From NCBI GenBank assembly GCA_021325275.1, contig JAJPHL010000053.1, forward strand, positions 1-48,658: DNA of 48,658 nucleotides, read 5' to 3'. Position 1 is the first letter of the stretch, and every line of letters starts with the position of its first letter. The notes beneath the pieces were generated by a model. That model saw nothing but the letters and a program-made list of their open reading frames with translations, had not been told where the DNA came from and did no database searches. Position numbers and translations under genes: made by a program. This document shows positions 1-48,658 of this stretch, in pieces. Origin of the DNA: Terriglobia bacterium. GTDB taxonomy: Bacteria > Acidobacteriota > Terriglobia > JAJPHL01.

Positions 1-1480
1 ACGCGACCCACGGCATCGTACGCGGTGCTGTCGAACTTGCCATCGGGATACGTTGTTTTCACCAGACGATTGTCGGCGTCGTAGGTGCTGGTGGTGACGT
101 TGTTGTTGGCATCCTTCACCGTGAGCTGATTGCCCGCCGCGTCGTAGCCGAAGACGGTCGTCTGACTTAAGGCATTTTGGACCTTCGTCCGGCGACCGGC
201 GTTGTCGTAGAAGTACGTTGTGGTGTTGCCCAGCGCGTCGACCGTCGAGGTCACCTGGCCGGCGGCATCGTAGTTCGTCGTTGTGGTGGCGGCATTCGGC
301 GTGGTCGGCGCGGCGGTGGTCGAGGTCAGGCGATTGATCGCGTCGTAGCCAAATGCCGTGACGATCCCGCGATTGGTGGTCTGCATGCGATTGCCGTTGG
401 CATCGTACTGCGTCACATCGGTCGTGTTGTCCGCGTAAGTCGTGGTCGTCAAGCGACCGTCGCTGTCGTAGACGTATTGCGTTTGATGGCCGAGTTCGTC
501 GGTGCGCACATCCACTTGGCCCAGCGTGTTGTAGTGCGTTTGCGTAAATGTGTTGTCGGGGAATGTGGTCTTGGTCAGTCGATTCTGACCGTCGTACGCA
601 TATTGCGTCAGCAACGTCTGCGGCGCTCCGTTGAAGGTGCGCATCACACTCTGCGTCAGGCGATTTCCGTTGCCGTCGTAGGTGTTGGTCGTGACGTTGG
701 TCAACGCGTCGGTTTGCATCAGCAAATTGCCGTTGTTGTCGTAGGCGAATGACGTGGTCTTACTGTTCGCGTCGGTCGTCGAAGTGACGCGGCCGAAGTT
801 GTCGTACGTATTGGTGGTGACGTTGCCCGCCGCATCCTTGGTCGTCAACAGATTTCCGTGCGTGTCGTAGGTGTTGGTCGTCACGTTGCCGCGCGGATCG
901 GTGATGGTTAACGGCTTGTTGAGCGCGTTGTAGGTGTATCCGGTGACGTTGCCGAGCGGATCGGTTTGGAAGCGCAGATTGCCGGCCGCGTCATAGGTGT
1001 AGTTGGTGGTGCGATTGAGCGCGTCGGTGTCGCTCGTCTTGTTGTCGCTGGCGTCGTAGGTGGAACTCGTGACGTGACCAAGCGCGTCGGTGGTTTGCAG
1101 GATGTTGCCGTCTTGATCGTACACGTAGGTCGTGGCATTTCCGTTGCGATCGGTGACGGTTTGCGTGTTCGCCGCCAGGTTGTACGTCATACCAATGCTC
1201 TTGCCGAGCGCGTCGGTGGTGCTGGTCAGGCGATTCGTCGTGGGATCGTAGCCCGCGGTGAGCCCGGATTGTCCGTTGGGCAGCGTGACGCCGGTGAGAT
1301 AGTCGCCGGGCGCGTACGCGAACGTTGTGGTGTTGCTGGTGCGATCGGTGTACGACGTGAGATCCGCGCCGGTATAAGCGTAGGTATTCGACTTGCCGTT
1401 CGGATCGGTGATTTGCGTAATTCGTCCTTGGGAATCGCGCACGAAAGTCACGCCCGCGCCGGTGGACGAAGCAATTCCGT
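1..1480 (-). repeat. YD/RHS repeat array of the giant protein
   Basis: Reading toward position 1, the translation shows 22 YD-type repeats of roughly 20-21 residues, such as NTYDTHGNLLTTKD and YVYDQDGNILQTTD. In Rhs/YD proteins these repeats form a spiral beta shell that encloses a C-terminal effector. The array is still running at position 1, so its true length is unknown. Confidence 0.92.
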
Positions 1481-4400
1481 TGGCCGAGAACGTCAACGTA
1501 TTCCCGTTGGTGTCCCTGATGCTCCGCACGCCCAGCACTTGATCGATCGTGTAGCTCAAGCCGTTGGCGAGCGTCAGCACAAACGTGGTGGGATCGTAGA
1601 GATTGCCGTCGAGGCCAATCAAGTTGATCGCCGCCGGCGGACTGCCGTCGATCAACGTGCTGCCGCCGTCGAGGGGCGCGAGCGTGGCGCCCTGCGTGCC
1701 CGCGGTGGCCTGGATTTGCTGGAAGGTCACGGTGGGATTGGTGATCGAGAGGAACTGCTGGCACTGCGGACTCGCTTGGGCCTGGAATTTGTACACCGTG
1801 TTGTTGGGGAACACCACGGTGACAATCTTCGTGTTCGTCGAACTGATGCAGAACTGCGGCGAAAGCGCGCTGTATTCGAGATCCTCGAACCAGTTGGCGC
1901 TCAGCGAGTGATTCTTCTGCAAGCGGATGTTGGTGACGGCCAAGCGCCAGCCTACGCCGAAGTCGCCGACGTTCTTGTCGCGCGAGTCGTAACTGCGCGT
2001 GATCGTGATCGGTAGTCCGGTGAGCGGCACGGTCATGTCGTTGAACGCCAGACTGAACACGCCGATCTTCATGTTGCGGCTCACCGTGACCGAGGAGGTC
2101 GCGGTGGTGACCTGACCCACCGAATCGGTGGAGGTCAACTGAATCTGATACGTGCCGTTCAGCAGCAGCGTGGGATCGAAAGTCGCCAGTGTGGCATTCG
2201 ACACCGCGCCGACACCCGTGGCCATGGTGACGTAATTCTGGGTTGGGCGCGTGGTGTCGAGCAAGGCGTATCGCAGAGACCACGCCCCGTCGGAAATGGT
2301 GGCGGTGATCGGCGTCGGTTGAGTAATTTCACTGCCGTCGACCAAGGACAACGTGACGGTTGGCGGCGGGCCGGGCAGCGGCAGCACCAGCACCGAAGTG
2401 GTTCCTGTGGTTTGCAGCGATCCGTCCTGAGCCAGCAGTTGCACCGAGTACGTGCCGGCGGCGCTGAAGGTCGCGGTCGTGGCGGCTTGCGACGGATTGG
2501 CGAACGTTACCGTCCCCGGACCGCTGACTTTGCTCCAGGCGATCGTCAGATTACGTCCCGAGGGCACACTCACGGCGCTGCCGTTCAGCACGGCGGTTGT
2601 ATTCGGCAACTGAATCGTTTGGGGCGGCGGCACGGTGACGCTGGGCGGCTGTGTCGCGGCCGCATTCAATGTGATGGTGGTGGTTTTGCTGGTGGTAAGG
2701 GCGCCGTCGTTCGCGCTGAGTTGCAACGTGTAGGTGCCGACGGAGCTGAGGGTCACTTGGGTGACCGCCGAATGCGGATTGGCGAACGTCGCCGCGCCCG
2801 GACCGCTCACTTGAGTCCAGGAAATCGTGAGCGTGCCGCCGATCGGCAAGCCGTCGTCGGTGACGCTGCCGTTCAGCGTGATCGTAGTGTTCGGCAGGGA
2901 GATGGTTTGTCCGCCATCGGCGTTGACCACCGGCGCTTGGTTGGTGGCCGCGGATGGTACCACGATCACCTGTACGCTGGCGCTGGAACTGGTCTGCGCG
3001 TTGCTGGCGGTCAACGTAAAGACGTACGTGCCGGCCGTGCTCAGGCCGCTCACCGACGTTGACAATTGTGTGGGCGTAGCGATGCTGGCGGTTGCGGGAC
3101 CGCTCGTTTGGGTCCACGCAAAAGTCAGCGCGGCGTTGCCGGGATCGCTGGCCGTACCGTGCAGCGTTGTGGTAGCGGTCGGTAACTGGATGCTCTGCGT
3201 CGATCCTGCGCTGACTACCGGTGTATCAACCACCGTGATCGTGACCGTTGAAGTCACCGTGGTCGCGCCATCGTTGGCGCTGAGTTGCAGGCTGTAGGTA
3301 CCGCCGCCAGGGAAGGTGGCGGTGCTTTGGGCTTTCGTCGGACTACCAAACACCACGCCGGCCGGGCCGGAGAGTTGGCTCCATTGAATGGTCAACGGCA
3401 ATCCCACTGGATCGGAGGCTGAGCCATTCAAGTTGGCGGCAACCGTTGGAATTTGCAGAGTCTGATTCGGTCCCGCGCTAACCACCGGTGGAGGCGGCGC
3501 GGTTACCGTTACCGTGGTGCTGGAATTGGCGGAGAACTGGCCGTTCGTCGCACTCAGTTGCAGCGTGAACGTGCCGGGGTTGGGGAAACTGACTTTGCTG
3601 ACAGCTTGTGACGGCGCGGTAAAGGTCACCGCACCCGGCCCGCTGAGTTCGGTCCAGGAAATGGTCAGCGGCGCACCGGCCGGATCGACGGCCGATCCTG
3701 CCAAAACAGCTTGCGCCGGCCACTGCACGCTTTGATTCGCGCCCGCATTTACCACCGGCGATTGTGTCGGTGTGTTTGAAGGCACGACAGTCACTTGGAA
3801 AGTCGCCGTCGTTGTGAACTGTGTGTTGCTGGCGGCGAACATGAAGGTGTACGCGCCGGTGACGGTGTTCGAGAACGTGATTTGCGTAGTAAGCGCCGTA
3901 GGATTGCTGAACACGGCTGCCGCAGGACCGCTCACTTGGCTCCAAGCGTAACTCAGCGTCTGGCCCACCGGATCGGTGGCGCTCGCTGTGACCATCACGG
4001 TATTCGTTGGCAGCTTGATGTTTTGGCCGTTGATCGGCAGGACCACCGGTGGTTGCAATGGCTGCGGGTTTACCACCACCGTGGTTGTGGCGTTGCCTGA
4101 GTTTTGTGAGTTGGCGGCGGTGAGTTGCAAAACGTACACACCCGCTACCGAGAAAGTAGCTTGCGTCGTCGCTTGTGACGGCGTACTGAACACGGTGGTC
4201 CCGCCCATGGGACCGCTCACTTGATTCCACAGCAATGTGAGCGTGCCGGCGCCTGGATCGCTAACCGTGCCGCTCAAGGTCACGCTGTTGGTGGGCAATT
4301 GGATCGACTGCCCGGGTCCGGCATTCACCACCGGCGGCTCGATGGTCTGCGGCAACACACCAACCGGCTTGACCGTTACGGTCATGTCGCTGACCGCGGT

Positions 4401-7400
4401 GGATGTCGCGTTCGATGCCTGCAACCGGAAGATGTACGTTCCTGGAGCCACGCCAAGCGCGACCGCAGTGGCGGTGGATGTGGGACTGGAGATCGTGGCA
4501 ATCGTTGGTCCGCTGAGCTGGCTCCAACTGACTTGTGGAGTTCCGCCGGAAGGATCGGTAGCGGTTCCAGTCAAATTGACCGAGTTGGCGGGTAGAGTAA
4601 TCGTCTGGTTTTGTCCGGCGCTGACGGTCACCTGCTCCAAGTTGGTCGAGCAAAGGCCGGTTTGGCCAGCGATGGCCGCGATTTCGGTCGGAGTCAGAGC
4701 CCGGTTGAACACGTGGACTTCATCGATACCGCCGTTAAAGCGTGCGCCGCCCGGGCGATTACCGAAGTACAAGGGCAGGTTGGCGGTGTTGGGTGTGATC
4801 GATCCAAAGTTGGCTTGATCCACCACGACTCCATTGATGTACATCACGGCGTTTCCGGATGGTTGATCGAAGGTCAACGCAACGTGCTGCCACACGCCCT
4901 GGACAATCGGGACGGCCAAGGGGCTGCAGCAACCGCCTCCATTGTTCGTAGCAAAGACGTGGTTATGGCCGGCGGTGTCCACGATATTCGCGTACAGCGC
5001 GCCCGGATAGTTGAACAACAGGTTAAACGGGTTGTTGGCGGCGCTGATCCAGAAGTGCGGTCCGAGTGTGCCGTTATTGTTGTATTCCGCGACCGGCGCG
5101 GAATTGCTCACAGTAGTGGGATTGATCCACGCGTCAATCGTGAAACTGGAAACATTCAGATTGCTCGATGCGGGCACCTTGACGTCCGCGTTCGTCCCGT
5201 TGAGGCTGAAGGCTTGTCCCTGCTTGCCGGTGGTGTAGGTGAGTGCGCCTTCCGCGATTCCGTTATCGCCGTGAATCGTGTCGGTGGTCGTGCCGTCCGC
5301 CGGCCACCAGCCGGCCATACCTGGCGCCGTGCAGACGCCGACGCTGTGGGCGTGAACCTCGCCGAAGCTGAACAACTCTCCGTCGTAACCAACCAAGCGC
5401 AACAAGTAATCGCCGGTGGTGGCGAACGCGGCCGTGGTCATGGGATTGCCCGACTGCGTGATGTTCACCTGCAATGCCGTAGAGTCCTGGTTGTTGTTAT
5501 TGTTCGATCCATACCCGACCGAGAACTCGAAATAATCTCCGGCATTCAACGTTCGGACGAAGCTGAATGGAACTCTTACGCCGGCGGTGACGGTGCCGGT
5601 CGCAAGAGTGGTTGCCGAAGTACCGCTATAGAGGATGACCGCCACGTCCGTTGTGGGTCCGATGGCGTCGGGGAAAAACTTTCCTTGCACCAGGAATGTT
5701 CCAGCGTTGGGAGCCGTCCAGCGCAAAACGCTATTCTCACCAATGGAACTCGGAAGCAACCCGAGAGTGTGCGGCGGTAGAGTCTGTTGTGTGTCGTTGG
5801 GATTGTTCGACGTCAAGTCGCCGGCGTTAGCCCAAAGCTGCGGGGCCGAGTTTCCGTTCTTTTGGTAGGTCGAATAAGGATTGGGCGCGTTCGCCTGTGA
5901 CGGATATAGCGTGAACGTGCCGCCGCGCGTCGGCTCCCAACCATAACTCCAAGCACCATTGGGATTGCTCTTCGGAGAGAAATCCAAACCAGAGTCGTAA
6001 GAGGGCGCGCCGAATGTTACGCGGCTTGGTCCAGACAGCACGGTCCAGAAAGAACTAAGGTGCCCGCCGACCGGCAAGCCGTCGTCGGTGACGATTCCGG
6101 GGAGGGTCGCGGAGTTAGGCTCCGTGACTTGCTGTTCCGTTCCCGGACTCACCACCGGCGCAGCGTTGGCTTGTATCGTAACGGTCGTGGTGGAACTGCT
6201 GGTCAGTTGCGTGTCGCTGGCGGTCAGTTGCAGGACGTAAACGCCCGGAGTACTCAGCGTCACGGTGGTGACAGGCGAGTTCGGATTGGCGAAGGACGCG
6301 GTTCCCGGTCCGCTCACTTGAGTCCAGAGCGAGGTGAGCGCGCCTCCTGTCGGGAGACCATCGTCAGTTACGGTTCCGTTCAGCGTAACGGTGGCGTTGG
6401 TAGCCGCGACCGAACCGATCCCCGACGGCGCCATGGCCATACCTTCCAGATTCTGGTTGGAAGCACCGAGGAGAAGCGTATCGAAGACTTGGGTCTGTGG
6501 GTTCCAGCGCACGTCCCAGACGTTGCCGTTGCCGAACTCTTCCTGCATGATGATGTCGCCCGTGAAGCTGACGAGTTCCGCGGCCGGGATTGCAAACAGA
6601 GTTTGCGTACCACCCGTGTTGGTGCCCGCCGCAAAATAGTTCTCGCCCGTGCCGATCACATTCATGTGCTCGGCATTGATTCCAATCTTGTACTGAACAA
6701 CCGTTCCGTTTTTATCGATCGTGTAGACGAAGCCGGAAGCGTTCTCGCCGCCGACCAGGATCTTGCCCGCCCATGGTCCATATCGGAACGTGTCGTTGGG
6801 AACCGTCACGAGACCTTCGGCCGTACCGCCCATATTGACGCTGGCCAGTTTGGTTGCCGTTCCAGGCAAGGGGAACGTTGAATTATCCGCGCTGATCCGC
6901 CAGACATTCGTCGTGGGATTGCCGTCGGTCATCACGATCAGATCGCCGCCCCATACTCCGGTTTTATCGATGTAGAGTTGTCCGCGCAGAAGCCCGGTCT
7001 CGTTGGGCAATGTAACCCAGGGGCTTTGGATATTGGAACCATCGGGCGTGACGCGGGTCACTTGTCCTGGTTTGCCGTTGCCCGTGAAGAACGTTCCCGC
7101 TGGAAATCCTCCGAGGCTCTTGCCGCCGCCGTCGTCGCGCGCCACCGTGAGGTAAACCTCGTCGGTGAGATTGCTGATCGTGGAGAACTGCGAGATCGAG
7201 CCGTCAGAGGCCAGCAAAGCAAAGTTGAAGGGCTTGCCGGTTGGATAATTCACCGACATCAGGACTTTGCCGGTGGGTGGGTGATAGTCCAAGCCAGTGG
7301 CAGCGTTGGTGCCGTTGGACAACTGAATCAAAGTCGGCGAAAGCGGCAGAGTATTGACGTTGCTGGGCAGCGCAATCGTCTGATTGGCGCCTGCATTCAC

Positions 7401-10400
7401 CACGGGTGCTTGATTTACCGTGGGCGCTGGATTGACGACAACCCGCGCCGTCGACGAGTCGGTGAACTGCGAATCCCTGACCGTGAGTTGCAACAAGTAG
7501 GTCCCCGCAACGCTAAACTTCGCGACCGTCACCGCCGTATTTGCCGGGGTGAACGTCACCGCGGCCGGGCCGGACAATTGCGTCCACGCAACGGTGAAAG
7601 ATCCGTTGGAGTCGGAGACCGCGCCGTTTAGCGTCACCTGCGAAGTTGGCAAGGTGATCGTTTGGTCCGGACCGGCGCTCACCGTAGGCGGCGTGCTGGT
7701 GCCGGCCGTCGCGGTGATTGTGATGTCGGAACTTTGCGTCTGTTTCAAGCCGCCGTAGACCGCGGTCGCGGTTAGACGCAAATCGTACGTTCCGGGCGAC
7801 GGGATGTGCGCCACTGTGCCGGTCGATTGCGGATTCGCGAACGTGACCATGCCGGGTCCGCTCACTTGACTCCAGACAACCGTGGAGACGGCCGTCGATG
7901 GCGTAACGGTCACGACGCCTTGCAGCGTGAGGTCCTGCGGCGTGAGCACACTTTGCCCCTGGCCCGCAGAAACGGTGAGTGTGAGCGCCGGCGCAACCGT
8001 AGTGGACGCGGTGGCGGAGAGCGGTCCGTAGGAATTGTTGTTCGTGTCGGACCACATGACCGATGCGCTTGCGGTTTCGGCGCCGGACACGGTCGAGGGA
8101 ATATTGAAGACCACGGTGGCCGTGCCCAATCCGCCGGCCGGGATCGGAGAGAGCGCCGGCGTTTGGCTGGTTCCATCAGGCATAACGACAGTCAGGGCCG
8201 GCGTCCCCGCCGCGTGACCCGAGTTCGTTACCGTGATTGTGTAGGTGATCGCCGTTCCGGCGACGGCGTTGGCGGGCGCGGCGAGTGTCACCCCGAGCAC
8301 CGGCAACACGCGTGTGCTGGTGATCGTGGCGCTGTCGGGTCCATACGCATTGTTGGCGGCGTCCTTCCAGGAAATCGCGGTTGCGAAGCTGAGCGCTTGA
8401 TTGTCGAGGCCCGTTAGGCGCGTGAGATACGCCGGATCGCTTTCGCCCGAGAGTTTTGCGACCGTCGAAGGCACCGGCCACGTTGTGGAGAACGGCAAAC
8501 TCTGCGAGGCCGTCAGCGTAAACGACGCGCTGCTCTGCGAATTATCGGGATTCGTTACCTGGAGACTGCCGGTAGCGGTCGCGCCGCCATTGTTTTGCAG
8601 TGTCGCCGAAATGTTGGCAGTGGATCCAGGCAGCAGTGTGCTCTGTACCGTCGGCGTGCCCGCCACGGCCGGCACGGATTGTTGCGCGGAGAGCGACGGC
8701 GTCAGCGGACCGTAGTTATTGCCGCGCGCGTCCTGCCATGTTGCTTGCAACGACGCCGTCCAGGTCTTGTTCGCCGCGGCTAGGCGCACCAAGTATTGAG
8801 TCGTGGTTTCCGAAGCGCCCTTCGCGGCGATCGCCGGGACGTTCCAATTCACCGTGGTGGAATAGCTTTGTGTCGACGCCAACGCGGGCACGGTGAGTGT
8901 TGTTGTCGTTCCGTCAGGCAGCGTGATGCTCGCGGTTATGTTGGAGGCCGCACCGCTGCCGTTGTTGACGATCGTCGCCGTCAGCGCCAGAACGCCGCCG
9001 GGATTCACGCTCGATGGACCCGTCAGTGAAACCGAGAGAACCGGCAAACTGCGCGTGGCTGTGACCGTCGAGTTCTCCGGTCCATAACTGCCGACGCCGT
9101 CGGTCCAAGTGAGTGAAGACGTGAACGTCAGGGTGGCGCGATCGAGCGATGTGAGACGCGTTTGGTACGCCGCGTCGCTCTCGCCGCTCTGCTTCGCGAC
9201 GTTGTTGGGCGTCACCCAAGTGGCCGAGACGGCAGTCGTTTGTCCCGCGGCCACCACGAAGGGACCAACATTGCTGAACGTGTCGGGATTCGTTACCTTC
9301 ACGTTCGCAGCGGTCGCATCCGCGCTGCCCGAGTTTTGCACGCCGAGGTTCACGGTCGCCGTGTCGCCGGGCAGCAGGACGCTTTGCACGGTCGGCGCTC
9401 CGCTGAGGATCGCGACGCGTTCTTGCGCACTGAACGTAGCGTTGGCTGGTCCGTAGGAAGTGTTCGCGGCGTCGAGCCACGTTGCCTTGAGGGACGCGGC
9501 CAGCGCGGCGTTGTTGGCCATGCTGATACGCGTGACGTACTGCGCCACGGTTTCGGCAGCACCGATGGGTGCGAGGGCCGGAACGGTCCAGTTGACCACG
9601 GTTGAGAAGTTCGCTCCGGCTGCGAGCGTCGTGAGCGGAAGCGTGGACATCGTTCCGTCAGGCAAAGTTACGACCGCCAAAACGCCGGAGGCCGCGCCGT
9701 TGCCCGTGTTCGTCAAAGTGGCGGTCAGCGCGAGTGTGCTTCCGGGCAGCGCCGTTGTGGGACCTGTGAGGCTGACCGTCAGCGCGGGGATCAAGCGCGT
9801 AGTCATCACGGCCGCCGAGGACGATTGCGGTCCGTAGTTGTTGGCGTTTGCGTCTTTCCACGCGAGCGTCGCGGTGGCCGTGATCTGGCCAGTGGCGGTC
9901 GCGGGAGGAATCGTGAAAGGGATCGAGATCGGAGCGATTCCGCCGGCCGCGATGGACGCAGGCAGCGTGGGTGTGCTCGTGGTGCCGTCAGGCAGCAGCA
10001 CCGAAAGTGTCGGAGTGGCCGCCGCGGCATGACCCACGTTTTGGATCGTCGCGGTATAGGAGATCGCGTCGCCGGAATTCGCCGTCGCCGGTCCGGTGAG
10101 ACTGATCGCCAGGATCGGCAGGACGCGCGTGCTGGTAACCGCGGCGCTGGTCGGTCCATAGGCGTTCGTCGCGGTGTCTTTCCACGAGGTCGCGGTGTTG
10201 AAACTCAGAGTCTGATAGTCGAGACCTGCCAAACGGAGTTGATACGCGGCATCTGTTTCGCTCGGTTGCTTCGCGACGGTGGAAGGAACCGCCCATGTCG
10301 TCGAAGCTTGCGTCGACTGTTGAGCGGCCACCGTAAAAGTCGCGCTGGCGGAGGAGTTGTCCGGGTTCGTCACCTGGAAACTTCCGGCCGTCGCCGTGGT

Positions 10401-13400
10401 ATTGCCGGTATTTTGCATCGTCGCGCTGATGTTGGCGGTCGATCCCGGCAGTAACGTGCTCTGGACCGTCGGTGTTGCGGCGACAACCGGCACAACTTGC
10501 TGCGTGGAGGACGACGACGTCAGCGGGCCGTAAGAATTGCCGTGCGCATCTTGCCACGTGACGGGGAGCGATGAGTTCAAGGTCTTGATCGCCGCCGCGA
10601 GTCGCGCCAGGTATTGCGCCGTGGTTTCCGAAGCACCCTTCGCCGTCAGCGCCGGGACCGTGAAGTTGACCGTCGTGGAATAGTTCTGTCCCGCCGCGAG
10701 TGCCGGCACGGTTAAAGTGGAAGTGGTTCCGTCCGGCAACGTCACAATCGCGGAAATGCCGGAAGCCGCGCCGCTACCGTTGTTGGTGATCGTGGCGTTG
10801 AGCGCGAGCGTGGTTCCCGGACTCACGGTGGACGGTCCCGTCAAGTTGACCGAGAGGATCGGCAAGCTGCGCGTGCTCGTGATTGTCGCGGTCTCGGGTC
10901 CGTAGTTGCCGGTTCCATCGGTCCATGCAACGGAGGTCGAAAAACTGAGCACGGCTTTGTCGAGCGCGGAGAGACGCGTGATATACGCCGCGTCCGTCTC
11001 GCCGCTTTGCTTCGCGACGGTGTTCGGCGATACCCAGGTCGTGGAGGCGGAAACGGTTTGTCCCGCGGGCACGGCGACGGAATTGGCGCTGGCGGTAGTG
11101 TTATCCGGATTCGTCACCACGGTGGTGGTCCCGGTCGCGTCCGCGCCGCCTGTGTTCTGCATGCTCACGTTGACGGTCGCGGTGTCGCCGGGCCGCAGCG
11201 TGCTTTGCACCGTAGGCGTCACGTTGAGGATCGCCACGCGTTCCTGCGCGCTGAACGATTGATTGACCGGGCCATAAGAAGTATTGGCGGCGTCGAGCCA
11301 AGTGGCATTGATCGACGCGGCCAGCGTGGCCGTGTTCGCCGCGCTCAAACGCGCGAGGTATGACGCGGTTGATTCCGTGCTTCCGATCGGCGTGATCGCC
11401 GGCACCGTGTGGTTGATCGTGGCGCTGAAGTTCGCGCCGGCCGCCAGCGTGGTCACGCTCAGCGGATTGGTGGTTCCATCCGGCAAAGTCACAACCGCGG
11501 AAATACCCGACGCCGCGCCGTTGCCCGCGTTGGTGAGAGTCGCGGTCAACGGAAGCGTGCTGCCTGGCTTGGCCGTCGATGGCCCCGTCAGAGTTACGGT
11601 GATGGAAGGAACTTGCCGCGTCGTCTGCACGGCCGCGGTGGAGGAAAGCGGTCCATAGACGTTGTTGTGGATGTCCTTCCACGAGAGCGACGCGGTCGCG
11701 AGAAGTTGGCCTGTCGCGGTCGACGACGGAATCGTGAAACTGATCGTCGCGGACGCGCTTCCGCCCGGCGCGATGGTTCCCGCCGGACTCAGCGCCGGAG
11801 TGGCCGTGCTTCCATCAGGGAGCACGACGGAGAGCGTGGGAGACGCCGCCGCGCCGTGACCGATATTCTGCACCGTCGCCGTGTAGGCGATCGTGTTTCC
11901 AGAGATGGCGGACGGCGGTCCCACGAGACTAATCGAGAGAACCGGCATCGTGCGCGTGCTCGTTCCCGGGTTGTTCGTAGGACCGTAGAGCGTTCCCGCG
12001 GAATCCTTCCAGCCAAGCACCGCGTTGAACGCCAGAGAAGCGCCATCAAGACCGCTCAGGCGAGCCTGATACGCGGAATCGGATTCGTTAGACTGCTTCG
12101 CCCCGGTGAACGGCGCGATCCACGTGGACGTCACGGCGTTCGATTGTCTTGTGGTGAGCGAAAACGGCGTGATGACTTTCTTCGAATTATCGGGATTGAC
12201 GATCGTGACGTCGGTTTCGATCGCGTTTCCTTTACCGGTGTTGGTGGTCGCGAAGGATACGGTCGCCGTGTCGCCCGGAGTCATCGTGCTCGGAACGGTC
12301 AGTGTTCCCGACACGATCGGCACGTTTTCTTTCAATCCGCTGAACTGCTGATTCACCGCGCCGTAAGAGTTTCCCTGAGCGTCTTGCCAGTTCGCGGTGA
12401 TCGACGCGGTGAGCGAGGTACCATCGGCATTCGCCAACCGCGCCAGGTAAGCGGAGGTGCTCTCGTTCGCGCCGATGGGCGCGATACCCGGCACCGGAGC
12501 GTTGATCGTACCGACAAAACTCATTCCCGCATTCAGCGAATTCACCGCCAGCGTCCGGGTTGAACCGTCGGGCAGTGTGACAATCGCGGAAATTCCCGAG
12601 GCCGTCGCGCTTCCAACGTTCGTCACTGTGGCGGTGAGTGCCCACGTCCCGCCGGGACTCACGCAAGTCGATGCGGAGAGCGAAACGGTCAGCCGGGGCA
12701 GTTGAAGGTGACTGAACGACGTCAGGCTGATCGGCAAATACGGCTGATTCGAAGCGTCGGTGTAAGTGATCGATCCGGTGGACGTGAACAGACGGCCGTC
12801 GACGCTGCCGAGGCGCGCCTCGTACTGGGCACTCGATTCGTTGGACTGCCGCGCCAGATACGTGGGCGCCGTTTCGTTGAAAGTCGCCGTGAAAGGCGAG
12901 CCGCTTCCCAGCGACGCAACGTTTTGGGTCCCCGTGGCGGGCGTGGTTCCGTCAAACGATTCATTGATCGCGATGCTCGTGGCCGCGGTTTGTCCCGCGT
13001 TGTTGAGCGTCACGCTGACGACGTAGCTTTGTCCCGGCAGGACGGTCGCCGGTTGGCTTTGCGTCGCGGTGAGTTGAACCGGCGTGGGGAAAATGTGCGC
13101 GCCATCGGCGATGATCGCGACGATTGTGCCGAAGCCGGGATGTCCGGGATCGGAACTATATGCGGGCGACGAATCGACCTTCAGCACGGCGAGCGCCGCG
13201 ATGTTCCCGTATGTTTCGCTGCCGCTTTTGTTGATCGCGTTCGAAATGATCACGCCGATATACGCGGGCAAGGAATCCGGCGGGAAACTGTTGCCGCCCT
13301 TGCTGCTCCAACAACTGTCGTCCAGCGTGCTGCCCGACGCCGTCGGTTCACACACTGTCGGCGGCCCAATTTCGTTCTCCGCAAATCCCTTGAACGACGG

Positions 13401-15230
13401 ATTCGCGTTGTACGCGCCGCCCGTTACTTGACTCGCCCACTGCGATCCCCAGAAATTCACGTCCTGACCGAGATGGAGTCCACCGGAGTTGCCGCCCCAC
13501 ACGACAAATTGCGATGAGAGATACACATCGATCGGCGACGCCGCGGATGACGCGTTGTAGTTCGCATCGCCCGCGAACGACACTTGCATCTGCGCACCCG
13601 CTTGGGCCGCCGAGGACGCCAGCGTCAGCGACGCCGTCGCGACACCGGACGTATTGGTGTTCGCCGATGCTTGTACGGATCCGACGGCGAAGGTCACGCT
13701 TTCGTTCGCCAACGGCATGCCATGAGCGTCTTGCAGGAGCGCGGTGACGGTGGACGCGACACTGGTTCCCAACATCGTGGAGCCGGTGTAGCGGAGAATC
13801 GTGTTTTCCTTGGAAATCATGATCGTGGCCGACGCGCTCACTGCGGGATACGCTGCCGTTCCCGCAAAACTCGCGGTCACCGAAGCCGATCCCGCGCCGA
13901 TGGCCGCGAAGGTGGTTTGCGCTTGGCCGTTCGCGTCGGTGGTCGCCGACAGCGTTCGTCCCAACAGAGTGAACGATATCGCTTGTCCGGAAAGCCCGTT
14001 GCCGTTTACGTCGGTCAACAGAGCGGCGGCGCGAATCTGGTCGTCGACGGAGACGGAAGTCTGGCCCACGTAGACGAGACTATCGGCCGGCGTCTGACTG
14101 GGAGTGCAGGCGCCGGCGCCGGACCAATTCGCGGTCACCGTCGAGGTGACGGAAGCACCGGTGAGATTCGCAAGCGACGCCTTCACGGCGTCGCTGCCCA
14201 CTTGCGCGCTCGTGTAGCTGAACGGCGCGTTGCCATTGCTGTCGCTGGTCGCTTGCGCGGTCTTTCCGGTGTTCGGGCCGGACGTCACGCTAAAAGAAAC
14301 TCCGGCATTGGCGAGCGGCAGCGCCGCCGCGTCCGCGATTTGCGCCGTGAGTTGAACCGAAACGCCTGTTTCGGTGATCGTGCCGTCGGGCGTCAGCGTG
14401 ACGCTCGCCGAGGGACTCTCGATCCCGGTGGTTCCCACAGGCCGCCATGCCAGCGAGCGATTTCCGCGGCAACCTAAGTCGAATCCTCCCGTGTCGAGCA
14501 CATGCGAGGTGTCCAGAAACACGCTGGGATTGCCGCCGACACTGACGGTGATTTGCGGAATTTGCGTGTTGCCAGCGGGAATCGATCCGCCGCAACTGAC
14601 GATCGGCGATCCGCTGGTGACAAAATTCGAAGCGGCTGTTTGCGTCAGAATCACGGAACTACCGGCAGGAATGGTGAAGCTTCCCCACAGACTGAAACTC
14701 GGGCCGGGGCGCTGCAAATTCACGGTAACGCTATCCACGTTGATCGCGGACGAGGTGGTGTTGTCTAAGCGGATCGCGCCGGCATTATACGAATTGCCGC
14801 TGCCGCCGCTGCCGATGAAGACGGTATTCGGCGATCCTTGCCAGGGAGTAGGGAAATTCGGAGACGCGCTGGTGCTATCCGCATAACCCACCGACGCGGC
14901 GATGCCATTCACCGCGGGCGGCGCACTGCGAACTACTTGCGGTCGATTTTGACGCAAGGCTTTCGGCGCCGCGCCGAGCGACGCGACGGCCCCGACCGAC
15001 CGAGGCGCGGCTATCGGGCTCACGGTTGCGGGACTTGCCGAGATCGGACCTGATGTTGTCGGACCTGATGCGATCGGACGAGGAGGAATCATCCGGCCCG
15101 CTACCACCGGACCTAGCGGCAGCGTTGCCACCGAGATCGCGTAGGCCAGCACATACGCCAGGACTCGACGCGCCAGAACAGCAGTTTTTGGAGAATATGA
15201 GTTAGAAAAGAATCCATCTTTTCGGAGCAT
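1..15230 (-). CDS. Giant secreted Ig/CARDB/PKD/YD-repeat protein (3' end outside window)
   Basis: One open frame runs from ATG 15230 to the left edge without a stop, giving at least 5,076 codons. A GGAGG lies 8 nt before the ATG. Approximate modules by residue: signal peptide 1-45; Pro/Ser/Ala linker; beta-rich region 134-264; three invasin-like Ig domains 277-568; unassigned domain with WGGNSGG 568-712; about 14 CARDB-type modules 712-2411; PKD-like domains 2414-3070, one interrupted by a propeller-like module (2632-2934); a DFSPKSNPNGAWSYG domain 3074-3288; LamG_3-type domain (GMAGWWPADG start) 3300-3524; eight PKD-like domains 3534-4281; Ig-like domain; Rhs N-terminal module (PITITRSYDS) about 4384-4578; 22 YD repeats to the edge. 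Such proteins are usually surface or secreted adhesins or polymorphic-toxin carriers. The C-terminal tip that would decide this lies beyond the window, and no immunity gene or secretion partner is visible here. Confidence 0.93.
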   Translation of the reverse strand, partial: MLRKDGFFSNSYSPKTAVLARRVLAYVLAYAISVATLPLGPVVAGRMIPPRPIASGPTTSGPISASPATVSPIAAPRSVGAVASLGAAPKALRQNRPQVVRSAPPAVNGIAASVGYADSTSASPNFPTPWQGSPNTVFIGSGGSGNSYNAGAIRLDNTTSSAINVDSVTVNLQRPGPSFSLWGSFTIPAGSSVILTQTAASNFVTSGSPIVSCGGSIPAGNTQIPQITVSVGGNPSVFLDTSHVLDTGGFDLGCRGNRSLAWRPVGTTGIESPSASVTLTPDGTITETGVSVQLTAQIADAAALPLANAGVSFSVTSGPNTGKTAQATSDSNGNAPFSYTSAQVGSDAVKASLANLTGASVTSTVTANWSGAGACTPSQTPADSLVYVGQTSVSVDDQIRAAALLTDVNGNGLSGQAISFTLLGRTLSATTDANGQAQTTFAAIGAGSASVTASFAGTAAYPAVSASATIMISKENTILRYTGSTMLGTSVASTVTALLQDAHGMPLANESVTFAVGSVQASANTNTSGVATASLTLASSAAQAGAQMQVSFAGDANYNASSAASPIDVYLSSQFVVWGGNSGGLHLGQDVNFWGSQWASQVTGGAYNANPSFKGFAENEIGPPTVCEPTASGSTLDDSCWSSKGGNSFPPDSLPAYIGVIISNAINKSGSETYGNIAALAVLKVDSSPAYSSDPGHPGFGTIVAIIADGAHIFPTPVQLTATQSQPATVLPGQSYVVSVTLNNAGQTAATSIAINESFDGTTPATGTQNVASLGSGSPFTATFNETAPTYLARQSNESSAQYEARLGSVDGRLFTSTGSITYTDASNQPYLPISLTSFSHLQLPRLTVSLSASTCVSPGGTWALTATVTNVGSATASGISAIVTLPDGSTRTLAVNSLNAGMSFVGTINAPVPGIAPIGANESTSAYLARLANADGTSLTASITANWQDAQGNSYGAVNQQFSGLKENVPIVSGTLTVPSTMTPGDTATVSFATTNTGKGNAIETDVTIVNPDNSKKVITPFSLTTRQSNAVTSTWIAPFTGAKQSNESDSAYQARLSGLDGASLAFNAVLGWKDSAGTLYGPTNNPGTSTRTMPVLSISLVGPPSAISGNTIAYTATVQNIGHGAAASPTLSVVLPDGSTATPALSPAGTIAPGGSASATISFTIPSSTATGQLLATASLSWKDIHNNVYGPLSSTAAVQTTRQVPSITVTLTGPSTAKPGSTLPLTATLTNAGNGAASGISAVVTLPDGTTNPLSVTTLAAGANFSATINHTVPAITPIGSTESTASYLARLSAANTATLAASINATWLDAANTSYGPVNQSFSAQERVAILNVTPTVQSTLRPGDTATVNVSMQNTGGADATGTTTVVTNPDNTTASANSVAVPAGQTVSASTTWVSPNTVAKQSGETDAAYITRLSALDKAVLSFSTSVAWTDGTGNYGPETATITSTRSLPILSVNLTGPSTVSPGTTLALNATITNNGSGAASGISAIVTLPDGTTSTLTVPALAAGQNYSTTVNFTVPALTAKGASETTAQYLARLAAAIKTLNSSLPVTWQDAHGNSYGPLTSSSSTQQVVPVVAATPTVQSTLLPGSTANISATMQNTGNTTATAGSFQVTNPDNSSASATFTVAAQQSTQASTTWAVPSTVAKQPSETDAAYQLRLAGLDYQTLSFNTATSWKDTATNAYGPTSAAVTSTRVLPILAISLTGPATANSGDAISYTATIQNVGHAAAATPTLSVLLPDGTTSTPTLPASIAAGGIAPISIPFTIPPATATGQITATATLAWKDANANNYGPQSSSAAVMTTRLIPALTVSLTGPTTALPGSTLALTATLTNTGNGAASGVLAVVTLPDGTMSTLPLTTLAAGANFSTVVNWTVPALAPIGAAETVAQYVTRISMANNAALAASLKATWLDAANTSYGPANATFSAQERVAILSGAPTVQSVLLPGDTATVNLGVQNSGSADATAANVKVTNPDTFSNVGPFVVAAGQTTAVSATWVTPNNVAKQSGESDAAYQTRLTSLDRATLTFTSSLTWTDGVGSYGPENSTVTATRSLPVLSVSLTGPSSVNPGGVLALTATIVNNGSGAASNITASITLPDGTTTTLTVPALASTQSYSTTVNWNVPAIAAKGASETTTQYLVRLAAANKTWTASLQATWQDARGNNYGPLTPSLSAQQSVPAVAGTPTVQSTLLPGSTANISATLQNNGGATATGSLQVTNPDNSQSSASFTLTASQSLPFSTTWPVPSTVAKLSGESDPAYLTRLTGLDNQALSFATAISWKDAANNAYGPDSATITSTRVLPVLGVTLAAPANAVAGTAITYTITVTNSGHAAGTPALTVVMPDGTSQTPALSPIPAGGLGTATVVFNIPSTVSGAETASASVMWSDTNNNSYGPLSATASTTVAPALTLTVSAGQGQSVLTPQDLTLQGVVTVTPSTAVSTVVWSQVSGPGMVTFANPQSTGTVAHIPSPGTYDLRLTATAVYGGLKQTQSSDITITATAGTSTPPTVSAGPDQTITLPTSQVTLNGAVSDSNGSFTVAWTQLSGPAAVTFTPANTAVTVAKFSVAGTYLLQLTVRDSQFTDSSTARVVVNPAPTVNQAPVVNAGANQTIALPSNVNTLPLSPTLIQLSNGTNAATGLDYHPPTGKVLMSVNYPTGKPFNFALLASDGSISQFSTISNLTDEVYLTVARDDGGGKSLGGFPAGTFFTGNGKPGQVTRVTPDGSNIQSPWVTLPNETGLLRGQLYIDKTGVWGGDLIVMTDGNPTTNVWRISADNSTFPLPGTATKLASVNMGGTAEGLVTVPNDTFRYGPWAGKILVGGENASGFVYTIDKNGTVVQYKIGINAEHMNVIGTGENYFAAGTNTGGTQTLFAIPAAELVSFTGDIIMQEEFGNGNVWDVRWNPQTQVFDTLLLGASNQNLEGMAMAPSGIGSVAATNATVTLNGTVTDDGLPTGGALTSLWTQVSGPGTASFANPNSPVTTVTLSTPGVYVLQLTASDTQLTSSSTTTVTIQANAAPVVSPGTEQQVTEPNSATLPGIVTDDGLPVGGHLSSFWTVLSGPSRVTFGAPSYDSGLDFSPKSNPNGAWSYGWEPTRGGTFTLYPSQANAPNPYSTYQKNGNSAPQLWANAGDLTSNNPNDTQQTLPPHTLGLLPSSIGENSVLRWTAPNAGTFLVQGKFFPDAIGPTTDVAVILYSGTSATTLATGTVTAGVRVPFSFVRTLNAGDYFEFSVGYGSNNNNNQDSTALQVNITQSGNPMTTAAFATTGDYLLRLVGYDGELFSFGEVHAHSVGVCTAPGMAGWWPADGTTTDTIHGDNGIAEGALTYTTGKQGQAFSLNGTNADVKVPASSNLNVSSFTIDAWINPTTVSNSAPVAEYNNNGTLGPHFWISAANNPFNLLFNYPGALYANIVDTAGHNHVFATNNGGGCCSPLAVPIVQGVWQHVALTFDQPSGNAVMYINGVVVDQANFGSITPNTANLPLYFGNRPGGARFNGGIDEVHVFNRALTPTEIAAIAGQTGLCSTNLEQVTVSAGQNQTITLPANSVNLTGTATDPSGGTPQVSWSQLSGPTIATISSPTSTATAVALGVAPGTYIFRLQASNATSTAVSDMTVTVKPVGVLPQTIEPPVVNAGPGQSIQLPTNSVTLSGTVSDPGAGTLTLLWNQVSGPMGGTTVFSTPSQATTQATFSVAGVYVLQLTAANSQNSGNATTTVVVNPQPLQPPVVLPINGQNIKLPTNTVMVTASATDPVGQTLSYAWSQVSGPAAAVFSNPTALTTQITFSNTVTGAYTFMFAASNTQFTTTATFQVTVVPSNTPTQSPVVNAGANQSVQWPAQAVLAGSAVDPAGAPLTISWTELSGPGAVTFTAPSQAVSKVSFPNPGTFTLQLSATNGQFSANSSTTVTVTAPPPPVVSAGPNQTLQIPTVAANLNGSASDPVGLPLTIQWSQLSGPAGVVFGSPTKAQSTATFPGGGTYSLQLSANDGATTVTSTVTITVVDTPVVSAGSTQSIQLPTATTTLHGTASDPGNAALTFAWTQTSGPATASIATPTQLSTSVSGLSTAGTYVFTLTASNAQTSSSASVQVIVVPSAATNQAPVVNADGGQTISLPNTTITLNGSVTDDGLPIGGTLTISWTQVSGPGAATFANPHSAVTQVTLSSVGTYTLQLSANDGALTTSKTTTITLNAAATQPPSVTVPPPQTIQLPNTTAVLNGSAVSVPSGRNLTIAWSKVSGPGTVTFANPSQAATTATFSAAGTYSVQLLAQDGSLQTTGTTSVLVLPLPGPPPTVTLSLVDGSEITQPTPITATISDGAWSLRYALLDTTRPTQNYVTMATGVGAVSNATLATFDPTLLLNGTYQIQLTSTDSVGQVTTATSSVTVSRNMKIGVFSLAFNDMTVPLTGLPITITRSYDSRDKNVGDFGVGWRLAVTNIRLQKNHSLSANWFEDLEYSALSPQFCISSTNTKIVTVVFPNNTVYKFQAQASPQCQQFLSITNPTVTFQQIQATAGTQGATLAPLDGGSTLIDGSPPAAINLIGLDGNLYDPTTFVLTLANGLSYTIDQVLGVRSIRDTNGNTLTFSANGIASSTGAGVTFVRDSQGRITQITDPNGKSNTYAYTGADLTSYTDRTSNTTTFAYAPGDYLTGVTLPNGQSGLTAGYDPTTNRLTSTTDALGKSIGMTYNLAANTQTVTDRNGNATTYVYDQDGNILQTTDALGHVTSSTYDASDNKTSDTDALNRTTNYTYDAAGNLRFQTDPLGNVTGYTYNALNKPLTITDPRGNVTTNTYDTHGNLLTTKDAAGNVTTNTYDNFGRVTSTTDANSKTTSFAYDNNGNLLMQTDALTNVTTNTYDGNGNRLTQSVMRTFNGAPQTLLTQYAYDGQNRLTKTTFPDNTFTQTHYNTLGQVDVRTDELGHQTQYVYDSDGRLTTTTYADNTTDVTQYDANGNRMQTTNRGIVTAFGYDAINRLTSTTAAPTTPNAATTTTNYDAAGQVTSTVDALGNTTTYFYDNAGRRTKVQNALSQTTVFGYDAAGNQLTVKDANNNVTTSTYDADNRLVKTTYPDGKFDSTAYDAVGR
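2390..4630 (-). repeat. Eight tandem PKD/REJ-like domains
   Basis: Eight consecutive units of 80-95 residues share the pattern [VN]AGxxQ[ST]IxLP, then LxGxxxDP, then W.Q.SGP, then a closing GTYxLQLxAxD strand. This is the PKD/chitinase-type Ig fold common in secreted bacterial proteins. The units are diverged in DNA sequence but in strict register. They form a stalk between the LamG domain and the Rhs core. Confidence 0.85.
6430..7335 (-). other. Propeller-like module inserted into a PKD domain
   Basis: Residues about 2632-2934 of the giant protein resemble NHL/YVTN-like propellers, with stretches such as GLDYHPPTGKVLMS, FFTGNGKPGQVTRV and GPWAGKILVGGENASG. The flanks are the two halves of one PKD-like domain: NAGANQTIALP lies before it and ATVTLNGTVTDDG after it. 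The propeller therefore sits in the loop between the first and second strands. The exact fold needs structure prediction. Confidence 0.65.
8000..13095 (-). repeat. CARDB-type module array with a 1.8 kb five-module super-repeat
   Basis: About 14 modules of roughly 120 residues fall into three types. Type A carries TLPDGTT and YLARL. Type B carries a PTVQSxLxPG start, NPDN and an E-x-D-x-AYxxRL motif. Type C carries NxGHxAA. In protein order they read B-A-B-C, then A-B-A'-B'-C, then A-B-A'-B'-C. The last two sets begin near 11613 and 9793 and each spans about 1.8 kb (about 605 residues), so five modules were copied as a block. CARDB is a cell-adhesion-related bacterial Ig-like fold; family assignment is by pattern only. 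Confidence 0.75.
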
Positions 15231-15571
15231 TAACTTTTCCTCCGCCTCACTTTTTAGACACCGTAAGCAAATAGCCTACGCAGCGTAGTCTCAAGAATGT
15301 TCCGAAAGAAAACGAAATCCGACGCGTAGTACGCCGGAGCTAACTCGCTTTCTTACCAAGTGCGTATTTTGTTGGCACTATCAGTCCTATTCGGGACAAT
15401 CTGGCGCACAACTTCGTGTCTGTTCCGTTCAGAGATCGATCTGTTGACGCGCGATAATCGCGACGCGTTCCAGGCCTGCTCCGAGCGGAGCACATTCTTG
15501 CATCGCAGGTCGCCGCGTGACAATTCCCGAAAGGTTAGGGAAACCACTGACTTTGAGATAGGGGTACGCGC
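15231..15571. promoter_or_regulatory. Gene-free 341 bp upstream of the giant gene
   Basis: No convincing gene is present; the short frames here lack coding character. On the minus strand, TTGAGA (15294-15289) and TATTTG (15273-15268) could be promoter elements, but the 15-bp spacer is short. Between them lies a perfect 6+1+6 palindrome, CTACGC-A-GCGTAG (15276-15288), a plausible operator. A second inverted repeat, TGCTCCG-AG-CGGAGCA (15477-15492), follows the LuxR gene; it has only a 2-nt loop and no T-run, so it is a weak terminator candidate. Confidence 0.35.
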
Positions 15572-16270
15572 TTACTTGCTTGCTTTGAGGGAACTGCGAG
15601 GATGGTGGAGCGCGAAAAAATCTAGATCGTCGACGTTACCGGGCAAGCTTGTTAGTTCGCGGCGACTCTCCGCGCCTGCCTTCGACAACATTTCCGAGAT
15701 GTAAGTCTTCACCGTGCCCTCGGTGAGTTTGAGCACTGAGGCAATCTCGCGGTTCGATAGGCCGCGCGCGATCAGCGCGAGAATCGTTCGCTGACGCGGA
15801 GTCCAGTCGATCTGCGGCGAATCGTGACGCGGCTGCAAGGCCCGTTGCAGGTTGGCCAGCACGGGAACAAGTTCCGAGGGAAGACAGAGCGATCCTTGAG
15901 CGACCATTTCGACCGCGCTGACCAGCGCCCGATCCACTTGATCCATACGAACGGCGCCGAGAACGCCCGACGCCATCAGCACAGCGAGATCGAGTTCTTG
16001 ATCCACCAGGTTGTCGCGGACGAGCAAGAGAAACTTCGCCTGCGGATACGCGAGCGCCAAAGAACGGACAATCTTTTCGGGGGGCTTCGGAATCGCCGTG
16101 GTGTCGATAAGAAACACATCGGGAGCCGGATGTTGGCCGGACTCCGCGCAATGCCTCCAATCTTCCGGGAGCTCCGCTGTCATTCCCGCTTCCGTGAGAA
16201 TTTCTCGCAAGCCTCGCGCCCCGATCAAATGGCTGGAAATGATTTGGACCCTCCAGGCGTGATGAGTCAC
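15572..16270 (-). CDS. LuxR-family regulator with degenerate receiver domain
   Basis: This is a 232-residue two-domain protein. The N-terminal ~120 residues resemble a response-regulator receiver. The C-terminal domain (about 152-215) is a clear LuxR/GerE HTH with LTPRQ-like WTPRQRTILALIARGLSNREIA and GTVKTYISEML features. The acidic pair expected after the first receiver strand is missing (IISSHLIGARGL), although an Asp remains in VFLID, so phosphorylation is doubtful. The start is GTG, overlapping the upstream TGA as GTGA, which indicates translational coupling to the membrane gene before it. It is the last gene of a run beginning with three 7-helix membrane proteins and may act on that run or on the giant gene downstream. 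The target is unknown. Confidence 0.85.
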   Translation of the reverse strand: MTHHAWRVQIISSHLIGARGLREILTEAGMTAELPEDWRHCAESGQHPAPDVFLIDTTAIPKPPEKIVRSLALAYPQAKFLLLVRDNLVDQELDLAVLMASGVLGAVRMDQVDRALVSAVEMVAQGSLCLPSELVPVLANLQRALQPRHDSPQIDWTPRQRTILALIARGLSNREIASVLKLTEGTVKTYISEMLSKAGAESRRELTSLPGNVDDLDFFALHHPRSSLKASK

Positions 16271-16728
16271 GACCCCTCACAGGCCCGGATCACCTCGGCG
16301 TCGCCAATCAAACGGCGTCCCGCCAGGCCGGCAAAGTATTCAGTCACCCAAATCATTTCTTTCAGGGCCAATCTCGACAGTCCCGGCAAATCTCTTGCGC
16401 AGAGAAATTGCATCCCGTAAAAATAGCCGGCCAGAACAAGTTCGCGGAAAGAGTACGCCACCAATTCGTCTCCCGCGGTCTGCCGAACGAAACACGAGAC
16501 GGCCAGGAAGTCATACCCGATGGACACCGACATCGCCCGTAGATCGCGCGCCGGCTGGAGCCGGTCGAGTTCCATTCGAACTCCTGGAAACTCCAACCGG
16601 CTGCGGAGTGCGAGACGGTGCGCCGCTTCGGGATGCCAGTCCTTGCGGACGATCATACCGACGACCTCGAGCGCCCAGTACACCACGAGCGCGACACCGA
16701 ACAGGAAAACGATCGCCTCGATCAGCAT
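16267..16728 (-). CDS. Membrane-anchored protein of unknown function
   Basis: This is a 153-residue protein with one clear hydrophobic helix at residues 4-26 (IEAIVFLFGVALVVYWAL) followed by a mostly soluble region. No family was recognised. Its ATG follows the TAA of the third seven-helix gene with no gap, and its stop overlaps the GTG of the LuxR gene, so it is embedded in one transcript. A single helix plus soluble domain between a membrane protein and a transcription factor would suit a signal-relay partner; that is inference from position only. Confidence 0.75.
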   Translation of the reverse strand: MLIEAIVFLFGVALVVYWALEVVGMIVRKDWHPEAAHRLALRSRLEFPGVRMELDRLQPARDLRAMSVSIGYDFLAVSCFVRQTAGDELVAYSFRELVLAGYFYGMQFLCARDLPGLSRLALKEMIWVTEYFAGLAGRRLIGDAEVIRACEGS

Positions 16729-17505
16729 TTAGATTTCTTCCTTTGCTCGATTGAAGACGGCGGCGAGGGTTAGTGGGCTGCCGCTTGCACGGATCAATTC
16801 CCTTCCGCGGATTTCAGCCGCCCGAGGAATTTCAAAACACGTGACGGCGTACAACCAAAGCATTTCCATAATCAGAAACCCCGCTTGAGGCCCGTGTTGT
16901 GCGAAATTCGAAATCAGCGGTGTCCGGCCATGCACGTCGAGGGCAAACTGGTTCATGGCTATACTGGAACTGAAAATGGCGCTGTTCAAACCAAGGGCCG
17001 CAAGGAGCATGCGTGGCTGTAGCGCATGCTCAGATCGGCCGAGCCGGGCACAAGCGATCCAAGCCAGAATAATCAGCAGCGCGGACGGCGCGTAAAGGAA
17101 GAGGTGATACTCAAAGCGACCCTGGCGGCTGAACAACCGGGGAATGCAGTATGAAACGAAGACTATTCCTGACGCAACGACGACGATGAAACGCGATAAA
17201 ACGAAAGCCGATCTCGGAATCTGTAGGCTTGATCCTTCCAACGCCAACTCGATAAACTGCATAGCGGCCAGGGACACCAGCAATCGCGAGGGATAATCCG
17301 CAACCCAGTATACCAGGAAGTATTCAGGAGAGGAGGCACCCGATTTGAAGTAGAACACGAGCCGAAGCGGATCCAGAATAAGAAAGGACGCGAGGTAGAG
17401 AAACGCGTACGGGTATTTTGAGAGCCCCCGCCTGCGCCAAGCCATGAAGAGCGTCAGGCAGATTAGCCCCGTGGTGACGAAACCTAGTCCCTCCCAAAAA
17501 CTCAT
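16729..17505 (-). CDS. Seven-helix membrane protein, tandem copy 3
   Basis: This is a 258-residue integral membrane protein with about seven hydrophobic helices, paralogous to the next two upstream genes. Shared marks are an N-terminal MxFW-type start, YPYAxLYLASxLxLDPLR, QFIELALExS, an SYxIPRL segment after helix 4, LQPR before helix 6, and a cytoplasmic-looking tail RASGS...LAAVFNRAKEE. The start at 17505 is chosen over an upstream in-frame Met at 17670 because AGGAGG precedes it at proper spacing, paralogue starts align there, and the longer form would run through the promoter and the end of copy 2. No known family was recognised. This copy is the most diverged at the C-terminus (ends EEI) and is fused head-to-tail to the 153-residue gene. 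Confidence 0.85.
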   Translation of the reverse strand: MSFWEGLGFVTTGLICLTLFMAWRRRGLSKYPYAFLYLASFLILDPLRLVFYFKSGASSPEYFLVYWVADYPSRLLVSLAAMQFIELALEGSSLQIPRSAFVLSRFIVVVASGIVFVSYCIPRLFSRQGRFEYHLFLYAPSALLIILAWIACARLGRSEHALQPRMLLAALGLNSAIFSSSIAMNQFALDVHGRTPLISNFAQHGPQAGFLIMEMLWLYAVTCFEIPRAAEIRGRELIRASGSPLTLAAVFNRAKEEI

Positions 17506-17546
17506 AGCGCTCCTCCTAAAAATTCCAATCGGCGCGAATTCCCACG

Positions 17547-17575
17547 AATATACATCGAGACCGGTAGAAAAACAA
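17547..17575 (-). promoter_or_regulatory. Promoter of tandem copy 3
   Basis: TTGTTT (17575-17570), 17-bp spacer, TATATT (17552-17547), ending 42 nt before the ATG at 17505. The same arrangement occurs before copies 1 and 2 inside a conserved 64-nt block (17520-17583 here). Conservation between copies is the main support. Confidence 0.65.
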
Positions 17576-17581
17576 CTCTCG

Positions 17582-18355
17582 CTAGGTTTCTTCCTTTGCT
17601 CGACTGAAGACAGCGGCAAGGACCGATAGGCTGCCGCTTGCACGGACCAATTCACGTTCGCGAGCCTCAATCGCGTTTGGAGGGTCGAGGGAAATGGCTG
17701 CGTACAACCAAAGCAACTCCATCACCAGAAACGCGATCGGTTCCGCGGGCAGGGTGAAATTCAGAAGAAACTGTGTCCGGCCACCTACGGTGAGAGAGAA
17801 CGCATGCATGGCCAGACTGGCCATATTTATGGCACTATTCAAACCGATGGCCGCGATGAGCAAGCGCGGCTGTAGTTCGGATCGATCACACCGGCGATAA
17901 GCAATCCAAGCCAGAAAAATAAGCAGCGTCGACGGAAAGTATAGGAAGAGTTTATATGCAGAGCGCCCTTGGGGGTTGGTCAACCGGGGAATGTAGTATG
18001 AAATCAAGACGAATCCTGAAACAACGACGACAATGAGTCGCGCCAGAAGGAAAGTCGACCTCCCAATCTGAAGCCTTGATTCTTCGAGCGCTAACTCGAT
18101 GAACTGCACAGCGGCAAGGCTTACCAGCAATCGCGGGACGTAATCCCCTAACCAGTAGGCCAGAAAGTTCTCTGTAGACCAGAAACCGAATTTGACGCAG
18201 AACATCCAACGAAGCGGATTTAGGAGAACGAAGGACGCGAGGTAGAGAGTCGCGTAGGGGTATCTTGCCAATATCCGCTTACGCCACATCATGAAGAGCG
18301 TCCAGCAAACCAGCGCGAGGACGGCGATCAACACTACTTCTTCGACGAAACTCAT
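17582..18355 (-). CDS. Seven-helix membrane protein, tandem copy 2
   Basis: This is a 257-residue paralogue of its neighbours with the same seven-helix profile and the tail RASGSLSVLAAVFSRAKEET. The start at 18355 (MSFVEEV) is preferred over the Met 13 codons upstream because GGGAGAG lies just before it and the paralogues begin with the same MSF/MNF pattern. Its last ~85 nt are nearly identical to the end of copy 1 (18431 on), much closer than the middles of the two genes, which suggests a recent duplication patch or gene conversion. The function is unknown. The conserved basic tail facing a LuxR-type regulator in the same run makes a sensing role possible but unproven. Confidence 0.85.
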   Translation of the reverse strand: MSFVEEVVLIAVLALVCWTLFMMWRKRILARYPYATLYLASFVLLNPLRWMFCVKFGFWSTENFLAYWLGDYVPRLLVSLAAVQFIELALEESRLQIGRSTFLLARLIVVVVSGFVLISYYIPRLTNPQGRSAYKLFLYFPSTLLIFLAWIAYRRCDRSELQPRLLIAAIGLNSAINMASLAMHAFSLTVGGRTQFLLNFTLPAEPIAFLVMELLWLYAAISLDPPNAIEARERELVRASGSLSVLAAVFSRAKEET

Positions 18356-18395
18356 CGTACTCTCCCAGAAATCCCAATCGGTTCGAATTCCCACG

Positions 18396-18424
18396 AATTT
18401 ACATCGAGGCCGGTGGAGAAAACA
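18396..18424 (-). promoter_or_regulatory. Promoter of tandem copy 2
   Basis: TGTTTT (18424-18419), 17-bp spacer, TAAATT (18401-18396), in the conserved 64-nt block 18369-18432. It ends 41 nt before the ATG at 18355. It is slightly weaker by consensus than the other two copies. Confidence 0.55.
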
Positions 18425-18430
18425 CCTTCG

Positions 18431-19201
18431 CTAGGTTTCTTCCTTTGCTCGATTGAAGACGGCGGCAAGGACCGATAGGCTGCCGCTTGCACGGACGAAT
18501 TCACCTTCGCGAGCCTCAACCGCGTCGGCAGGGCCAAGGCAAGTGACGGCATACAACCAAAGCGCTGCCATAACCAGAAATCCGATGGGGCCACCGTGCA
18601 GTGCGAAAAACAGAGTAAGCGGTGTGTGGCCATTCATGACAACAGCAAAGTGGCTGAGGGCCAAACTGACCAAAGTGACAGCGCTGCTCAAACCGATGGC
18701 AGCAATGAGCAAGCGCGGCTGTAGCTCCGATCGGCCGCGCCGGCCGTAAGCAATCCAAGCCAGAAGAACAAGCAGAGTAGCAGGCAGATAAATGAAGAGT
18801 TGAAATTCAAAGCGTCCCGCCCGGTCGGCCAATCGGGGAACGTAGTATGAAATGAAAGCGATTCCTGAGACAACGACCACGAAGAGACGCGATAGAAGGA
18901 AAGTCAATCTTGCAATCCGTAGCCTTGATCCCTCCAACGCCAACTCGATAAACTGCAGAGCCACCAGGCACGCCAGCAATCGTGCGAAGTAGTCTCCAAA
19001 CCAAAACGCGAGGTAGTACTCATTTGAGAGAAGGCCGAATTTGAGGCGGAACACGGCGCGCAGCGGATCCAGAAGAAGGATGGACGCGAGGTAGAGAGTC
19101 GCGTACGAGTATCTTGCAACCACGCGCCTGCGCCAAGTCATGAAGAGCACCACGCAGGCTAGCGCGAGGCCGAAGCCCTGTACTCCGTCCCAAAAATTCA
19201 T
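18431..19201 (-). CDS. Seven-helix membrane protein, tandem copy 1
   Basis: This is a 256-residue first member of the tandem triplet, with about seven hydrophobic helices. It shares YATLYLASILLLDPLR, LQFIELALEGSRL, SYYVPRL, SELQPRLLIAAIGLSSA and the tail RASGSLSVLAAVFNRAKEET with the other copies. The ATG at 19201 has AGGAG a few nt upstream. The strong conservation of the LQPR and RAKEE segments and of helix-end charges suggests all three are functional. No enzymatic motif or known family was seen; a seven-helix receptor or a subunit of a membrane complex are both possible. Confidence 0.85.
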   Translation of the reverse strand: MNFWDGVQGFGLALACVVLFMTWRRRVVARYSYATLYLASILLLDPLRAVFRLKFGLLSNEYYLAFWFGDYFARLLACLVALQFIELALEGSRLRIARLTFLLSRLFVVVVSGIAFISYYVPRLADRAGRFEFQLFIYLPATLLVLLAWIAYGRRGRSELQPRLLIAAIGLSSAVTLVSLALSHFAVVMNGHTPLTLFFALHGGPIGFLVMAALWLYAVTCLGPADAVEAREGEFVRASGSLSVLAAVFNRAKEET

Positions 19202-19243
19202 AACAACTCCTGCGAGAATCCCAATCGGCCGGAATTCTCACAG

Positions 19244-19272
19244 AATATACATCGCGACCGGTGGAAAAACAA
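19244..19272 (-). promoter_or_regulatory. Promoter of tandem copy 1
   Basis: TTGTTT (19272-19267), 17-bp spacer, TATATT (19249-19244), ending 43 nt before the ATG at 19201. It lies in the conserved 65-nt block 19216-19280 that recurs before copies 2 and 3. Confidence 0.65.
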
Positions 19273-19356
19273 CCTCCGCTTTTCGAGTAGTCTTTTTTCC
19301 GGCGACGCACCGTAATGAGCGAGAACGGAATCCGACAAACGGGAAGACGGTCAATT

Positions 19357-19645
19357 TCAGAACGTCAACCGCATTCCCATCTGGATGACCCGCGACCCAT
19401 TCGCCTGCGAGTTGATTGTGGCGAATGCCTTGGACGTCGGACTCAGATTCGGCGCTGCGAACTGCGGACGATTCAACGCGTTGTATGCTTCAAAGCGATA
19501 TTGCAGCTTGAAGCGCTCGCCGAAGTGGAAGTTCTTGGCTATGGAGATGTCCGCGTTGTTGGTGGCGTCCGAGCGCAGATTGTTGAAACTCGTGGGAAAC
19601 GTCCGATAGTCATACGCGTTGGGCTGATCCGCGGAGCTGGTGTCG
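19357..19645 (-). pseudogene. C-terminal stump of a TonB-dependent receptor
   Basis: About 95 residues read like the end of an Oar/CarboxypepD-type acidobacterial receptor: NNADISIAKNFHFGERFKL, QYRFEAYNALNRPQFAAP and a terminal MRLTF that ends in Phe as outer-membrane barrels do. Homology-like character stops near 19645; further upstream in this frame the sequence reads as the reverse of a plus-strand fragment. Plug, signal peptide and most of the barrel are missing. It is a deletion remnant, unrelated in frame to the intact receptors at 20465 and 38707. Confidence 0.7.
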
Positions 19646-19908
19646 ATCGCAAGCACATCAAGAAGACGCCGGCCGGCTTCATCGTCACTGAGTCTCTGAA
19701 ACCGGTGAATCATGCCGGTGAATACAACGCCCTCAGTTGCGCCTTGGGACACCACATCGCCGAAGGCCGCTGGTTGCACCATCCGAAATTTATCGACGGC
19801 GACGTCAACTTCTGGCTGCGCACTGGAGAAAACGGCGCAGTCGCGGCGAAGGACGCCAGCCTTTCGGGCGGTGGAATCCGCAAGAACCTGCACCAGTTCA
19901 GCGGCTAG
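19640..19908 (+). pseudogene. C-terminal fragment of an unrecognised protein
   Basis: From about 19640 to the stop at 19908 the plus strand reads as a natural-looking protein end (KHIKKTPAGFIVTESLKP, EGRWLHHPKFIDGDVNFWL, ending KNLHQFSG). The frame upstream (19315-19640) is the antisense of the receptor stump and not coding, and no suitable start or ribosome site exists at the junction. It is best read as the tail of a gene cut by the same rearrangement that left the receptor stump. The family was not recognised. Confidence 0.4.
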
Positions 19909-20051
19909 ACGCGGGCAGTCCGGGGCGTGGCGTGGTTACTTCGGCGCCGTGTTGCAGGAGTCATTTGTAATCTCCGCTCTCTTTGATTACGATAGTTACT
20001 CTGCATTTATTGCAAAACGTTAGCGTTGATTCTACCGACCCGTCCAACACC

Positions 20052-20468
20052 ATGACTCAAGGCGAAGAGTTGCAATCCTGGTTATCTCGGTTTCTTGGTC
20101 AAGCCGGAGCCGTGGCCGGCACGGTGCATCTCCATGCGGATGGCGGATTGCGTCTCGCCGCAGCGGTGAATATTCCTCAAAAAGTGCAGGAAATCGTCGC
20201 CTGGGTTCCGAATGGAAAAGGCATGGCGGGACTCGCGCTAGAACGCGGCGTACCGATTCAAACATGCAACTTAAAAGAGGATAATTCAGGCGCGGTCAAG
20301 CCGGGAGCAAAAGCTGTGAACGCCCAAGCAGCAGTGGCCATACCGGTTCGCGCCGGTGGAGTCATCGTTGCCGTTGTGGGAATCGCATTCGCAGAAGAGC
20401 GCGAGATTCAGGGCGAGGAATTGCAGCGCTTGGAGGACGCCGCGGCTACGGTCGTCAATGTAAGGTGA
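20052..20468 (+). CDS. GAF-domain protein
   Basis: This 138-residue protein is essentially a single GAF domain: a beta-strand AGTVHLHADGGLRLAAAV, a loop with GKGMAGLALERGVPIQTCNL, and AVAIPVRAGGVIVAVVGIAF. GAF domains bind small ligands or act in redox and nitrogen-oxide sensing. The ATG at 20052 (MTQGEEL) is preferred; an upstream TTG at 19983 would add 23 residues unlike the domain. Its TGA overlaps the GTG of the receptor gene (GTGA at 20465-20468), so the two are translationally coupled. There is one Cys (QTCNL) in the pocket region. The ligand is unknown. Confidence 0.8.
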   Translation: MTQGEELQSWLSRFLGQAGAVAGTVHLHADGGLRLAAAVNIPQKVQEIVAWVPNGKGMAGLALERGVPIQTCNLKEDNSGAVKPGAKAVNAQAAVAIPVRAGGVIVAVVGIAFAEEREIQGEELQRLEDAAATVVNVR

Positions 20469-22369
20469 GATGGCGCGCCGTTCATCTGTGTCTGGTCCTC
20501 CTCGCCACGCCTTGTTTCTCACAAAGCCCGCCCGCGACTTCACCGGCGACCATTGAGCCGACGGTGATTACTGTGACGGGCCAGGCCATGCCCCTTTCCG
20601 CGGCATCCGCTTCCGTTACGGTCGTAACACGCCGGCATCTTGAGGAGAGTCACGCTGACAACGTAGGAGATGTACTGCGTCAGGTTCCTTTCCTCTTTCT
20701 CACCCAATCGGGCGGGCACGGCGGACTGACTACGGTAACGATTCGTGGCGGCAAGCCCAATTTCACGCTGGTGATGTACGACGGCATCCCCATCAACGAC
20801 ATCAGCAACACGCTCGGCGGCTCCTACGACTTCTCGGCCATGAGCACAGACATGATCGAGCAGATTGAAATCGTTCGCGGACCGCTGTCAGCACTTTATG
20901 GATCGGATGCCGTCGCGGGAGTCATCAACATCATTCCGCGCCGCGCGGGCGACAAACCATCGCTCGAAGTGGGAGGATCGTTCGGCAATTTGGGGACGCT
21001 GGAGGGAATGTTTGCGGCCGCCGGCAAATCCGGGAACTTCGATTACGCCCTGGGAGGGTCCTGGCTGGATGTGGGACAGCAGGTTCTCGACGATCCATTT
21101 CGCGCCGGCACAATCGCCCTGAACTCACATTGGACACTCGGCACGGGAAAGATGCTGCGCTTCGTGATCCGCGACCAGAACACCATGGCCGCCGGGTTTC
21201 CGATCAATGGCGGCGGGCCGGATTTCTCCCTTCTCCGCGTGCCACAGTCGGTGCACACCAATGAATTGGTCACGGGCTTGAGTTGGCGCCAGGAGGTCAA
21301 TTCCCGTTGGTCTTACAGCATCGATTTCGATCTATTCGATCGGGTGCAAAACTCGAATGCTCCGCCGGTGTTGAACGCGATCCCGCCCACGCTGCTGTCG
21401 GAGCCGTCCCAAGCCGGCATCACCAACTTTCGACGGACGCGGATGAGCTATGCCAACAGCGTGCGGCTGCTGCCGCATCTCACCGCGGACATTCACGGCG
21501 GCTGGCATCAAGAAGTTGGCCGCAGCACCGGTTTGATCAACGGAAATATCCCCGATGTTTTCAATTTGACGCGGAATTCCGGAGACGGCAGCGCGGAACT
21601 CACTTGGTTTTCGAGCATGCTTTCAGCGACGGCCGGATTGCGCGCCGACAAGACCAATGGCTTTCGGACAGTTTTTTCGCCAAACGCCGGAATGAACCTG
21701 CGCTTGGGCGAACATGGTCCGCGGTTGAAAGCAAGTTGGGGTAAAGGATACAAACTGCCTTCGTTCTATTCCCTAGCGGATCGCTTGGTGGGGAATCCAG
21801 CGTTGAAGCCGGAGTACAGCCGCAGTTCCGATGTCGGCCTGGAAGGCGACGTGGCGCACGGACACCTGCGCCCTAGCATCACCTATTTCCACAACTCGTA
21901 CCGCGATCTGGTGGACTTCAGCTCGAAGTTGTTCAAGCTGGTGAATCTCAACAACGTCACGACGCAAGGCGTGGAGTTTTCCACGGCGATGCCCGTGACG
22001 TCGCACTTCGATTTCACCACGCACGCCTCGTACATGAGTTGGACTTTGCAGAGCGCCACGGAACCGTTGCGCGACGAGCCGCATTGGATTTCGGGAGCCG
22101 GCCTCAACTGGAAACCCACGCCGCGGATCATGCTTCATATGGAGTCGCAGTGGGTGGGACGGCGCTACGATTTTTCGGTGCCGTTGCCGAACGTGCCCGC
22201 GGTCGGCGGATACTCCGATACCAACTTTAGCGGCAGCTATTCGTTCAACCAAACGTTGACGGCATTCGCGCGCGTTGAAAACCTCTGGAATTCCCATTTC
22301 CACGAGTTCATCGGGTTTCCCAATCCCGGAGCACAGGCGCGCGTGGGACTCACCTACCGCATTCGCTAG
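20465..22369 (+). CDS. TonB-dependent outer-membrane receptor (BtuB/FepA-size)
   Basis: This is a 634-residue receptor with an N-terminal signal peptide (LCLVLLATPCFSQ), a plug domain about 35-155 (TVTGQAMPL, DVLRQVPF, TVTIRGG, QIEIVRGPLSALYGSDAVAGVINI), and a 22-strand barrel to the C-terminal RVGLTYRIR. It lacks the N-terminal carboxypeptidase-regulatory domain of the large receptor at 38707 and is closest in size to vitamin B12 or siderophore receptors. The start is GTG, overlapping the GAF stop by four bases. It converges on the operon ending at 22390. No riboswitch was recognised upstream, so the ligand cannot be assigned. Confidence 0.92.
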   Translation: MRWRAVHLCLVLLATPCFSQSPPATSPATIEPTVITVTGQAMPLSAASASVTVVTRRHLEESHADNVGDVLRQVPFLFLTQSGGHGGLTTVTIRGGKPNFTLVMYDGIPINDISNTLGGSYDFSAMSTDMIEQIEIVRGPLSALYGSDAVAGVINIIPRRAGDKPSLEVGGSFGNLGTLEGMFAAAGKSGNFDYALGGSWLDVGQQVLDDPFRAGTIALNSHWTLGTGKMLRFVIRDQNTMAAGFPINGGGPDFSLLRVPQSVHTNELVTGLSWRQEVNSRWSYSIDFDLFDRVQNSNAPPVLNAIPPTLLSEPSQAGITNFRRTRMSYANSVRLLPHLTADIHGGWHQEVGRSTGLINGNIPDVFNLTRNSGDGSAELTWFSSMLSATAGLRADKTNGFRTVFSPNAGMNLRLGEHGPRLKASWGKGYKLPSFYSLADRLVGNPALKPEYSRSSDVGLEGDVAHGHLRPSITYFHNSYRDLVDFSSKLFKLVNLNNVTTQGVEFSTAMPVTSHFDFTTHASYMSWTLQSATEPLRDEPHWISGAGLNWKPTPRIMLHMESQWVGRRYDFSVPLPNVPAVGGYSDTNFSGSYSFNQTLTAFARVENLWNSHFHEFIGFPNPGAQARVGLTYRIR

Positions 22370-22389
22370 CCGCTACAATTCAACGCCGG

Positions 22390-22614
22390 TTAAGGGGGAA
22401 AGCCTTCGTTCATCCACTGCACGAACTGACCGATTTGCGTGTCCGTCAACGGTGGGAACGGCGGCGGAGGCATGCTCTTGGTGGTCAGTTGCGCCAGGAT
22501 CGCTTGGTAGTTGGCCTTCACATCGTCGTAAGAGGTGAGGTCCAGGCGCCACGCCATTTGCGCTTGGAACTGTTTGAACAGCGGCATGATGTCGTTCTGA
22601 AAACTGACAGCCAT
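22390..22614 (-). CDS. Heme-less cytochrome-like small protein
   Basis: This is a 74-residue protein with the layout of planctomycete-type cytochrome c modules (PSCyt1-like): FQNDIMPLFKQF at the start, LDLTSYDDVKANYQAIL in the middle, SMPPPPFPPLTDTQIGQFV and WMNEGFPP at the end. It has no CxxCH, and indeed no Cys at all, so it cannot bind heme in the usual covalent way. GGGAGA precedes the ATG. It is the last gene of the eight-gene operon. The C-termini of both VioB-like proteins in the same operon have a similar DIxPI...YPGM...LD.GD...MPVTRDLSPAK pattern, so this may be a free-standing version of that module. There is no signal peptide. Confidence 0.75.
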   Translation of the reverse strand: MAVSFQNDIMPLFKQFQAQMAWRLDLTSYDDVKANYQAILAQLTTKSMPPPPFPPLTDTQIGQFVQWMNEGFPP

Positions 22615-22629
22615 AATCGTCTCCCTTTG

Positions 22630-23892
22630 TCACAGTCTGGGCATTTCCAAAACGGCCACTTTTCCGCTTCCGCGGCGTGCCATGGCTTTCCCGTTCCGTC
22701 CCATCTCGAACTCTCCGAAATCCAACACATGCAACTCGCCGTTCGCCGGCGAGAACCGCACATCGATGGGGCGCGCGAAACAATGCTCGGCAAACAAATG
22801 CACCGACCAATCGCGCGTGTCCACCCGCGCCAGCGCGCGCCCCGATCGCGGACCATCGGCGGCTGTGAGCGGCTTTTCGTCGCCGAAGAGCGCGACGATC
22901 AATTGTCCAGGCCCTAGCGCGGAGGTTGCCGGCGTCACGACGAACTTAGCGGCCGAGGAGTTTCTCGGAAAAGCCGTCAACGGAAGTTCGGGACGCGGCA
23001 ACTCGTCATGATTGGCCAGTAGAAAACGGATCGGCTCCGCGCCGGCCCGGCAAAACTTGGAGTCGGTGATTGGTTCGCCGCCAATGAAATCCGGCCAACC
23101 ATACCAGCAACCTTTTTTCACTTCGAACAAATGTTCCGGCATCTTCGAGACCGGCCGGCTGCCGCGCTCGTCGGCGCCTTGTTCGGTGGCCAGCAAACGG
23201 CCGTCAGGAAGGAATCCAAGACCAAAGGCATTGCGGATTCCCCAGGCGACTAACTCCAGATCCGAACCATCTAGGTTGGCGCGCATCACTGCAGCCGTGC
23301 AAGGCGTGCGTCCCGCCACAGTTTGTCCCGCTGCGGTCGAATGTCCGTACGGCACGAACGCCCCGGTGGAGATTCGACTCGCTCCGTTGCCGCAGGATGG
23401 ATCAAATGTCTCGGCGTTCCATCCGGTCAGCCGAACATTGTAGCCGGGAATGTCGGGATCGTGCGGCAAACGTCCCAGCCACGCCAGATTCAGGGAATCC
23501 GTGCCAATGACTCCGCTGTTGGTGTGCGCGCCTTGGCCGAAATACATTTTGCGATCAGGTCCAATCGCCACGGTATTCGTATGGTAGTTGCCGAAACCCG
23601 GCAATCCATCGAGGAGCGTTGTGCGTTCGCCTGTCGGCGAGAGCCGCGAGATTCGTCCCGGATTGCCGCCCTCGGAAAGATAGAAAAATCCTTCGTGATA
23701 AACCAATCCTGTCACGGGAGCACGCAAGCCATCCGCCAAACACTCTCGTGGTCCCTGATCCGGGAGACGCCACACACGTCCTCCCGCGGGAGCGCCGTCG
23801 AGCGGCAGCCCCGATTCGGCGACATGCGGGACGCCTTGGGCGTCGAAAGCCAAGCTCGTGGGAAAGTCGAGATGGTTGGCAAGGATGCGCAC
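22630..23892 (-). CDS. Sorbosone/aldose-dehydrogenase-like beta-propeller protein
   Basis: This is a 420-residue six-bladed-propeller-type protein resembling the soluble glucose/L-sorbosone dehydrogenase family. Telling stretches are SLAFDAQGVPHVAESG near the start, YHTNTVAIGPDRKMYFGQGA, VAWGIRNAFGLGFLPDGRLL with ATEQGADERGSRP, and DVRFSPANGELHVLDFGE at the end. Family members oxidise aldoses with PQQ in the periplasm, but no signal peptide is visible here and PQQ ligands cannot be confirmed by eye. It begins 4 nt after the MntP-like gene and ends 15 nt before the small heme-less gene. Confidence 0.85.
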   Translation of the reverse strand: MRILANHLDFPTSLAFDAQGVPHVAESGLPLDGAPAGGRVWRLPDQGPRECLADGLRAPVTGLVYHEGFFYLSEGGNPGRISRLSPTGERTTLLDGLPGFGNYHTNTVAIGPDRKMYFGQGAHTNSGVIGTDSLNLAWLGRLPHDPDIPGYNVRLTGWNAETFDPSCGNGASRISTGAFVPYGHSTAAGQTVAGRTPCTAAVMRANLDGSDLELVAWGIRNAFGLGFLPDGRLLATEQGADERGSRPVSKMPEHLFEVKKGCWYGWPDFIGGEPITDSKFCRAGAEPIRFLLANHDELPRPELPLTAFPRNSSAAKFVVTPATSALGPGQLIVALFGDEKPLTAADGPRSGRALARVDTRDWSVHLFAEHCFARPIDVRFSPANGELHVLDFGEFEMGRNGKAMARRGSGKVAVLEMPRL

Positions 23893-23896
23893 AGAT

Positions 23897-24430
23897 CTAC
23901 CTCAGAGACATCGCGGCAATCAAGACCAGCCACCCGCCGGCGATCGCATTGGCGCGACGCGGCACGAGCAAGCGTCCGCGACTTCCCAGAAAGAGTCCCG
24001 CGAAACTGAGCGCGGAGCAAACCGCTCCGATCATCGCGGCGCTCATGACTGGAGGAAGGCCGCTGGCTCCTAGTCCCGCGCCGCCGATTAAATTATCGAG
24101 ACTGAGCGAGAGCGGCAGACCAAAGATCATCCACCCATCGTTGGCGGGGCCCTCGAGATCGCGACCAGTGCACGCCAAATAAAGGATGGTCGCGCCGCTG
24201 ATCAGCAGAGCCACCGCGCCGGCGGTTTTGCCGGGGAAGAAATGCGTTCCGAGAAATTGACCCACGAACAAACCGCCCAATGAACTGAGCGATTCGCACA
24301 ATCCAAACGAAACACCCAACGCCAGCTTGCGCGCGCGTGTTAGCGGCATCAGGCCGAGGGCGCAGGCGGCCTGGAAGTTATCCATGCCGACCATGACACC
24401 AAACAAGAGAATGGCAATCAGTGAGTCCAT
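23897..24430 (-). CDS. MntP-like manganese efflux family membrane protein
   Basis: This is a 177-residue protein with about six helices and two internal Asp-containing repeats typical of MntP: GVMVGMDNFQAACALGL in helix 1 and LPLSLSLDNLIGGAGLG in helix 4, where MntP has MDAF and LDAM. The true start is ATG 24430 (MDSLIAIL). A longer in-frame reading to 24844 is antisense to the PQQ-repeat gene and has no coding character. It sits 8 nt after the PQQ-repeat gene and 4 nt before the sorbosone-dehydrogenase-like gene. The known family exports Mn(II) from the cytoplasm; substrate here is inferred from homology. Confidence 0.78.
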   Translation of the reverse strand: MDSLIAILLFGVMVGMDNFQAACALGLMPLTRARKLALGVSFGLCESLSSLGGLFVGQFLGTHFFPGKTAGAVALLISGATILYLACTGRDLEGPANDGWMIFGLPLSLSLDNLIGGAGLGASGLPPVMSAAMIGAVCSALSFAGLFLGSRGRLLVPRRANAIAGGWLVLIAAMSLR

Positions 24431-24438
24431 CGTCCGTG

Positions 24439-26241
24439 TCAGGATCCCAGTTTGTAGATTCTCAGCACGCCGCCATCGAGACCCGCAATCAGCGCTCCAG
24501 CCACAACGTAGTTCTGGTAGATCGCCGGACCAAGACAGTATCCATATCCTCCGGTGAAGCCGCCGGTCTGGGAACCAAGATCGTCCTGCCACAGAGGCGT
24601 GCCATCCGCCGTGTTGAAGGCGTATAAGGACACGTTGCTCGTAGCGCAAAAGACCACGTCGTTTACCACCGCCGGAGAACTGAGCGCTGCTTCTCCGGGA
24701 TTGGTGTACATCGGCGGCTGGCACGTGGTGTATTTGGTAAGCGTGGCCGTGGCTCCAGCGGGAATCTCGCCGTCGAGCATCGCGGCCAAATCGGCGCTGA
24801 TGGGGCTGGCCTTTGTGGGCCAAACGTCGTTGAGCGTGTTCCAATCCAGAGCGCGCATGAAGGGCGTGGTGTCAGAGTCGATGCCCGCCGACACCGTGTC
24901 GTAGTTCTTGCCTCCAACACCGATGAAGATGCGTTTACCCGCGGGATCGACGGCAGCGGTGGAGTAAGTGCCCATCCAGTTTTCGGCGGGCGTGGCGTTC
25001 GACGTTGCGTTCGACACGTGCGGTGTGATTTCGCTGCTGGAGCTGTGGGGATCGATCGACGGAATCTGCAACTGCAGGGTCGCGACTCCGTGGGACGCGA
25101 CCACGTAGGGCAACAGCGTCCTCCAAGCGATCAACTTCATCGTCTTGGCATCTACCAGGAAGAATCCGCCGTTCTTGCATCCGAAACTCACCACCTTCAC
25201 TCCGTCGGAGCGCGTGAAAACCGTGGGCGAGCCTCCGACGTCCACATCGATGTCGGAGGGACGATAACTGCTTTGCGGTGTCGCCTGAAAAAAGCCGATG
25301 TACTGGCCGGTGTCGGCGTCCAAACAGAGCAATCCGTTCGAGAGCAAGGCGCTGGGCAGATTGGAATCCGGTTGCGGATTGCCGGTGGTGGCGTAAATGC
25401 GCTTCAGATCGGCATCGTAGGCGATTCCCGACCAAACGGAACAGCCGCCCGACCACGTCGCGCCTGCCAGCGGCGTGCCTACGAGCGGAGGATTCTGCTG
25501 GGCCACTGAAAACGGCGGTGGCACATCGGGAGGCGATCCGGCTGGAAATGCCGCGGCAGGAGGAATCAAGTTGGGAGGATTCGGAACGCCGGTCTGTACG
25601 GGGACGGTGCAGTAGATCCAAACAACCTTGCCGTTATTTTCGTCCAGACAATACACCCAGCCAAACAACGTGGGATTTTCGCCCTCGCCAAAGCCTACAT
25701 AGACCTTGCCGTTCACGACTAGCGGCGAGCTCCACCCTTCCGCTATCGCCGTGTTCGGCGTGCCGTTGCTGAAATTGTCCACCCACTGGTTCTGAGCAGG
25801 ATCGGGATAGCGCAGATTCGTCGCCCACCGCAGAGTCATTGTCTTCTCATCGAGGCAATAGATCACGCCATTGAACGCGCTGAAGATTACTTTGCCGCCG
25901 ACAACCGCGGGAGTACAGCCCATGCCGGTGAATCCGTGTGAGTCGCGCTCGTCGGGATTGATGTCCCAGCGGAAACTCGCTTCGGTCTTTCCGGTCTCCA
26001 GGTTGATCTTGCAAAGCAATCCACCGTTGTTTCCCGGCGACGCCGCGCTGTTCGCGAGTCCGACATAAACGTAACCGCCGGTGACGGCAGGCACCGATAA
26101 CACCGGTCCGCCCAGGTGAAGATCGTGCAAGACTTTCAGCGTGCCGACATTTTTGGAATTGATGGCACTGCCGCTGACGACTCCGCTGTGCTGCGGGTCG
26201 CCGTGATACATCCACCATCCGGTGGGATTCGTCGTGGCCAT
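24439..26241 (-). CDS. PQQ-repeat beta-propeller protein (quinoprotein-like)
   Basis: This is a 600-residue protein made of PQQ_2-type blades, each with a G-x-V-Y...D...G...W motif: GVIYCLDEKTMTLRW, GWVYCLDENNGKVVW, LYAFNTADGTPLW. It opens with WWMYHGDPQHSG, the usual first strand of this fold. Blades are interrupted by a long Pro-rich loop at about 215-250. AGGAG precedes the ATG. There is no signal peptide, although most quinoproteins are exported. Several Cys residues (GMGCTPAV, SGGCSVW, YGYCLGP) are present. It may be a catalytic alcohol dehydrogenase-like enzyme or a scaffold; no adjacent Cys-Cys pair of methanol-dehydrogenase type was seen. Confidence 0.87.
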   Translation of the reverse strand: MATTNPTGWWMYHGDPQHSGVVSGSAINSKNVGTLKVLHDLHLGGPVLSVPAVTGGYVYVGLANSAASPGNNGGLLCKINLETGKTEASFRWDINPDERDSHGFTGMGCTPAVVGGKVIFSAFNGVIYCLDEKTMTLRWATNLRYPDPAQNQWVDNFSNGTPNTAIAEGWSSPLVVNGKVYVGFGEGENPTLFGWVYCLDENNGKVVWIYCTVPVQTGVPNPPNLIPPAAAFPAGSPPDVPPPFSVAQQNPPLVGTPLAGATWSGGCSVWSGIAYDADLKRIYATTGNPQPDSNLPSALLSNGLLCLDADTGQYIGFFQATPQSSYRPSDIDVDVGGSPTVFTRSDGVKVVSFGCKNGGFFLVDAKTMKLIAWRTLLPYVVASHGVATLQLQIPSIDPHSSSSEITPHVSNATSNATPAENWMGTYSTAAVDPAGKRIFIGVGGKNYDTVSAGIDSDTTPFMRALDWNTLNDVWPTKASPISADLAAMLDGEIPAGATATLTKYTTCQPPMYTNPGEAALSSPAVVNDVVFCATSNVSLYAFNTADGTPLWQDDLGSQTGGFTGGYGYCLGPAIYQNYVVAGALIAGLDGGVLRIYKLGS

Positions 26242-26271
26242 AGCAAGCTCCTCTTCTTCGATCAGTGCGGA

Positions 26272-27663
26272 TTAGTGCGCGCCTCGCAACAAGCTCCAGC
26301 TAAAGTCGGCTTGATCGGCGCGATAGTGGCAACTCATGCAACTATTGCCGCCCGCGCCTTGGGCATCGTTCCGCGACTGAAAATATGTCTCGGCCGACAC
26401 GTTGGTGACGCCATTGGCCGGGAACGCGGCTCCACAGTCCTTCGGATAGATGCCTTGGTTCTCGAAAGTCTTGAACGCTGTTGGATTCGAGGGCCATTGC
26501 GTAAAGATCAATTGGTAATATCGCCAGACCGTGCCGCCGACTGCCTTTTGGAACGTTCCATTCAAGGTCGCCGTCGATGCTGGAATGGGATTGTAGCGCG
26601 TCACCTGCACGGGTTTTCTCTGATTGGCAGGCAACAGCGGCGGAACCGGCGCAGCCGGCCGGCCGGCCCATCCACCGATCGTCGCGGGCTGGTTGGTTCC
26701 GTTGTTGAGCGAGATCGGCGTGCCCGCGGGAGCGCCCGTTCCCAGTTGCACGTTATCCACTTGTTCGAAGGTGGACCAAATCCATTCCGGAAAGTCCTTG
26801 AGCTTTTGGACCACGTGCATTCCGATCAATCCCATCGGAACGGTCGAGCACGTCTTGCTGCTCGAGTCGTAAACCTGCGCTTGGGTCACGTAGTAACGGC
26901 AACTGGCGCCGAGCGGCGAGGTGGTGCAACCCGCGTCTTTGGAAGTCATGCGGCGCCATGCCGTCTTGAGCATGATCGAACCTTGCACCGATCCGCTGGC
27001 TGGGTAATTGGTGGAGCGCGTGGGCATGGTCAGCGGCTCTTTGGCGGCGAGGTTCTTCACCAAATACAACCAGGATGGAGGATTGGTGTCCGCGCCCCGT
27101 ATGAAATTGTACTGATCCTGGTTGAACAGGATGTCGAAATACACGTAGTTGTTGTTCTGGTCGATCAACGGAACGGAAAATGCTTCGTTGGGCGGACTCG
27201 TGATCAACTCACCGCCTTTGGCCGCCATCACCAGCAACGGCGACCCCACTCTGCTTCCTTGGCAGGGGTTGACGGGTAGTGTGTTGCTGTTCCAAGCGGG
27301 CGGCCGATTTGTTCCTTGACCAAATAGGTCGAAGGATTCCTTGTAGGTGGTCCAAACCAAGACGCTGCCATTAGCCGTTTTCTGAAAGACGCTGGGAGTT
27401 CCCGGCTGATTGGGCACGCCATTCTGTCCGGACACATTCGGCCAGTTCAAAGCGATGAACGATTCCCACGAGAAGTAGTCGAAGAACGGGCGCGCCTGGT
27501 CGGGCGTGGTTACGCCTTTCGGGATCACCACGGTCGCCGGCAGGTTGCCGCTCAATACCGGCGGGGGCGGCGCCGGGATCGTTTGAGCGGAAACCAGCCA
27601 CGCCAGAGAAGCGCCGCTGAAGGCGATTACCAGTAACATCCAAGCGAGATTTCGAGAGCGCAT
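26272..27663 (-). CDS. Exported single-CxxCH cytochrome-like protein, paralogue 1
   Basis: This is a 463-residue protein with a Sec signal peptide (MRSRNLAWMLLVIAFSG) and one heme-c motif CMSCH at 442-446, near the C-terminus. The rest lacks a usual cytochrome fold and shares an N-terminal FDYFSWESFIALNWP, a LKTAWRRMTSKDAG block and GLIGMHVVQKLKDFPEWIW with the protein at 46792. The start is set at 27663, not the Met 13 codons upstream, because it begins the signal peptide. It lies 22 nt downstream of the propeller lipoprotein and 30 nt upstream of the PQQ-repeat gene. Its likely role is a periplasmic redox protein; its partner could be the quinoprotein-like gene beside it. Confidence 0.85.
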   Translation of the reverse strand: MRSRNLAWMLLVIAFSGASLAWLVSAQTIPAPPPPVLSGNLPATVVIPKGVTTPDQARPFFDYFSWESFIALNWPNVSGQNGVPNQPGTPSVFQKTANGSVLVWTTYKESFDLFGQGTNRPPAWNSNTLPVNPCQGSRVGSPLLVMAAKGGELITSPPNEAFSVPLIDQNNNYVYFDILFNQDQYNFIRGADTNPPSWLYLVKNLAAKEPLTMPTRSTNYPASGSVQGSIMLKTAWRRMTSKDAGCTTSPLGASCRYYVTQAQVYDSSSKTCSTVPMGLIGMHVVQKLKDFPEWIWSTFEQVDNVQLGTGAPAGTPISLNNGTNQPATIGGWAGRPAAPVPPLLPANQRKPVQVTRYNPIPASTATLNGTFQKAVGGTVWRYYQLIFTQWPSNPTAFKTFENQGIYPKDCGAAFPANGVTNVSAETYFQSRNDAQGAGGNSCMSCHYRADQADFSWSLLRGAH

Positions 27664-27685
27664 CGCAGCCTCCGCAAATCGTTTG

Positions 27686-29278
27686 TTATGGCGCCGGCGC
27701 AACCAACAGTTTCGTGGCAGTTGGTTTCGACGGATCCAGACTCACCGTATAAATCATGTTTGAGGCACAGGAGTTCGCAGGAGCATACATCGTGTCAGCG
27801 GTCATCCCTCCGACGAGATAGCCGATCACTCCGGGGCCCGAGATATTGTCCAGCTTTAGGACTTCGTTGCTGTAATGCGGAACCGCGCCGGCGCGAATGA
27901 ATCTGGTTTCCGCGCCGAGATATTGCGCCGGTTTGCCGGCACACTGCGGCGCTTGCGCCGGGCTCGGCGGAAAACTCTGCTGGAGATGCAAGTATTGATT
28001 CGTAGCCGGCGTGCCGCTCGAATAATTGTTCTTCAACGTAGAGACACTGTTGATGAACGGCAATCCATCAATGGGCGGATTAATGTTCAAATTCGCCGGA
28101 TCGTGATGCAACGCGCCGTCCTTCCAGTAATACTGGCTGATGCCTCCGAAGAACGTCGAGTACATCGCTTTGGCCTTGGCACTGTAAGCGGGAATCACGG
28201 CGCATTCGTATTGACTCAGCAACTGCGTGGCCGTCTTATCGACGCTGAGATTCACAAACGCCGGCGCTGCCGCTGCGTCAATGTACACGGGATTGACGAA
28301 GCCATCAAACCTGCCGGCCACAAACACGCCGCCATACGCCACGATGCGCTCGTTCCCCGCGGCATCGATCGCGCCTTCCACGGGAAGATCCCGTCGATGG
28401 TACGGATCGAGCGAAGGATCAACGCCGTAAGGATGATTCGGCACCATCGCGTTCATCGTCGCCGTCAATTTCACCGAAGTGCCGGCACGCGTGGCCGACA
28501 TCTCCCACACCCGGACGCTGCTCGAATACGTCTGGGTCATGGTGCCGCCGCCCGCCGTGTACAAGCCGTTCATGGTGTGACCCAAGATCAGCAGCATCTT
28601 GTTGTTGAACACCTTCAAGGCCCCGCCGGTGATTTGCAAGTTGGGATCGTCAAACGTGGCGATATTCGCAGCGGCGAATGACGCATCCAACGGCTTGCCG
28701 CTTTTCACCGCGGAAACCAGCGCGCCGAAATCGATCGCCATCGCCGTGGGGATTGTGTAGATCGGCGTCAGGCCCGGATTGCTCGCGTTCTGTTTGTTGA
28801 CGAGTCCGTAGCCGCCCACGATGTACAACCAGCCGTTGGACAATGCAAACTCAGCATTGGAGGAAGTGAGCTGATTGGCGATTTTTTGCGGCAGCCCATC
28901 GACGCTCACGCTGCCCAGCAGTTTCTTGTTGGCCAAATCAACCAAGTACACTTTGTGATTCCGCGCGTCGGCAGGAAACGACGGCGCCGATCCCGTCGTT
29001 CGAACCGTCGGGAAGCCGTGCATGCCGTTGGTTCTTCCCGCGAGGATGATGAGTTGGTGTTCGTCACCCGCATAGACGGAAGAATGCAAACCCGGCAAGC
29101 CGTCAATCGAGAAACCTGCCAGTTCCAAAGAGTACGGAACGTCCGCAGGCGGTGTCTGCGCCTGAGGGGTCGGGGCGGTTGCTGAGTCCGGACCGCAAGA
29201 GATCGCCAACGAAAAGAACAGCGCTGCGATCAGGCCGAGCCATCCATTCCCGCGGATTGAAATATTCATCAGTCGCAT
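27686..29278 (-). CDS. Lipoprotein with Kelch-like propeller
   Basis: This is a 530-residue protein with a lipoprotein signal ending LAISC (Cys 28). The body has propeller-like blades, including HKVYLVDLANKKLLGSVSV, NGWLYIVGGYG, KMLLILGHTMNG and ERIVAYGGVFVAGRFDG, of Kelch or galactose-oxidase-like type. No catalytic residues can be assigned. AGAGG stands 6 nt before the ATG. It is the third gene of the operon, tightly spaced (10 nt from the VioB-like gene, 22 nt to the cytochrome-like gene). It is probably anchored in a membrane facing the periplasm or outside. Confidence 0.78.
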   Translation of the reverse strand: MRLMNISIRGNGWLGLIAALFFSLAISCGPDSATAPTPQAQTPPADVPYSLELAGFSIDGLPGLHSSVYAGDEHQLIILAGRTNGMHGFPTVRTTGSAPSFPADARNHKVYLVDLANKKLLGSVSVDGLPQKIANQLTSSNAEFALSNGWLYIVGGYGLVNKQNASNPGLTPIYTIPTAMAIDFGALVSAVKSGKPLDASFAAANIATFDDPNLQITGGALKVFNNKMLLILGHTMNGLYTAGGGTMTQTYSSSVRVWEMSATRAGTSVKLTATMNAMVPNHPYGVDPSLDPYHRRDLPVEGAIDAAGNERIVAYGGVFVAGRFDGFVNPVYIDAAAAPAFVNLSVDKTATQLLSQYECAVIPAYSAKAKAMYSTFFGGISQYYWKDGALHHDPANLNINPPIDGLPFINSVSTLKNNYSSGTPATNQYLHLQQSFPPSPAQAPQCAGKPAQYLGAETRFIRAGAVPHYSNEVLKLDNISGPGVIGYLVGGMTADTMYAPANSCASNMIYTVSLDPSKPTATKLLVAPAP

Positions 29279-29288
29279 TTTTTACCTC

Positions 29289-31172
29289 TCAAGAATTCCC
29301 TGAAGGTTGCTGGGCCCATTGCGTCATGAAGTCGGCAACCATTTTCACTTTGGCCGGCGACAAATCGCGCGTCACAGGCATGTACGCCGGGTCGTCGACC
29401 GGCAGGTTCATTCGCGCCGCGATTCCCAATGAACTTCCTTTCGCGGTAGCTCGATCGCCGATATCGAGCTTCTCCCTCATGCCGGGATAGAGGCGCGAAT
29501 AACCGCCCAAAATCGGCAAAATGTCCTTGTGCCAATCCGGTTTGTCCGGCGGCGTAAATGCTTGCCACACCAACACCGACACAGGAGCATCGAGTGGCGC
29601 GCCAGCCAACGGCGGGTCCGGCGGAGGAATCTCATTGGGCGGAATGTGGGGACGATCGACGACGTAATCTCCATAGCTGATCGAAGGATCGTTCGCCGCC
29701 GGCAGAAAAAAGAACATTTGGCTGTCCAATGGGATTCGCGCTCGTTGCAACTCCAGACGATTTTTCAAGGCGCGGATCTCGAGACGCGTTCGCCCGCGCG
29801 TGTTAGTCGCGCCGGTGTATGACGCCGTCACAATGCCCGGCGCAAGAACCGCTTTGGTCGAATCGTTTGGTCCTGAATACTGCCAGGTCCAGGCGTTGAG
29901 TCCCGGAATCTGGTATCCCGGCGATGGGTTTCCGCGCTGCGTCACCAGAACATCGACGTTGACATTCAATTTGTCGATCTCCGCGCGAGCAACCACGGAC
30001 TCGAACTGAATCCAAATGCCGAACGACGCTTCCCGCACCACCACTTCGCCGTTCGCCTGCAAGGCCAAAGCGCCCGTCGCCGCTAAAGCCGCATCGCCAG
30101 TGGCAAGCGGAATCGTAAACACGCCGGAGTTCGTCAGCAAGATGCAATTCTTGGCGTCGGACTCGTATTGGTATTGATACGGAGCGAACGACACCTTGCC
30201 GTTGCTGAAAGGACGAAAGCTGCCCGTACCATCGACAACTCCAACCGTGACACTATCCACGATCGTTACTCCGCTGATCGCGGGATCGCCATCGGTCCGC
30301 CAGGATTGCACGGCCACCGGAGTCGCCATTCCCAGGTCGATGTTCAGAAACGCCTGCGAACCAACCTTTGATGTCGCGGCGTACGCGGCACTCCATCCCA
30401 GCCCTCGAAGTTGTTGTAAGCGCCGGCCGAAAATCGTTTGTGGACCCTCGCCCGCTCTCACCGGACCCAGCGTGCCGTAGACGCGGCCATAAAGATATCG
30501 CCGTCCGGCGATGGAGGCCTCTGTTCCGTTCCGGCTCCAGCACAAGTCCATGGTCATTTCCACGGCGACCGACGTTCCGCACGCTTGCATGAACTGCTGA
30601 AGCAGCGGAGATCCCGAGTCCGCAACTGGCCACTGCACATTCTCGATGACGCCGAGCAGGATGCCGGCTTGCTGGTACGGATGGATCTCTCCTTTCTGCG
30701 TCTGGTTCAGCGCGAAGCGGTCGTAACTCATCTCCCGCACCTGCGGCACCGACATTTCGCCGCCGAATGTCGCGCCGCCCGGCAGCGCCACTTGCAACTG
30801 CATGCCGTAGAACTCGGTGCGATCGTCCCAATCGGGATCGAGATTCACCATCTTTGGAATATCGAAGGTGCCGTCTTTTCCGTTCGGGATCGGCGTGAAC
30901 GGCGAAGGCGTGTTGAACTCCGCGCCAATGAGCGCATCGCCGGTGTCGATCCATCGGCCTTGGTTGTCGACCGCGCCGCGAATCACGCAATCTTGAAAGT
31001 AAATTTGCCCTGAGCCTAAAGGAGCCCAACTCGCCACGTCGTAGATATACGCGCCGTTGCTATCGGTCAACTTCGTTTCGGGATCGAAATTGACCGTGGC
31101 GTTGTTGATGGTGTTCGGATAGTTATACAGCAATCCGGAAAAGTGCAGCCGCGGAAAATCCAAATAGCTCAT
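29289..31172 (-). CDS. VioB N-terminal-like protein, paralogue B (no ferritin domain)
   Basis: This 627-residue protein starts MSYLDFPRLHFSG...NTINN, the same opening as the violacein/indolocarbazole enzyme VioB (from memory, MSILDFPRIHFRG). The last ~80 residues carry DILPILGGYSRLYPGM and AYMPVTRDLSPAKVKMVAD; VioB has a matching YYMPSTRELSAPKA stretch at the end of its N-terminal half. VioB then continues into a ferritin-like catalytic domain, which is absent here. So this is the VioB accessory region as a complete protein. It has no signal peptide and no CxxCH. It follows paralogue A by 11 nt. The enzymatic role is unknown; a scaffold or substrate-binding role is possible. Confidence 0.8.
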   Translation of the reverse strand: MSYLDFPRLHFSGLLYNYPNTINNATVNFDPETKLTDSNGAYIYDVASWAPLGSGQIYFQDCVIRGAVDNQGRWIDTGDALIGAEFNTPSPFTPIPNGKDGTFDIPKMVNLDPDWDDRTEFYGMQLQVALPGGATFGGEMSVPQVREMSYDRFALNQTQKGEIHPYQQAGILLGVIENVQWPVADSGSPLLQQFMQACGTSVAVEMTMDLCWSRNGTEASIAGRRYLYGRVYGTLGPVRAGEGPQTIFGRRLQQLRGLGWSAAYAATSKVGSQAFLNIDLGMATPVAVQSWRTDGDPAISGVTIVDSVTVGVVDGTGSFRPFSNGKVSFAPYQYQYESDAKNCILLTNSGVFTIPLATGDAALAATGALALQANGEVVVREASFGIWIQFESVVARAEIDKLNVNVDVLVTQRGNPSPGYQIPGLNAWTWQYSGPNDSTKAVLAPGIVTASYTGATNTRGRTRLEIRALKNRLELQRARIPLDSQMFFFLPAANDPSISYGDYVVDRPHIPPNEIPPPDPPLAGAPLDAPVSVLVWQAFTPPDKPDWHKDILPILGGYSRLYPGMREKLDIGDRATAKGSSLGIAARMNLPVDDPAYMPVTRDLSPAKVKMVADFMTQWAQQPSGNS

Positions 31173-31183
31173 CGGATCTCTTT

Positions 31184-33061
31184 CTAACTGGCTGCCCAGT
31201 TGGCCATGAAGTCCACAACCATTTTCGTCTTGGCCGGCGAGAGATCGCGCGTCACCGGCATGAAGGATGGATCGCTAATGGGAAGCGCCATGCGTCCGGC
31301 GATCGCGCCGGCGTTGGCCTTGGCCACGGCTGGATCGCCCATATCCACCTTGGCCCGCATCCCCGGATAAAGCTTCGCGTACGACTGCATGATCGGCGCG
31401 ATGTCCGCGGCCCATGTGGGTTTCGCCGGAGGTGTGAAGGACTGCCACAACAGCACGGAAATCACTGGATTGCTATTGCCATCGGTGTAGCAAACCGTGG
31501 CGTCGGCAGGCGGCATGATGAAATACACTTGGCTGTCGAGATCGGCGCGCAGTTGCGACAATGTCATGCTTGGTATTGTCGAGGTTAGGACAGCGCTAGT
31601 CGTTCCGTCGCTGCCAGTCGTGGCCGGCTGAAAGCTAATCGCGAGATCATTGCTCGGCGTCGGGGCATTTGCCATCGTCCAATTTCCATGATCGAGCGTC
31701 CATTGGAAGAAAACGGTCTGCAGACCGGTGGGACTATATCCCCGGAGCGGAATTCCGCGCTTGGTGACTAGCATTGGGATGCTGACCTTGACGCCCGGAA
31801 GTTGCGCGCGCGCACTGGCCTGCGCAACCTGTATCCAAGTGCCGGAGGAAGCTTCCTCCATTACCAGAGAACCGTTAACTTCCACGGCCAACGCGCCGGA
31901 CTGCAAGGCCGCCGACTCCCCTGCGCCAAGCGGAATTTGAAATACACCGCAATTCGTCCAGACGTAACAGTTTTTCTCCATGGAGGTGATCAGCTTGTAG
32001 TAATTGGCAAACGAAACCGTTCCATTCTGCAAGGGTGAAAACTTCCCGGTGGAGTCGACCACGCCGACCTTGATTCCGCTTTCTACGAACGGCTTGCCAT
32101 TGACTTGCGGTGGAACATTCGGATCTTGTACAGCGAGCGGAATCGCCATGCCTAAATCGACGGACAGAGTTTCCTGCGTTCCGGCAGCGGATTGCCGCGC
32201 GTACGCGGCATTCCAAGGCGGCATGGCCGCCGCGGACGCAGCCGGCGCAGCCTGAGCCGCGGCGGCCAAGCTCTCGCGCAGATTCGTGATCGCGGAAGTA
32301 GCGGGCGTGGGCGCGCCGGTCTGCGCGCTCATACGGCGGCCGAGCAGTGTCTGGCCGGTTTCGCTCGCCAGCAGGGGTCCCATCGAACCGTGCACGCGTC
32401 CAAACAGAAACATCATGCCATTCTGATTCACGGTTGGATTATTCCAGTGCAAGTCCACAGTTAACGACACGGCAATCCCATTGCCACAAGCGTTCTTGAA
32501 ACTGGCCAGTAGCGGCGACGATATCGCTGAAGGCCAGTTCGGCCGCGCGATGGCGCCCATCAGCACGCCGACTGCATTGAAGCTGCCTCCCACGTTTGTT
32601 TTGGCTCGAGAGAATCCTAGTTCCCGAAGCTGCGGCACCGACATCAGACCACCGAATAATGAACTGTCCGGGAGCGTAACCTGCAACCGCAGACCATAAA
32701 CTTCAGAGCGGCTTTGCTGGTCGGGATCGAGGTCCACCAATTTGGCAAGATCGTACGTGCCGCCGCTTCCATTGGACACCGGAGTCTGCGGCGACGGCGT
32801 ATCCAGGGCCGCGCCAATTAAGGGGTCGCCGGAACCGATCCATCGACCTGCCGCATCGGCGGCGCCCAGGATTGTGCAGTTCTGGAAATACCACTGGGCT
32901 AAGCCCAGGGCGTACCAGCCAGCCACACTTCGGCTGTAGGTTCCATCCGGGTTTTCCACAGGCGCGTTGGGAACGTAGTTAGGTGTCTGGTTGTTGATGG
33001 TGCTCGGCCCGGCATAAAAAATTCCGCCGAAATGCAAACGCGGCAGATCGAGGTAGCTCAT
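31184..33061 (-). CDS. VioB N-terminal-like protein, paralogue A (no ferritin domain)
   Basis: This 625-residue first gene of the operon is clearly paralogous to the next gene: MSYLDLPRLHFGG start, GSGDPLIGAALDTPSP, LMSVPQLRELG, FGRVHGSMGP, SVDLGMAIPLAVQ, and the closing DIAPIMQSYAKLYPGM with SFMPVTRDLSPAKTKM. It resembles the N-terminal half of VioB, without the ferritin-like half that makes the imine dimer in that family. An Ala-rich insertion (about residues 255-280) is absent from paralogue B. GAGGAG lies 7 nt before the ATG. No signal peptide or metal motif is visible. Two divergent copies side by side suggest a hetero-oligomer. Confidence 0.8.
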   Translation of the reverse strand: MSYLDLPRLHFGGIFYAGPSTINNQTPNYVPNAPVENPDGTYSRSVAGWYALGLAQWYFQNCTILGAADAAGRWIGSGDPLIGAALDTPSPQTPVSNGSGGTYDLAKLVDLDPDQQSRSEVYGLRLQVTLPDSSLFGGLMSVPQLRELGFSRAKTNVGGSFNAVGVLMGAIARPNWPSAISSPLLASFKNACGNGIAVSLTVDLHWNNPTVNQNGMMFLFGRVHGSMGPLLASETGQTLLGRRMSAQTGAPTPATSAITNLRESLAAAAQAAPAASAAAMPPWNAAYARQSAAGTQETLSVDLGMAIPLAVQDPNVPPQVNGKPFVESGIKVGVVDSTGKFSPLQNGTVSFANYYKLITSMEKNCYVWTNCGVFQIPLGAGESAALQSGALAVEVNGSLVMEEASSGTWIQVAQASARAQLPGVKVSIPMLVTKRGIPLRGYSPTGLQTVFFQWTLDHGNWTMANAPTPSNDLAISFQPATTGSDGTTSAVLTSTIPSMTLSQLRADLDSQVYFIMPPADATVCYTDGNSNPVISVLLWQSFTPPAKPTWAADIAPIMQSYAKLYPGMRAKVDMGDPAVAKANAGAIAGRMALPISDPSFMPVTRDLSPAKTKMVVDFMANWAAS

Positions 33062-33102
33062 GGGAAAACTCCTCGTGAACAGGAATCTGGAAAACGCGTA
33101 CG

Positions 33103-33131
33103 ATGGTATGCCGTTTTGACGAGCTCTTCAA
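33103..33131 (-). promoter_or_regulatory. Promoter of the eight-gene operon
   Basis: TTGAAG (33131-33126), 17-bp spacer, TACCAT (33108-33103), placing the transcript start about 35 nt before the ATG at 33061. It lies in the 181-bp divergent region shared with the acetolactate decarboxylase gene. Confidence 0.55.
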
Positions 33132-33242
33132 GTTGATTATTCGTTAATTATGGCGACGTTGGCCTCCGGGATACTTGTATTTTCGCCGCGAGCAGCATAA
33201 ACTCGTCGCGCATATTAAGGAAGCGAAGGGGGATTTCTCGAT

Positions 33243-34370
33243 ATGAGCGCGACTCTGACCCAATACAATCCATTCGCGGCCGTACAACAGGGCTTCTACG
33301 ATGGCGTTACGACGATCGCCGAACTGAAGCGGGCCGGTGATTTTGGTCTCGGCACGATGGACTCGCTGGACGGCGAGATGGTCGCGGTCGATGGCGTTTT
33401 CTATCGCGTCGGCATCGATGGCGCCCTTTACCCGCAGCCCGACGACGCGCGTGTACCGTGGGCCATGGTAACTCCCTTCAAGGCGGCGGACAAACCCCGG
33501 CCGTTGACGCCAGGGCTTGACTATGCGGGCTTGCAGGCCCTGTTGGCTGGGATGACATCGCTGAACAACCTCTACGTGGTGTTTCGCGTCGAGGGTTTTG
33601 CGTCGACGGTGACCGCGCGCTCCGCGCCGCGCCAAACCAAACCTTTTCCACCGTTGGATTGTGTCGTCGAAACGCCTTACAACTTCAGCAACGTGGCCGT
33701 CACGGGCGTGGGTATCATAAGCCCGGCTTATGTCGGCGCCACGGATCCGATCGGCTGCCATGTTCATATGGCCACCGGCGACCGGAAACAGGGCGGCCAT
33801 CTCATCGACTGGACATTAACCGAGGGCACGCTGCAAGTCATGCCCATTCGAAATTTCGATTTGCGGCTTCCCGCCTCCAGTTTCGACAGCGCGCCGCCCG
33901 CGAATTGTTCGGTCGTCGGATCGTGGCAGATGATCGAAGCGTGGGACATTGGCGATGATCCAAACGATCCGACGAAAAAAACATATCCCTGGGGCAATCC
34001 TCCTTCCGGATATTGGGTGTACGACTCAAGCGGTCATTTTGGTCTGCAGATTTCCCTCAACCCGCCGCTGCCGATTCCCGACGGCAATGCCAATTGGCTC
34101 ACGCCCACCGCACCATGGGAAGCCCCTTGCAATCTCCTCCGCCAGAGTCTGACGCCCAACGTTTACTATGCGTATTTCGGAACCTATACGGTGGATTACA
34201 CGCCTTATGCCGGCGGGTCCGTCAAGGGCACCATCAACCAACAGGTCTTCACCGATGTGCTCCGTCAGTACACCGGCACGGCACAGCCGAGGCCATTCGA
34301 ACTGGTCGGTCAAGAAATGATCGTAGGAGACGGAGTCAACTACGTGCGACGTTTCAGACGTCTGAGCTAA
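33243..34370 (+). CDS. Acetolactate decarboxylase fused to a lipocalin-like domain
   Basis: This is a 375-residue protein. Residues 1-225 are an alpha-acetolactate decarboxylase: GTMDSLDGEMVAVDG with Glu45, RSAPRQTKPFPPL, and zinc ligands His173, His175 (GCHVHM) and His186 (GGHLIDW). The family makes acetoin from acetolactate. From about 228 the sequence is a Lipocalin_5-type domain with the G-x-W mark (VGSWQMIEAWD), YWVYDSSGHFGLQIS and FGTYTVDY, ending ELVGQEMIVGDGVNYVRRF. Ordinary decarboxylases stop near 240-260 residues. A purine-rich GGGGGA stands about 10 nt before the ATG. It is transcribed away from the VioB-like operon from a shared 181-bp region. There is no signal peptide. Confidence 0.88.
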   Translation: MSATLTQYNPFAAVQQGFYDGVTTIAELKRAGDFGLGTMDSLDGEMVAVDGVFYRVGIDGALYPQPDDARVPWAMVTPFKAADKPRPLTPGLDYAGLQALLAGMTSLNNLYVVFRVEGFASTVTARSAPRQTKPFPPLDCVVETPYNFSNVAVTGVGIISPAYVGATDPIGCHVHMATGDRKQGGHLIDWTLTEGTLQVMPIRNFDLRLPASSFDSAPPANCSVVGSWQMIEAWDIGDDPNDPTKKTYPWGNPPSGYWVYDSSGHFGLQISLNPPLPIPDGNANWLTPTAPWEAPCNLLRQSLTPNVYYAYFGTYTVDYTPYAGGSVKGTINQQVFTDVLRQYTGTAQPRPFELVGQEMIVGDGVNYVRRFRRLS

Positions 34371-34400
34371 GCCGCCGCGCGTTTCCATTGCGCGGCGGCT
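34370..34400. terminator. Bidirectional terminator hairpin
   Basis: An 11-bp perfect stem AGCCGCCGCGC/GCGCGGCGGCT with a 9-nt loop lies between the convergent decarboxylase and multicopper oxidase genes. There is no strong T-run on either side, so termination may be partly factor-dependent. Confidence 0.65.
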
Positions 34401-34416
34401 CTCGGCAAAACTAACA

Positions 34417-36750
34417 TCAATGATGTTGGACGCCGTTCAACCGGCATGCCTTGTCTTCATCGACGCCTTCGGGGATCGTCCGCACCAACTGCATCATGCC
34501 TCGATCCTCGTGGGCAAGAATGTGGCAGTGCAACACATAGGTTCCTGTGAAGTCGTCAAACACCTGGCGAATCACTACGTAGCCGCAATTGCTGAGCTTT
34601 GACGGGTTGGTCGGGTCGCAGGACGAAGTGGTTAGCGAAGCGGGGATATTTACGGTATCGGACCAAATCGGCGGCCCTTGCGGTTTCCACACTTTCAAGT
34701 TGGCGCCGTCCGGGGAATAGTTGATCTCGCGGATTTGGAATGGATTGATGTGGATGTGAAACGGATGCACTTGATTGGTTGCGGCACTGTTGTTCACAAG
34801 CGTCCAGTCCCAGCGTGAATTGACCCGCTGGCACTGGTCGACCTTGGAATCCGGGCTGACCGGCTTTCCGTCCGGCGTGAGCGAGAATCGATGCGCGTCG
34901 ATGGTGAACTGCGGCGGCGTGGGCGGACCACCGGGCCCTCTGGTGGAAGAAAAGGTCAACGTCCGCTTATTCGTCCCTGGATCGGGAATCGGATTCTTGA
35001 GGTAGTCCGGCATCACCGGGTACGCGCTCTTGTCACCTGCGGCGAAGAAATGCATGTTTTGCGCCGCCCCGGCGACGTTGATGGTCAGGACAATGAACGG
35101 CATTCCGAGCGGCGTTGGTGGGGTTGGCGGCGTTGGTGTCAGGTTAACGGGTCCGATGTCGCCGGAGATCTGGAGTCGCGTGGTTCCCGCGGCGGCCGGC
35201 GCCTTGACCAAGATGTCGGCCCGGTTTCCGGCGGCCAGCGTCAATCCGGGCGGCGCGTTCGCCGCCGGAATCCCCGACGGAACCGGTGTGACGGTAATGT
35301 CGCCGGACGTGCCCGGAAAGAACGGCTGCACCGTTTGATGTTCCCAACTCGCGGCGGTGATCGAGTGCGGGAAGAAGGGTTGCAACGCATAGTTTTCCCA
35401 ACTGAACTGGACGCCGTCGTATGCCACCTGCTTGATCTCGAAGCCCGCGGCGATCATCGACTGGAACAGCGTGTAATCCAATGTGCCCTTTTGGCCGCCG
35501 CCCATGGCGTTGACGAGCCGCCAAAGTTGAATCTCACCGGGCCGCATGGTGATCGTGGGGTTGAGCTTGCCGTTAATCAGCTTTTGATTGTTGCCGCCAT
35601 TCGGATTGTCGCCCGTGCCTGTGCCGATGCCGCTCTTCTCCAGATTCTGGCTGACAACAATCTGCTGAAAGACCATCACTTGCTCGGTGAGCTTTCCAGT
35701 AGGGCCGAGTTGCTTCTTGAAAAACGCGCGTAATTTGTCATCGTAATCGCCTTCGATGATCAGAGCGCCCGCGAGTCCGTTGAAAATATGCAAGGAAGTC
35801 GATCCGTGCTTGTGGGCGTGATACCAATGCGTGCCGGGCGACTGTCCGGCGTGCAAGCCGCCACCGTAGGCGGGCAGCTCAACTGAGTTGGGAAACGCAC
35901 CAACCACGAATTGCGGCCATTGTCCCGAACAGATCTGCGTTTTGTCCGCACTCCAGAGCGACTCCGGCGCCGGTCTTCCTGAATTCGTGGCTCGGTCGGC
36001 CTGCTGTTTGTCGTATTCTCCGACCAATCCCTTGGGCGGCAAGACAACCGTACTCGCGCCGCAGGTCGCCGCGATTTGCGTGTAGGTGTAGCCGAGTTGA
36101 GCCACTTGATAGTGGAGCGGCATGTCCTTCCAGTGTTGAGGAGGCTTGGGACGATTGAAGATCGCGTCGAAGTCCGCTTGAAAAGTGGACTGCTTTACAT
36201 TCTTGTTGGGAATCACCTGCATCAAAACGTTATCGCCCAGGCCGTCCGGATTGGTATGCGTGCCGTGAAAGTGGAGATTCGAGGTGCTGGAGCCGTGAAA
36301 GCAATCCGGAAATAGTTCCGATGTCTGCGGCGTTCCGCCACCCGTCGGCGGATATTGTCCCGATTGGTCGCAACTGCTCGACCCCGGTGCTTCTTCTCCA
36401 TCGGTCGTGTATTGGAAATGCGATTCGTCCACTTTGTTCAAGTACATGATGTCCATGCGTCCACCAACGCGCATCCTCAGCGTCGGCCCGGGAGCGACCG
36501 TAGCCGCATCGGGCACCGGCTTCGCTCCAACGACACCCAAGGGCCAACCTTGGAACATGCGCAACGGCGTGGTCTTGCTTCCATTGGGCACGCTTCGAGT
36601 GCCGTCACTGAGTTGAATGACCGCCTTTAGGTGACCGGCTTTGTGGACCAACTCGGGCGGATTCTGAAACGCTCCTTGCGCCCAAGCCGCGACCGAAAGC
36701 AACAGGGAAAATCCAACCGCTGAAACGATCCGAAATGCGCTGTGCATCAT
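34417..36750 (-). CDS. Multicopper oxidase 1 (Sec-exported)
   Basis: This 777-residue multicopper oxidase carries all four copper motifs: NLHFHGTH, THWYHAHKHG, HPFHIHINPFQ and VLHCHILAHEDRGMM; the last supplies the type-1 Cys and a Met axial ligand. A Sec signal peptide (FRIVSAVGFSLLLSVAAWAQ) follows the start. Two adjacent ATGs (36750, 36747) share one GAGG, and the second has better spacing. A longer frame to 36858 has no ribosome site. It is 50 nt downstream of a cupredoxin gene, repeating the order seen at 44762-41970. Its size and HCH motif fit laccase, bilirubin oxidase or CotA-like enzymes that oxidise phenols, bilirubin or metal ions with oxygen; the substrate is open. Confidence 0.9.
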   Translation of the reverse strand: MMHSAFRIVSAVGFSLLLSVAAWAQGAFQNPPELVHKAGHLKAVIQLSDGTRSVPNGSKTTPLRMFQGWPLGVVGAKPVPDAATVAPGPTLRMRVGGRMDIMYLNKVDESHFQYTTDGEEAPGSSSCDQSGQYPPTGGGTPQTSELFPDCFHGSSTSNLHFHGTHTNPDGLGDNVLMQVIPNKNVKQSTFQADFDAIFNRPKPPQHWKDMPLHYQVAQLGYTYTQIAATCGASTVVLPPKGLVGEYDKQQADRATNSGRPAPESLWSADKTQICSGQWPQFVVGAFPNSVELPAYGGGLHAGQSPGTHWYHAHKHGSTSLHIFNGLAGALIIEGDYDDKLRAFFKKQLGPTGKLTEQVMVFQQIVVSQNLEKSGIGTGTGDNPNGGNNQKLINGKLNPTITMRPGEIQLWRLVNAMGGGQKGTLDYTLFQSMIAAGFEIKQVAYDGVQFSWENYALQPFFPHSITAASWEHQTVQPFFPGTSGDITVTPVPSGIPAANAPPGLTLAAGNRADILVKAPAAAGTTRLQISGDIGPVNLTPTPPTPPTPLGMPFIVLTINVAGAAQNMHFFAAGDKSAYPVMPDYLKNPIPDPGTNKRTLTFSSTRGPGGPPTPPQFTIDAHRFSLTPDGKPVSPDSKVDQCQRVNSRWDWTLVNNSAATNQVHPFHIHINPFQIREINYSPDGANLKVWKPQGPPIWSDTVNIPASLTTSSCDPTNPSKLSNCGYVVIRQVFDDFTGTYVLHCHILAHEDRGMMQLVRTIPEGVDEDKACRLNGVQHH

Positions 36751-36800
36751 GTGGCCTCGATTCTTCTCAACCGGGAATGTCTGGCCCGGCCAAAATCGTC

Positions 36801-37394
36801 TTAGGAAATCGTGAGTAGATAGGTCTGCGTGATATTGTTTCCATCCGAATCGTCGCAAACGAAATCGAACGCATAGCTGCCGGCATCGTTCGGCCCTGGA
36901 GTTCCGCTCAGGACGGGTCCCTGCGCCGGACTGCTGATTCCAACCTTGAGGCTGAGCGGAAGGTTGGAGTTGGAAACGGTGTACGTGTAGTTCGGAACAC
37001 CTCCATTGATCAGACTCTGTTGGTAGGCGGTGCCGCGCGTGGCTGGGGGCAGTTGGTTTGGCAGAGGGTAAAAGTCGCCGTAAACCGTGATCGTGCCGCT
37101 TTCGCCTGCATGCAGACTACACGCATAGGTAACCGGAATTCCCTGGCCTTGCGGAATTGGGGCCGGGCCATTCGATCCATAGGTGGCCAAACCGGGCTGC
37201 AGCGAGCCGGAATTACTGTGCGGTCCCACCTGATAGGTCAAAGCTGGAACCGGATTGCCGGTTGAGAACACGGGGAAATGGGGTTGACCGTCCTCATTCT
37301 TCCAGAAAACCATTTCACTCAGGGTGCAGTTTATCGGCGTAAAAGAGGCGTTCGAAGCTCCGGGTGCTCGCGTGATCGTGACGTGGTCGGACAT
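36801..37394 (-). CDS. Cupredoxin-like protein with C-terminal Ig-like domain
   Basis: This is a 197-residue protein. Residues 1-110 are plastocyanin-like: VFWKNEDGQPHFPVF gives the first His, and VTYACSLHAGESG gives the Cys and second His. The usual axial Met three residues after that His is replaced by Glu. Residues 112-197 are a putative-Ig (He_PIG-like) domain: LPPATRGTAYQQSL, LPLSLKVG and AGSYAFDFVCDD. AGGAGG lies about 10 nt before the ATG. There is no signal peptide, odd for a cupredoxin. It pairs with multicopper oxidase 1 downstream, probably as electron donor or acceptor. Confidence 0.8.
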   Translation of the reverse strand: MSDHVTITRAPGASNASFTPINCTLSEMVFWKNEDGQPHFPVFSTGNPVPALTYQVGPHSNSGSLQPGLATYGSNGPAPIPQGQGIPVTYACSLHAGESGTITVYGDFYPLPNQLPPATRGTAYQQSLINGGVPNYTYTVSNSNLPLSLKVGISSPAQGPVLSGTPGPNDAGSYAFDFVCDDSDGNNITQTYLLTIS

Positions 37395-37441
37395 CTGGCA
37401 TGACCTCCTGGCGGCTCAAAGGCAAAAAACTCCGCGCGGCG

Positions 37442-37471
37442 ACATTACGAATAATTTACCGATGCTGTCAA
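37442..37471 (-). promoter_or_regulatory. Promoter of cupredoxin/multicopper oxidase 1 cassette
   Basis: A perfect TTGACA (37471-37466), 18-bp spacer, and TAATGT (37447-37442), ending about 47 nt before the ATG at 37394. The -10 box is weak, so an activator may help. Confidence 0.5.
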
Positions 37472-37702
37472 GTCGAAAATGTCGCGTTTCCGTTCGTTTA
37501 TTCACTACAACGTCGTGAAAAGGCATATTAGCGGATTTAGCCCTGGGGTCGCGCTCATCCTCGTTGGAGGCCAAAAATGTTGCATTACTAGATTGTCGGC
37601 GTTTGGTCTAGGTTATTGCTTCGTACGGTTGCCTCCTCTTCAGCAGCATCGAATTCCTTCAATTACCGATGAGGGTGTTCCTCTGGCTAGACAACTTTTC
37701 AC

Positions 37703-37733
37703 TTGACCCTGGAATCGCTCCAGGCCGGAGACT
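37703..37733 (+). promoter_or_regulatory. MerR-family operator-promoter
   Basis: TTGACC (-35, 37703-37708) and GAGACT (-10, 37728-37733) are 19 bp apart, the long spacer typical of MerR-activated promoters. Centred between them is a perfect inverted repeat CCTGGA-N5-TCCAGG (37708-37724). It lies 12 nt before the MerR gene start, so the regulator probably controls itself and the following gene. Confidence 0.85.
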
Positions 37734-37745
37734 GGAAGCGCTACG

Positions 37746-38294
37746 ATGATGAAGGTGGCACTAGCAGGCAAACCCCGGTTGCGGTCCGGCGACCTCGCAA
37801 AGATCGCCGGCGTCAGCGCCGACACGTTGCGTCACTATGAGCGCATCGGCGTATTGGCGAAACCGCAGCGCGCGGCTTCCGGGTATCGCGAGTACGCACC
37901 GGAGGCGATTGACCGCGTGAAAGTCATTCGCCGCGCGCTCACCATGGGTTTTTCGTTGAAGGAGTTGGCGCGCGTGTTCCACGTCCGCGAACGCGGCGGC
38001 GCACCTTGCCGCGAAGTTCGCGCGATGACCGCGGAAAAACTCGCGGCGCTCGATGGACGCATTCGGGAACTCGTCGCGTTGCGCGATCACATGACGGAAA
38101 TGCTCGGGCGGTGGGATCGCCAGCTTGCCGGAACTCCCGGCGGCGCGCGCGCCTATCTGCTCGATAGCTTGGCGAAGGCCCCTTCTCCCAACTCAGGAGA
38201 AAAAAATGAAGACAACCATAATGAAGACAACCACAGCGTTGGCGATTCTCGGCATTTGCCTCGGCGCGTCCGCGCAGTCCGACGCGCATCATGA
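37746..38294 (+). CDS. MerR-family transcriptional regulator
   Basis: This is a 182-residue protein. An N-terminal winged HTH (about 10-80) reads RSGDLAKIAGVSADTLRHYE, then SGYREYAPEAIDRVKVI and GFSLKELARVF. A long dimerisation helix follows. One Cys (APCREV) matches the first metal-ligand position of ZntR/CueR-type sensors, but the C-terminal Cys-rich metal loop is replaced by TPGGARAYLLDSL without Cys or His. The last ~30 residues overlap the next gene by 89 nt in another frame and look unconserved. Adjacent ATGs at 37746 and 37749 follow a GGAAG. Metal sensing is possible but the usual binding site is incomplete. Confidence 0.88.
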   Translation: MMKVALAGKPRLRSGDLAKIAGVSADTLRHYERIGVLAKPQRAASGYREYAPEAIDRVKVIRRALTMGFSLKELARVFHVRERGGAPCREVRAMTAEKLAALDGRIRELVALRDHMTEMLGRWDRQLAGTPGGARAYLLDSLAKAPSPNSGEKNEDNHNEDNHSVGDSRHLPRRVRAVRRAS

Positions 38295-38703
38295 CCAAGT
38301 AAACAAGAACGGCGACCACGTGATGGGCTTCTCGCATGAGAAGACCACGCATCATTTCTATCTTTACCCCGATGGCGGCGCGATCCAGGTGGAGGCCAAC
38401 GATCCGCACGACGCCGAAAGCCGCGACCAGATACACGCGCATCTTCCCCACATCGCGAAAATGTTCTCCGCCGGCGATTTTCAAGCGCCGATGCTGGTGC
38501 ACAGCAAGACGCCTCCGGGAGTGCCGGCGCTCGAGCGGCTGAAAGATCAAGTGAAGTACACCTACGAGGAGTTGCCGAAAGGCGGCCGCGTGAGAATCGT
38601 CACGCCGAATAAGGAAGCCCTCGACGCGGTCTACGCCTTCTTGCGTTTTCAGATTGAAGACCACAAGACGGGCGACTCGACGAAAGTCGGCAAGCCGGAG
38701 TAA
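38206..38703 (+). CDS. Small exported His-rich protein
   Basis: This 165-residue protein has a signal peptide (TTTALAILGICLGASAQS) and a mature region rich in His and Asp near its start (DAHHDQ, HEKTTHHFYLYPDGG), then EANDPHDAESRDQIHAHLPHIAKM and FSAGDFQAPML. It resembles a conserved hypothetical family I have seen next to metal-response genes in Acidobacteriota, without known function. The ATG at 38206 has AGGAGA 6 nt upstream. The first 12 nt of the gene, ATGAAGACAACC, are repeated at once at 38221, offering a second possible start. It lies 89 nt inside the MerR gene and is probably under the same operator. Its stop is 3 nt from the convergent receptor gene. Confidence 0.8.
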   Translation: MKTTIMKTTTALAILGICLGASAQSDAHHDQVNKNGDHVMGFSHEKTTHHFYLYPDGGAIQVEANDPHDAESRDQIHAHLPHIAKMFSAGDFQAPMLVHSKTPPGVPALERLKDQVKYTYEELPKGGRVRIVTPNKEALDAVYAFLRFQIEDHKTGDSTKVGKPE

Positions 38704-38706
38704 CGC

Positions 38707-41700
38707 TCAGAATTGCACGCGCAACGAAAATTGAATCAACCGTGGCCCGCCCATCGGTCCCGACGTCGTTCCGGCCTGCGTGGCCACGGCGGATCCAAGC
38801 GTTTGCGTGATTTTTCCAAAGCTGGCATCGCTGAGCGTCGCGTCCGGCAAAGCGAAATTCGTGTGGTTGAACAAATTGAAGAAATCGGCGCGGACGATGA
38901 GGCGCGTCTCCTCGCCGAGGCGCGCGGGAAGGCGAAGACTCTTCGCCATCGAGACGTCGAAGTTCGCCAGCCCCGGCCCGTAGTATTGATTGCGGCCCGA
39001 CGTTCCGTCTTGGCCCGCAAGATTTGTTGTGAACCACGCGGGATTGAATGCCGCGTCGGGATTGCCGTTGCTCTGCGGCAACGGCGCGGGATTCGTTAGC
39101 ATCGGCCGATTGCCAGGATTTGGACTAGCGCCGGCGTTCACCTGATTGAGTCCGCTGGTGTCCGGTCCGCCAGTAACGACGGTGAACGGCGTGCCCGTTT
39201 GGATCGTCGTGATGCCCGACAAGTTCCATCCCCACGGTAAATCGGCGCCGTAGTACGCGACGAAATGTTGGCGCACGTCGAAGGCCGACGGACCATGCTC
39301 CAAATAAATCCTGGTGCTGTCGATCGGCGCGCCGGGCTCGCCGGGCAGCATCCCGGATCCGAAATACGAGGAATTGTAATCCATTGATTTCGAGACAACG
39401 TACGATCCCCGCGCAAAAACACGGCGATGGCGATACCGCACCGTAAGAAGTCCGGAGTTGTAGTCCGAATTGCCAATCGATTTCGCGACCTGCGACTGCC
39501 CGAAAGAGTTGTACGGGAAAAATTGCTGGTTCGGAGCTTGCGTTCCTCGCAGAGCCGGGTTTTTTACCGAAACCGTGGGCTGGTTGACGTCGATGAACAT
39601 TCCCAAGCGATGTCCGGCGCTGCCTTCGTACGCCACTTCCACGGCCAGCGATCGCGTGATGGCGCGCTCGATCGCCAGATCGTATAGGTGCGCGTAAGCA
39701 TTGCGGAAGTGCGGATCGATGCCTTGGAACGTTGTGATTCCCACCGTGGGCGTGCCCGGCGCCTGCTTGTTGTAGTTGGATACCAGAGGCACATTCTGGT
39801 TGAACGCCAGCGACCATGCAAACGGTCCCGGCTGCGTGACGTTGGCCGTCTGCGACGTCTGCAAGTTTTGCGGCGGACCGAGCGCCATGGAAGCGGGCAC
39901 GTTGTTGAACAGTTCGTCGTAGGCAATCCGATAACCGCCGCGAATCACGGTCTTCGAACCGGGCGCATAGGCGAATCCAAACATGGGCGCGAAATTGTCA
40001 CGTTCAGGATAGACGCCGCTCGACGGCAGCGTGAACGGGGCACTCGTGTAGAAGATCGACGATGCGCCGGTCAGCGCTGGATTGATGTTCAAAAGCAGAC
40101 TCGTGCCTACGACCACAGGTCCGTAGCCAGGAACGAAATTGATCGCGTTATGATCGCTCACCGCCAGCGCCGACGGCAGCTCGTAGCGCAATCCGTACGT
40201 GATCTTGAAATTTTCCGTGACGCGAAACTCGTCCTGAAAGTAGCTCGACCACGGATCCCGCGTCCATTCGGTCTGCGTGCTTCCGGTGCGGAAAGTCGAA
40301 CTGGTCAGCAGACCCTTGGCGAAATTGGCGAAGCTCGCGAACATGATGGTGCCGCGCTCGGAGCGGTTCAGATAGCGGCTCATGTCTTCGCGGCGCACTT
40401 GCCAGCCCCACCGCAGCGTGTGACGTCCGCTCGCCGAGCGCCACGACATGTTGTAGTTTAGCTCGTACGTATCGGTCTGGCGGCCTTGCGGAAAATTCAT
40501 CTGCGTGCCGAGCATCGCGAATCCGCCGCCCACGACGATTTGCGGCAAGCCGGAATTTTGCGGATTCGCGGACGCGTGCACCACGCCGGGCAGCGGATTG
40601 CCGGCGGAATCGGTGAATAGCGTCGAGGCGTCGAAGCCGTTGTCCTGTGTCACGCGATTTTCCGAGCTCACCGAGTATCCGAAGCGCAGATCGCTGATCA
40701 ACGACGGCGTGAAGGTGTGCGATTCGTCCAGCATGACGGATCGCTGGCGGAACGGCCCACTGTTTCCTCCTATGATCGGCGTCGCGCCGCCGGCGAAACT
40801 CTCGCCCCAGTATCCGGTCCAGCGGCCGGAAAGCTGGTCTTTATCGTCGAGGCGATGGTCGATGCGAACGAGTCCCGTGGAATCGAAGTTTTGATTGCGC
40901 ACGTTGGCGATGTAGTTCGACGTTGTGCTGTTCGTGTTCGGCTGCGGCCAGAAAGCCAACAGCTTTTGCGAAATCGGATCGGTGACCGTGGCGCGTTGCG
41001 CGGCCGTCGGCACGAGCGTCGGCGTGACCGTCGGCGACTCCTGGCGGAAGCCTTCATAGGACGAGAAAAAAAACGTTCGCGCTCGCACGATGGGACCGCC
41101 CAGCGTCCCGCCATATTGATTCCGAACGATGGCAGCCTTTGTGCCGCCCAGTTTATTCGTGAAAAAGTCTGCGGCATTCAAAACCGTGTTGCGGAGATAC
41201 TCGAACGCGCTGCCGTGGAATTGGTCCGTTCCGCCTTTGGTGACAATATTCACTTGCGCGCCGGACGCGCGTCCGAATTCCGGCAGCGTGGCGCTTGTGT
41301 CCACGGCGAATTCTTGGATTGCATCGGTGATCCGCAAAAGATTGAGGGGTCCGCCGGTTTGCGTATCGACGTTGCTAATGCCGTCGAGCGCGTACATGTT
41401 CGATTGCGAACGAATGCCGCTGGAGACGAAACCGTTCCCCTGCGTGCCGGGAGCCGTCGCGGCGACGCCCGGAGTAAGCAGCGCCAAATCGAGATACTGG
41501 CGGCCGTTGAGGGGCAAATGCGCGATGGTGCGCTGGTCGATGACGCTGCTTTCGGTGGCGCGATCGGGTTCGATCAGCGGGGTGTTTGCGTGAACCTCGA
41601 TGGTCTCCGTGCGGTCGCCGACGGGCAATTCCGTATTCACGCGCGCCACTTGGTCGACTTCCACCACGACGTCGGGGACCGATACGCGCTTGAACTTCGG

Positions 41701-41949
41701 CGCCTCAAAGGTCAGCGTCCAGCGGCCGGGCGCGAGTTGTAGGAATTCGTACGCGCCGGTGCTGTCGGCGATGGCGGAGCGCCGCTCCTGCGTTCCTTGG
41801 CGGATCGCAGTGACCGCCGCGTTGGGAATCACGCTGTGAGACGCATCCGTTACCACGCCGCGCACTGCGCCGGTCGGCGACGCTTGCAGTAAGAGCCCAA
41901 ACAGCAGGATCGCGGCCGTGGCCGCGATCCTGTTTCGTGCGTCGAACAT
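38707..41949 (-). CDS. Large TonB-dependent receptor with carboxypeptidase-regulatory domain (Oar-like)
   Basis: This 1,080-residue outer-membrane protein is of the acidobacterial Oar/CarboxypepD type. It has a signal peptide (IAATAAILLFGLLLQ), a regulatory Ig-like domain about 28-110 (RGVVTDASHSVIPNAAVTA and TGAYEFLQLAPGRWTL), a plug about 115-300 (LPLNGRQYLDLALLTPGV and SNMYALDGISNVDTQTG, RASGAQVNIVTKGGTDQFHG), then a barrel ending SLRVQF. The start is placed at 41949, where GGGGAGA precedes ATG. A longer frame to 42168 reads through the multicopper oxidase gene antisense-like and is rejected. The start codon is 20 nt after multicopper oxidase 2, so cupredoxin, oxidase and receptor form one cassette. 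A near-perfect palindrome covers its signal-peptide codons. Confidence 0.92.
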   Translation of the reverse strand: MFDARNRIAATAAILLFGLLLQASPTGAVRGVVTDASHSVIPNAAVTAIRQGTQERRSAIADSTGAYEFLQLAPGRWTLTFEAPKFKRVSVPDVVVEVDQVARVNTELPVGDRTETIEVHANTPLIEPDRATESSVIDQRTIAHLPLNGRQYLDLALLTPGVAATAPGTQGNGFVSSGIRSQSNMYALDGISNVDTQTGGPLNLLRITDAIQEFAVDTSATLPEFGRASGAQVNIVTKGGTDQFHGSAFEYLRNTVLNAADFFTNKLGGTKAAIVRNQYGGTLGGPIVRARTFFFSSYEGFRQESPTVTPTLVPTAAQRATVTDPISQKLLAFWPQPNTNSTTSNYIANVRNQNFDSTGLVRIDHRLDDKDQLSGRWTGYWGESFAGGATPIIGGNSGPFRQRSVMLDESHTFTPSLISDLRFGYSVSSENRVTQDNGFDASTLFTDSAGNPLPGVVHASANPQNSGLPQIVVGGGFAMLGTQMNFPQGRQTDTYELNYNMSWRSASGRHTLRWGWQVRREDMSRYLNRSERGTIMFASFANFAKGLLTSSTFRTGSTQTEWTRDPWSSYFQDEFRVTENFKITYGLRYELPSALAVSDHNAINFVPGYGPVVVGTSLLLNINPALTGASSIFYTSAPFTLPSSGVYPERDNFAPMFGFAYAPGSKTVIRGGYRIAYDELFNNVPASMALGPPQNLQTSQTANVTQPGPFAWSLAFNQNVPLVSNYNKQAPGTPTVGITTFQGIDPHFRNAYAHLYDLAIERAITRSLAVEVAYEGSAGHRLGMFIDVNQPTVSVKNPALRGTQAPNQQFFPYNSFGQSQVAKSIGNSDYNSGLLTVRYRHRRVFARGSYVVSKSMDYNSSYFGSGMLPGEPGAPIDSTRIYLEHGPSAFDVRQHFVAYYGADLPWGWNLSGITTIQTGTPFTVVTGGPDTSGLNQVNAGASPNPGNRPMLTNPAPLPQSNGNPDAAFNPAWFTTNLAGQDGTSGRNQYYGPGLANFDVSMAKSLRLPARLGEETRLIVRADFFNLFNHTNFALPDATLSDASFGKITQTLGSAVATQAGTTSGPMGGPRLIQFSLRVQF
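41905..41932. repeat. 28-bp palindrome inside the receptor signal-peptide codons
   Basis: CAGGATCGCGGCC-GT-GGCCGCGATCCTG is a perfect 13-bp inverted repeat with a 2-nt centre. It starts about 17 nt after the receptor start codon and covers codons 6-15. In mRNA it would form a very stable hairpin right behind the initiation site. Confidence 0.8.
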
Positions 41950-41969
41950 GTGATCTCCCCGATGTCGAA

Positions 41970-44168
41970 CTAGTGGTGCGAGAGAATCGTTGGAATGTTT
42001 TCGTCTTTCGGACAAGATGCCTGTGTCTCCACCATGAACATCATGCCGCGATCCTCGTGGCCGAGGATGTGGCAATGGAAAACATAGACGCCGGTGTAAT
42101 CCACGAAGCGGCTCCGCATCTTGATATAGCCGCCCGGCGGCAGGGCGATGTTGTCCCACCAGATCCACGGCTCAGGCAACGGGATTTCCGGGGTCGTCGC
42201 CGACGTTTTGATGGCGACAATCTGGAACGGGTTGATGTGGATATGGAACGGGTGCGCGGGTCCTCCGCCGCCAACGTTAGTGTTGTTGAGCGTCCATTCT
42301 TCGGTCGTACCCAACGTCATGCACTCGTTGATCAGATGATCGGAGAATTTTTTATTGTTGATCGTTTGGTCAGGCGGCGCGATCCCCGACGGGCCATCCC
42401 GGCCCGTCTTCGGCGACGTGCTGAACGAAAACGTGCGAGTCTTCGTGGCCTTCAGGTTGACATCCAGGAAGGGCGGCATTTTCGGGAACGACGCTTCCGG
42501 CGCCGGGAAAGTAAGCGCCGGGACCGCGCCCGCAATCACCTTCACCGTTAGGATCACTTGGTTTCCCGCCTTCACCGTGTAGACGGCGCCGACGGTCGCC
42601 TTGGGATCGGCTTGAACCAACAAGTCGACGCGATTGCCGGGAGCCAAATTGCCAAACCACGGCGGCGCGGTCATGGGCGTGGTCATTTGCGGATTTGTCC
42701 AAGCGGTTCCGGGACCTCCCGGTTGCGCGATCTTGACGCCGAGTTGATAGTTCGTCGGATGAAGTTGCACGCCGTCTTGCGCCGTTTGCACCCAGCGCAA
42801 GCCGGCCGGCGAAGTGCCCGACGTTGTGCTGACGGTCAGCGGCGCCGCGGTTTTTTGATGGCAGGCGTTCACGATCCGCCAGAACTGTGTTTCTCCCGCT
42901 TTCATCTGAACCACGGGTTGGAATTGGCCGTTCACGTAGATTTGTTCGCCGACTCCGGTTCCCACCGCGCGCTCCAGGTTCAGAACGGAGTCGTACTGCT
43001 GCAATACCATCACCTGCTCGGTGGTGTTGTAGAGTTTCCGGATGGCGTCGTCATACTCGCCGGTGATGATGAACGCGCCCGCCATGCCGTTCGAGAGATT
43101 CAGCGCAGTGGAGCCGTGCTTGTGGGCGTGATACCAATGCGTGCCCGGAGCTTGCCCCATGCTGTCGGGCTTCCCGTTCCAGACCGGCAATTTGAAACAA
43201 GAGGGATAGGCGCCAATGTAATACTGCGGCCATTGTTTTGCGTCGATCGCCGTTTGATCCTTCGGCCAAAGCGGTTCGCCCTGCGGCGGCAAAGTCTTGT
43301 CGTAGTCGGTCAGCATCTTGTACTGCTGATCGGTCCACTTCTTCGGCAGATCCTCCCACACATGCGGAGAATGTCCCATTTGGCAGTCCGCGAAAATCTT
43401 CGGGAAATCATGATCCACCAAGAATTTCTCGTTCACCGTGGGCTTGCCGTTGACGAACGGCGAGGGGCGAAGCTGCACGAAAACATTGTCCTCGATCACG
43501 TTGGGACTGACATGCGTGCCGTGATAGTGCAGGTTCGCGGTGCTGGACCCGTGAAAGCAGTTCGGCATGTTGTCAAACGCCGGATCGCCCGGATAAATGT
43601 TGGTGGTGACGCCGGTGCGGCCGGTCTGCGAAGATTGGTCGCAGGCGTTCGGCTGGTCGAGCGGCTTGGCGGCGTTCTGCGCATCCAAGGAAGCATTGAA
43701 CGCGTCCACATTGACTTGGTTCATCAACGTAATTTCGACGCGATCGCCCACGCGCGCGCGAATCGTGGGGGCCGGCGCGGGGAACCCCTTCATCGATGGC
43801 GGTGGCCAGGCCTGGGTTCCGTCGGGATTTGATTTCGTCATGAAGCGCATCTGGCCGCTTTCACACGTGGTGCCGGAAATCAAATAGGTCTTTTTCTCGT
43901 TCAAGATTTTGATGGTGCCCTTCACCGACGTTGCACCCAACAGCTTGGAGATTTCCGCGATTTTCACGAGATTCTCGCCGCTCTTGACAGATCCGCAAAC
44001 GAGGGTTCCTTGAGCGCTGACTTCGTCGAGCGGGAGCGCCGCGCCCAGGGCCAATGCCGCGCCGGCGGCGACGGTCTTACCAATGAACTCGCGTCGGGTG
44101 GCGCCTGCCGTTTCCTCTGACCGCAAATCCGAATCTTCCGAACGAATCGGTTCTTTTTCGTTACTCAT
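41970..44168 (-). CDS. Multicopper oxidase 2 (Tat-exported)
   Basis: This multicopper oxidase of about 732 residues has a twin-arginine signal peptide (TRREFIGKTVAAGAALALG). All copper motifs are present: NLHYHGTH, THWYHAHKHG, HPFHIHINPFQ and VFHCHILGHEDRGMM, the last with Met as axial ligand. The second ATG (44168) is 8 nt from GGAGG and is preferred over ATG 44174, which is only 2 nt away. It is paralogous to oxidase 1 at 34417 but uses Tat instead of Sec, implying cofactor loading before export in one copy only. It lies between the cupredoxin gene (44199) and the TonB receptor gene (41949). The substrate is unknown. Confidence 0.9.
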   Translation of the reverse strand: MSNEKEPIRSEDSDLRSEETAGATRREFIGKTVAAGAALALGAALPLDEVSAQGTLVCGSVKSGENLVKIAEISKLLGATSVKGTIKILNEKKTYLISGTTCESGQMRFMTKSNPDGTQAWPPPSMKGFPAPAPTIRARVGDRVEITLMNQVNVDAFNASLDAQNAAKPLDQPNACDQSSQTGRTGVTTNIYPGDPAFDNMPNCFHGSSTANLHYHGTHVSPNVIEDNVFVQLRPSPFVNGKPTVNEKFLVDHDFPKIFADCQMGHSPHVWEDLPKKWTDQQYKMLTDYDKTLPPQGEPLWPKDQTAIDAKQWPQYYIGAYPSCFKLPVWNGKPDSMGQAPGTHWYHAHKHGSTALNLSNGMAGAFIITGEYDDAIRKLYNTTEQVMVLQQYDSVLNLERAVGTGVGEQIYVNGQFQPVVQMKAGETQFWRIVNACHQKTAAPLTVSTTSGTSPAGLRWVQTAQDGVQLHPTNYQLGVKIAQPGGPGTAWTNPQMTTPMTAPPWFGNLAPGNRVDLLVQADPKATVGAVYTVKAGNQVILTVKVIAGAVPALTFPAPEASFPKMPPFLDVNLKATKTRTFSFSTSPKTGRDGPSGIAPPDQTINNKKFSDHLINECMTLGTTEEWTLNNTNVGGGGPAHPFHIHINPFQIVAIKTSATTPEIPLPEPWIWWDNIALPPGGYIKMRSRFVDYTGVYVFHCHILGHEDRGMMFMVETQASCPKDENIPTILSHH

Positions 44169-44198
44169 ATTCATGGCCTCCTCTGGCCGTGGCTGGAA

Positions 44199-44762
44199 TT
44201 ATGGTTGTGGGGTCGGATTTGGCCCGACAATGATGCTGCCCTGCTCATCCTGATGCAGCGCGCAAATGTAGTTGATCGTGTAGCTGCCCTGGATCGTGAC
44301 GGTAATGGTGCCCGTGAACGGCGACAATCCCTGGCCGTTCAGCCCCGCGACCGTGCACTGAGTCGGGCTGATCGCAGTGGCAACCGAATTCGGCAGCACC
44401 TTTTGCACAGCGGTTTGCCAGTCGGTATTGGAACCGGAATAGGAAAGCGTGACCTTGTCGCCGGTGTTTGGTCCCGGCGCCAGAACCGTCAAGACGGCTG
44501 GGCTGACGCTGGTGGCGGCGCTGGCGGTGGTGGTGTTCTTCATCGGCGCGAGCGCGCCGTTGCCGGGCGTGCCTGGCTGGATCTCTTGCCTAACCCACGC
44601 CGTCTTGTTGGCGACGCTCGGCGCGGGCCAATGCGGCTGGCTGTCGCCGTTGAACCAGGTGATGCTGTCGCCGGCGTAAGAATTCGCGGTCTGCGGAGTA
44701 AATTTTCCCGGCTGCGTCTGGGTTGGCGGCGTATTGGGAACGATCTTAATCTGCTGCGGCAT
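44199..44762 (-). CDS. Cupredoxin-like protein 2
   Basis: This 187-residue protein is cupredoxin-like at both ends: ITWFNGDSQPHWPAP supplies the first His, and INYICALHQDEQGSIIV the Cys and second His. As in cupredoxin 1, the residue three after that His is Glu, not Met. Between them lies an insertion of about 80 residues (about 65-145) rich in Thr, Ser and Ala. There is no signal peptide, and GAGGAGG precedes the ATG. It heads the cassette cupredoxin, oxidase 2, TonB receptor. Its likely role is electron transfer to or from oxidase 2. Confidence 0.78.
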   Translation of the reverse strand: MPQQIKIVPNTPPTQTQPGKFTPQTANSYAGDSITWFNGDSQPHWPAPSVANKTAWVRQEIQPGTPGNGALAPMKNTTTASAATSVSPAVLTVLAPGPNTGDKVTLSYSGSNTDWQTAVQKVLPNSVATAISPTQCTVAGLNGQGLSPFTGTITVTIQGSYTINYICALHQDEQGSIIVGPNPTPQP

Positions 44763-44826
44763 CGAGACCTCCTCGAAAGTTGGCGGTAGATACGCTATTC
44801 ACTTGTTTTTTGCGGAATTGTTCGTC

Positions 44827-44855
44827 AACATACAAAATCCTGCAACGCATGTCAA
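44827..44855 (-). promoter_or_regulatory. Promoter of cupredoxin 2/oxidase 2/receptor cassette
   Basis: A perfect TTGACA (44855-44850), 17-bp spacer and TATGTT (44832-44827), about 65 nt before the ATG at 44762. By consensus this is the strongest promoter in the window. Confidence 0.7.
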
Positions 44856-44876
44856 CCAATTTCCGTAATTCTTTCG

Positions 44877-44951
44877 ATGAATTACCAAGAGGTCGTCGAG
44901 GTAGCCGACTCGGGTGATGCCATCATGGTACGCTTGCTCGAAACCCATTGA
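44877..44951 (+). other. Possible 24-codon leader ORF before the phosphoribosyltransferase-like gene
   Basis: An ATG frame encodes 24 natural-looking residues (MNYQEVVEVADSGDAIMVRL...) and ends in TGA. That TGA overlaps the TTG start of the next gene (TTGA). No ribosome site is visible. It may be a coupled leader, or the true N-terminus of the next protein separated by a frameshift. Confidence 0.3.
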
Positions 44952-45811
44952 GAACGCACACGCAAGCTCTGCACCAAATCCGGGAACGGCCCGCCGGCTT
45001 CAGTGAGCCTATTTACGAACATTATTCTTTGTTCAAGCTCGGAGCGCGCAACGCCGTGATGCACTATGCGAGCATGCTGGCCCCGGTCGTTCGCGAAATC
45101 CTCTCGGACAAATTCCACGACGGCGACGCCGACGATTGGGCCATGACCGCACCGACCCATCAGGCGATTCCTTGCGCCGCCAATCTATTGTGCTGGTCGA
45201 TCGCGGACCTCCTGAAAATCCTGCAAACCGTCGTGAATATTCGGCACCAACGCGGGACACCTTCCGCGCCTGGTTCGCCCGAAGCCGCGAAATTCCGCGA
45301 CTACAGCCAATTGAGTTTCGACGACCGGATCGACTCGCTGCGGTTCTTCGAATACCAAATGTCGGAGGACTCAAAGTTCACCGGACGCCGCGTAGTTTTC
45401 ATCAACGACATCAACGTAACCGGAGCCCAGCAGCGCGACATGGAACGATACTTTCAAAAACTCGGCGCCGCAACGGTCGATTGGGTATATCTCTTCACCG
45501 TCGATTCGGCCTTGGGCAAGGGTTTTCCGCAGTTGGAATACGAACTCAACCAATCGCGTGTGCCGTCTCCCGAAGAGTTCATGAAGATGTTGGCCGCCGG
45601 CGAGATTCAGTACACGACCAAGTGTGTGGCGCGAATCATGGAGTGTGACGCCAACGAATTTGCAGGGATCTTACGCGTCTTGAGCGAACCGCAACGAGAA
45701 ACGCTTCGGCAAATGGTCACCGAAGAGAGACGATACGCCGGCGATGCGTTTTCGGAGCGAGTTGAATTCTTGAAAAGCTACTTGCGCAACGCCGCTTCCA
45801 CAATCCTCTGA
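44948..45811 (+). CDS. Phosphoribosyltransferase-like protein
   Basis: This is a 287-residue protein with a type I PRTase-style loop GRRVVFINDINVTGAQQ (about 146-162), where acidic residues and TGA match the PRPP-binding VDDVxTTG motif. A LKYGD-like SLFKLGARNAVMHYASMLAP segment lies near the start and an acidic tail follows. It resembles the ComF-like PRTases known beside ATP-grasp enzymes in tellurium-resistance-linked clusters (recalled from the literature), but no ter genes are seen here. The TTG start lacks a clear ribosome site and overlaps a 24-codon upstream frame. The last 34 nt overlap the convergent ATP-grasp gene. Confidence 0.7.
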   Translation: MRTHTQALHQIRERPAGFSEPIYEHYSLFKLGARNAVMHYASMLAPVVREILSDKFHDGDADDWAMTAPTHQAIPCAANLLCWSIADLLKILQTVVNIRHQRGTPSAPGSPEAAKFRDYSQLSFDDRIDSLRFFEYQMSEDSKFTGRRVVFINDINVTGAQQRDMERYFQKLGAATVDWVYLFTVDSALGKGFPQLEYELNQSRVPSPEEFMKMLAAGEIQYTTKCVARIMECDANEFAGILRVLSEPQRETLRQMVTEERRYAGDAFSERVEFLKSYLRNAASTIL

Positions 45812-46731
45812 ACGTTGCGGTCGAAGCTCGGCCGATTCCACGTGGGACTGTCGGCCGAGACGCCCGGGTTGGAGTTCGCCTCCAGCACCGTCAGGCGATC
45901 GAACCGGTCGAGGCGCATGTCCATCGACGCGTATCCACGCAGCCCGAGCGCGGGCAAAGCGATTCGCGCCATCCTCGTGATCTCGGCAGTGATGGCGCGC
46001 GGCAGTTTTCGCGCCGGCCGCAGATGCACGTTCCGGCGTTTCCCTTCGGTCTTGAATCCCTGCTCGTCCTCGGGATACTCCCATTCGCAAATTCCCGCGA
46101 TGCCGAAACGGCCGTCGCGACCTTCGATGAAACCGGCGCGCAGCTCGCGGCCCTGCACGAATTCGTCGCATACCGCCGGTTCGTCGAAGCGTTTCCAGAT
46201 TTTTCGCGCGCGCGCCAGGGCTTCGCCGCGGCTCATCACTTTGCTATCGAGCGCAATTCCATAGGCGCTGCCTTGAAACGCCGGTTTGACGAAAACCGGC
46301 GGCGTCAAATCCATCTGCGTGGCGTCGGCGCCCGGCGCGAGAACGGCAAACCGCGGGACACGGACGCCGGCGGCGGCGAGAATTTGCCGCGAGCGAATTT
46401 TGTCATTGGCCAACGCGATGGCGAGCGATCCCGAGCCGGTGAAACGGAGTCCCGCGAATTCGAGCGCCGCCACGAAGGCGGCTTCCGTGGGGGTCGCCGA
46501 CAGCGCGAGATTGTAAACCAGATTGGGGTTCTCGCGGGCGATGGCCGCGACGCCGTCCAGATCGCCGGGCTCAATTCCCACGTATGACACGCGAGCGCAG
46601 AACTTGCGCAGCGCCGCGACGACCGAGCCGTCCCAGCGCGCGCGCCACCATTGCAATTGCCGGCTGCGCAGTTGTCCGACAATGTCGGCGTCCACGGCGC
46701 AGACGATGGACAAATCTTTTTTCTTCGGCAT
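45778..46731 (-). CDS. ATP-grasp protein, D-Ala-D-Ala-ligase-like
   Basis: This 317-residue protein has ATP-grasp features: NDKIRSRQILAAAGVRVPRF after a short N-domain, the ATP-binding VFVKPAFQGSAYGIALDSKV, VCDEFVQGRELRAGFIEGRDG, and a C-terminal metal-binding YASMDMRLDRFDRL plus VLEANSNPGVS. This layout matches D-alanine-D-alanine ligases and relatives that ligate amino or carboxy acids. Neighbour context (convergent PRTase with 34-bp overlap) favours a small-molecule ligase over cell-wall synthesis, because cell-wall ddl genes usually sit with mur genes. The substrate is unknown. Confidence 0.85.
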   Translation of the reverse strand: MPKKKDLSIVCAVDADIVGQLRSRQLQWWRARWDGSVVAALRKFCARVSYVGIEPGDLDGVAAIARENPNLVYNLALSATPTEAAFVAALEFAGLRFTGSGSLAIALANDKIRSRQILAAAGVRVPRFAVLAPGADATQMDLTPPVFVKPAFQGSAYGIALDSKVMSRGEALARARKIWKRFDEPAVCDEFVQGRELRAGFIEGRDGRFGIAGICEWEYPEDEQGFKTEGKRRNVHLRPARKLPRAITAEITRMARIALPALGLRGYASMDMRLDRFDRLTVLEANSNPGVSADSPTWNRPSFDRNVQRIVEAALRK

Positions 46732-46791
46732 GGAGTGCGTAACACTCCCGATGATACCGCTACCCGCCTTGTTGATTCATAGCGGTGTTGA

Positions 46792-48534
46792 CTACCAGCC
46801 TTGTCGATGGAAAATCGCGGCAAAGCGCTTCTGCGCCGCCGCGACTCCCGCGGGACCCGCTGGTTCCGGCGCCGTGACCGGACCTCCGCTCAAGATGAAG
46901 CTGAAGTCCGAGCCGCCCACTTGGGCGTTGCCGTGACAACCCATGCAGCCGCCCATGTTATTTTGCGTCTTGTTGAAGTACACGTTGTAGAACGGAGTGC
47001 CGTTGCAATTGAAATCGGTGATCAACAAATCGGGGACCACATTCGTGCATCCGTTGGCCGGCTGGCCTTGTTTAGGCGGCTCCTGTTGAAAGTGTCCGCT
47101 GAACACTTGCAGGTTATAGTCGGTCTCCACCACGATGTTGGCCTGGTAATACGTAGCCGCGTCCAATCCGGTATAGTCTTTGCCCGGCGTAGGTTTGTTG
47201 ATCGGCTTGTATTGCACGTTGACCAGCTTGTAATAAGACCACGGCGAACTCTTGATCCCATTTTGCTGGTTGTATGCCGCGATCGCCGCATGGGCGGACG
47301 CGTTGGCCGCGATGATCGTGTCGGGAATGTTGTGAGTCCGCCGTTGGATACACACTTGTCCTTGTGGCAACCCGGTGGGCGGCGCCGGCGGTGGCGGCAC
47401 CGGATTGGGTGTGTTCTTGTAATAGAGCGAGGATCCCGGCGTACACGTGACAGTCTGCGGCGAGAGTTGCTGCACGCTGCTGGTGGTCGGGGGATTCGCG
47501 GACACCGCGTTCTGGGAAGTGATCGCCGGATTCATCGGTGTCGCGGTTTGATTCTCGAGCAATTTGCCGTTGACGTCCTCAATGGGATTTCCTTGCGGGT
47601 CCAGCATGTTATCGGCCTGACCGAATGTGGCAAAGATGAAGTACGGCGCGGTAGGAGTCTTCTGCTCGACATGCAACGCCAGCATTCCCCAAACTTCTTC
47701 GCGATAGCACGCATTGGAGCCGTTTGTTTCGTAGAAGCGAACGGTACCCGTTTGAAAATGGCCGTTGCCGGCCTCTTTGGTGGTCAACCGCCGCCAGGCG
47801 GTCTTGATTTCAATCGTTCCATTGCGAAAGCTGACGAGTTTCGAGTTGCCCGGCGTGGGGTCTTGCTTGTTCGTCGTGACGTACCGTGCGGTGGCGGCGA
47901 GCGGCGCCGTGCCGTTGTACCACCCATTGGACGCCACATACTGGTAATCCGCGCGATTCGCCTTGGCCAAGAAAAGAATTTCCTGCCCGGGTACCGGAGA
48001 GGAAGCCGACGCCCCCGCATACATTTGATCGAGGCCGATTTGACTGTTCTCGTCGAGGTTCACCCACGCCGGTTGCGAAACGGGAGTTTGTCCGGGGCAG
48101 GGCGGCACCTGACCGTTGGGAAACGCCGTGCCGTAAATATATTGCGGCGCGACGTCGTATCCATAGTTCGGTGCCCCCTGACTATAACCAGGAGGCGTTC
48201 CCTGTCCGGGGAAAATCTCCACTTTGTGGCGAAACGTCTGCCAAACCAACGGCCCGGTAAATCCCGGCTGTCCGAATTTCATGTTGTTATTCGGAGTGTC
48301 GCGCGGATTTCCCACGGCAGGCCAATTCAGAGCGATGAACTCCTGCCACGCAAATTTCGCGGCGGCGGCCAACGTGGCGCGGGGCGCGCCTCCCGGAATA
48401 TCGGAGGGAACCACCGAGCTGATGGCGATCCCCGAAGCAGCCGCCGGCGCCATGGACGCAGGCTTCTTGCTTTGAGCGGTCATCAGCAAAGCGGCTGCAG
48501 CCATCAAAGCGACGCAGACAAGCGATTTTCGCAT
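46792..48534 (-). CDS. Exported single-CxxCH cytochrome-like protein, paralogue 2
   Basis: This 580-residue protein has a Sec signal peptide (VCVALMAAAALLMTAQS) and one heme-c motif CMGCH at 530-534. It is paralogous to the operon protein at 26272: FAWQEFIALNWP, IEIKTAWRRLTTKEAG, WGMLALHVEQKTPTAPYFI and the CxGCH...SDFSF end correspond block by block. It is about 115 residues longer, with a Pro-rich stretch about 375-395 and a long tail after the heme motif. It has its own promoter and stands 60 nt upstream of the ATP-grasp gene. The role is probably periplasmic redox, the partner unknown. Confidence 0.85.
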   Translation of the reverse strand: MRKSLVCVALMAAAALLMTAQSKKPASMAPAAASGIAISSVVPSDIPGGAPRATLAAAAKFAWQEFIALNWPAVGNPRDTPNNNMKFGQPGFTGPLVWQTFRHKVEIFPGQGTPPGYSQGAPNYGYDVAPQYIYGTAFPNGQVPPCPGQTPVSQPAWVNLDENSQIGLDQMYAGASASSPVPGQEILFLAKANRADYQYVASNGWYNGTAPLAATARYVTTNKQDPTPGNSKLVSFRNGTIEIKTAWRRLTTKEAGNGHFQTGTVRFYETNGSNACYREEVWGMLALHVEQKTPTAPYFIFATFGQADNMLDPQGNPIEDVNGKLLENQTATPMNPAITSQNAVSANPPTTSSVQQLSPQTVTCTPGSSLYYKNTPNPVPPPPAPPTGLPQGQVCIQRRTHNIPDTIIAANASAHAAIAAYNQQNGIKSSPWSYYKLVNVQYKPINKPTPGKDYTGLDAATYYQANIVVETDYNLQVFSGHFQQEPPKQGQPANGCTNVVPDLLITDFNCNGTPFYNVYFNKTQNNMGGCMGCHGNAQVGGSDFSFILSGGPVTAPEPAGPAGVAAAQKRFAAIFHRQGW

Positions 48535-48583
48535 AATCTTGAATCCCTCCGAAATTCAGGAATTGCGCGCAACAACAAATCGC

Positions 48584-48613
48584 AGCTTAGAGCTCCGTCG
48601 AGGAATTTGTCAA
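48584..48613 (-). promoter_or_regulatory. Promoter of the cytochrome-like paralogue 2 gene
   Basis: A perfect TTGACA (48613-48608), 18-bp spacer and a weak TAAGCT (48589-48584), about 50 nt before the ATG at 48534. GGAGGG follows at a usable distance from the start. Confidence 0.5.
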
Positions 48614-48658
48614 TTGGGAAGCATGAAAACTCGATTAAATAGTCTCGATTTAGTAGAG

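What the first reader, a model, noticed from the sequence alone, without database searches (positions are those of the whole stretch)
1..15230. Single open frame of at least 5,076 codons encoding a mosaic YD-repeat giant
One minus-strand frame runs from an ATG with a strong ribosome site to the window edge. The YD array has not ended, so the full protein should exceed 5,500 residues. The order (Ig, CARDB, PKD, propeller, LamG, PKD, Rhs) is unusually rich for an Rhs-type protein. The missing C-terminal tip would decide toxin versus adhesin.
Basis: seen in the sequence. Interest (0 to 1): 0.8.

Follow-up and report, generated by a model that had tools for sequence, protein, structure and literature searches.

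The report
Giant stalked Rhs toxin, metallopeptidase tip
The window holds most of one gene for a ~5,800-residue secreted bacterial protein, a long adhesive stalk carrying a YD-repeat cage; its missing end, found on another contig of the same genome, looks like a protein-cutting toxin followed by a likely self-protection gene, so it is a very large but recognisable weapon used between bacteria.

Summary
Observation confirmed: window 3-15230 (-) is one open frame of 5,076 codons (ATG, strong ribosome site, no stop, coding-type GC3 throughout). I followed it off the window. The first 105 bp are identical to the start of contig C25 of the same genome. The frame continues there for 770 codons to a TAA, implying about 5,812 residues. 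The pieces were analysed apart. The distance from the window edge to the cage end (529 residues) fits complete relatives (536-545), so the join is probably right.

After an Rhs-associated core ending in DPSG comes a 207-residue domain with HEIGHQLGL (zinc-metallopeptidase signature). A four-TM, 218-residue ORF starts 12 nt later, followed by duplicated orphan genes and an rhs remnant. In relatives the core is 32-59% identical but the tip is always replaced: 113 tips fall into 103 families. Tips with HExxH are enriched (16/113 versus 0.35 expected), and their next gene is usually exported or membrane-bound (13/14 versus 33/70).

Best reading: a Sec-exported, stalked Rhs polymorphic toxin whose tip attacks envelope proteins of neighbouring cells. 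It is a new member of a known kind. The stalk is adhesin-like, so 'toxin versus adhesin' becomes 'both'. Activity and immunity are untested.

The parts
15219..15252 (-). ribosome-binding site and ATG start of the giant gene
   Evidence: sequence gaggcggaggaaaagttaATG
15096..15230 (-). N-terminal Sec-type signal segment (residues 1-45): positively charged start, hydrophobic 17-45
   Evidence: hydropathy; relatives G421 and G369 also begin with signal-peptide-like segments
14406..14903 (-). distinct N-terminal domain (residues 110-275), no Pfam or PDB match
   Evidence: 63% identical domain only in G421:C103; no PDB hit
13521..14393 (-). three Big_1 Ig-like domains (about residues 280-570)
   Evidence: Pfam PF02369 E=1e-15, 3 stretches
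8016..13073 (-). array of 14 CARDB-like units of about 115-125 residues (residues 720-2405)
   Evidence: Pfam PF07705 and iterative self-profile
7302..7976 (-). PKD-like units (residues 2419-2643), the last one interrupted by the insert below
   Evidence: self-profile, Pfam PF22352
6414..7301 (-). propeller-like insert inside a PKD-like unit (residues 2644-2939); fold unproven
   Evidence: PKD halves at 2608-2643 and 2940-3019; homologous segment in G369; single-sequence fold failed, pLDDT 33
5355..6413 (-). PKD-like units with a second insert (residues 2940-3292)
   Evidence: self-profile
4677..5333 (-). Laminin-G/ConA-like lectin domain (about residues 3300-3518)
   Evidence: Pfam PF13385 E=4.7e-19
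2385..4628 (-). eight K319L-like PKD units (residues 3535-4282)
   Evidence: Pfam PF22352 E=2.4e-102, self-profile
1917..2075 (-). DUF6531, entrance of the Rhs cage (residues 4386-4438)
   Evidence: Pfam PF20148
3..1916 (-). YD/RHS repeat cage, first part; continues on contig C25 (L004:2-1690)
   Evidence: Pfam PF05593 E=8e-64; NCBIfam TIGR01643 and RHS_core; PDB Rhs cages 7q97, 8h8a, Tse15, Tse5, Tre23
1..105 (-). exact 105-bp overlap with the start of contig C25; beyond it lie the cage end (L004:106-1690), the tip (L004:1691-2311), the candidate immunity ORF (L004:2327-2983) and the orphan array (L004:3067-7250)

Best explanation
It is a Sec-exported, surface-displayed Rhs polymorphic toxin of about 5,812 residues. 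Steps: (1) the signal segment takes it across the inner membrane; (2) an Ig/CARDB/PKD/lectin stalk of about 4,300 residues spans the cell surface and binds glycans or neighbours; (3) a YD-repeat cage of about 1,220 residues closes around the last 207 residues; (4) an aspartyl self-cleavage at the D-x3-G-x22-DPSG plug frees the tip on contact; (5) a hydrophobic helix at the start of the tip helps it into the target envelope; (6) an HExxH zinc-metallopeptidase domain cuts envelope proteins there; (7) the membrane protein encoded 12 nt downstream protects the producer. Shown by sequence: the frame, the domain order, the cage, the plug motif and its fixed spacing, the HExxH motif, replacement of the tip among relatives, and the neighbouring ORF. 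Inferred: export across the outer membrane, cleavage, delivery, protease activity and its target, and immunity.
For: Cage: TIGR03696, RHS_core and YD repeats; PDB matches to toxin-filled Rhs cages. Tip replacement: core 32-59% identical to this one while tips show no similarity beyond noise; 113 complete tips form 103 families; tip GC 0.541 versus 0.597 for the cage part. Plug motif spacing of 27 between the two Asp in most close relatives. HEIGHQLGL with weak Reprolysin/Matrixin matches and karilysin/MMP profile matches at E=0.03-0.1; same AAHE-GH segment in two G220 proteins. HExxH in 16 of 113 tips versus 0.35 in shuffles, and 0 in the core. Next gene with a TM or signal segment in 13/14 HExxH tips versus 33/70 others, p=0.002. 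ORF of 218 aa with 4 TM 12 nt downstream. Downstream array: two 31%-identical genes and an rhs remnant 72% identical to the window. Orthologue G421 has the same stalk order and a 59%-identical core but another tip. Precedents: VgrG2b/Tpe metallopeptidases act in the periplasm with exported immunity proteins (PMC6899460); M. xanthus Rhs4/Rhs5, about 4,000 aa with signal sequences, act in kin discrimination (PMC10433427).
Against: The tip reaches no curated family cut-off. Its HExxH lacks the third histidine of metzincins (T in that place). The 218-aa ORF matches no immunity family, nor the membrane proteins beside other metallopeptidase tips. The route across the outer membrane is unknown; no T6SS sheath gene was found. 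The two parts of the gene lie on two contigs, joined only by a 105-bp overlap. The neighbour-gene test was made after the pattern was seen and uses crude hydropathy.
Confidence: 0.68

Rival explanations
1. A giant adhesin or matrix protein: the YD cage and stalk serve attachment, and the C-terminal peptidase is a housekeeping domain that trims the protein itself or degrades nutrients.
For: About 4,300 of 5,812 residues are adhesin-type domains. The nearest full-length relatives of the tip domain, in G220, lie in large proteins without YD repeats. The genome neighbourhood is metabolic.
Against: The tip boundary lies exactly at the DPxG plug, and relatives carry unrelated tips there, many of toxin type (PT-HINT, M35, M10, weak Tox-REase-9). 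A self-trimming or nutritional domain would be expected to be conserved with its core.
Confidence: 0.17
2. The window gene and the C25 fragment are two different Rhs genes: the 105-bp overlap is a shared repeat, and the real tip of the window gene is elsewhere.
For: The assembly breaks exactly in a repetitive YD array. Another rhs remnant lies 7 kb into C25, and another Rhs gene end lies on C45.
Against: The 105-mer occurs only at these two contig ends in the genome. Frame and repeat register are kept. The distance from own residue 5076 to the cage end is 529, against 536-545 in five complete relatives. The window's other end also overlaps a contig end, C65, by 56 bp, so overlapping ends mark neighbours in this assembly. 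G421's best core match (59%) and its N-terminal match (63%) are both to this pair.
Confidence: 0.08
3. A bacterial teneurin-like protein (TLP) rather than an Rhs toxin.
For: The best PDB match of the cage end is a teneurin-like protein, 9ifo, E=1.3e-9. TLPs also have variable adhesion domains, a toxin tip and an immunity gene (PMC13018210).
Against: No FN-plug/NHL pair precedes the YD shell: the cage starts with DUF6531 directly after PKD units, and Pfam's teneurin YD-shell model gives no match. The front part of the cage matches Rhs proteins far better (7q97 E=5e-34 versus TLP 1e-10).
Confidence: 0.07

Closest known systems
Large signal-peptide Rhs proteins of Myxococcus xanthus (Rhs4, Rhs5; about 4,000 aa), as reviewed in PMC10433427
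   Same: Very large, with a signal sequence, an Rhs cage and a C-terminal toxin; likely on the cell surface and independent of T6SS
   Different: Longer (about 5,812 aa); CARDB/PKD/lectin stalk; no sign of a prophage location was looked for or found; no competition data
Metallopeptidase toxin tips of polymorphic toxins (Tox-MPTase1-5, PMC3482391) and the VgrG2b/Tpe1 family (PMC6899460)
   Same: HExxH peptidase domain at the C-terminal end of an Rhs or T6SS carrier, followed by a small gene; immunity proteins of the Tpe type are periplasmic or membrane-bound
   Different: No profile match to any of these families; matrixin/reprolysin-like motif HEIGHQLGL; neighbour with four TM segments; no T6SS carrier
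T6SS Rhs cages with solved structures (7q97, 8h8a, Tse15, Tse5, Tre23)
   Same: YD cage with a DPxG plug and an encaged C-terminal toxin
   Different: No PAAR/VgrG front; giant stalk instead; plug Asp spacing 27 instead of the classic 22 (classic value from my own knowledge)
Bacterial teneurin-like proteins (PMC13018210)
   Same: YD shell, toxic variable tip, adhesive N-terminus, downstream immunity gene
   Different: No NHL/FN-plug superfold recognised here

Membership tests
Rhs/YD-repeat polymorphic toxin | YD-repeat cage with Rhs-associated core domain | tested here: met
   TIGR03696 56.7 bits (cut-off 32.5), RHS_repeat 211 and 153 bits
Rhs/YD-repeat polymorphic toxin | tip after the core replaced between relatives while the core is conserved | tested here: met
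   core 32-59% identical, tips unrelated; 113 tips in 103 families
Rhs/YD-repeat polymorphic toxin | DPxG aspartyl-protease plug before the tip | tested here: met
   D-x3-G-x22-DPSG, spacing shared by most close relatives; the cleavage itself was not tested
Rhs/YD-repeat polymorphic toxin | immunity gene directly downstream | tested here: inconclusive
   218-aa, 4-TM ORF 12 nt downstream; no known immunity family
Rhs/YD-repeat polymorphic toxin | orphan tip/immunity array downstream | tested here: met
   paralogous genes L004:3842-4549 and 6179-6733 (31%) and an rhs remnant at 7005-7250
Zincin metallopeptidase | HExxH | tested here: met
   HEIGH in the tip; E-values below 0.05 but under curated cut-offs
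Metzincin (matrixin/reprolysin) | HExxHxxGxxH/D third ligand | tested here: not met
   HEIGHQLGLST: T at the third-ligand position; the G220 relatives also lack it
Tox-MPTase1-5 (PMC3482391) | family profile match | tested here: not met
   no such hit among Pfam matches to E=5 for the tip; assumes that these models are in the Pfam copy
T6SS-delivered Rhs | PAAR/VgrG front and a T6SS in the genome | tested here: not met
   no PAAR/VgrG in Pfam; no VipA/TssB in the genome
Bacterial teneurin-like protein | FN-plug + NHL + YD-shell superfold | tested here: not met
   no teneurin-model or NHL match; DUF6531 directly before the YD repeats
Sec-exported large Rhs | N-terminal signal peptide | tested here: inconclusive
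   charged start and hydrophobic 17-45; no signal-peptide predictor available

The most novel reading that the evidence does not exclude
In this phylum, giant Sec-exported stalked YD cages are a general weapon platform (Rhs cores in 201 of 396 genomes). Metallopeptidases are one of its main warhead classes, and they act in the target's periplasm, which is why their immunity proteins are exported or membrane-bound. The tip studied here founds a new HExxH toxin family neutralised by a four-TM membrane protein.
Probability: 0.35. Interest if true: 0.6.

Novelty: new member of a known kind. Interest (0 to 1): 0.42.

Why it matters
It shows what a very large 'mosaic' bacterial protein is for: most of its length is reach, and the last 4% carries the weapon. 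The same platform, with about a hundred unrelated tips, occurs across a poorly cultured bacterial phylum with almost no work on cell-to-cell killing (one literature search for that phylum returned three papers). The tips are a ready list of candidate toxins and immunity genes. The link between metallopeptidase tips and exported neighbours gives a testable rule for where such toxins act.

Tried and rejected
- Structure of the tip: not run.
- Single-sequence folds of the 'propeller' and the N-terminal domain: pLDDT 33, useless.
- L014 (Acidobacteriota contig) as a second example of tip plus membrane protein: its peptidase frame is a 121-aa fragment and its membrane ORF is unrelated, so not used.
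- The G274 hit to the tip (L010) looks like a chance match without HExxH, rejected.
- PHROGs, PADLOC, plasmid and viral-contig searches with the tip: nothing useful.
- The idea that the gene is unique to this genome: rejected by G421, G369 and others.
- Metzincin membership: rejected for lack of the third ligand.
- The window's other genes (TonB receptor, quinoproteins, multicopper oxidases, a D-Ala ligase relative) show no link to the finding.
- Organism name: not established. The phylum is probably Acidobacteriota, from the one weak tip relative with a name and a weak match to a 'non-PQQ' quinoprotein subfamily named for that group.

Full report
Observation. The minus-strand frame at window 3-15230 is real: 5,076 codons, ATG, strong ribosome site, open at the window edge. 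By base composition the chance of no stop is about 10^-63. GC3 stays at 0.70-0.82 along the whole length, so there is no hint of a frameshift. Pfam and NCBIfam confirm Big_1, CARDB, PKD, Laminin_G_3, PKD, DUF6531 and RHS in that order. An iterative self-profile counts 14 CARDB-like units (residues 720-2405) and about 14 PKD-like units. It lies inside a PKD-like unit, split at residues 2643/2940, and recurs in relative G369.

Beyond the window. The window is contig C74 of a 6.86-Mb, 75-contig genome. Its first 105 bp equal the first 105 bp of contig C25 in opposite orientation and occur nowhere else in the genome. The frame continues in register for 770 codons to TAA at L004:2312-2314, an implied 5,812 residues. 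The pieces were searched apart. Three things support the join. The window's other end also overlaps a contig end (C65, 56 bp). From own residue 5076 to the core end is 529 residues, against 536-545 in five complete relatives (computed). The cage from DUF6531 to the core end is about 1,220 residues here and about 1,214 in G369.

The tip. The C25 part ends the YD array with an Rhs-associated core (TIGR03696) and the plug DTYEG-x22-DPSG. The Asp-to-Asp spacing of 27 is shared by most close relatives. Then follow 207 residues: a hydrophobic helix (about 1-28), then a domain with AAHEIGHQLGL. Pfam gives Reprolysin_4 (E=0.005), Reprolysin_3 (0.014) and Matrixin (0.029), all under cut-off. A three-sequence profile finds karilysin and stromelysins at E=0.03-0.1. 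The third metzincin ligand is absent, so I call it an HExxH (zincin-type) peptidase, not a metzincin. Two proteins of G220 without YD repeats carry a full-length relative of the domain.

The locus. An ORF of 218 aa with four hydrophobic segments starts 12 nt after the stop, behind a Shine-Dalgarno-like AAGGCGGAG. After it come an orphan ORF (3067-3858), two paralogous genes (3842-4549 and 6179-6733; 31% identity, found nowhere else in the genome), other small ORFs, a repeated noncoding block (4764 and 6066), and an rhs remnant 72% identical to the window. An MFS-transporter gene ends the array. Displaced cage-and-tip fragments next to a main Rhs gene also occur in relatives (L051, L068, L074).

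Relatives. Cores related to this one occur in 201 of 396 genomes of the phylum, several in uninterrupted frames of 3,600-5,615 codons. G421 is an orthologue: it has the same N-terminal domain (63%), the same order of Big_1, CARDB, PKD, LamG, PKD and DUF6531, and a 59% identical core (front and end lie on two contigs there too), but an unrelated tip. Across 113 complete tips I found 103 families, and the first 45 residues are more hydrophobic than the rest (19 tips, p=0.001). Recognised tips include PT-HINT, Aspzincin M35, Matrixin M10 and a weak Tox-REase-9. Sixteen tips hold HExxH against 0.35 in shuffles. Where an ORF starts within 100 nt, it has a TM or signal segment in 13 of 14 HExxH tips and in 33 of 70 others (Fisher p=0.002; tight spacing 9/9 versus 21/45, p=0.003). 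This was noticed before it was tested, rests on hydropathy alone and takes the longest nearby ORF, so it is a lead, not proof.

Mechanism. The evidence fits a polymorphic toxin: constant delivery part, exchangeable tip, plug with the aspartyl-protease motif, neighbouring gene, orphan array. The front is a signal segment, not PAAR/VgrG, and the genome lacks the T6SS sheath protein, while several secretins are present. Delivery would therefore resemble the surface Rhs proteins of Myxococcus (PMC10433427) more than T6SS Rhs (PMC8636562). Metallopeptidase effectors of the VgrG2b/Tpe1 group act in the periplasm and are countered by periplasmic or membrane immunity proteins (PMC6899460); a four-TM neighbour and the survey trend point the same way here. 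Export across the outer membrane, target and immunity are inferences.

Comparison and novelty. Rhs polymorphic toxins, metallopeptidase tips and adhesive N-terminal domains including laminin-G are all described (PMC3482391). Teneurin-like proteins share the plan but need an NHL/FN-plug in front of the shell (PMC13018210), which is not seen here. New here are the size, the 14-unit CARDB stalk, a tip that no curated family recognises, and the phylum-wide tip survey. I rate it a new member of a known kind.

Noticed in passing
window 6414-7301 and 5500-5999 (-): Two domains (propeller-like and a carbohydrate-binding-like stretch) appear inserted within PKD-like units rather than between them; the first insertion recurs in G369.
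   Followed up: partly
window 15575-16270 (-): A gene with a C-terminal LuxR-type DNA-binding helix lies just upstream of the giant gene on the same strand; a possible regulator.
   Followed up: no
window 16732-17670 and 18434-19201 (-): Two tandem-duplicated multi-TM proteins of unknown family sharing the ending 'RASGS..LAAVFNRAKEE'; no Pfam match; in a stretch of lower GC.
   Followed up: no
L004 (C25) 4764 and 6066: A repeated noncoding block (GCGCGATAGGAACCTAATCA and flanks) lies between the orphan immunity-like genes; possibly the mark of cassette duplication.
   Followed up: partly
L013 (C45:8000-15580) 6157-7581 (-): A second Rhs gene end in the same genome with a different, unrelated tip; its front is lost at a contig end.
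   Followed up: partly
L022 and L023 (G220): Two large proteins without YD repeats carry full-length relatives of the HExxH tip domain at their C-termini.
   Followed up: partly
113 tips from L004, L013, L030-L156: HExxH is strongly enriched in Rhs tips of this phylum, and the genes after such tips mostly encode exported or membrane proteins.
   Followed up: yes
window 34420-36858 and 41973-44174 (-): Two multicopper-oxidase-like genes in one neighbourhood with large ORFs (27.7-33.1 kb) that match no Pfam family.
   Followed up: no
window 48603-48658: The right end of the window overlaps the end of contig C65 by 56 bp, so the neighbouring contig can be named.
   Followed up: yes
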